Virus record (IMG/VR): IMGVR_UViG_3300020207_000096
Location: 1-32,243 of that record
DNA length: 32,243 nt
Origin: a virus
Direction: 5' to 3' (one strand)
Under the pieces are notes generated by a model. The model searched no databases, was not told the DNA's origin, and was given only the letters and a program-made list of their open reading frames with translations. Shown here piece after piece: positions 1 through 32,243 of this stretch. Position 1 is the stretch's first letter, and each line of letters opens with the position of its first letter. Made by a program: the position numbers and the translations under genes.

Positions 1-1
1 G

Positions 2-3000
2 AGTGGAACGAGTGGTACTTCGGGCACAAGTGGAACTTCAGGAACATCAGGCTCAAGTGGAACTGCTGGAACTTCTGGAACGAGTGGAACAAGTGGAACA
101 TCTGGTACATCAGGCTCAAGTGGAACAAGTGGTTCGAGTGGAAGTAGTGGTTCAAGTGGTTCAAGTGGAAGTAGTGGTTCAAGTGGTACAACTGGTTCTG
201 CCGGAACTTCCGGTACAAGTGGTACAAGTGGAACTTCTGGTACAAGTGGTACTTCGGGAACGAGTGGAACATCAGGTACTGCTGGTAGAGAAGGTGGTAG
301 ATTATATATAGTAAATCAAGATGGATTTAATTATTCATTTGATGGATATGCTGGAAACTTCCCAACACTAACTGTTGTAAGGGGAGAACTTTATTATTTT
401 GATGTTAGTGGTGTGAGTTCATCTCATCCATTTGCATTAAGATTGGCAAGTGAAAGTACAACAGCAGTTCCTGGTACAACAAACAATGACCCAACAAATG
501 GAAAACATAGTACATCAGTATTAATTGAATACAGAGTACCTGAAGATGCACCGGATAGTATAGTTTACCAATGTGTAAACCATGCATCAATGATTGGAAC
601 TATTGAGATTGTTGACAAGCATGGTACAAGTGGAACTTCTGGTTCATCTGGTTCATCTGGTGCAAGTGGAACTTCTGGTTCATCTGGTTCATCTGGCTCA
701 AGTGGTTCATCTGGCTCAAGTGGTTCATCGGGCAGTTCAGGCTCAAGTGGTTCGGATGGTTCATCTGGTTCATCTGGCTCAAGTGGAAGTAGTGGTTCAT
801 CTGGTTCAAGTGGTTCGAGTGGAAGCAGTGGCTCAAGTGGTACAAGTGGTAGTTCTGGAAGTTCTGGCTCAAGTGGTTCTTCTGGTTCAACAGGTTCTGC
901 AGGTTCAAGTGGTACAAGTGGTCAAGATGGTGAAACTGGTTCATCTGGTTCTGCAGGTACGAGTGGTACAAGTGGTACGAGTGGCTCAAGTGGAAGTAGT
1001 GGAACAAGTGGAACAACGGGTACTGCAGGAACGAGTGGAACAAGTGGTACTTCGGGTGCACAAGGTTCAAGTGGTTCAGCCGGTACAAGTGGAACGAGTG
1101 GAACATCTGGTACGAGTGGAAGTAGTGGAACAACTGGTTCAGCAGGTACTTCGGGTACAAGCGGTACAAGTGGAACGAGTGGAACGAACGGAACATCGGG
1201 TACAAGTGGAACTTCAGGCACATCGGGTACTTCTGGTACAAGTGGAACTGCCGGAACTTCGGGTACATCTGGTACAAGTGGTACGAGTGGAAGTAGTGGA
1301 ACTTCTGGCTCAAGTGGAAGTAGTGGTACAAGTGGTACGAGTGGAATAAGTGGTAGCTCAGGAACAAGCGGAACATCTGGTTCATCCGGTACATCTGGAA
1401 GTAGTGGTTCGGCAGGTTCGAGTGGTACTTCGGCCGAAGGAAGTAGTGGTACATCTGGTACATCTGGTGCACAAGGAACTTCTGGTTCTGCAGGTTCATC
1501 TGGTTCATCTGGCTCAAGTGGTACAAGTGGAACAAGTGGAAGTAGTGGTTCATCTGGCACGAGTGGTTCAAGTGGAAGTAGTGGTACGAGTGGCTCAAGT
1601 GGAACAAGTGGTTCAAGTGGTACATCTGCAGAAGGAAGTAGTGGTACGAGTGGAACAAGTGGAACATCTGGTTCAAGTGGAAGTAGTGGAACAAGTGGTA
1701 TTACTGGCTCAAGTGGAACAAGTGGAACATCTGGTTCAGTAGGAACAAGTGGTAGCTCAGGAACATCAGGAACATCTGGCTCAAGTGGAACTGATGGAAC
1801 TGGTGGTTCGAGTGGAACTTCGGGTACGAGTGGAAGTAGTGGAACATCTGGTTTAGATGGTACATTCTTTGGTTCATCTGGTTCAAGTGGAACATCTGGT
1901 GTTGATGGAGCTGCAGGTTCAAGTGGTACGAGTGGTGCAAGTGGTTCATCGGGAACTTCTGGTACGAGTGGTCAAGATGGTACTTTCTTCGGAAGTAGTG
2001 GTACAAGTGGAACGAGTGGAACGAGTGGAAGTTCTGGTACATCGGGCTCGAGTGGCAGTTCGGGTACAAGTGGTATTGGTTCTGATGGTACATCGGGTAC
2101 GAGCGGTGTAGATGGTACATTTGCTGGAAGTAGTGGTTCAAGTGGTACGAGTGGAACGAGTGGAATTAGTGGAACTTCGGGTGTATCTGGTACAGCAGGA
2201 ACTTCGGGTACAAGTGGTGTAGATGGTACTTTCTTTGGAAGTAGTGGAAGTAGTGGTACGAGTGGAACAAGTGGTGCTGGTACATCGGGTACTTCGGGCA
2301 CAAGTGGAACTTCGGGTACTTCTGGGTTAGATGGTACATTCTTTGGTTCAAGTGGTACAAGCGGAAGTAGTGGAACTTCGGGTACTTCTGGTGCAGGAAC
2401 ATCTGGTTCATCTGGTTCATCGGGTACGAGTGGTATTGATGGTACTTTCTTTGGAACATCTGGAACTTCGGGCACGAGTGGTACGAGTGGTATTGGTTCA
2501 AGTGGTACATCTGGTACAAGTGGTATAAGTGGAACAAGTGGTACATCGGGTACAAGTGGAACGAGTGGTGCTGATGGTACTTTCTTTGGTTCTTCGGGTA
2601 CATCTGGTACATCTGGTACAAGTGGTACATCGGGTACTGGTGGTACAACAGGTACGGCTGGAACATCTGGAACTTCTGGTTTAGATGGTACTTTATTTGG
2701 AAGTAGTGGTACAAGTGGAACTTCAGGCACGAGTGGTACGAGTGGAGAAAGTGGAAGTGCTGGTACATCTGGTACAAGTGGTATATCTGGAACCGATGGT
2801 GTAGATGGTACATTCTTTGGTTCAAGTGGTACGAGTGGTACATCTGGTTCAAGTGGTACTTCTGGTGCTGGTACTGATGGTTCTGCTGGTTCAAGTGGTA
2901 CGAGTGGTACAAGTGGATTGGATGGAACTTTATTTGGTTCAAGTGGTACTTCTGGAACAAGTGGAAGTAGTGGAACAAGTGGAGCTAATGGTACTGATGG

Positions 3001-3769
3001 TTCAACGGGCTCTGCTGGTACTTCGGGTACTTCTGGTACAAGTGGATTGGATGGAACTTTATTTGGTTCTTCAGGTACTTCTGGCACATCGGGTTCATCG
3101 GGTACATCTGGTTTAGGTGGTTCAAGTGGTTCAAGTGGTTCAAGTGGTACTTCTGGTTTAGATGGTACTCTATTTGGTTCATCTGGTTCAAGTGGCTCAA
3201 GTGGAAGTAGTGGTACTTCTGGTGCGGGTACGGATGGTTCAGCAGGTTCATCTGGTACAAGTGGTTCGAGTGGTTCATCTGGTGTTGATGGTGCAATAGA
3301 AATAGCAACCGATGGTGCAGATAGAGTTCTTACTGCAGATGGTGATGGAACTGCAACTGCAGAGGCTAATTTAACATTTGATGGTAACTTATTAGATATA
3401 ACGGGTGATTTAGATGTAAGTGATGCTACATTCTCTACAAGATTCCATGAAAACTATAACAACATAGGAAATGCAAGTGGAACAGTGACTATTAATTTAG
3501 AAACTGCAAATAATTTCAGAATTAATAGAACAGGAAATATTACAACACTTAATATTTCAAATCCACCAAATGGTCCTCGTGCAATTGGATTTACATTATT
3601 ATTAGAAGATGGAGGTAGTGGTGCAACAGTTCAATGGCCTGCAAATATAGAGTGGGCAAATGGTGCAGCACCTACACTAACAACGAGTGGAAAAGATATA
3701 TTAGTATTCTATACTTATGATGGTGGAATTACATATTATGGATTCTTGAGTGCGAATAATGTAAGTTAA
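2..3769 (+). CDS. Giant collagen-like tail fibre protein, 5' end outside the window
   Basis: Reading frame 2 is open from base 2 to the TAA at 3767-3769, so at least 1255 residues are present and the gene begins upstream of the window. A GTG at 413 in the same frame is not the start: it lies inside a folded domain that begins about 40 codons earlier. Order of parts: Gly-X-Y repeats (2-298), a cupredoxin-like domain (about 299-622), a long Gly-Ser/Thr-Ser repeat shaft (623-3289), then a non-repetitive beta-rich tail (3290-3769) of the kind seen at phage fibre tips, with LTFDGNLLDITGDL followed by a compact 140-residue end domain. There is no S74 chaperone at the C terminus. The shaft probably forms a trimeric triple helix on the virion. 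Fibre role is inferred from architecture and neighbours; receptor unknown. Confidence 0.85.
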   Translation, partial: SGTSGTSGTSGTSGTSGSSGTAGTSGTSGTSGTSGTSGSSGTSGSSGSSGSSGSSGSSGSSGTTGSAGTSGTSGTSGTSGTSGTSGTSGTSGTAGREGGRLYIVNQDGFNYSFDGYAGNFPTLTVVRGELYYFDVSGVSSSHPFALRLASESTTAVPGTTNNDPTNGKHSTSVLIEYRVPEDAPDSIVYQCVNHASMIGTIEIVDKHGTSGTSGSSGSSGASGTSGSSGSSGSSGSSGSSGSSGSSGSSGSDGSSGSSGSSGSSGSSGSSGSSGSSGSSGTSGSSGSSGSSGSSGSTGSAGSSGTSGQDGETGSSGSAGTSGTSGTSGSSGSSGTSGTTGTAGTSGTSGTSGAQGSSGSAGTSGTSGTSGTSGSSGTTGSAGTSGTSGTSGTSGTNGTSGTSGTSGTSGTSGTSGTAGTSGTSGTSGTSGSSGTSGSSGSSGTSGTSGISGSSGTSGTSGSSGTSGSSGSAGSSGTSAEGSSGTSGTSGAQGTSGSAGSSGSSGSSGTSGTSGSSGSSGTSGSSGSSGTSGSSGTSGSSGTSAEGSSGTSGTSGTSGSSGSSGTSGITGSSGTSGTSGSVGTSGSSGTSGTSGSSGTDGTGGSSGTSGTSGSSGTSGLDGTFFGSSGSSGTSGVDGAAGSSGTSGASGSSGTSGTSGQDGTFFGSSGTSGTSGTSGSSGTSGSSGSSGTSGIGSDGTSGTSGVDGTFAGSSGSSGTSGTSGISGTSGVSGTAGTSGTSGVDGTFFGSSGSSGTSGTSGAGTSGTSGTSGTSGTSGLDGTFFGSSGTSGSSGTSGTSGAGTSGSSGSSGTSGIDGTFFGTSGTSGTSGTSGIGSSGTSGTSGISGTSGTSGTSGTSGADGTFFGSSGTSGTSGTSGTSGTGGTTGTAGTSGTSGLDGTLFGSSGTSGTSGTSGTSGESGSAGTSGTSGISGTDGVDGTFFGSSGTSGTSGSSGTSGAGTDGSAGSSGTSGTSGLDGTLFGSSGTSGTSGSSGTSGANGTDGSTGSAGTSGTSGTSGLDGTLFGSSGTSGTSGSSGTSGLGGSSGSSGSSGTSGLDGTLFGSSGSSGSSGSSGTSGAGTDGSAGSSGTSGSSGSSGVDGAIEIATDGADRVLTADGDGTATAEANLTFDGNLLDITGDLDVSDATFSTRFHENYNNIGNASGTVTINLETANNFRINRTGNITTLNISNPPNGPRAIGFTLLLEDGGSGATVQWPANIEWANGAAPTLTTSGKDILVFYTYDGGITYYGFLSANNVS
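299..622 (+). other. Cupredoxin-like domain within fibre
   Basis: Between two collagen-like blocks is a roughly 105-residue non-repetitive domain. It contains LTVVRGELYYFDV, then SSHPFALRL with a His at 425-427, and ends YQCVNHASMIGTIEIVD with Cys at 572-574, His at 581-583 and Met at 590-592. A first His after a strand and a C-x2-H-x2-M cluster between the last two strands is the ligand layout of type 1 copper proteins such as plastocyanin, although the loop between His and Met is shorter than in plastocyanin. Copper binding is inferred; the domain could keep the fold and use the cluster for another metal or for structure. Confidence 0.55.
623..3289 (+). repeat. Collagen-like Gly-Ser/Thr-Ser repeat shaft of fibre 1
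   Basis: About 890 residues of almost unbroken Gly-X-Y triplets, nearly all GSS or GTS, with rare GTA, GID, GLD, GVD and GQD triplets. Proline is essentially absent. Serine codons (AGT, TCA, TCT, TCG, AGC) and glycine codons (GGT, GGA, GGC) are mixed, so the protein repeat is far more regular than the DNA repeat. Similar blocks occupy 2-298 and 6708-8012. Confidence 0.95.
1850..3180 (+). repeat. Twelve-copy DGT(F/L)FG interruption series in the collagen-like shaft
   Basis: The second half of the shaft carries twelve copies of a G-(L/V/I/A/Q)-D-G-T-(F/L)-F-G unit (one has A in place of the second F), separated by stretches of roughly 13 to 36 residues of GSS/GTS. Each unit places three residues between successive glycines instead of two, so it adds one residue to the triplet register, and it introduces large hydrophobic side chains. 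The first half of the shaft (623-1849) has none. Confidence 0.85.
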
Positions 3770-3778
3770 TGAATAGTT

Positions 3779-4702
3779 ATGAGTATAGCAAGACGTTTAA
3801 TTTCAATAGAAGCAGGACAAGTGAGACCTTTTAAATTTACAATACAGACCGGTGGGGCAAATACTCTATATGAGTTACCATTAACTTCACCAAATGGAAA
3901 ACAACCAAATATAACAGTTGATTGGGGTGATAGTAGTAGTACTACAACAATAACATCGGCAGCATCATCCAATCGATTTCATACATATTCAACTGCAGGG
4001 ACATATCAAATTATAGTCAATGGATATTGCCCTGGATTTAATGTAAATAATAATTCATCATATAAAGGATTATATCGAACTATTGATGATTGGGGTGTGG
4101 TTGAATTTGAACAAATAGATTTTTATGGATGTAATAACTTAACATATATCCCAAATAATAGTGGTGTTGCAACCCTAAATGAGGGATTAAATACAGTTTT
4201 AAGATTTGATTCAACATTTAGACAAACCGGAATAACATCAATTCCATCTGGCTTGTTTAGTTATTCATCAAATGTTAAATCATTTGTAGATACATTTGTA
4301 TTCTGTACAGGTGTATCATCAATCCCAACTGGATTGTTCGATAATAATACACAGGTAACCTCATTTTCTGGTACATTTAATGCATGTTTAGCACTAACAT
4401 CAATTCCTGATGGATTGTTTGATAATAATCAAATAGTTGCAAACTTTTCATCAGTATTCAGAAACTGCAGGGCTTTAACTGCAATACCAGATAATTTCTT
4501 TACAAATAACCAACAAGTTACAACATTTGCTAATGCATTTAATATGGCAACTACTGCAAATCAACTTGGTGGAACAACTCCAACCGATACACCGAGTGGT
4601 GATGAGATTTGGGAAAGAACTTCATCTCCGGTTGGTACTGATTGTTTTGCATTTTGTAATGGATTAACAAATTTTGCATCAATACCTTCAACATTTAAAT
4701 AA
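3779..4702 (+). CDS. PKD-domain plus BspA-type leucine-rich-repeat protein, probable tail adhesin
   Basis: 307 residues, ATG nine bases after the preceding stop. Residues about 45-85 resemble a PKD fold, with VDWGDSSSTT and then HTYSTAGTYQIIVNG, the WGDG...H.Y...G.Y pattern of that family. From residue 154 there are four 27-residue units (bases 4238-4318, 4319-4399, 4400-4480 and 4481-4561, the last degenerate) of the form SIPxGLFDNNxxVxxFxxxFxxCxxLT, the DUF285/BspA class of leucine-rich repeats found in bacterial and protist surface proteins. A short variant cap with two Cys ends the protein. No signal peptide is visible, as expected for a virion protein. Position between a giant fibre and a tail chaperone suggests a fibre tip or baseplate-attached adhesin; that role is inferred, while the repeat assignment is fairly secure. 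Confidence 0.65.
   Translation: MSIARRLISIEAGQVRPFKFTIQTGGANTLYELPLTSPNGKQPNITVDWGDSSSTTTITSAASSNRFHTYSTAGTYQIIVNGYCPGFNVNNNSSYKGLYRTIDDWGVVEFEQIDFYGCNNLTYIPNNSGVATLNEGLNTVLRFDSTFRQTGITSIPSGLFSYSSNVKSFVDTFVFCTGVSSIPTGLFDNNTQVTSFSGTFNACLALTSIPDGLFDNNQIVANFSSVFRNCRALTAIPDNFFTNNQQVTTFANAFNMATTANQLGGTTPTDTPSGDEIWERTSSPVGTDCFAFCNGLTNFASIPSTFK
4238..4561 (+). repeat. Four tandem 81-bp BspA-type repeats
   Basis: Units start at 4238, 4319, 4400 and 4481, each beginning with codons for (S/A)IP. The first three are exactly 27 codons and share GLF at positions 5-7 and Cys at position 23; the fourth diverges after about 20 codons. Confidence 0.8.
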
Positions 4703-4708
4703 AATATT

Positions 4709-5167
4709 ATGTATCTAAAAGTTTCAGGCTCAAATATAACTTACCCATATTCAATTCAACAATTAAAGTTGGATAATCGGAATATAAGCTTTCCATCTAC
4801 AATATCGGATAGTTTATTAGAAACTTTTGGTGTATATAAAGTTGAACTTAAAGATAGTGGATATGATAATGATGACACTAAAGATGTAGTTGAGATAACA
4901 CCAACTTTATCTGGCTCTATTTATGTACAGACATACGAAGTGAGTGATGCAAACGAAGAAACTATAAATAAAAGAAAAGAAATTAAATGGTCTGAAGTAA
5001 GAAGTACACGAAATACTTTATTAGCTGAATCAGATTGGACACAATTCCAAGATTCACCGATAACAGGTTCTTCTTTAACTGATTGGCAAACATATAGACA
5101 ATCACTTCGAGATATAACAAATCAATCAGACCCATATAATATTACATGGCCAACAAAACCCTCATAA
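4709..5167 (+). CDS. Phage tail (fibre) assembly chaperone-like protein
   Basis: 152 residues. The C-terminal half carries the pattern typical of the phage tail assembly chaperone family (Phage_tail_APC type): R-x2-RN-x-LL-x-ESDW near residues 95-110, then WQTYRQSLRDI, and a final ITWPTKPS. In that family these conserved Arg, Trp and WP positions sit at the same place near the C terminus, and genes lie next to tail fibre genes. The N-terminal part is not recognised. The likely job is to assist folding or attachment of the adjacent fibres; it is not expected to be part of the finished virion. Start is ATG six bases after the previous stop, with no clear Shine-Dalgarno, consistent with coupling to the upstream gene. 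The next gene has its own promoter-like box. Confidence 0.6.
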   Translation: MYLKVSGSNITYPYSIQQLKLDNRNISFPSTISDSLLETFGVYKVELKDSGYDNDDTKDVVEITPTLSGSIYVQTYEVSDANEETINKRKEIKWSEVRSTRNTLLAESDWTQFQDSPITGSSLTDWQTYRQSLRDITNQSDPYNITWPTKPS

Positions 5168-5180
5168 ACAAAAAACTTAA

Positions 5181-5188
5181 TATTTATA
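5181..5188 (+). promoter_or_regulatory. TATTTATA box, putative phage late promoter
   Basis: AATATTTATAT in the 38-base gap before the ATG at 5206; the box ends 17 bases before that start and is followed by an AAGGA ribosome-binding-like stretch. It is the first of nine near-identical boxes placed before cluster-leading genes in this window. Confidence 0.5.
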
Positions 5189-5205
5189 TCAAATAAGGAT
5201 TTATT

Positions 5206-5538
5206 ATGAGAATAGATGGCCCAAGTTTTTCTGGTTCGATTACCCAAGCTCCATCGGCATATGCTGAATTAAGTGGTTCATTTACTGGTTCATTTACTGG
5301 TTCACTTAGCGGTTCGTTTGTTGGTGATATTACGGTTGAACAGGCAGAATTTGGTGATTTAACAATTAGAGAAACTTTAACAGTTGGTACAACAAATTCA
5401 GAAGGAATCACTAATATAATTAATAGTGGTTCTGTTGAAGTTAGTGGTTCGGTTAATATAACAGAAGGTAATTCATTTACAGTTGATGGTGTAGATGTTT
5501 TAGATTCTGCATTAGCATTCTCAATAGCATTAGGATAA
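5206..5538 (+). CDS. Small fibre-like structural protein
   Basis: 110 residues. The N-terminal third contains GSFTGSFTGSLSGSFVGD, a beta-stalk repeat that recurs in the N-terminal region of the giant fibre encoded two genes downstream (SGSFTGSFKGDGS). The remainder is a low-complexity beta-rich sequence with alternating VSGSV and ITVEQ-like segments and no recognised catalytic motif. It leads a transcription unit (TATTTATA box at 5181, AAGGA before the ATG). It could be a fibre-attachment or collar subunit, or a duplicated piece of a fibre N terminus; specific function cannot be assigned. Confidence 0.7.
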   Translation: MRIDGPSFSGSITQAPSAYAELSGSFTGSFTGSLSGSFVGDITVEQAEFGDLTIRETLTVGTTNSEGITNIINSGSVEVSGSVNITEGNSFTVDGVDVLDSALAFSIALG

Positions 5539-5542
5539 AAAT

Positions 5543-5875
5543 ATGGCAAATACATTTAAAAATAGTATAAAAGGCCCTGCAGGAACGGGTGGATTAAATG
5601 TTTATACAACTCCGGCTGCTACATCAACTACCGTGATTGGTGTAAATGTGGCAAATATTGTATCTCAAAATATTTATGTAGATGTACAAGTAACTGATAA
5701 CTCTGCTGGAGTTACTAAATATTTAGTAAAAGGTGCAGTTATCCCAAATGGTTCATCTGCTGTTTTAGTAGGTGGTGACCAAAAAGTAGTTTTGGAAGCA
5801 AATGATTCAATGACAGTAACATCTAATGTAAATAGTTCGGCAGATGTAATTGTTTCAGTATTAGAGATATCATAA
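5543..5875 (+). CDS. Conserved small virion structural protein
   Basis: 110 residues beginning MANTFKNS. The sequence has a run of beta strands with TTPAATSTTVIGVNVAN, DVQVTDNSAGVTKYLVKG, IPNGSSAVLVGGDQKVVLE and a final DVIVSVLEIS. This layout matches a family of about 100-120 residue proteins that I recall next to fibre and baseplate genes in marine T4-like phages, where it is annotated only as a virion or hypothetical protein. Start is ATG four bases after the preceding stop. It is probably a beta-sandwich decoration or fibre-associated subunit; this is inference from family context. Confidence 0.7.
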   Translation: MANTFKNSIKGPAGTGGLNVYTTPAATSTTVIGVNVANIVSQNIYVDVQVTDNSAGVTKYLVKGAVIPNGSSAVLVGGDQKVVLEANDSMTVTSNVNSSADVIVSVLEIS

Positions 5876-5885
5876 ATAGAGGTTA

Positions 5886-8800
5886 ATGGAATACGGAGGA
5901 AAGAACCCAAACGGAATAAATCAGGTCAGTCAAAGTTTACTTTCGATTGATGTACAAGGTATAGAGCAGGTTAATATATCAACATCTTCGGTTGATATTA
6001 ATACATCTTTAAATGTAGAGGGTGGTATTACTGCATCTTCATTTAGTGGTTCGTTTACTGGTTCATTCAAAGGTGATGGTTCTCAATTAGAAAGTATTCC
6101 AACAACAGCACTTACTGGTGATATTTCAAGAATAGCAGAAGGAAATGCAACTGCATCGGTATCTAATGGTACAACTTTAGAAATAAATGTCAATACAAAT
6201 ATAGATGGTATTGTATCTGCATCCCTTTATAGAGGTGATGGTGGTGGTTTATATAATGTACCTGCTGATGCAATTGGTGACATTGATAGATTAAAATCTG
6301 GTTCTGCAGAAGCAGTAATTTCTCCAAACAATGGATTACAAGTAAATGTAGCAACTGATATAGATAATACATTAGATGTAACGGGTAATACTACATTAGA
6401 TAGTGATTTAAGTGTTGGTAATAATGCTACAATAACAAATGATTTAACAGTTGGTGGAACTATAACATCAACTGAATTAATAACAACTTTTGTATCATCA
6501 TCAGTAATTTATGCATCTGGTTCGAATGTGTTTGGTGATGAATCTTCAGATACACATCAATTCACAGGTTCAGTTTTAATTAAAGATTCGGTTGTAATTC
6601 CAGTCTTTAGTTCAGAACCTGCAGGTGGACAAATCGGACAATTATATTATAACGATACTGACACAAACATTTATAGATATACATCAACTGGTTGGGAAGA
6701 AGCTGCAGGTACTGCTGGAACAAGTGGTACGAGTGGAACAAGTGGAACTTCTGGTTCATCTGGTTCTTCTGGCTCAAGTGGCTCAAGTGGTTCGAGTGGC
6801 TCAAGTGGTGTAAGTGGAACTTCGGGTTCATCTGGTTCATCTGGTTCTTCGGGCTCAAGTGGTTCAAGTGGTTCAAGTGGAAGTTCGGGTTCAAGTGGCT
6901 CGAGTGGAAGCAGTGGAAGTAGTGGTACTGATGGTAGTGCCGGTACTGATGGTTCTGCAGGTTCAAGTGGAAGTAGTGGAAGTTCGGGCTCAAGTGGTTC
7001 AAGTGGTTCTTCTGGTAGTGGTGGTTCAAGTGGAAGCAGTGGTTCAAGTGGAAGTAGTGGTAGTTCTGGTACATCGGGCTCTGGTGGTTCGAGTGGTATA
7101 GATGGTCCACAAGGCCCACAGGGTAACCCTGGTACATCTGGCTCAAGTGGTTCATCGGGTAGTTCTGGTTCAAGTGGAGAAGATGGTGCACCTGGTACAA
7201 GTGGTTCATCGGGGTCATCAGGCTCATCTGGTTCGAGTGGTAGTAGTGGTTCTTCTGGTATAGATGGTGTTGGTGGTGAATCTGGTTCAAGTGGTAGCAG
7301 TGGTTCATCTGGCTCAAGTGGTAGTAGTGGTTCGAGTGGTTCAAGTGGTATAGATGGAAATCCTGGAACGAGCGGAAGTAGTGGTTCAAGTGGTTCGAGT
7401 GGAACGAGTGGTAGAGATGGTGCATCTGGTGAAGGTGGTACGCCTGGTACATCGGGTAGTAGTGGCTCAAGTGGTTCATCTGGCTCAAGTGGTTCATCGG
7501 GCTCAAGTGGTTTAACAGGAGAATCTGGTTCATCTGGTAGCTCAGGTTCAAGTGGCTCAAGTGGTTCATCTGGTTCAAGTGGTTCTTCTGGTTCTGATGG
7601 TTCTTCTGGCTCATCTGGCTCAAGTGGTTCATCTGGTACTGATGGTGCACAAGGTGTAGATGGAGACCCTGGTACAAGTGGTTCTTCGGGTTCGAGTGGG
7701 TCATCTGGTTCATCCGGTTCAAGTGGTACAAATGGTTCATCTGGCTCGAGTGGAACGAGTGGAACATCTGGTTCATCCGGTTCAAGTGGTACAAATGGTT
7801 CATCTGGCTCGAGTGGTACATCTGGTACCTCTGGTTCAAGCGGAAGTTCCGGTAGTAGTGGTTCGAGTGGTTCGAGTGGGTCATCTGGCTCAAGTGGTTC
7901 ATCTGGTTCAAGTGGTACTGATGGTTCTGCTGGGTCTTCTGGTTCGAGTGGAAGTAGTGGTTCATCTGGTTCAAGTGGAAGCTCTGGTACATCTGGTAGT
8001 GGAGGAACAAGTGGATTACTTTCTCTAACTGGTAATACTGATAATGGTGTAATTACATTAAATGGTTCAGCACCAAATGCAACGGTTGAATCAAATCTTA
8101 CTTTTGATGGAACAACCCTAAATATAACAGGTAATCTGAATGTAACGGGTACTCAAACAATTGTGAATACCGAAACTATTCAGTTGGCAGATAATATTAT
8201 TACTCTTAATTCAAACTTCACATCAGGTACTCCTTCGGAAAATTCTGGTATTGAAGTTTTAAGAGGTTCTTCGGCAACAAAACAATTTTATTGGAAGGAA
8301 TCAAATGATAGATGGTATGCGGATTCAACTTTAGAAACCGATGGTGGATTTCATGTAAAAGAGGGAATTTACTTCACAGGTAATAATCAAAGTACAATAT
8401 ATACTCCAACTGCAGACTCAATTAAATTTTCAACTTTAGGTGTTGGGGAAAGATACAATTTTGGGCCTACTGGTACAATGACCATATATGGTGACCAGAT
8501 AATAAGAACAATAGGAGGAACTTTAACCATAGGAAATTATGGTGGTAGTGGAACTTTATCATTTAGAACTGCTGCCGTAGAAAGATTAGCAATTGCAGCA
8601 AATGGCGAAGCAACCTTTACTGGTGTTGTAAATGCAACTAAACTGAATACTGGACATGGTGATAATGAGTTGTACGCAATGGACCAAAATGTTCGTACAA
8701 CCGATTCACCAACATTTGCTGGAATGACCTTAAATGGTACTTTAACTCTTGGTTCAAATGTAATTAATGATGTTGAGGACATTTATTTAAGAGACCGAAT

Positions 8801-11800
8801 TTATCACGATGGTAATACGGGAACTTATATGCAATTCCATGCAACTGACCAATGGAGAATTGTAACTAATAACGTAGAACGATTAGAAGTAAATAACTCA
8901 GCAGTAAAAGTAAGTACCACATTAGATGTAACTGGAAGAATAACACCAGATACTCCTGCTGATTATGACCAAACTGCAGTAACATCTCTTACTAATGCAC
9001 CAATTTACTACGATGAAGTAAATGTTGGTACAACTGACACATTCCTTCCAGCATTCCATATGAGAAGTAGATATACTTCTGGCTATAGAACTCATATGAA
9101 TGTGGGTCTTTATAAACGGGCTTCTGCTTGGGGTGATAATGATACTGGTTTCTATATTGCATTGGGTGGTAATGATTCATATCCAACAAAATATTGGAAA
9201 TTTACATATGGACATTCTATATACAATTCAGAGGGATATGTAACAACGCCTGGTTCATTTAGGTCTGATATATTCTATAATTGGACTGATACTACATATA
9301 GAATCGATGGTAATGGTAGTTCTATTTTAAGAGATTTGGAATTAAGAACCAATGGTTTAAGACTAGCAAGAAATTATACTAACAATGCTATTTGGTTTAA
9401 TGGTGGAACTGATGCAAATCATGTTCTTTGGAATGATTACTATGGTGGCCCTGGTGGTAGAGGTGCTGCAGGTAGTGGTACATTAGATGGAATGAAGTGG
9501 AACACCCTACAAGGTTTACATATTAGAGGTGGTTCTGGTGGAGCATATGATATTGCTAAATTTTGGAATCCATCTTCATCTACTGCAAATGGTCATTATG
9601 TACAACTTTATGCAAATAATTCTGAAAAATTAAGAACTATATCAACGGGTGTTAGAGTTTATGGTGAATACCAAATTAATGATTCAAATACTCAATTAGA
9701 AGAAGGTAGTGGAAACTCATTAAGGGTTAGAACTAATAGTGGATATGTTGATATGGGCCCAATGAATGGTACATATGCTCATTTCCAAACTGATAGAGGA
9801 AACTTCTACTTTAATAAGAGAGTTCAGTTTGATGGAGGGATTCAGGCATATGATACATCTGACTATGCATACTTCCCAACTTATTATAACTGGACTGATA
9901 CTGGTTATTATGGTGATTTTAATTCAACATCAAGATTAAATAGAATTAAAGTTTCTAATTTATACGGAAGTTCAGAAAGAAGATTTGTAAATCCAGAAGG
10001 TGGAACATCTACTTCAAATGCTGGAAGTACAACTGGTGCCATAAGAATTAGATTACCACAAAATAGAAGAAATTCTTCTACGATGTTGAGAATGACTATA
10101 AAAGTTTATGAATACTCAACTGGTAGAAGTTCAACTTTTGAAATTGGTGGATACAACTATGGACCAGGTAACTGGTATAACATATTTGCTACTCAATTAA
10201 CTGATGCCGGTAGAAGTGCATTTACTATACGATGGGGTGATGATGGTAGTAGAGAATTTATCACAATTGGTGAAACAAATACAACTTGGTCTTACCCACA
10301 AGTTTACATAACTGAAGTACAAACAGGACATAGTGGATATTCTACAAACTGGGGTAGTGGTTGGAGTGTTGATTTTGTAACATCAATTAGTGGTGTTGAA
10401 CAAACAAGAACAGCATCATTAGTTCTTACTACAAACAACACATCTAATACAGGTGACCTTTATGGTGGAAATGCATACTTCTATCGTTATTATGATAGAG
10501 ATAATGCAGCATACTTCACAGAACCTGCCTCTATTTCATATATGCATGAACTACGGGTAGATGATTATATCAGACATAATGGTGACACAAACACCTATAT
10601 CTTATTCGAAACAGATAGAATGTATTTGTATGCTGGTGGCAGAAGAATGATGGAAATGGATGAAGGTACTGACCCAGATATCCTTCAATTAGGTGATTCT
10701 GCTACAAGAACCGTAAATCAAGGACAATTAATAGTTGGTGATACAACAGTAAGATACTCATCTGGTGATAATACACCATTAGTATCTGGTTTAAATAGTA
10801 GTGTACTTCATGTTGATGGTTCTATTCAATTAAGAAATAATGCAGATGCATTGATAATTGGTAGAAGTACATCATCATTCTTCAAAGATGAAGAAATTGG
10901 CTTTGGATGGGGTGGTGGTTGGTACATGACCGAAGGTAGTTTGTTGAGAGTTAGAAATAATAAGATTGTTTACTCAACTAATAATGCAGACTTTGGAACA
11001 TTCAGAAGATACAATAACACGGGATATTATCTAAATCCTGCTGCAGGAAATACAAGTGTTGCACTTAATACCAATGGTATTATTAATAGAATAGGTTTCC
11101 AAACATCTGGTGATGGTAATAACAATGCAGTTATTAAAGCACAAGATTATTCACATTGGATTTGGCAAACTGCAACAGATTGGGGTATTTTCTGGGCTGG
11201 AAATGATAACCCATATCGTTCATATTGGAGTTCTTCAAATCCAAATGAATTTGTGTTCATTGGTAATGGTAGTCTACGTGCTTCTATTGATTTAGATAAT
11301 GGTAACACATATTTTGGAGGTCAAGTGAGGGCTTCAATTTATTATGACCATAACACTTCATATTATGTTGACCCAGCTGGAACATCTCGTTTAAATAATT
11401 TATTAGTAACTGGTAACAGAATTGGATTTATTAATACATCATATGATGCTGAAATTAGAGTTAACGATGGTAATCCAAATGGTGCTGGTGCAGAATTTGT
11501 TTTTTATGGTGATACTGGTTCTGGAAATGCTCAACTTACTGCTGAGGTGGGTAACTTCTATAATCAAGTTATAACACGAGCATTAACTGATACTGATAAC
11601 TCTGCTTATAGAATCGAACCTAATAGTGATTCTCGATTAAATAATTTAAGAGTTGATGGTACTTTAGACTTAAATGGGCCAATTGTAGCAGAAGATTACA
11701 TTGCATTAGATGACTTCTATACGGTTCCAATTAAATCTACAATGACTGCAAGTGGAACTCAAGCTCGTACATTTGAAATTGCTAGAATTTCAATGGACTG

Positions 11801-14800
11801 GAATGATTGGAACTCTACTGGTACTTTTGAAGTAGAATTACATGAAAGGTACTTTGGTAGAGGTTCTAAAAAGACCTATATGGTTTATTGGGGATACTAT
11901 AATGGGTATCAAGCAAGATTAGTTGAAAATAGAACTTGGGGATATGATTATTATCGAGTAAGGATTGGTTCGCCTGTAACTATTAGTGGTGATATCAGAT
12001 ATGTACCAGTTTATGTTGATGTTAGATATTATGCACAAGTAGATGCAATTATTAGAACTAATAGAGATGTAACATTTACAGATAGTACACCAAGTCGTTC
12101 ATGGGCGTATATTAACCAATCACCTGGTGCAACAAATATTTCAGATTTCTCACCTGATACCATCGCATACCCATCGATGGACAATGCAATTGCATCGAGT
12201 AGATATTACGATACAAATACTTCATATTTTGGAGATTTTGGCTCAGAAATCAGAATGCCATATCAGAATGGTGGTACAATGAGATTAAGAACCAATACCC
12301 ATTGGGATAATCAATCTGGTATTGATTTAATTGGTGGTGCAGGTGAATTCAGAATGAGTTCCGATGTTGGTAACTTAAACTTGAGAGTTGATGGTTGGGG
12401 TATTTTCTATGATTATCTACAATCAAGAATATTCTATGATTTAGACAATAGTGGATATAGAGTAGACCCTCGTAATACATCAATAATGAGTGGTTTAAGG
12501 TTAGATGGTATTGATAACCAAGCTTCTGGTGATGATGCAATCTTATGGATTAACAAACCAAACAATAATGATTGGGGTATGATTGTTACTGGTAACTTGG
12601 ATTACGGAATTGACCTTCGTATGGCAAGTAACCACACTTATGGTTTAAGATTGTTAAGTGGTGGTAGTGAATCTTTCCTACTAAATCATGATTACGCAAG
12701 ACACAATTCTGATATGAGGTCTCCAATTTATTATGATTGGACTAATACAGGATATTATGTAAATCCAGATGGTTACTCAAATATGGGTGACATTAGAGGT
12801 ACTGAAATCTACGCTAGAAACTGGTTTAGAAATGATAATAGTGGTGAAGGTTTATATAACCAAGCAACTGCAATGCATTGGTACTCAACTGGAAATAGAA
12901 CTTGGAGATTATATGGTACTCAATCGACAGTTGAAATCAACATGGCTACTGCAGGTAATAATACCAGAGGTTATTTATATGCAACTAACTCCAATGAAAT
13001 TGGTTTATTAGATTCTGGTGGAAGTTGGGCAATTAGACACCAAAATGATAATGGTACTTATTTCTATTCAGATAACGGTTCATTAGAGGCTCGGATTGGT
13101 ATTGATACCGTTGGTGCATCTTATGGTACAATGCGTGTTGATAGAAGACTAAATGGTTGGTCTGGATATTCAATCGAAGGAAGATGGGTATTCATGCACG
13201 ATGGTTCTTCTGCAGCTGGTCTCTATAATGATGTAAACAACGAATGGGCTGTCTTAATGTATAGAAACTCTTGGGTTGGTTTATACTACAATGGTTCAAG
13301 AAAAATAGAAACATATAGTGGTGGTGCTTACACCATTGGTGAACAAAGAGCTGATTTCTACCGTGATAGAAACAATAGTGGATATTATATGGACCCTTGG
13401 GGATTCACCAATTTTGGTAGAACAAGTGGGCCTGTAATGCAAATAACTAAAACAGGTTCAGGTGGTACAGCTGGAAATAGTGTAACCCTATTAGTTCGGA
13501 ATCAGTATGGTAATCACTCTTGGGGTATTACCGGTGAATTTAGAACTGAAGGAAGTGGTGGTGGAGATAGACCTTCTATCTTATTCTCATCTGCAATGAC
13601 CGGTACAACTTGGTCTGTTGGATATGGATATGCAGATGATAACTTTAGAATCAACCAAAACCACGGATATAGAAATGGTAGTTGGGGTACTGCTAGATTA
13701 TTAATTGATACTGGTGGTAGAGTTTACAACTATGTAGAAACTCGTACTCCATTTATCTATGATAATAACGATACATACTATTATTGGGATGGAAATGGTA
13801 CATCAAGAAGTAATGTATCACAAGCATTTAGATTTGCAAACAACTATGATGTATCATCAAATACGGAATTCGGATTATACTTCTCAAGTGGTAGAAGTAC
13901 TGCATATGCTATTTATAGAGAAGGTGGTGGGTGGTCTTATAGATATCCTGATTTAAGGATTGCATTCCATACTGGTATTAAGTTTGGAGCAAACGCATCT
14001 TACAATGGTATGCGTTTCTACAACGATTACAATATGGCAACGCAGGTAATGTCTGTTAACAACTCAACTGACCCATTGGGTACAAACAATGTATATGTTA
14101 ACTACAACCTACAAGCTGGAGATTCATTAAGAGCACCAGTTTTCTATGATTCAAATAATACTGGTTATTATTTCGATGGTGCATCTGGACACTCTACAAG
14201 ATTTGAAGGTGCTAATGCTAGAACAATGGCATGGTTAGGTCAACCAGGTCATACGAGAGATAGTGGTGAATATTACAGAGCAAGACCAAGAATTACTGGT
14301 GATACTAACTATTGGACTGGTGCCTATGGTTGGGGTCGACAAGATTTCACAACTGCAGTTGCAGATTGGGGTTCAGGATTTATTGATACATGGTCCAATC
14401 CAGGTAACCAACCTTCGGGTACATCGCACTGGGTAGGTATTCAATCATATCACTATTCAAACGGTTCATCTCGTTATGGATGGCAAATGGTTGGTGGACC
14501 TATTACTAACTTGAGATTCCGTTCAACTTGGGGTGGATTCCGTGGTTGGAGAACTATTCCTGTTTTAGATGAAAACAATGGAAATGGTGGAGCAATGTAT
14601 GCTGGTAGCTATTATGATGCAAACGATACTGGTTATTATTGTAATCCAAATGGTACATCACAACTTCGTTATGTATTAGCAAACGATTGGTTCAGACCTC
14701 AAGGTGCTACTGGTGTTTACTTCCAATCTTATGGATACGGACTTTGGGCAGTAGGTGCACAAGGTGGACAGTATGGTAATGTTTCTACTTATGGTGGAGG

Positions 14801-15401
14801 TGTTAATGGATGGGAAGGGTGGTCTATTTCTGGTAGAGCAGTGTTTATGCATAATGGTAGTTCTTCTACTGGTATCTACAATGATGTAAACAATGAGTGG
14901 ATGATTTATGGTATTCATAACTCATACATGGAAATTGATTATAATGGTTCTTGGAAAGGTAGAGCTGAATCTTGGGGTTGGCGAGTTAATGGTGATATGA
15001 GAGCATCATCAAACGTAATCGCTTACTATTCTGATATGAGATTGAAGGATAAAGAAGGTGATATCGAAAATGCTCTTGAAAAAGTTGGTAAGTTAAATGG
15101 TTTCTATTATAGAAACAATAAAGAGGCTAACTTAATAGGATATGAAGGTAGAGAATTACAAGTAGGTTTATCTGCTCAGGATGTTAAATCAATTCTTCCT
15201 GAAATTGTAAAACCCGCTCCACTTGCTGAATCATTAGGATATGATTATATGACAATCCAATATGATAAGGTAGTACCTCTTTTAGTTAATGCAATTAATG
15301 AACAAAAAGAAATAGTAGATTCTCAAAAAGAAGAAATCGAATATTTAAAATCAGAACTCTCTGAAATGAAAGAGATGCTGAAACAATTATTAAAGAAATA
15401 A
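5886..15401 (+). CDS. Giant tail fibre with collagen-like shaft and C-terminal S74 intramolecular chaperone
   Basis: 3171 residues, the largest gene here. Residues 1-274 form a beta stalk with SGSFTGSFKGDG and a YYNDTDTNIYRYTSTGWEE collar. Residues 275-709 are Gly-Ser-Ser collagen-like repeat. Residues about 710-1000 hold fibre modules with TQTIVNTETIQLADNIITLN. Residues about 1129-2927 contain many spacer units of the pattern YYDxxNTxYYxxPxGxS between beta domains. Residues about 2773-2897 resemble a pyocin-knob-type domain (WGGFRGWRTIP). The C terminus has SDMRLKD, with Ser3049 and Lys3054 matching the S74 Ser-Lys pair, then GLSAQDV, YDKVVPLLVNAI and a coiled-coil end. Known S74 domains trimerise the fibre and cut themselves off at this serine, which here would release about 123 residues. 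It is the likely main receptor-binding fibre. Confidence 0.9.
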   Translation: MEYGGKNPNGINQVSQSLLSIDVQGIEQVNISTSSVDINTSLNVEGGITASSFSGSFTGSFKGDGSQLESIPTTALTGDISRIAEGNATASVSNGTTLEINVNTNIDGIVSASLYRGDGGGLYNVPADAIGDIDRLKSGSAEAVISPNNGLQVNVATDIDNTLDVTGNTTLDSDLSVGNNATITNDLTVGGTITSTELITTFVSSSVIYASGSNVFGDESSDTHQFTGSVLIKDSVVIPVFSSEPAGGQIGQLYYNDTDTNIYRYTSTGWEEAAGTAGTSGTSGTSGTSGSSGSSGSSGSSGSSGSSGVSGTSGSSGSSGSSGSSGSSGSSGSSGSSGSSGSSGSSGTDGSAGTDGSAGSSGSSGSSGSSGSSGSSGSGGSSGSSGSSGSSGSSGTSGSGGSSGIDGPQGPQGNPGTSGSSGSSGSSGSSGEDGAPGTSGSSGSSGSSGSSGSSGSSGIDGVGGESGSSGSSGSSGSSGSSGSSGSSGIDGNPGTSGSSGSSGSSGTSGRDGASGEGGTPGTSGSSGSSGSSGSSGSSGSSGLTGESGSSGSSGSSGSSGSSGSSGSSGSDGSSGSSGSSGSSGTDGAQGVDGDPGTSGSSGSSGSSGSSGSSGTNGSSGSSGTSGTSGSSGSSGTNGSSGSSGTSGTSGSSGSSGSSGSSGSSGSSGSSGSSGSSGTDGSAGSSGSSGSSGSSGSSGSSGTSGSGGTSGLLSLTGNTDNGVITLNGSAPNATVESNLTFDGTTLNITGNLNVTGTQTIVNTETIQLADNIITLNSNFTSGTPSENSGIEVLRGSSATKQFYWKESNDRWYADSTLETDGGFHVKEGIYFTGNNQSTIYTPTADSIKFSTLGVGERYNFGPTGTMTIYGDQIIRTIGGTLTIGNYGGSGTLSFRTAAVERLAIAANGEATFTGVVNATKLNTGHGDNELYAMDQNVRTTDSPTFAGMTLNGTLTLGSNVINDVEDIYLRDRIYHDGNTGTYMQFHATDQWRIVTNNVERLEVNNSAVKVSTTLDVTGRITPDTPADYDQTAVTSLTNAPIYYDEVNVGTTDTFLPAFHMRSRYTSGYRTHMNVGLYKRASAWGDNDTGFYIALGGNDSYPTKYWKFTYGHSIYNSEGYVTTPGSFRSDIFYNWTDTTYRIDGNGSSILRDLELRTNGLRLARNYTNNAIWFNGGTDANHVLWNDYYGGPGGRGAAGSGTLDGMKWNTLQGLHIRGGSGGAYDIAKFWNPSSSTANGHYVQLYANNSEKLRTISTGVRVYGEYQINDSNTQLEEGSGNSLRVRTNSGYVDMGPMNGTYAHFQTDRGNFYFNKRVQFDGGIQAYDTSDYAYFPTYYNWTDTGYYGDFNSTSRLNRIKVSNLYGSSERRFVNPEGGTSTSNAGSTTGAIRIRLPQNRRNSSTMLRMTIKVYEYSTGRSSTFEIGGYNYGPGNWYNIFATQLTDAGRSAFTIRWGDDGSREFITIGETNTTWSYPQVYITEVQTGHSGYSTNWGSGWSVDFVTSISGVEQTRTASLVLTTNNTSNTGDLYGGNAYFYRYYDRDNAAYFTEPASISYMHELRVDDYIRHNGDTNTYILFETDRMYLYAGGRRMMEMDEGTDPDILQLGDSATRTVNQGQLIVGDTTVRYSSGDNTPLVSGLNSSVLHVDGSIQLRNNADALIIGRSTSSFFKDEEIGFGWGGGWYMTEGSLLRVRNNKIVYSTNNADFGTFRRYNNTGYYLNPAAGNTSVALNTNGIINRIGFQTSGDGNNNAVIKAQDYSHWIWQTATDWGIFWAGNDNPYRSYWSSSNPNEFVFIGNGSLRASIDLDNGNTYFGGQVRASIYYDHNTSYYVDPAGTSRLNNLLVTGNRIGFINTSYDAEIRVNDGNPNGAGAEFVFYGDTGSGNAQLTAEVGNFYNQVITRALTDTDNSAYRIEPNSDSRLNNLRVDGTLDLNGPIVAEDYIALDDFYTVPIKSTMTASGTQARTFEIARISMDWNDWNSTGTFEVELHERYFGRGSKKTYMVYWGYYNGYQARLVENRTWGYDYYRVRIGSPVTISGDIRYVPVYVDVRYYAQVDAIIRTNRDVTFTDSTPSRSWAYINQSPGATNISDFSPDTIAYPSMDNAIASSRYYDTNTSYFGDFGSEIRMPYQNGGTMRLRTNTHWDNQSGIDLIGGAGEFRMSSDVGNLNLRVDGWGIFYDYLQSRIFYDLDNSGYRVDPRNTSIMSGLRLDGIDNQASGDDAILWINKPNNNDWGMIVTGNLDYGIDLRMASNHTYGLRLLSGGSESFLLNHDYARHNSDMRSPIYYDWTNTGYYVNPDGYSNMGDIRGTEIYARNWFRNDNSGEGLYNQATAMHWYSTGNRTWRLYGTQSTVEINMATAGNNTRGYLYATNSNEIGLLDSGGSWAIRHQNDNGTYFYSDNGSLEARIGIDTVGASYGTMRVDRRLNGWSGYSIEGRWVFMHDGSSAAGLYNDVNNEWAVLMYRNSWVGLYYNGSRKIETYSGGAYTIGEQRADFYRDRNNSGYYMDPWGFTNFGRTSGPVMQITKTGSGGTAGNSVTLLVRNQYGNHSWGITGEFRTEGSGGGDRPSILFSSAMTGTTWSVGYGYADDNFRINQNHGYRNGSWGTARLLIDTGGRVYNYVETRTPFIYDNNDTYYYWDGNGTSRSNVSQAFRFANNYDVSSNTEFGLYFSSGRSTAYAIYREGGGWSYRYPDLRIAFHTGIKFGANASYNGMRFYNDYNMATQVMSVNNSTDPLGTNNVYVNYNLQAGDSLRAPVFYDSNNTGYYFDGASGHSTRFEGANARTMAWLGQPGHTRDSGEYYRARPRITGDTNYWTGAYGWGRQDFTTAVADWGSGFIDTWSNPGNQPSGTSHWVGIQSYHYSNGSSRYGWQMVGGPITNLRFRSTWGGFRGWRTIPVLDENNGNGGAMYAGSYYDANDTGYYCNPNGTSQLRYVLANDWFRPQGATGVYFQSYGYGLWAVGAQGGQYGNVSTYGGGVNGWEGWSISGRAVFMHNGSSSTGIYNDVNNEWMIYGIHNSYMEIDYNGSWKGRAESWGWRVNGDMRASSNVIAYYSDMRLKDKEGDIENALEKVGKLNGFYYRNNKEANLIGYEGRELQVGLSAQDVKSILPEIVKPAPLAESLGYDYMTIQYDKVVPLLVNAINEQKEIVDSQKEEIEYLKSELSEMKEMLKQLLKK
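6708..8012 (+). repeat. Collagen-like Gly-Ser-Ser shaft of fibre 2
   Basis: 435 residues (275-709) of Gly-X-Y triplets dominated by GSS, richer in serine and poorer in threonine than the shaft of fibre 1. A few triplets contain Pro or charged residues (GPQGPQGNPG, GEDGAPG, GRDGASGEGGTPG), so conventional collagen triplets occur as islands. The triplet register is kept almost throughout, without the DGTFFG interruptions of fibre 1. Confidence 0.95.
9270..14665 (+). repeat. YYDxxNTxYYxxP spacer repeats in fibre 2
   Basis: At least eleven degenerate units recur between distinct beta modules, for example near 9271, 9880, 10485, 11007, 11336, 12433, 12726, 13355, 13755, 14141 and 14610. The core is (I/F)YYD-x2-N(T/S)-x-YY-x2-(P/D)-x-G-x-S, often followed by L-x2-L-x2-(D/N)G. 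They look like hinge modules linking successive fibre domains. Two of the linked modules are themselves duplicated (about 13150-13248 and 14806-14900). Confidence 0.8.
15030..15398 (+). other. S74 endosialidase-type intramolecular chaperone domain
   Basis: Encodes residues 3049-3171 of fibre 2. SDMRLKD supplies the Ser and the Lys five residues later that form the autoproteolytic dyad in this family. GLSAQDV and YDKVVPLLVNAINEQ are further family signatures, and the last 45 residues are heptad-like (Leu/Ile with Glu/Lys), consistent with a trimeric coiled coil. Predicted cut is between Tyr3048 and Ser3049. Confidence 0.85.
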
Positions 15402-15407
15402 TAAAAG

Positions 15408-15650
15408 ATGGCAATAGAAAAAGAAATAGTTTTAAACAAATTAGATGTAAATGTACAAAATCCAAGTATGGAAGTTGTTAAAAGAGTATCATTTATTGAA
15501 GATGGGGAAGAAATCAATCGAAGTCATGCCCATACTCTTTATCAATTCAATAATGAAGACCACTTATATGCAAGTGAATCTGTATTTATTCAGACTATTT
15601 GGACAGAGGTATCAAGTAGTTTCGTAGAAACTTCTGGTAGTATATCTTAA
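15408..15650 (+). CDS. Small uncharacterised protein
   Basis: 80 residues, ATG six bases after the fibre stop codon, so probably co-transcribed and translationally coupled with it. The sequence is acidic and polar, with VKRVSFIEDGEEINRSHAHTLYQF in the middle and a Ser-rich end. No membrane segment, signal peptide or recognised motif is visible. Position directly after a giant fibre makes a fibre accessory or attachment role plausible, but there is no motif evidence. Confidence 0.6.
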   Translation: MAIEKEIVLNKLDVNVQNPSMEVVKRVSFIEDGEEINRSHAHTLYQFNNEDHLYASESVFIQTIWTEVSSSFVETSGSIS

Positions 15651-15651
15651 A

Positions 15652-15683
15652 TTTGTGTTTAAGAAACTTCGGTTATATTTATA
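15652..15683 (+). promoter_or_regulatory. Putative promoter, upstream copy (TTTG-N18-TATATTTATA)
   Basis: TTTG at 15652-15655 and TATATTTA at 15674-15681 resemble the Bacteroidota -33/-7 pair (TTTG and TAnnTTTG) with A for the final G, and the second element also contains the TATTTATA box seen at other late gene starts. It would drive the gene at 15745 with a leader of about 55 bases. Confidence 0.5.
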
Positions 15684-15692
15684 AGTGATTAT

Positions 15693-15724
15693 TTTGTGTT
15701 TAAGAAATAGTCTATATATTTATA
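15693..15724 (+). promoter_or_regulatory. Putative promoter, downstream copy (TTTG-N18-TATATTTATA)
   Basis: TTTG at 15693-15696 and TATATTTA at 15715-15722, with the same 18-base spacing as the upstream copy. The box ends 20 bases before the ATG at 15745, the usual distance in this window, and a GGAAA ribosome-binding-like stretch lies between. Confidence 0.55.
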
Positions 15725-15744
15725 TATAAAAAAAAGGAAATAAA

Positions 15745-16128
15745 ATGGCAGTAACTTATTCTTGGGGAATTACCCAAATGACTAAAAAAACAATAGGAGC
15801 GCATGAGAATGTTGTACTACATGCTAGATGGAAATGTACTGGTACTGAATCAACAACGGGTACAGAGGGAACATTTATTGGAGCTACTCCTATCGATTTT
15901 GACTCTGGTTCAGCTGATGAATTTGTAGCTTTTGGTGACTTAACCGAAGATTTAGTAATTGGCTGGGTACAAAATATAGTATCATCAAGTGCGGCAACTT
16001 CATATTGGAACCATATCTCTGAACAGATTCAAAAGAAAATTGATGAAATCGATGATGCAAGTGAAGAAGTTAGTACAGAAGACTTACCATGGTCAACAGG
16101 TTCGGTAACCCCAACACCTGAAGTATAA
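15745..16128 (+). CDS. Conserved small phage protein (DUF7936-like)
   Basis: 127 residues beginning MAVTYSWGITQM. The pattern of a short N-terminal strand, a hydrophobic strand VVLHARWKCTG, a central DLTEDLVIGWVQNIV and an acidic amphipathic helix ending near DLPW resembles a small family I recall in marine T4-like phages (DUF7936), of unknown function and usually close to structural genes. It stands alone between two promoter regions; its own promoter is duplicated, suggesting high expression. Ribosome-binding-like GGAAA sits 6-7 bases before the ATG. A virion or tail-associated role is inferred only from position. Confidence 0.6.
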   Translation: MAVTYSWGITQMTKKTIGAHENVVLHARWKCTGTESTTGTEGTFIGATPIDFDSGSADEFVAFGDLTEDLVIGWVQNIVSSSAATSYWNHISEQIQKKIDEIDDASEEVSTEDLPWSTGSVTPTPEV

Positions 16129-16155
16129 TAATTGATGGTTTCAATATTTTAGTTA

Positions 16156-16163
16156 TATTTATA
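16156..16163 (+). promoter_or_regulatory. TATTTATA box before the sheath gene
   Basis: TTATATTTATAG in the 76-base gap after the DUF7936-like gene, ending 41 bases before the sheath ATG. Reads TATATTTA with the two preceding bases, as in the duplicated cassette, but the upstream element is only TTG at 16132-16134. Confidence 0.5.
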
Positions 16164-16195
16164 GTAGTAATAACTAAATTGTTTATTTAATAAAC

Positions 16196-16199
16196 GGAG
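16196..16199 (+). promoter_or_regulatory. Shine-Dalgarno sequence of the sheath gene
   Basis: GGAG five bases before the ATG at 16205. It is the clearest ribosome-binding site in the window; most other genes show only AAGG-type or no complementarity. Confidence 0.6.
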
Positions 16200-16204
16200 A
16201 TAAT

Positions 16205-18484
16205 ATGGCAGAAAGAATTGTATCACCTGGAGTATTTACGAGAGAAAATGACTTATCGTTTTTAGCACAAGGTGTAGGAGAAATCGGTGCAGCGTTTATT
16301 GGACCATTTAAACAAGGTCCTGCGTTTGTACCCACAGTAGTTCGAACTCAATCGGAGTTTGAAGAAAAATTTGGTACACCTGATGGTACTTACTATACAG
16401 AGTATGCAGTGCAGAATTATTTAAGAGAAGCTGGAACTGCAACAATCGTTAGAGTTGCAGGTGTAGGTGGTTATCAACAAGTTGCACCTATTGGTATTGC
16501 AACATCTGGTTCAAACGGATTTAAATTAATTTCAACACTTCATTCAACCGATAATGGTGATGCTGAAGTAGGATTTAGTGGATTTACTATTTCTGATTTA
16601 GCAGAAACTGGTTCATTTGTTGTTAGTGGTTCTGGTATTGGTGAAGTTTCTTCATCTATTTTACCTTCTGCTGGAAATGATGTAACTGATGTATTTGGAA
16701 CATCTGCAAGAGGGCCAAAAGATGCATATGTATATTCTTACTTTGAAAATGCAGCTAGTGGTAGTGGAGACGCAAATGTAATTTCAGCAATCTCACTACC
16801 AACTCAAGACTTCACATATGATGCATCATCTGCAAATACACCATGGGTCAAATCACAATTAATCTCCGGTGAAAGATATGACTTATTTAGATTCCATACT
16901 TTAGGGCATGGAAATGGTGAAAATAGAAGATTTAAAGTTTCTATCTCTGGTGTTAAGGCAGCAGGTGAGGATGGTGGAACAGATTATTCAGTATTTACTG
17001 TAACAATTCGTTCATTCTCTGATACTGACAAGAGAAAAGTAGTATTAGAAACTTTTAATAATGTAAACCTTGACCCAGACTCTGCAAACTATATCGCAAG
17101 AGTAATTGGTGATAGATATTATACAGTTGATTCAAATGGTAAAATTACTGAAAATGGTGATTGGGTAAATAACTCATCATACATTAGAGTAGAAGTAGGT
17201 GCTCAAGGTTCTTACCCAGTATCTGCTGCTCCATTCGGACACGGTGCATATGAGTTACCTATCAAGGCAACTGATTCAAGTATTGTTCCAACTGTAACTT
17301 ACCAAACAACTTCAAATGGAAATACAACTGGTAATCCTTATCAGTATGCTGGTATTAACTTTGAAACAACTGGTGTAAAGAAAGACAATTTAAATTATCT
17401 AAATCCGATTCCTGATGGTGCTGGAACTGGTTCAAATGTAGATTTTGGATTTGATTCTCAACTTTCATTAGAAATGACTGGTTCTGCAACTGAAGATATG
17501 GTTAAGAGACAATTTTCACTTGCATTCCAAGGTGGATTTGATGGTATGGCTCCTACAAGAGAAATTGCATTAGGAAGTTCAATCTCATCTGGTAATTCAC
17601 AAGGATTTGATTTAACTGATTCTACTGCTAGTGGTTCAGTTGCATACAAGAAGGCAATCGATGCAATCTCAAATCAAGATGAGTATGATATTAACATGGT
17701 AGTAACACCTGGTATTGTAAGAAGATTACACCCAGCAGTAACTACTGATGTGATTGATATGGTAGAGGCAAGACAAGATGCATTCTTTATCTCTGACTTA
17801 ACTGGAGTGAGTGATACAATTGCACAAGTAACTACTCAAGCTAACTCAATCGATTCGAACTATGTAGGTTCTTATTATCCTTGGGTTAAGACAGTAGATA
17901 CAAATACTAACAAATTAATTTCAGTTCCACCTTCAGTATTGTTACCTGCAGTATTTGCTGCTAACGATGCAATTGCAGCTGAGTGGTTTGCTCCTGCTGG
18001 TTTGAATAGAGGTGGTATTATTGGTGCAGTATCAGTATTGAATAGATTAACTCACTCTGAAAGAGATACTTTATATGAAAACAAAGTAAACCCAATTGCT
18101 TCATTCCCAGGACAAGGTATTGTTGCATTTGGACAAAAGACTCTACAAGATAAGGCTTCTGCATTAGATAGAATCAATGTAAGAAGATTGTTGATTGCAG
18201 TTAAGAAGTTTGTTGCAAGTACTTCAAGATACTTGGTATTCGAACAAAACACTGCTCAAACAAGAGGTAGATTTATCAATACAGTACAACCTTATTTAGA
18301 GGGTATCCAACAAAGACAAGGATTGTATGCATTCAAAGTGGTTATGGATGAAACTAACAACACACCTGATGTAGTTGATAGAAACATACTTGCTGGACAG
18401 ATTTTCTTACAACCTGCTAAGACTGCTGAATTCATCGTAATTGATTTCAACATCTTACCAACTGGGGCATCTTTCTCGGCATAA
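16205..18484 (+). CDS. Contractile tail sheath protein (T4 gp18-like)
   Basis: 759 residues, somewhat longer than T4 gp18 (659). The N terminus MAERIVSPGVFTRENDLSF carries the SPGV...E signature of myophage sheath proteins, followed by IGPFKQGPAFVPTVV and a Glu-Phe-rich segment typical of the first domain. The C-terminal domain has INVRRLLIAVKKFVAST, a conserved helix of sheath families, then FEQNT and a final FIVIDFNILPTGASF strand that in other sheaths makes the inter-subunit handshake. The middle is a variable beta-rich insertion that likely faces outward. The tube gene follows directly, as in T4. It polymerises around the tube and contracts during injection. Confidence 0.93.
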   Translation: MAERIVSPGVFTRENDLSFLAQGVGEIGAAFIGPFKQGPAFVPTVVRTQSEFEEKFGTPDGTYYTEYAVQNYLREAGTATIVRVAGVGGYQQVAPIGIATSGSNGFKLISTLHSTDNGDAEVGFSGFTISDLAETGSFVVSGSGIGEVSSSILPSAGNDVTDVFGTSARGPKDAYVYSYFENAASGSGDANVISAISLPTQDFTYDASSANTPWVKSQLISGERYDLFRFHTLGHGNGENRRFKVSISGVKAAGEDGGTDYSVFTVTIRSFSDTDKRKVVLETFNNVNLDPDSANYIARVIGDRYYTVDSNGKITENGDWVNNSSYIRVEVGAQGSYPVSAAPFGHGAYELPIKATDSSIVPTVTYQTTSNGNTTGNPYQYAGINFETTGVKKDNLNYLNPIPDGAGTGSNVDFGFDSQLSLEMTGSATEDMVKRQFSLAFQGGFDGMAPTREIALGSSISSGNSQGFDLTDSTASGSVAYKKAIDAISNQDEYDINMVVTPGIVRRLHPAVTTDVIDMVEARQDAFFISDLTGVSDTIAQVTTQANSIDSNYVGSYYPWVKTVDTNTNKLISVPPSVLLPAVFAANDAIAAEWFAPAGLNRGGIIGAVSVLNRLTHSERDTLYENKVNPIASFPGQGIVAFGQKTLQDKASALDRINVRRLLIAVKKFVASTSRYLVFEQNTAQTRGRFINTVQPYLEGIQQRQGLYAFKVVMDETNNTPDVVDRNILAGQIFLQPAKTAEFIVIDFNILPTGASFSA

Positions 18485-18505
18485 GATAAAAAAATGAACA
18501 ACTAA

Positions 18506-18513
18506 TATTTATT
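18506..18513 (+). promoter_or_regulatory. TATTTATT box before the tube gene
   Basis: AATATTTATTAG in the 52-base gap between sheath and tube, ending 23 bases before the tube ATG. One base from the consensus of the other boxes. It would let the tube be transcribed separately from the sheath, as expected for a protein needed in high copy number. Confidence 0.4.
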
Positions 18514-18536
18514 AGTATAAAAGGGAAAATAATAAA

Positions 18537-19025
18537 ATGGCAGAAGTATTAGAATTTAACGAAATGTTCTTTACCAACTTCGAACCGAAGATGAAGAACA
18601 GATACATCATGGAGATTGATGGTATTCAGTCGTACTTAATTAAGGCAGCAAGTAGACCAGCTATCAATTTCGAAACTGTAAAGTTAGACCACATCAACAC
18701 TTATAGAAAACTACAAGGTAAAGGTGAGTGGCAAGATATCGAAATTACTCTATATGACCCAATCGTTCCAAGTGGAGCACAACAAGTGATGGAATGGGTA
18801 AGATTAGGGTATGAATCTTTAACTGGTAGAAAAGGATATGCAGATTTCTACAAAAAAGATATCGATTTCTATATGTTAGGTCCAGTTGGTGATAAAATTG
18901 AACAATGGAAACTGAAAGGTGCTTTCATTGCTGCTGCTAATTTCAATGACTTGGCATTCGACTCTAATGACCCTGCTGAAATTTCACTAACATTGGCATA
19001 CGATTACGCTGTGTTAGAGTTTTAA
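18537..19025 (+). CDS. Tail tube protein (T4 gp19-like)
   Basis: 162 residues, against 163 for T4 gp19. It starts MAEVLEFNEMFFTNFEPKMKNR, reaches a NRYIMEIDGI strand and a FETVKLDHINTYRKLQGKGEW segment, and has EITLYDPIVPSGAQQVMEWV, all in the order of the myophage tube fold. The C terminus is a beta strand (EISLTLAYDYAVLEF). It stacks in hexamers to form the inner tail tube inside the sheath encoded just upstream. A strong terminator follows 33 bases after the stop, so the sheath-tube pair is closed off from the downstream tail genes, fitting its high copy requirement. Confidence 0.93.
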   Translation: MAEVLEFNEMFFTNFEPKMKNRYIMEIDGIQSYLIKAASRPAINFETVKLDHINTYRKLQGKGEWQDIEITLYDPIVPSGAQQVMEWVRLGYESLTGRKGYADFYKKDIDFYMLGPVGDKIEQWKLKGAFIAAANFNDLAFDSNDPAEISLTLAYDYAVLEF

Positions 19026-19057
19026 GATATTATCCACTACTATCTATATATTTGAAG

Positions 19058-19084
19058 AAGGTTCTCTTTGTGAGAACCTTTTTT
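19058..19084 (+). terminator. Rho-independent terminator after the tube gene
   Basis: AAGGTTCTC (19058-19066) pairs perfectly with GAGAACCTT (19072-19080) around a 5-base loop, followed immediately by a T run through 19084. Confidence 0.9.
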
Positions 19085-19110
19085 CATTTTACAACTTTTT
19101 TATTTCCATA

Positions 19111-19118
19111 TACTTATA
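19111..19118 (+). promoter_or_regulatory. TACTTATA box before the gp26-like gene
   Basis: A one-base variant of the TATTTATA box located between the terminator and the ATG at 19143, 24 bases before the start. AAAGG lies 6 bases upstream of the ATG. Confidence 0.35.
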
Positions 19119-19142
19119 TATACAAACAAATAAAGGTTAATT

Positions 19143-19916
19143 ATGAGCGAAAATAAATTCGATTTCCCAACCGAGGTAGTGGATTTACCATCAAAGGGAT
19201 TAGTTTATCCAGAAGGACATCCTTTAAGAAAAGGAAATGTTGAAATTAAATACATGACTGCAAGAGAAGAAGATATTCTTGCATCTCAATCTTTAATTAA
19301 AAAGGGTATAGTTTTAGATAAACTATTTGAATCAGTTGTTGTAGAACCAGGTGTTGATATAAATGATATCTTTATCGGTGATAAAAATGCAATTCTTTTA
19401 GCAACAAGAGTAATGGGTTATGGTTCTGATTATGTTGTTGAGGTAACTGACCCATCTACATTAGAATTACAAAAAGTAACTATTGATTTATCAAAGGTAA
19501 AAACCAGAGATTTTAATGAAGAGTTACTCAATGGTGATAACCTATATAAGTTTACTTTACCAAAAAGTGGAACTGAATTAGAATTTAAACTTCTAACACA
19601 TGGTGATGAGATTGAAATTAGTAAAGAAAACCAAGCATTAGCTAGATTATATAAAGGAAAGGGAGATGCTACATTTGATGTAACAACTCGTTTAAAGTAT
19701 ATGATTCAATCAGTAGATGGTAACCAAGATAGAGGATTCATTACTAAATGGGTACAAAATTCATTCCTAGCATTAGACACTAAAGCATTCAGAAAATTTG
19801 TGAAAGGGTTAAGTCCTGATATGGATTTAACATTCAACTTTGTTTCAGAGTTGACGGGTGAAGAGGAGGCACTCGATATCCCGTTTGGGGTATCGTTTTT
19901 TTACCCTTCCGAATGA
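19143..19916 (+). CDS. gp26-like tail/baseplate assembly protein, upstream frame of a likely frameshift pair
   Basis: 257 residues. VVDLPSKGLVYPEGHPLRKGNVEIKYM near the N terminus and DIFIGDKNAILLATRVMGYGSDY are signatures of the T4 gp26-type (T4_baseplate) family found upstream of the tape measure gene. In T4 gp26 is a baseplate hub protein; in related phages this slot is occupied by tail assembly chaperones that bind the tape measure protein. The frame ends at TGA 19914-19916, fifteen bases after a TTTTTTT tract (19896-19902), and a second open frame overlaps the end. The family C-terminal segment with a GFTWxDVYxMPxxxRxFY pattern is in that second frame, so the full-length protein probably needs a frameshift. 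The unshifted product ends FFYPSE. Confidence 0.75.
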   Translation: MSENKFDFPTEVVDLPSKGLVYPEGHPLRKGNVEIKYMTAREEDILASQSLIKKGIVLDKLFESVVVEPGVDINDIFIGDKNAILLATRVMGYGSDYVVEVTDPSTLELQKVTIDLSKVKTRDFNEELLNGDNLYKFTLPKSGTELEFKLLTHGDEIEISKENQALARLYKGKGDATFDVTTRLKYMIQSVDGNQDRGFITKWVQNSFLALDTKAFRKFVKGLSPDMDLTFNFVSELTGEEEALDIPFGVSFFYPSE

Positions 19917-20109
19917 TTATAGTATCCAACTTCACAACCAAATTTGGGAGTTGGTTAACTTTGGTAACGGATTTACTTGGAGAGATGTTTACTTCATGCC
20001 TATACAATGGAGAAAGTTCTATTTCAATAAGTTATTAGAGTTAAAAAAGAAAGAAGCAGAAGAACATAAGAAAATAGAAAGAAAGTCAAAGGTGAGGGTT
20101 AGGAAATAA
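19858..20109 (+). CDS. Overlapping downstream frame of the gp26-like gene, probably expressed by frameshifting
   Basis: This frame, offset +1 from the gp26-like frame, opens after a stop at 19852-19854 and ends at TAA 20107-20109. Its only early initiation codon is a GTG at 19858 without a usable ribosome-binding site, and the residues before the T tract (KRRHSISRLGYR) look like non-coding shadow. After the tract the sequence becomes protein-like: IQLHNQIWELVN, then GFTWRDVYFMPIQWRKFYFN and a Lys/Glu-rich helix. That segment looks like the C-terminal part of gp26-like proteins. A +1 slip on TTT would give a product of about 321 residues (253+68); a -2 slip gives 322. A sequencing error in the homopolymer is the main alternative. 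Confidence 0.6.
   Translation: MKRRHSISRLGYRFFTLPNDYSIQLHNQIWELVNFGNGFTWRDVYFMPIQWRKFYFNKLLELKKKEAEEHKKIERKSKVRVRK
19896..19903 (+). other. Candidate ribosomal slippage site (TTTTTTTA)
   Basis: Seven T residues read TTT TTT TAC in the gp26-like frame. A P-site Phe tRNA can re-pair with TTT after moving +1 or -2, both of which enter the overlapping frame. AGGAGG, a perfect Shine-Dalgarno-like string, lies at 19864-19869, 26 bases upstream, which is further than in well-studied frameshift sites. Confidence 0.5.
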
Positions 20110-20125
20110 TCCTCACTTTTTTTTT
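20092..20125 (+). terminator. Rho-independent terminator overlapping the stop codon of the frameshift ORF
   Basis: GTGAGGGTTA (20092-20101) pairs with TAATCCTCAC (20107-20116) through ten base pairs including one G-T, with a 5-base loop, followed by nine T residues (20117-20125). The last codons and the TAA of the preceding frame form part of the hairpin. Confidence 0.9.
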
Positions 20126-20131
20126 ATCCAA

Positions 20132-20139
20132 TATTTATA
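20132..20139 (+). promoter_or_regulatory. TATTTATA box leading the tape-measure/baseplate operon
   Basis: AATATTTATAG immediately after the terminator and 28 bases before the ATG at 20168. It is the only promoter-like element I see for the seven kilobases of closely spaced genes that follow. Confidence 0.5.
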
Positions 20140-20167
20140 GTTGTATAAAACTATAAAGAGATTACCC

Positions 20168-20377
20168 ATGTCAAAACAAAAAACAAACGAAGGTTTATTT
20201 GGTGCAGCCAAAAAGTTTTCTGATTCATTTTTTGATGGACTAAAATCCAATGCTACAAATCGAGCATTAAAACAGGCGGAAAAAAATAAAAAAGTTCCAC
20301 CTCCAATCATTAAAAAAATGAAAGAAATCGATAAGTTAGCCAAAGAGCTAGAAGATGATTTAAAATATTACCAATAG
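20168..20377 (+). CDS. Small basic protein preceding the tape measure gene
   Basis: 69 residues from the ATG at 20168; a longer reading from TTG at 20141 overlaps the promoter box and is rejected. An AAAGAGA stretch precedes the ATG. The protein is Lys-rich and predicted helical, with GLFGAAKKFSDSFFDGLKS near the start and PPPIIKKMKEIDKLAKELEDDL near the end. It ends in TAG, ten bases before the tape measure ATG. Function is not recognised; its size, position and helical character would suit a small tape-measure partner or assembly factor. Confidence 0.65.
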   Translation: MSKQKTNEGLFGAAKKFSDSFFDGLKSNATNRALKQAEKNKKVPPPIIKKMKEIDKLAKELEDDLKYYQ

Positions 20378-20387
20378 TATACATTAG

Positions 20388-22778
20388 ATGGCCTCAAGTG
20401 ATGAAATAAAAAAATTAAAGGAAAACGTTGCAGCTGCCAAAGCTGAAATGGATAGACTATTAGGCACTGAAAACGAGCTTGGAAGGGCTAGGGTAAAGGG
20501 CACAAAAGAGTATAAAAACCAGGTAACAATATTAAAAGAAAACAACGAGCAATTAAAGGAAATACAAGCAAAGACTAAAATAATAGTAGATACTTTAATT
20601 CAACAAGAAGGTAAATTAAAAGGACTAACTGGTATACAGGCTTCATTAGTTGAATTAGATAGAAAGAGGCTAAATTCTCAACAAACATTAGGTTCGGTAA
20701 CACAAGATAGTATTAATTCAGTTGCATCAGCAACACAAGAATTGTTATCAATGTCAGCTGAAGATGAAATAAGTAGAGCAAAAAAATTAGCAGATATAAA
20801 TGACCAAATTGAACTATTAAGAGAAAATGAGGAGGTTAATCAAGATATAATAAATACTCTTGAACAGCAAAGAGATATTGCAGAAAGAATGTCTTCACTA
20901 ACCGAAAAACAACAAGGTTATTTAAATAAACAACTTAAAGTATATGAGAGTATAAAAGACACCGTTGGTGGTATTTTTGATACAGCAGACCTACTATTAT
21001 CAACAGGCCTTGGTAAATTAGGTGCTGTATTTATAGCAGGTGGAGCTGCTGGAAAGAAATTATTAGAAACTTCAAGACAATTAGGTAGTTCTTTATTAGA
21101 TACTTCAAATATATCAACAACTTTATTTTCAACAATATTTCCAAATGCAGTTGAAACTACAAAATCTCTTTCAAAAGAATTTGGTGGATTAAGTGATGTA
21201 TCAGCACTAACACAATTTAGAACTAATGCACTTGCTACAAATTTAGGAATAAGTGCAAGTGAGGCTGCTGGATTAACTGGTTCTTTTGCTAGATTAAATG
21301 ATGGGTCTGCAAAAACAGCACAAAACTTAATTCAGTCTACTAAAAACCTTGCAGAACAAAATGGATTAGTTCCTGCTGATGTAATGGCTGATGTAGCAAA
21401 TTCTGCTGAACAATTTGCATTATTTGGAAAAAATGGTGGTAAGAATATTGCTGAGGCTGCCATTGCTGCTAGTAAGTTGGGGGTTTCAATGCAACAAGTT
21501 TCTGGTATTGCTGATAACCTTTTAGATTTTGAAAATTCAATTAATGCAGAATTAGAACTTGGTGCAATGTTAGGTAGAAATATCAATTTAGATAGAGCCA
21601 GAGCATTAGCATATGAAGGAGATATAGGTGGTGCAGTTAGAGAAACACTTTCATCGTTAGGTGGTATAGAAGAATTCAATAAAATGGATTACTTCCAAAA
21701 GAAACAAACCGCAGCATTATTAGGTGTATCTGTTGCAGAATTCCAAAAAATGGCTGACAATGCAGATAAATTAGGTAAAAATGGAGAAATAACAGTAACT
21801 AATTATGAAAAATTTGCAAACACTGCAAAATCAGTAGGTTCACAACTATTTAGTGGAATGCAAGCAATGGGCAGTATGGCTATTGCAGCAGGTCAAATGG
21901 GTATTAATCTTAAAAGTAGTGGTGGTATATTACAAAAATTTAAATCATACTTTGGTAAAGGACCGAAAGGTCCACTTAAAGCTGATGGTACACCTGATAT
22001 GAGATTTAAGAGTAATAAAACTGCCCCAATGAAATCCTTATCAGATAAAGCAAATCCAGCTTCTAAAGGTGGAATGATGGATTCTATGTCTAAAATCAAT
22101 ATGAATGCAGTTCTTAAAGGTGCTGCAGCAATGGTAATTGTAGCTGGTGCTGTATTTGTATTTGGAAAAGCAGTACAAGAATTTATGAAGGTTAGTTGGG
22201 AAGCAGTTGGAATGGCGGTGGTATCGATGTTATCTTTAGTTGGTGCTGTTGCCCTATTGGGTGCTATTATGATGAGTGGAGTTGGTGCAGTAGCAATTTT
22301 AGCTGGAGCAGCAGCAATGTTAGTAATAGCGGCATCAGTATTGGTATTAGGACATGCACTTCAAGCGATAGGAACTGGATTTGAAATGATGGCTAGTGGT
22401 ATCGGAACTTTAATGCCACAATTAATGTCTGTAGCTACAACAATTAGTGGATTAGTACTATTAATCCCAGCAATAGCATTATTATCATATTCATTAATGG
22501 GGTTATCAGCTTCGTTAATAGCATTGGGTGTAGCTGGAGTTCTTGCCGCACCAGGATTAATGGCTTTGTCAGTAGTTGGTACTGTTGCAACTGGGTTAAA
22601 TTCATTATTAGGTGGTGATGGTGGTGGTGGTGAAGACCGCGAACTATTAACTGAAATTCAAGGGTTACGAAACGATTTAACCAATGGTAAAGTTGCAGTT
22701 TATATGGATGGACAAAAAGTTGCATCAACCTTATCAAAGGTCTATGATAAAATAGGAAGTAATTCATACGCAGTATAA
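20388..22778 (+). CDS. Tape measure protein
   Basis: 796 residues. The first 190 residues are helical, rich in Glu, Lys and Gln, and coiled-coil-like. The centre is Ala/Gly/Ser-rich with long helices (for example SASEAAGLTGSFARL). Residues about 570-750 form a series of hydrophobic segments such as MVIVAGAVFVFG, LSLVGAVALLGAIMM, AILAGAAAMLVIAASVLVLG and LLIPAIALLSYSL, the membrane-active part typical of tape measure proteins. The family sets tail length, at about 1.5 angstroms per residue in known phages, which would suggest a tail on the order of 120 nm. Position after the gp26-like pair and before tube-initiator-like and hub genes matches the usual order. The next gene starts two bases after the stop. 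Confidence 0.88.
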   Translation: MASSDEIKKLKENVAAAKAEMDRLLGTENELGRARVKGTKEYKNQVTILKENNEQLKEIQAKTKIIVDTLIQQEGKLKGLTGIQASLVELDRKRLNSQQTLGSVTQDSINSVASATQELLSMSAEDEISRAKKLADINDQIELLRENEEVNQDIINTLEQQRDIAERMSSLTEKQQGYLNKQLKVYESIKDTVGGIFDTADLLLSTGLGKLGAVFIAGGAAGKKLLETSRQLGSSLLDTSNISTTLFSTIFPNAVETTKSLSKEFGGLSDVSALTQFRTNALATNLGISASEAAGLTGSFARLNDGSAKTAQNLIQSTKNLAEQNGLVPADVMADVANSAEQFALFGKNGGKNIAEAAIAASKLGVSMQQVSGIADNLLDFENSINAELELGAMLGRNINLDRARALAYEGDIGGAVRETLSSLGGIEEFNKMDYFQKKQTAALLGVSVAEFQKMADNADKLGKNGEITVTNYEKFANTAKSVGSQLFSGMQAMGSMAIAAGQMGINLKSSGGILQKFKSYFGKGPKGPLKADGTPDMRFKSNKTAPMKSLSDKANPASKGGMMDSMSKINMNAVLKGAAAMVIVAGAVFVFGKAVQEFMKVSWEAVGMAVVSMLSLVGAVALLGAIMMSGVGAVAILAGAAAMLVIAASVLVLGHALQAIGTGFEMMASGIGTLMPQLMSVATTISGLVLLIPAIALLSYSLMGLSASLIALGVAGVLAAPGLMALSVVGTVATGLNSLLGGDGGGGEDRELLTEIQGLRNDLTNGKVAVYMDGQKVASTLSKVYDKIGSNSYAV

Positions 22779-22780
22779 CT

Positions 22781-24550
22781 ATGCCTACATTAGAAGAATT
22801 ATTTAAAAGTAAACAATTAGAAAGTCAAGGTGGTAAAACTGCCCAAGAGGTCTATGCGATTAGAAATGGTAATAATATACCATTATCATCCAATTCTCCT
22901 GTAATTAATGCTACTACAATGAAAGCTGTTAATTTATTAAGGCGTAATAATGGTAGTACATTAAGAGAACGAGTATTTGAACAAGAGACAACAGGTATTA
23001 GAATATTAGGTACACTTTCACAACCCCTATTGTATGGGCCTGAATTAGGTAGAATGGTATTAAGAGAAACCTTACCATTATCAGAGATGAAAGCAGAAAC
23101 ATCTGGTGTACTTCCATCAGGTCCTATTGGTAAGGTATTTAAGTCAGTTAGAACTTTTGCTACCAAAACATTAGGCATACCATCTCTTGCAACACCTACA
23201 TTCACAAAAAACTTTTCAGACCCTACAAAGGGTAGTTTGGAAACAACAAATAGTATTCAAAAAGATTACCAAGGTGTATTACAAAATATTAAAGATAGTT
23301 CACAAGGAAGTCTTTTAGGTAGATTGTTAAAAGGTGGAATTGGTTCACTAACTGACCCAAATCAATTAGGTTCTAAAGTAATTGGTGAGGCAATGAAATT
23401 TGGGAAAGGTTTATTGAGAGATAAATTAGTAGGAGGTGGAAATGCCCCATCACAAAATAATTATGATTTTGACAATTTTCCAGGTTTTGCAAACGGAGTT
23501 AAAATAGTAAGAAATTATGGGTCAAACACACAAAATAATTTATTAAGTGCTACAAGTGCAGGAACATCTTTAACTACATTTAATAGTTCACTTCCAAACT
23601 TTGTTAGTGATTCTGGTAAATTTTTTGATGCAGGAGGTTCATCATATTCATCTTTCTTTAAACCAAGTATAACAACTGTTGAAACTAAAAATTTTGGAAT
23701 TTTAGGTAAGGAAACAAGTACATTTGCATTACCAAGTAAATTTGTACAAAAATCTGATGATGCCGAAGAAAATAGAGAATTTGGATTATTAAAAAATTCT
23801 CCATTTCCAGATATTGAATTAAATAAACAAATAAACAGAGCAGGAAAATTATCAAAAGGTCAAATTGAAAAAAGAAAACAAAATTTAGATAATTTTTCTA
23901 AAAATAAAAATAATGAATCATCTTATGGTATTGCTGTAAATACGAGTGGTGTTTATAAAGAATCAGATGGTTTAAATATAGATAATACACCAATAGATGA
24001 ACTTGATACAGTACCTCTTAAATTTACTTCTATACATAGAGGTAGGTCAGTTAATTTTTTATCAACAATAACTGGTTTAACCGAAACACTTTCACCATCA
24101 TGGGATAGTGGTAAATTTATTGGTTCACCATTTAGTTACTACACATATAGTGGAATTGAAAGAAGTGTTTCATTTAACTTTAAAGTATTTTCTTTAAATG
24201 CAGAAGAGCACAAGGCAGGGTGGGATAAAATAAATTTTTTAAATACATTAGTTTTCCCACAAGGATTTTATTCGGAATCATCTGCAATAGTTCCACCATT
24301 TATTAAATTTACGATGGGTGATTTATATAAAGGTAAGTTTGCATTTATAGAATCATTATCACATACATGGTCAGAATCTACACCTTGGGAAATAAATAAA
24401 AAAGTAGATTCTATATCAAATGAAGGTGTAGATATGGAAGGCTATAGATTACCTATGATTACTGATGTTTCCATTACAATTAAATTTTTGGAAAGTAGAA
24501 GTACAACTCAAGGTAGAAGATTATATTCATTTACACCACAAACAAGTTAA
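22781..24550 (+). CDS. Baseplate tube-cap protein (T4 gp48/gp54-like)
   Basis: 589 residues. The N-terminal 400 residues are polar and Ser/Asn/Lys-rich with no recognised domain. The C-terminal 180 residues resemble a tube-like fold: VPLKFTSIHRGRSVNFLS, SPFSYYTYSGIERSVSFNFKV, a helix WDKINFLNTLVFP, then PPFIKFTMGDLYKGKFAFIE and a closing ITDVSITIKFLESR strand. In T4 the tube fold is repeated in gp48 and gp54, which link the baseplate hub to the tube, and the placement between tape measure and gp53/hub genes supports that role. The protein is larger than either T4 counterpart because of the extra N-terminal part. It may instead be a peripheral baseplate subunit. Confidence 0.55.
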   Translation: MPTLEELFKSKQLESQGGKTAQEVYAIRNGNNIPLSSNSPVINATTMKAVNLLRRNNGSTLRERVFEQETTGIRILGTLSQPLLYGPELGRMVLRETLPLSEMKAETSGVLPSGPIGKVFKSVRTFATKTLGIPSLATPTFTKNFSDPTKGSLETTNSIQKDYQGVLQNIKDSSQGSLLGRLLKGGIGSLTDPNQLGSKVIGEAMKFGKGLLRDKLVGGGNAPSQNNYDFDNFPGFANGVKIVRNYGSNTQNNLLSATSAGTSLTTFNSSLPNFVSDSGKFFDAGGSSYSSFFKPSITTVETKNFGILGKETSTFALPSKFVQKSDDAEENREFGLLKNSPFPDIELNKQINRAGKLSKGQIEKRKQNLDNFSKNKNNESSYGIAVNTSGVYKESDGLNIDNTPIDELDTVPLKFTSIHRGRSVNFLSTITGLTETLSPSWDSGKFIGSPFSYYTYSGIERSVSFNFKVFSLNAEEHKAGWDKINFLNTLVFPQGFYSESSAIVPPFIKFTMGDLYKGKFAFIESLSHTWSESTPWEINKKVDSISNEGVDMEGYRLPMITDVSITIKFLESRSTTQGRRLYSFTPQTS

Positions 24551-24552
24551 TA

Positions 24553-24840
24553 ATGGCAAGTAGATATCAAAATAATAAAACAAAAAAATTAAATGATGGG
24601 AGAACTGTATATACTTCTAAAATATATCCAGAAATTCCATTAAGAGATGATGATATTTATGTTGCTAGCGAAACTGGTGATAGATTAGATACACTTGCAT
24701 ATCAATATTACAGAGATGCATCTTTGTGGTGGATAATTGCTGCAGCAAACAATATTCATAATGCACCATTTGGATTAAAAGATGGAACAATATTAAGAAT
24801 TCCACAAAACTATATTGAGATAAATAATAATTTTAAATAA
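24553..24840 (+). CDS. LysM-like baseplate wedge protein (T4 gp53-like)
   Basis: 95 residues, ATG two bases after the previous stop. The core DRLDTLAYQYYRDASLWWIIAAANNI followed by LKDGTILRIPQNY is a LysM-like fold with the YGD-type (here YYRD) and WW-I-A-N-N signature seen in gp53-type and gpX-type baseplate proteins, where it helps join wedges to the hub rather than bind peptidoglycan. It is shorter than T4 gp53 (196 residues) and consists almost only of the LysM part with a short basic N terminus. Confidence 0.72.
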   Translation: MASRYQNNKTKKLNDGRTVYTSKIYPEIPLRDDDIYVASETGDRLDTLAYQYYRDASLWWIIAAANNIHNAPFGLKDGTILRIPQNYIEINNNFK

Positions 24841-24846
24841 TAGGTT

Positions 24847-27090
24847 ATGTCAACATTTCCTAAATTTTCAAATATATCTGATTATATTCGTACAAAACTC
24901 AAAAATAGAAGAGGTAGCGTATATAATATATCTAAATTAAATCCATGGGTTAGGATTACATCTGGCACCGGTCCTGGTGGTCTTGTTCTATTATCAAATC
25001 CTAATTATGATTTATTTAAAGCAGCAGGAAGTGCAACTAATGGAATATATGGTAATGACAAACTATCAGGTACAGTTGGAACTACATGGGGTGGTGCATC
25101 TATAAATGCAAATGAGGGGCAAGGATATAGGCCATCTCCAATTGTTTCATCATTAGAAATTGATGAAGGTACTGGTAATTTATCAAGAAAGGCATCTTTT
25201 ACAATTACTGCATACTCAAAAGAACAAATGGAAACTTTGAGTAAATACTTTTTAGAACCAGGTTATTCTATGTTTATAGAATGGGGTTGGAATACCGATG
25301 CTGGAGTAAGTGGATTACAGCAGTTAACTGCAGAGAATATTGCAAAATATCAAACATTCTCAAATACAAATGCAATAAGAGAAAGTTCTGAAGGAGAGTA
25401 TGATAACTATTTAGGATTTATGACAGGTGGTGGTATTACTTTAAATGGTGATACTTGGAATATAAATGTAAAATGTTCAGGTTATGTTGAATTACCTGCA
25501 TATCTTTTAGCAAGTGAATCTGGTGAACAAAACTCTAATGAAGATGCAACACTTGTTAGTGCACCATCCTATGGAACACAGAAAATTAGAATAAGTGAAT
25601 TTAGTAATAATAAAGATGAATACTTTAAGTCAAGGTGGATGAAGGCATTTAATGACTTACCAAAAACCAGAAGAACTGAAAGAATACAGGCATTAGAATC
25701 TGAACTTGCAAAACAAGAAAATTTTATAAATTTCGATGACTCTACAAATTCTAAATTAAATAGTACAACAGATGGGTGGTTTTTTGGTTTGGTTAGAGAT
25801 ACAAAGCAAATTGGTGATGAGGATGTTACATTTCCAACTGGAACAAAAATAACATCTGATGCAAGATTCATAAAATTCAGTACACTTATGAGAATATTCT
25901 CTGAAATAGGTGTAGAGGGATATATTTTAAATAACGACCCCAATAAAGTTATAAAATTTGAAATAAATACAAAAGATACAAAATGTTCTGCATTTCCAAA
26001 CATTTATAGTACTAAAATAGATAAGTTATTTATACCAAACCCAAAGGGGCCCAAGTTTAATTTAGGTAAAATACAACCCAAAAGTAAAATTAAAGATATT
26101 GTAACTGCTGATAAAGGTGGTGGTACGACTGATAATTCGGTAAAAAAATCAGATGGGGGATTGGTTCAGTTTCCTTCACAAACTACACCTACTGATAATT
26201 TAATTGGTGAAAGTGATACAAAAACTGCACAATATTGGGGTTATTTGGATAATTTATATGTAAATTTTGATTTTGCAAAAAATATATTAGAAACTGAATC
26301 TTTCTTTGTTAAAGATGCATTGTATCAAATTTTAAATGGTATGTCCTCTGCTGTAAATGGAATGTGGGATTTTCAAATTCAAGAAAATGAACTAAAAGAT
26401 GAAAATGGAAATTCAACTGGAGTTACACAACTAACAGTTCACGAATTAAACTTTGTATCTGATGGTGCTAAAAGTGATAATACATACGAATTTAGTTTAA
26501 TAGGTTCGGATTCCATATTTATTGATTCTTCATTTGATATGGATATTAGTGGTGCAAAGATGAACCAAATTATAGGTAGAAGATTAGGTGCTGCATTAAA
26601 TGGTGATGTAAAAGAAACCCCAAAAACATTATTTTCAGATGAAAAGGATTTGTTAGGAGTTGAAATAAAAAAGAAAGCCCCACCAAAAGACCCAGTAAAG
26701 GATGATAGGACTGATGATGAATTAATAGAAGATAATTTAAATATATTACTTGGAAAACTATCATTCTTACCAAAAGTTGAATTAACGAGAGTTTCTACTA
26801 CAAGTGGAGATTTATATAATTCACTTTATGTAGGTGCATTTTCAGATAGTAATATATTCACTGCATTTAAACTACAAGGAAAAAAAGATAAATCCGAAGT
26901 TTCTCCTTTAATGCCAATTAATTTTTCATTTTCAATACATGGAATAAGTGGTATTAAAAGGGGTGATAGATTTAAGGTAGATGGTATACCTGAAAAATAT
27001 AAAGGAGGATTCTTTCAAGTTTTGAGTGTAAAACATACAATTGATGGTATGGTATGGAAAACCGAAGTTACTGGAGGATTTAGAAGATAA
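24847..27090 (+). CDS. Baseplate hub protein (gp27-like)
   Basis: 747 residues. The N-terminal half holds PSPIVSSLEIDEGTGNLSRKASFTITAYSK and a GYSMFIEWGW motif, a pattern I associate with hub-like proteins of marine T4-like phages; the sequence EIDEG...GALRKA-like strand is characteristic of the first hub barrel. The C terminus (GIKRGDRFKVDGIPEKYKGGFFQVLSVKH) resembles the last domain of gp27/gpD-type hubs, where a strand passes over the tube lumen. It is nearly twice the length of T4 gp27 (391 residues), with a variable Lys/Asp-rich middle. No lysozyme (gp5) domain is visible. The assignment is by layout and position, so moderate. Confidence 0.58.
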   Translation: MSTFPKFSNISDYIRTKLKNRRGSVYNISKLNPWVRITSGTGPGGLVLLSNPNYDLFKAAGSATNGIYGNDKLSGTVGTTWGGASINANEGQGYRPSPIVSSLEIDEGTGNLSRKASFTITAYSKEQMETLSKYFLEPGYSMFIEWGWNTDAGVSGLQQLTAENIAKYQTFSNTNAIRESSEGEYDNYLGFMTGGGITLNGDTWNINVKCSGYVELPAYLLASESGEQNSNEDATLVSAPSYGTQKIRISEFSNNKDEYFKSRWMKAFNDLPKTRRTERIQALESELAKQENFINFDDSTNSKLNSTTDGWFFGLVRDTKQIGDEDVTFPTGTKITSDARFIKFSTLMRIFSEIGVEGYILNNDPNKVIKFEINTKDTKCSAFPNIYSTKIDKLFIPNPKGPKFNLGKIQPKSKIKDIVTADKGGGTTDNSVKKSDGGLVQFPSQTTPTDNLIGESDTKTAQYWGYLDNLYVNFDFAKNILETESFFVKDALYQILNGMSSAVNGMWDFQIQENELKDENGNSTGVTQLTVHELNFVSDGAKSDNTYEFSLIGSDSIFIDSSFDMDISGAKMNQIIGRRLGAALNGDVKETPKTLFSDEKDLLGVEIKKKAPPKDPVKDDRTDDELIEDNLNILLGKLSFLPKVELTRVSTTSGDLYNSLYVGAFSDSNIFTAFKLQGKKDKSEVSPLMPINFSFSIHGISGIKRGDRFKVDGIPEKYKGGFFQVLSVKHTIDGMVWKTEVTGGFRR

Positions 27091-27095
27091 TAGAC

Positions 27096-27449
27096 ATGAG
27101 TATTGATAGATATAATAAAATTTCTAATAATTCATCGGAGTATAATAATACAAAGATACGCACTCATATACCTACACCAAAGGAAATAGAATATAAAGTG
27201 GGTTATATTACTCGATATTTTATTCAAAAGGTAAACGATGAGCATTCATCAATATATGAAGTTAACGAGGGTGTTTATATAAAATTTTTAACATCTTCGT
27301 TTTATAGAGGTGTATCACTTGATTGGAGAATCAAAGGAAATCCGGTAGATGTAAAGAAATCAAACTCTGCATCAGTACAAATAGCATCTAAAACAATACC
27401 AAGAATTCAACTTTACTTACCTAACCTTTTACAATTTCACAAAAAATAA
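27096..27449 (+). CDS. Conserved uncharacterised protein at the end of the tail operon
   Basis: 117 residues, ATG five bases after the hub stop. The central YKVGYITRYFIQKVNDEHSSIYEV followed by SLDWRIKG and a closing IPRIQLYLPNLLQFHKK is a pattern I recall from small hypothetical proteins of T4-like marine phages, located near baseplate or neck genes. No catalytic motif or membrane segment is visible. It is the last gene of the tightly packed operon that starts at 20168, so a structural or assembly role is likely. Confidence 0.6.
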   Translation: MSIDRYNKISNNSSEYNNTKIRTHIPTPKEIEYKVGYITRYFIQKVNDEHSSIYEVNEGVYIKFLTSSFYRGVSLDWRIKGNPVDVKKSNSASVQIASKTIPRIQLYLPNLLQFHKK

Positions 27450-27481
27450 TTTGGATAGTTCAAATATTTTTCGTATATTTG
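27450..27481 (+). promoter_or_regulatory. Bacteroidota-type promoter of the polymerase gene
   Basis: TTTG at 27450-27453 and TATATTTG at 27474-27481, 20 bases apart, match the Bacteroidota primary-sigma consensus (TTTG at -33, TAnnTTTG at -7) at every defined position. The downstream element ends 9 bases before the ATG at 27491, so the transcript would be nearly leaderless. Confidence 0.65.
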
Positions 27482-27490
27482 TCAATTCAA

Positions 27491-28759
27491 ATGGTTATAG
27501 TAGAAAGTAATAAAGAGAAAGAAGAATTCTTACAACGATGGAATAATGAACCATCGATTGTAATTCCTATATGGTCTGATTTGGAGAAGCATCCAATGAA
27601 CAATGAACTATCCTTTTTATTCGTAAGGATGGGAAATACTGACTTTATTCTCATATACAACCATATTGATGGGAAATCCCATCATTTAGACCTCTCAACC
27701 TCCACACAACCAAAATGGGTATGGAATAAGAAAGGTTTATTACAAATGGATACAAAGATACAAAATATTTTTGATATATCCAATTATTACTTCTTTGAAA
27801 AGAATCAAACTATACCCGATGAGGTACAAAATCAACCATTTATCTCACATTATACCCGAATGGGTATAAGAGAAAATTTAGGAAAGATTGCACCTTTGAT
27901 GAAATGGGGTGAGTATCTAACTTCGTTTGTTGACAATCTTAATCTTCCTACTCCAACTAAATCTTGGATTGATGATACAATGATTCCCCTCCTTTCAGAA
28001 ATCGAGAAATACGGCGTCCAAGTCGATAGGGAAAAATTTTTTGATAGATATCCCAATGCTTCTAAACATCTCAAAGGTAACACCTTATATACCGAATACA
28101 ATCCATATACGATTACATCAAGGCCTTCGAATAGATTTGGTGGTATTAACTTCTCTGCTCTAAATAAAAAGGATGGTACGAGAGAAGTCTTTATCCCAAA
28201 ACCAAATCACATATTCCTACAAATGGATTATGATGCATATCACCCTCGAATCATTGGTAAGTTGATTGATTACGAATTACCAAAGACTTCGGTTCACCAA
28301 TGGTTAGCAGACCAATATGGAGTTCCTTATGATGAATCCAAAGGAATTACCTTCCAATTACTATATGGTGGAATACCCGAAGAGTTTGATTCTATTCCTT
28401 ATTATAAGAAGGTTAGAGCGTATATAGAGGAAATGTGGAGTGAATCATCGAAAAGGGGTTATGTATCGACATACAATCGAAATATACCTTTAAATTACAT
28501 AGAACAATCGAATCCTCAAAAAGTATTTAATTACTTACTACAAGCAACTGAAACTGAATTGAATATGAATGTAATGGGGAAAGTGTTGGAGTTTATTAAA
28601 CAAACCGACATTGAGTTGACCTTATATACTTATGATTCATTCTTATTCTCTTATCCATTAGATACTCCTAAAGAAGATGCGTTAAAATTAAAAGAAATTG
28701 TAGAATCGAATGGATTCCCAATAAAGGCATCATGGGGTACGGATTACTCAAAACTTTAA
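27491..28759 (+). CDS. Miniature family A (Pol I-like) DNA polymerase
   Basis: 422 residues from the ATG at 27491; an upstream in-frame TTG at 27479 lies within the promoter and is rejected. The polymerase core is recognisable in order: TITSRPSNRFGGINF (209-221, the TGR...N-Q-N region), LQMDYDAYHPRIIG (motif A, Asp246), SKGITFQLLYGG (motif B, with Lys284, Tyr292 and Gly293 in K-x3-F-x3-YG), RGYVSTYNRNIPL, and YTYDSF (motif C, Asp382). Both catalytic Asp residues are kept. The Arg four residues before the motif B Lys is replaced by Tyr, and the Glu after the motif C Asp by Ser. The protein is well below Klenow size (605), with a short thumb region; residues 1-135 may be a decayed exonuclease domain (D30-x-E32 is a possible trace). 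Its place among tail genes is unusual. Confidence 0.75.
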   Translation: MVIVESNKEKEEFLQRWNNEPSIVIPIWSDLEKHPMNNELSFLFVRMGNTDFILIYNHIDGKSHHLDLSTSTQPKWVWNKKGLLQMDTKIQNIFDISNYYFFEKNQTIPDEVQNQPFISHYTRMGIRENLGKIAPLMKWGEYLTSFVDNLNLPTPTKSWIDDTMIPLLSEIEKYGVQVDREKFFDRYPNASKHLKGNTLYTEYNPYTITSRPSNRFGGINFSALNKKDGTREVFIPKPNHIFLQMDYDAYHPRIIGKLIDYELPKTSVHQWLADQYGVPYDESKGITFQLLYGGIPEEFDSIPYYKKVRAYIEEMWSESSKRGYVSTYNRNIPLNYIEQSNPQKVFNYLLQATETELNMNVMGKVLEFIKQTDIELTLYTYDSFLFSYPLDTPKEDALKLKEIVESNGFPIKASWGTDYSKL

Positions 28760-28767
28760 TATTTATA
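28760..28767 (+). promoter_or_regulatory. TATTTATA box before the 684-residue gene
   Basis: AATATTTATAGG starting just after the polymerase stop codon and ending 20 bases before the ATG at 28788, with AGGAAGA between box and start. Confidence 0.5.
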
Positions 28768-28787
28768 GGATATAGGAAGATTTACAC

Positions 28788-30842
28788 ATGAATTATTTTA
28801 AGCAGTTTATAAGTGATTTACTAACCGAAGTTTCGTATCGAACCAACGAAGGAATTGTTGATTTAAAAAAATCAGAACATCTTGCAATCTTATCTGAAGT
28901 ATTGGATGAATTGGGATTAGCTGAAATCAAAAATGAATTATTTCAAAATTTATTTGAGGCAGAAGATGGTGGATTGGATGATAAGTATAAAGGCATCGGT
29001 GGTAAGGGGTATGTATTAGCAAAAGACTTTGAGAGATACAAGAAAAATAAAAATGGATTTGATGGCCCAAAATTTACTAAAACTGCAGATGGTAAGTATG
29101 TTCAACAAGGAGATGATGGGGAAACTAAAAAAACTGGTGGTGAGGTAAGTGGGCCAGAGGATTTTTCACATGACCCAACTGTTCAAGATGATTCTGACAC
29201 AACATCTAGCTTAACCCCACAACAAGAACAAGAAAAACTTTCCAAGGAAGATTCTAAAAAAGTTAAAAGTCAAATCTTAATGACCAAGGCAGATGCAAAG
29301 AAACAACAAAAAGGGGTTGGTCTTGGAACACCTGAATCAAGAACTGGTGAATCGGTAACAGTTTATGCTGGACAAAAGATTCAACAACTAATGCAAGAAG
29401 GTAAATCTTACGAAGAAGCAAGAGCAGAAATTGAACAAGAACTTTTAGAAATTGCAAAAAATAGTAAAACCGTTCTTACACCTGCATGGGTAAAATCGGG
29501 TCTTGCTGTATTTGACCATTTAAATTCCGTCTATGGGTTTGAAAACATCAAACACTTTGCATGGGATACTCCACAAGGTAATAAATTAGTTGGTAGTGAA
29601 GGACATGGAACTTCTGCTGATATGTTTGTTCAATTAAACGATGGAACAACTATTGGTGTTTCTCTCAAAAAAGACTTCAAAGTATTCATCGTAAATGGTG
29701 GATATGGCAAAGCTATGAAAGAGTTTGAAGAAAAAACAGGAATTAAATTACCAGAAAACTGCCAAGTAAATTATTATAATGATAGAAGACAATCGGAGTT
29801 TGACAATGCAGTTGAAATTATAGATGGTGATAGAGGTTTATTTGAGGCACAAGCAAAGATAGTATTAGAAGATGAAGAAGAATTCAATAAAACTTTTGGG
29901 CCCAAAAAAGATGCCATTAGAAGTAGAAAGGCATATATTGCATCAAGAAAATTAGGTATTTCAGTAGACCAAGCCAAAAAACTATCTGATGAAGAGATTG
30001 ATAATGCAGTTAAAAGTACAACTCCAGAAGAATTTGTTTCTATTTTAAAAGAAATAAAAACTGGCGATGATATGAAGTTTGCAGCTTCGTTCTTTAAAAG
30101 AAAAGAAATTGAAAATAAACATGGTATCTATGGTAAGTTAAGAGGTCTTGATAATGAAATGACTGAAAATATATTCGAATCTTTTCAATCAAATGATACA
30201 ATGAAGGAAAAGACTAAAGAAAAAATTATAGAAGATACTCATATTATTGATACTTTATTTCCAAAAGAACCTTTAAGTGATTTTAAAACTGTATTTGGAA
30301 CTGACCCTGCGGTGGAAATGACTCGTGATGCAATACAAAGTATTTTTGGAATCGGTGATTTATATTCTCAATATCAAAAAGCAACATCAGATGAAGAAAA
30401 GGAAAGACTTCGTAATGAGATTGAAGCTAAAATAAAAGATAAATTAAAAATTACTAAAAAAAGAGGTGTTCCTGTAATTGCTATTATGGTGGAAAATGAA
30501 GATGGTAGTACATCAGAGTTACCACTTTATACAATTGGGGTTAGAACTCGTGGAATTGGTAATGCACAAACATTAGAAGTATCACAAGCAGTATTTGGTT
30601 CTCTTGCTCTTAAAAATGGTAATACTGATGTAAATTCTTGGGATGATAAAGATAGAAAAACCGTTGTTGATGGTGAGGTTTCTGATATTTTATCTAACTT
30701 TGAAGATGATAAAAATCCAGATTTTGATGAATTATCACTTAAACAACAAGAAGAAATAAAAGAAAGAATTAAATTGCTTGAATCATACAATTCAAACTCA
30801 ACAAAATTACAAGCTTTGAAGAAATCGTTGGGTATTGATTAA
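28788..30842 (+). CDS. Large uncharacterised protein with a possible PD-(D/E)XK nuclease-like core
   Basis: 684 residues. The N terminus (NYFKQFISDLLTEVSYRTNEG) is a helical segment, followed by a low-complexity Asp/Gly/Lys/Gln-rich linker to about residue 220. Residues 225-320 form a compact alpha/beta region: WVKSGLAVFDHLNSVYG, then GTSADMFVQLNDGTTIGVSLKKD. Asp278 followed after 14 residues by Ser292-Leu-Lys294 resembles the D...(D/E)xK core of restriction-type nucleases, with Ser in place of the second acid, a substitution that leaves activity uncertain. The remaining 360 residues are helical and charged. The gene has its own late-type box and stands between the polymerase and lysis genes. 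It could be a DNA-processing enzyme or an internal virion protein; I do not recognise a named family with certainty. Confidence 0.7.
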   Translation: MNYFKQFISDLLTEVSYRTNEGIVDLKKSEHLAILSEVLDELGLAEIKNELFQNLFEAEDGGLDDKYKGIGGKGYVLAKDFERYKKNKNGFDGPKFTKTADGKYVQQGDDGETKKTGGEVSGPEDFSHDPTVQDDSDTTSSLTPQQEQEKLSKEDSKKVKSQILMTKADAKKQQKGVGLGTPESRTGESVTVYAGQKIQQLMQEGKSYEEARAEIEQELLEIAKNSKTVLTPAWVKSGLAVFDHLNSVYGFENIKHFAWDTPQGNKLVGSEGHGTSADMFVQLNDGTTIGVSLKKDFKVFIVNGGYGKAMKEFEEKTGIKLPENCQVNYYNDRRQSEFDNAVEIIDGDRGLFEAQAKIVLEDEEEFNKTFGPKKDAIRSRKAYIASRKLGISVDQAKKLSDEEIDNAVKSTTPEEFVSILKEIKTGDDMKFAASFFKRKEIENKHGIYGKLRGLDNEMTENIFESFQSNDTMKEKTKEKIIEDTHIIDTLFPKEPLSDFKTVFGTDPAVEMTRDAIQSIFGIGDLYSQYQKATSDEEKERLRNEIEAKIKDKLKITKKRGVPVIAIMVENEDGSTSELPLYTIGVRTRGIGNAQTLEVSQAVFGSLALKNGNTDVNSWDDKDRKTVVDGEVSDILSNFEDDKNPDFDELSLKQQEEIKERIKLLESYNSNSTKLQALKKSLGID

Positions 30843-30850
30843 ACATACCC
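30830..30850 (+). other. Hairpin at the end of the 684-residue gene
   Basis: GGGTAT (30830-30835) and ATACCC (30845-30850) form a 6-bp stem with a 9-base loop that spans the stop codon. No T run follows, so it is not a clear terminator; it might stabilise the 3' end of an RNA. Confidence 0.3.
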
Positions 30851-30866
30851 CAAAAATATTCTGTGA

Positions 30867-30874
30867 TATTTATA
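30867..30874 (+). promoter_or_regulatory. TATTTATA box before the last two genes
   Basis: GATATTTATAGG in the 60-base gap, ending 28 bases before the ATG at 30903, with an AGAGAG stretch between box and start. Confidence 0.5.
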
Positions 30875-30902
30875 GGTAATTGATTAATAGAGAGAAAAAT
30901 AT

Positions 30903-31304
30903 ATGAAAACACAACTATTGTGTACATTTACTTCAAAGGATGGGTTACAAAAGACTCTACAAGATATTAGGGAGACTTATGTGATAGTATATAACTATAT
31001 CTATATTTTACAGAACAAATCAAATTTGGATGAGCTGTATGTTACTTACAACATAAATACAGAGTTCAAACCACCCCAACCTTTAGAAGATACGATTCTA
31101 ATACACAGAAAAAAAGAATCAAATACCCTATATACAATTAATGCACTAAATCAATTAGTGAGAGAAGAAAATGGGGGTATATTAGATAAAACATTTGTTA
31201 TTGATTGGCAAAAATTTAAAAATTCAATAATTCTTACAAATACAGAAGGTACGAAACGAATTCAAACTCGTATCTTTGAAGTTATAGAATTTAATCAAAA
31301 CTAA
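30903..31304 (+). CDS. Conserved phage protein of unknown function
   Basis: 133 residues. The sequence has MKTQLLCTFTSKDGLQKTL at the start, then YNYIYILQNKSNLDELYVTYNI, ILIHRKKESNTLYTINALNQLV and FVIDWQKFKNSIILT. I recall this pattern from uncharacterised proteins of T4-like marine phages, usually a single gene of about 130 residues near structural genes. The alternation of strands and helices suggests a small alpha/beta domain. The RKKESNTLYTINALN block is the most distinctive part. It probably shares a transcript with the endolysin gene, which begins ten bases after its stop. Confidence 0.65.
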   Translation: MKTQLLCTFTSKDGLQKTLQDIRETYVIVYNYIYILQNKSNLDELYVTYNINTEFKPPQPLEDTILIHRKKESNTLYTINALNQLVREENGGILDKTFVIDWQKFKNSIILTNTEGTKRIQTRIFEVIEFNQN

Positions 31305-31314
31305 ATAAAAAAAT

Positions 31315-32226
31315 ATGCTATTAAAAGTAGGTTCAAGAGGTGAAGATGTAAAGGCAGTTCAAGAATTTTTAGGTCTTGGTGCTGATGGAATCTTCGGAAA
31401 GGGTACGGAACAAGCCGTAAAAGATTTTCAATCCCTAAATGGTTTAGATGCTGATGGTTTAGTTGGCAAAGGAACATGGGCAGCAATGGGATTAAATGAT
31501 ACTGATGCAACTGGACAAGAAGAATCAGATGCACCAGATATCTATTCAAAGAATAAAGTAACTAAAGGTGATTTAGAGTATGTAGAATACTTTATGCCCG
31601 AAGATGAATATAAACATGGACCTGTAAACTACGAATATCTTTTCTTACATCACACTGCAGGATGGCATAATCCTTATAAGTGTGTTGAGTATTGGGATAG
31701 TGATGGTGGAACTATTGCTACTGAATGGGTAATGGGTGGACCATCGGTAAAAGGAAACGATGAAAGATACGATGGTGAATTATTACAATGTTTCCCAGAA
31801 GGTAACTACGCATGGCATTTAGGTAAGAATGGTTCACAGCATATGCATGTACATTCAGTAGGAATTGAGATTTGTAATTTTGGATATGTAGTAGATGGAA
31901 AAACTTATGCTGGTACTCAAGTAGCAGATTCACAAATCGTAACTCTAAAAGAAGAATTTAGAGGACATAAAACTTGGCATAGATATTCTGATAAACAAAT
32001 CGAACAATTAGAAAAGTGGATGAAGTTTATCGGTGAAAGAGATGGAATTGATATCAGAGCTGGATTACCTTCTTTAATCAAAGAAAAGGGTGCTGCAGCA
32101 TTTGAGTTCAATGAAGATGCTTACTATGGTAAAGTAAAAGGAACTTGGACACACACTAACACTCGTAAAGATAAATTTGACTTATTTCCTCAACAAGAGT
32201 TGATGGATATGTTAGTATCATTATAA
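31315..32226 (+). CDS. Endolysin: peptidoglycan-binding domain plus N-acetylmuramoyl-L-alanine amidase
   Basis: 303 residues. Residues 1-60 are a PG_binding_1 domain with two half-repeats (GADGIFGKGTEQAVKDFQ and DADGLVGKGTWAAMG). Residues about 105-290 are an Amidase_2 domain: LFLHHTAGWH gives a zinc His at 112, VGIEICNFG the catalytic-region Glu185, and WTHTNTRKDKFDLFP the second zinc His280, Lys287 and the third ligand Asp289, the AmpD-like version of the H-H-D site. The enzyme cleaves the bond between muramic acid and L-Ala of the cell wall. No signal peptide or membrane segment is visible, so it would need a holin, not found in this window, or act on the virion. Location after tail genes leaves a virion-associated role open. 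Confidence 0.88.
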   Translation: MLLKVGSRGEDVKAVQEFLGLGADGIFGKGTEQAVKDFQSLNGLDADGLVGKGTWAAMGLNDTDATGQEESDAPDIYSKNKVTKGDLEYVEYFMPEDEYKHGPVNYEYLFLHHTAGWHNPYKCVEYWDSDGGTIATEWVMGGPSVKGNDERYDGELLQCFPEGNYAWHLGKNGSQHMHVHSVGIEICNFGYVVDGKTYAGTQVADSQIVTLKEEFRGHKTWHRYSDKQIEQLEKWMKFIGERDGIDIRAGLPSLIKEKGAAAFEFNEDAYYGKVKGTWTHTNTRKDKFDLFPQQELMDMLVSL

Positions 32227-32243
32227 TGTGGTATAAGAGTTAT

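Follow-up and report, generated by a model that had tools for sequence, protein, structure and literature searches.

A gp26-like tail gene of a T4-related phage and its probable production of two tail assembly chaperones by +1 ribosomal frameshifting

Results

Tail module and the frame-0 product

The window analysed in this study is the whole stretch of 32,243 nucleotides of a 32-kb virus record (IMGVR_UViG_3300020207_000096), and the gene under study lies within its tail module, together with the following genes.

16205-18484: tail sheath gene
18537-19025, + strand: tail tube gene, gp19-like, the upstream neighbour (PF06841, E = 2.8e-8; phrog_4542, E = 2e-28)
19143-19916, + strand: gp26-like gene, frame 0, 257 aa
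20168-20377: short lysine-rich ORF, 69 aa, separating the gp26-like gene from the tape measure gene
20388-22778, + strand: probable tape measure gene, 796 aa, the downstream neighbour

The order of tail tube gene, gp26-like gene and tape measure gene is also present in Mel-JY01, immuto (a Flavobacterium phage), SP-15, and LIS04. The 796-aa product had no significant match in Pfam or PHROGs; based on its position and the annotation of its counterpart as tape measure in immuto, SP-15, and LIS04, it is probably the tape measure protein. The 69-aa ORF had no convincing family match. An earlier note on this DNA had likened the gp26-like gene to the overlapping frames found directly upstream of tape measure genes; it does lie upstream, but the 69-aa ORF intervenes before 20388. 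Elsewhere in the window, two very long ORFs (413-3769, 1118 aa; 5886-15401, 3171 aa) carry collagen-like GSSGTSG repeats, and the C-terminal end of the latter resembles an intramolecular chaperone of tail fibres.

The 257-aa product of frame 0 matched PF12322 (T4_baseplate) with 25.3 bits, just above the curated cut-off of 24.5, and phrog_150 (baseplate hub) with an E value of 8.8e-10. The frame-0 and +1 segments were modelled separately. The AlphaFold model of the frame-0 product had a pLDDT of 92.8, and its best viral fold matches include predicted T4-like hub proteins and a hub protein of SP-15 (TM 0.83). Judging from these profile matches and the predicted fold, the frame-0 product is a member of the gp26/gp51 family (PF12322), and by analogy it is probably the short form of a tail assembly chaperone (TAC-N). 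Its match with the structure of the HK97 chaperone (2ob9) was weak (probability 0.28), and PDB sequence and fold searches returned no significant match.

The junction and the +1 frame in relatives

The features at and beyond the end of frame 0 are as follows.

19896-19903, + strand: seven T residues (T7) followed by A, read from the sequence
19896-19904, + strand: putative shift site TTT TTT TAC, codons F252, F253, and Y254, marked by T7 conservation in alleles
19914-19916, + strand: frame-0 stop codon TGA, end of the short form
19903-20109, + strand: putative C-terminal extension (TAC-C, or T domain) of a 321-aa long form, from +1-frame codon diversity, alignment and model
20088-20120, + strand: hairpin resembling an intrinsic terminator, lying across the end of the +1 frame, from a terminator scan

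Frame 0 reads GTA TCG TTT TTT TAC CCT TCC GAA TGA across the junction and thus ends at 19914-19916, just past the T tract, as described previously. No stop interrupts the +1 frame before 20109. The sole start listed for it is a GTG at 19858 without an obvious ribosome-binding site, from which an ORF of 83 aa would be read. Joining the two frames at the T tract, with one step of four bases, gives 321 aa, in agreement with the long product of about 321 residues proposed in the earlier note. The terminator-like hairpin at the end of the +1 frame suggests that both frames are carried by one transcript.

Two viral-contig searches with both segments gave 160 hits, and all of the 42 distinct junctions inspected first carried TTTTTTTACCC with a frame-0 stop right after it. 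A wider survey covered 402 loci, among which 236 junction contexts were distinct; these are phylogenetically related, so that their counts are not independent, and 222 of them had a readable end. In 218 of the 222 contexts the +1 frame ran on for 40 codons or more (median 68), while the median in the -1 control frame was 17 and the +1 extensions past eleven other genes of the window were 1-38 codons long. Such conservation goes well beyond what chance would give, and the overlapping +1 frame described in the earlier note is confirmed. No in-frame fusion of the two frames was noticed among the surveyed contexts. In the remaining four contexts, namely L243, LR756511 (L164), and the jumbo phages Atu_ph07 (L165, near 3286) and PA5oct (L167, near 3672), a comparable chaperone extension lies in the -1 frame, and the shift direction varies within the chaperone family; Atu_ph07 and PA5oct carry U UUU UUC, which is a standard -1 site.

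Among 51 distinct close alleles of the same length, diversity at the three codon positions was 0.091/0.057/0.307 upstream of the site, read in frame 0, and 0.112/0.038/0.307 beyond the frame-0 stop, read in the +1 frame, and the substitution periodicity changes from frame 0 to the +1 frame across the junction. These patterns indicate that both segments are under protein-level constraint, each in its own frame. T7 was present in all 51 alleles, and TGA or TAA stood at 19914-19916 in all of them; in L109-type alleles, the stop is one codon earlier. Of the fully conserved Phe codons, F252 and F253 alone are TTT in every allele, TTC accounting for 38% in the rest of the gene. A homopolymer of 7 in a metagenome contig might be taken as a sign of an assembly or sequencing error, or the gene as a decaying pseudogene. 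However, the same offset is found in the 51 distinct alleles of identical length, in the isolates Mel-JY01, immuto, SP-15, LIS04, and GXN1, and also at sites that are not homopolymers, and both segments are constrained as coding sequence. An error or a pseudogene is thus refuted by conservation, and its probability is negligible.

The T tract is kept in more than 190 of about 230 distinct contexts, and its conservation in homologues is thereby confirmed. The most frequent sites among these contexts were TTT TTT TGG (122), TTT TTT TAC (69), and TTT CTT TGG (28), followed by TTT CTA TGG (3), CTT TTT TGG (3), and single variants; TTC TTT TAC also occurs among the relatives. The sites are TTT TTT CAC in SP-15 (Bacillus), TTT TTT AGT in LIS04, TTC TTT CGT in GXN1 (a Streptococcus phage), and TTT CTA TTC in LR756508. 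Nearly all sites have in common a Phe UUU with U or C as the next base, on which tRNA-Phe can re-pair one base forward. The phasing in frame 0 is TTT TTT T and not X XXY YYZ, the tract therefore not being a -1 slippery heptamer.

The direction of the shift had been given earlier as +1 or -2. A -2 ribosomal shift at the T tract would reach the same frame with one Phe more (junction peptide SFFFTLP; GVSFFFTLPNDY in the window allele), and P-site re-pairing two bases back is possible on TTT TTT TAC. By codon-anticodon reasoning, however, such pairing is poor or absent in the relatives with TTC TTT TAC, TTC TTT CGT, and TTT CTA TGG, while pairing after a +1 shift is always available. The +1 direction thus fits best, and the -2 direction is disfavoured to the point of being quite improbable.

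The T domain might instead be translated from a start of its own (the GTG at 19858, or coupling), in which case the two frames would be separate overlapping genes. The 83-aa ORF that begins with GTG, the GGAGG upstream, and the annotation of Mel-JY01 with two overlapping hypothetical proteins are consistent with such an arrangement. Nevertheless, ATG, GTG, and TTG are all missing from the +1 frame before the site in 73 of 228 contexts, the next +1-frame start in these being a median of 16 codons downstream. Besides, a +1-frame stop lies 2 nt before the T tract in about 20 contexts, which confines the shift to about 20 nt and leaves no room for an independent start, and the conservation of T7 would be left unexplained. 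The downstream frame is present in the homologues and a separate start does not fit them, contrary to what would have refuted the earlier note, and two separate genes are very unlikely. The long form is absent from the public annotations of Mel-JY01, immuto, SP-15, and LIS04, in which the +1 segments (L157, 3746-3982; L158, 3851-3961; L160, 3809-3928; and L163, after 2729, respectively) either stand as a hypothetical protein of their own, overlap with a short hypothetical ORF, or carry no annotation.

RNA structures 5' of the shift site

Three elements were recognised directly upstream of the T tract.

19855-19875, + strand: stem-loop 1, 19855-19860 paired with 19870-19875 and GGAGG in the loop, from pairing and covariation
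19865-19869, + strand: GGAGG resembling a Shine-Dalgarno sequence, within the stem-loop 1 loop
19875-19894, + strand: stem-loop 2, immediately before the T tract, 19875-19882 paired with 19887-19894, from RNAalifold

Relative to the shift site, GGAGG was located at -31 in 54 of 59 TTTTTTTAC contexts; in 24 TTTCTTTGG contexts its position was -30 or -31, while GGAGG and the stems were less regular in the TTTTTTTGG group. In stem-loop 1, 92% of cells were paired, and two synonymous third-position pairs vary on both sides (GC/AU/UA/CG and UA/CG/GC/AU). Cells changed on both sides at synonymous third-position pairs numbered 34, as compared to 11.2 in shuffles, none of 500 of which reached 34, and 0-9 when the partner was slid. 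RNAalifold, unprompted, recovered both stem-loops in 53 distinct TTTTTTTAC alleles, with the inner 4 pairs of stem-loop 2. The 45 nt 5' of the site were more stable than synonymous recodings in four groups (mean z of -2.8 for the group of close alleles, and -1.6, -1.8, and -0.8), part of this excess being due to GC-rich codons. For the 60 nt downstream (19903-19990 region), stability again exceeded that of synonymous recodings (mean z of about -0.9 to -2.6). A conserved 3' stimulatory structure is not proposed, since the predicted downstream folds differ between alleles. An Rfam search gave nothing relevant, with a weak match to the L20 leader alone. Stimulation of +1 shifting by an upstream hairpin that adjoins the frameshift site is known, on 70S ribosomes too (PMC6321510), and we infer that the two 5' stem-loops may stimulate the shift in this gene.

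The same structures could serve RNA polymerase, which might drop one U of T7 with the aid of the nascent upstream hairpin, so that a fraction of the mRNA would carry the fused frames. The terminator scan flags 19874-19895, where a stem followed by T7 makes the stem-loop directly before the tract terminator-like in the window allele; loss of one base gives exactly the +1 frame, and a stem-loop-dependent one-base deletion is known in a Roseiflexus insertion sequence (described in PMC5009743). However, about 30 distinct contexts and some distant phages keep the +1 arrangement without a T run longer than 3 (TTT CTT TGG, TTT CTA TGG, and TTC TTT CGT), and the run required for stem-loop-dependent transcriptional slippage, which measures 7 in the window allele, is missing from the TTT CTT TGG sites and other relatives. 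Besides, the last paired base is often 3-4 nt before the T run. Polymerase slippage is thus improbable, if less so than the -2 shift, although it keeps some standing as a rival for the window allele and for T7 alleles considered by themselves. Because Phe UUU re-pairing in +1 is shared across varied sites, a +1 slip of the P-site tRNA-Phe is favoured over both.

The C-terminal extension

In an alignment of 106 T-domain sequences, a P and an R were invariant, and F, F, L, G, and Y were nearly so. The model of the T domain consists of a helix, a short helix and a long helix (pLDDT 80). A profile of the domain found the shifted-frame extensions of SP-15, LIS04, GXN1, and LR756511 (E of 0.0013 or less). 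Weak matches were obtained with phrog_634 (gp51 C-terminal family) in 12 of the 106 T domains (best E = 0.0037) and with phrog_32580 (tail assembly chaperone) in 9 (best E = 0.042); the two phrog_634-matching domains that were checked aligned to positions 70-119 of the 121 profile positions. The search with the T-domain profile did not recover T4 gp51. Comparison of the fused and T-domain alignments with ten gp51 proteins by hhalign gave no match, even for the N-terminal part, whose relation to gp51 is indicated by Pfam and PHROGs, the method being too insensitive. A link between the T domain and the C-terminal extension of gp51 is suggestive.

Discussion

The results of this study point to one gene of a T4-related contractile-tailed phage producing both tail assembly chaperones via a +1 ribosomal shift, a reading to which we give a probability of roughly 0.87. 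Sequence, conservation, the switch of coding frame, RNA covariation, and gene position are its observed basis. From these we infer that ribosomes shift by +1 and how efficiently they do so, as well as what the stem-loops contribute and that the products act as chaperones. The programmed frameshift suggested in the earlier note is thus supported, on comparative sequence grounds. Points that weigh against the +1 reading are the kinship of the surveyed contexts, the A-site codons, which unlike in RF2 are not stops, the less regular GGAGG and stems of the TTTTTTTGG group, the terminator-like hairpin with T7 in the window allele, and the weak match to 2ob9.

The expression of the gene was hypothesised to proceed as described below. 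The majority of ribosomes would terminate at 19914 and release the 257-aa short form. A minority would slip +1 at TTT TTT TAC, the P-site peptidyl-tRNA-Phe exchanging its UUU for the UUU that overlaps it by one step, with the next codon standing in the A site, which is Tyr UAC here and Trp UGG in most relatives. Reading would then continue with ACC CTT CCG on to 20109, giving the 321-aa long form with the junction peptide SFFTLP (within GVSFFTLPNDY) and a helical T domain. A forward push on the ribosome may come from the two 5' stem-loops, of which the first exposes GGAGG in the loop and the second lies near the E site. If the proteins act as in lambda G/GT, the short form would coat the tape measure protein, and the long form would recruit tail tube subunits.

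If this hypothesis is true, the surveyed relatives would provide natural variants, in the hundreds, of a bacterial +1 site that has RNA structure on its 5' side, and few examples of such sites are known. Relatives with the same out-of-frame layout range from marine phages to Bacillus phages, and the annotations of the isolate genomes (Mel-JY01, immuto, SP-15, and LIS04) are without the full-length product. One protein family would show three solutions, that is, a +1 shift, a -1 shift, and two genes. The Phe-UUU +1 shift with its 5' module of two stem-loops and Shine-Dalgarno element might be ancestral in the gp26/gp51 family, with duplication in T4 and a change to -1 in the jumbo relatives, and the 5' module with its Shine-Dalgarno loop would then be a new type of +1 stimulator; to this tentative proposal we give somewhat less than even odds.

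Comparison with known systems

The two paralogous chaperone genes of T4 are 26 and 51. Their products belong to the same protein family as that of the window gene, since both match PF12322 and phrog_150, and they match each other in BLASTP (E = 2e-6). In T4, gp26 is short and gp51 is a longer paralogue with a C-terminal extension, the two genes lying on opposite strands, whereas in the window a single gene would serve, by means of a +1 shift. Most simply read, T4 devotes two genes to a short gp26-like and a long gp51-like form, both of which come from a single gene here. Vladimirov, Gautam and Davidson (2022) reportedly proposed that the tail assembly chaperones of T4-like phages arise in another way than by frameshifting. 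In the stretch of the cyanophage P-SSM4 that was examined, no gp26 or gp51 is annotated beside the tail tube gene.

RF2 (prfB) resembles the window gene, as read here, in its +1 P-site slip and its upstream Shine-Dalgarno element. The RF2 shift depends on an A-site stop codon and on a Shine-Dalgarno sequence a few nt away. In the window, by contrast, the A site holds UAC (also UGG in relatives), and GGAGG starts 31 nt upstream, beyond the hairpin, so that the site is not of the RF2 type.

Shifts of +1 at Phe UUU are known from influenza PA-X (UCC_UUU_CGU) and amalgaviruses, and a TTT-CGC +1 shift was suggested for the tail chaperones of the HF1 group of haloviruses (cited in PMC7230728). These sites share with the window the proposed +1 slip of a P-site Phe UUU, and GXN1, a member of the window family, has exactly TTT CGT; unlike them, the window combines a UUU UUU UAC site with stem-loops that covary on its 5' side. 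The HF1 viruses, which have haloarchaeal hosts and in which the shift is only suggested, are likened to the window by the shift site.

Short and long chaperone isoforms, a T-rich site and a position upstream of the tape measure gene are shared with the tail chaperones of Vandenendeviridae and Andersonviridae, in which the frameshift is -1 at GTTTTT (PMC12846349), whereas it would be +1 in the window family, with -1 in a few relatives such as Atu_ph07 and PA5oct.

The G-T frameshift is widely conserved in long-tailed phages except T4 (PMC5009743), and relatives with one gene and a +1 shift would link T4 to these phages. The window gene is like lambda G/GT (Xu, Hendrix and Duda 2004; described in PMC5009743) in its overlapping frames between the tail tube and tape measure genes, and in its putative short and long isoforms with a C-terminal T extension. 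In lambda, the shift is -1 at a slippery heptamer, whereas in the window gene it would be +1 through a P-site Phe slip with conserved 5' structures. The window gene is thus outside the -1 G/GT class, though it would work like it.
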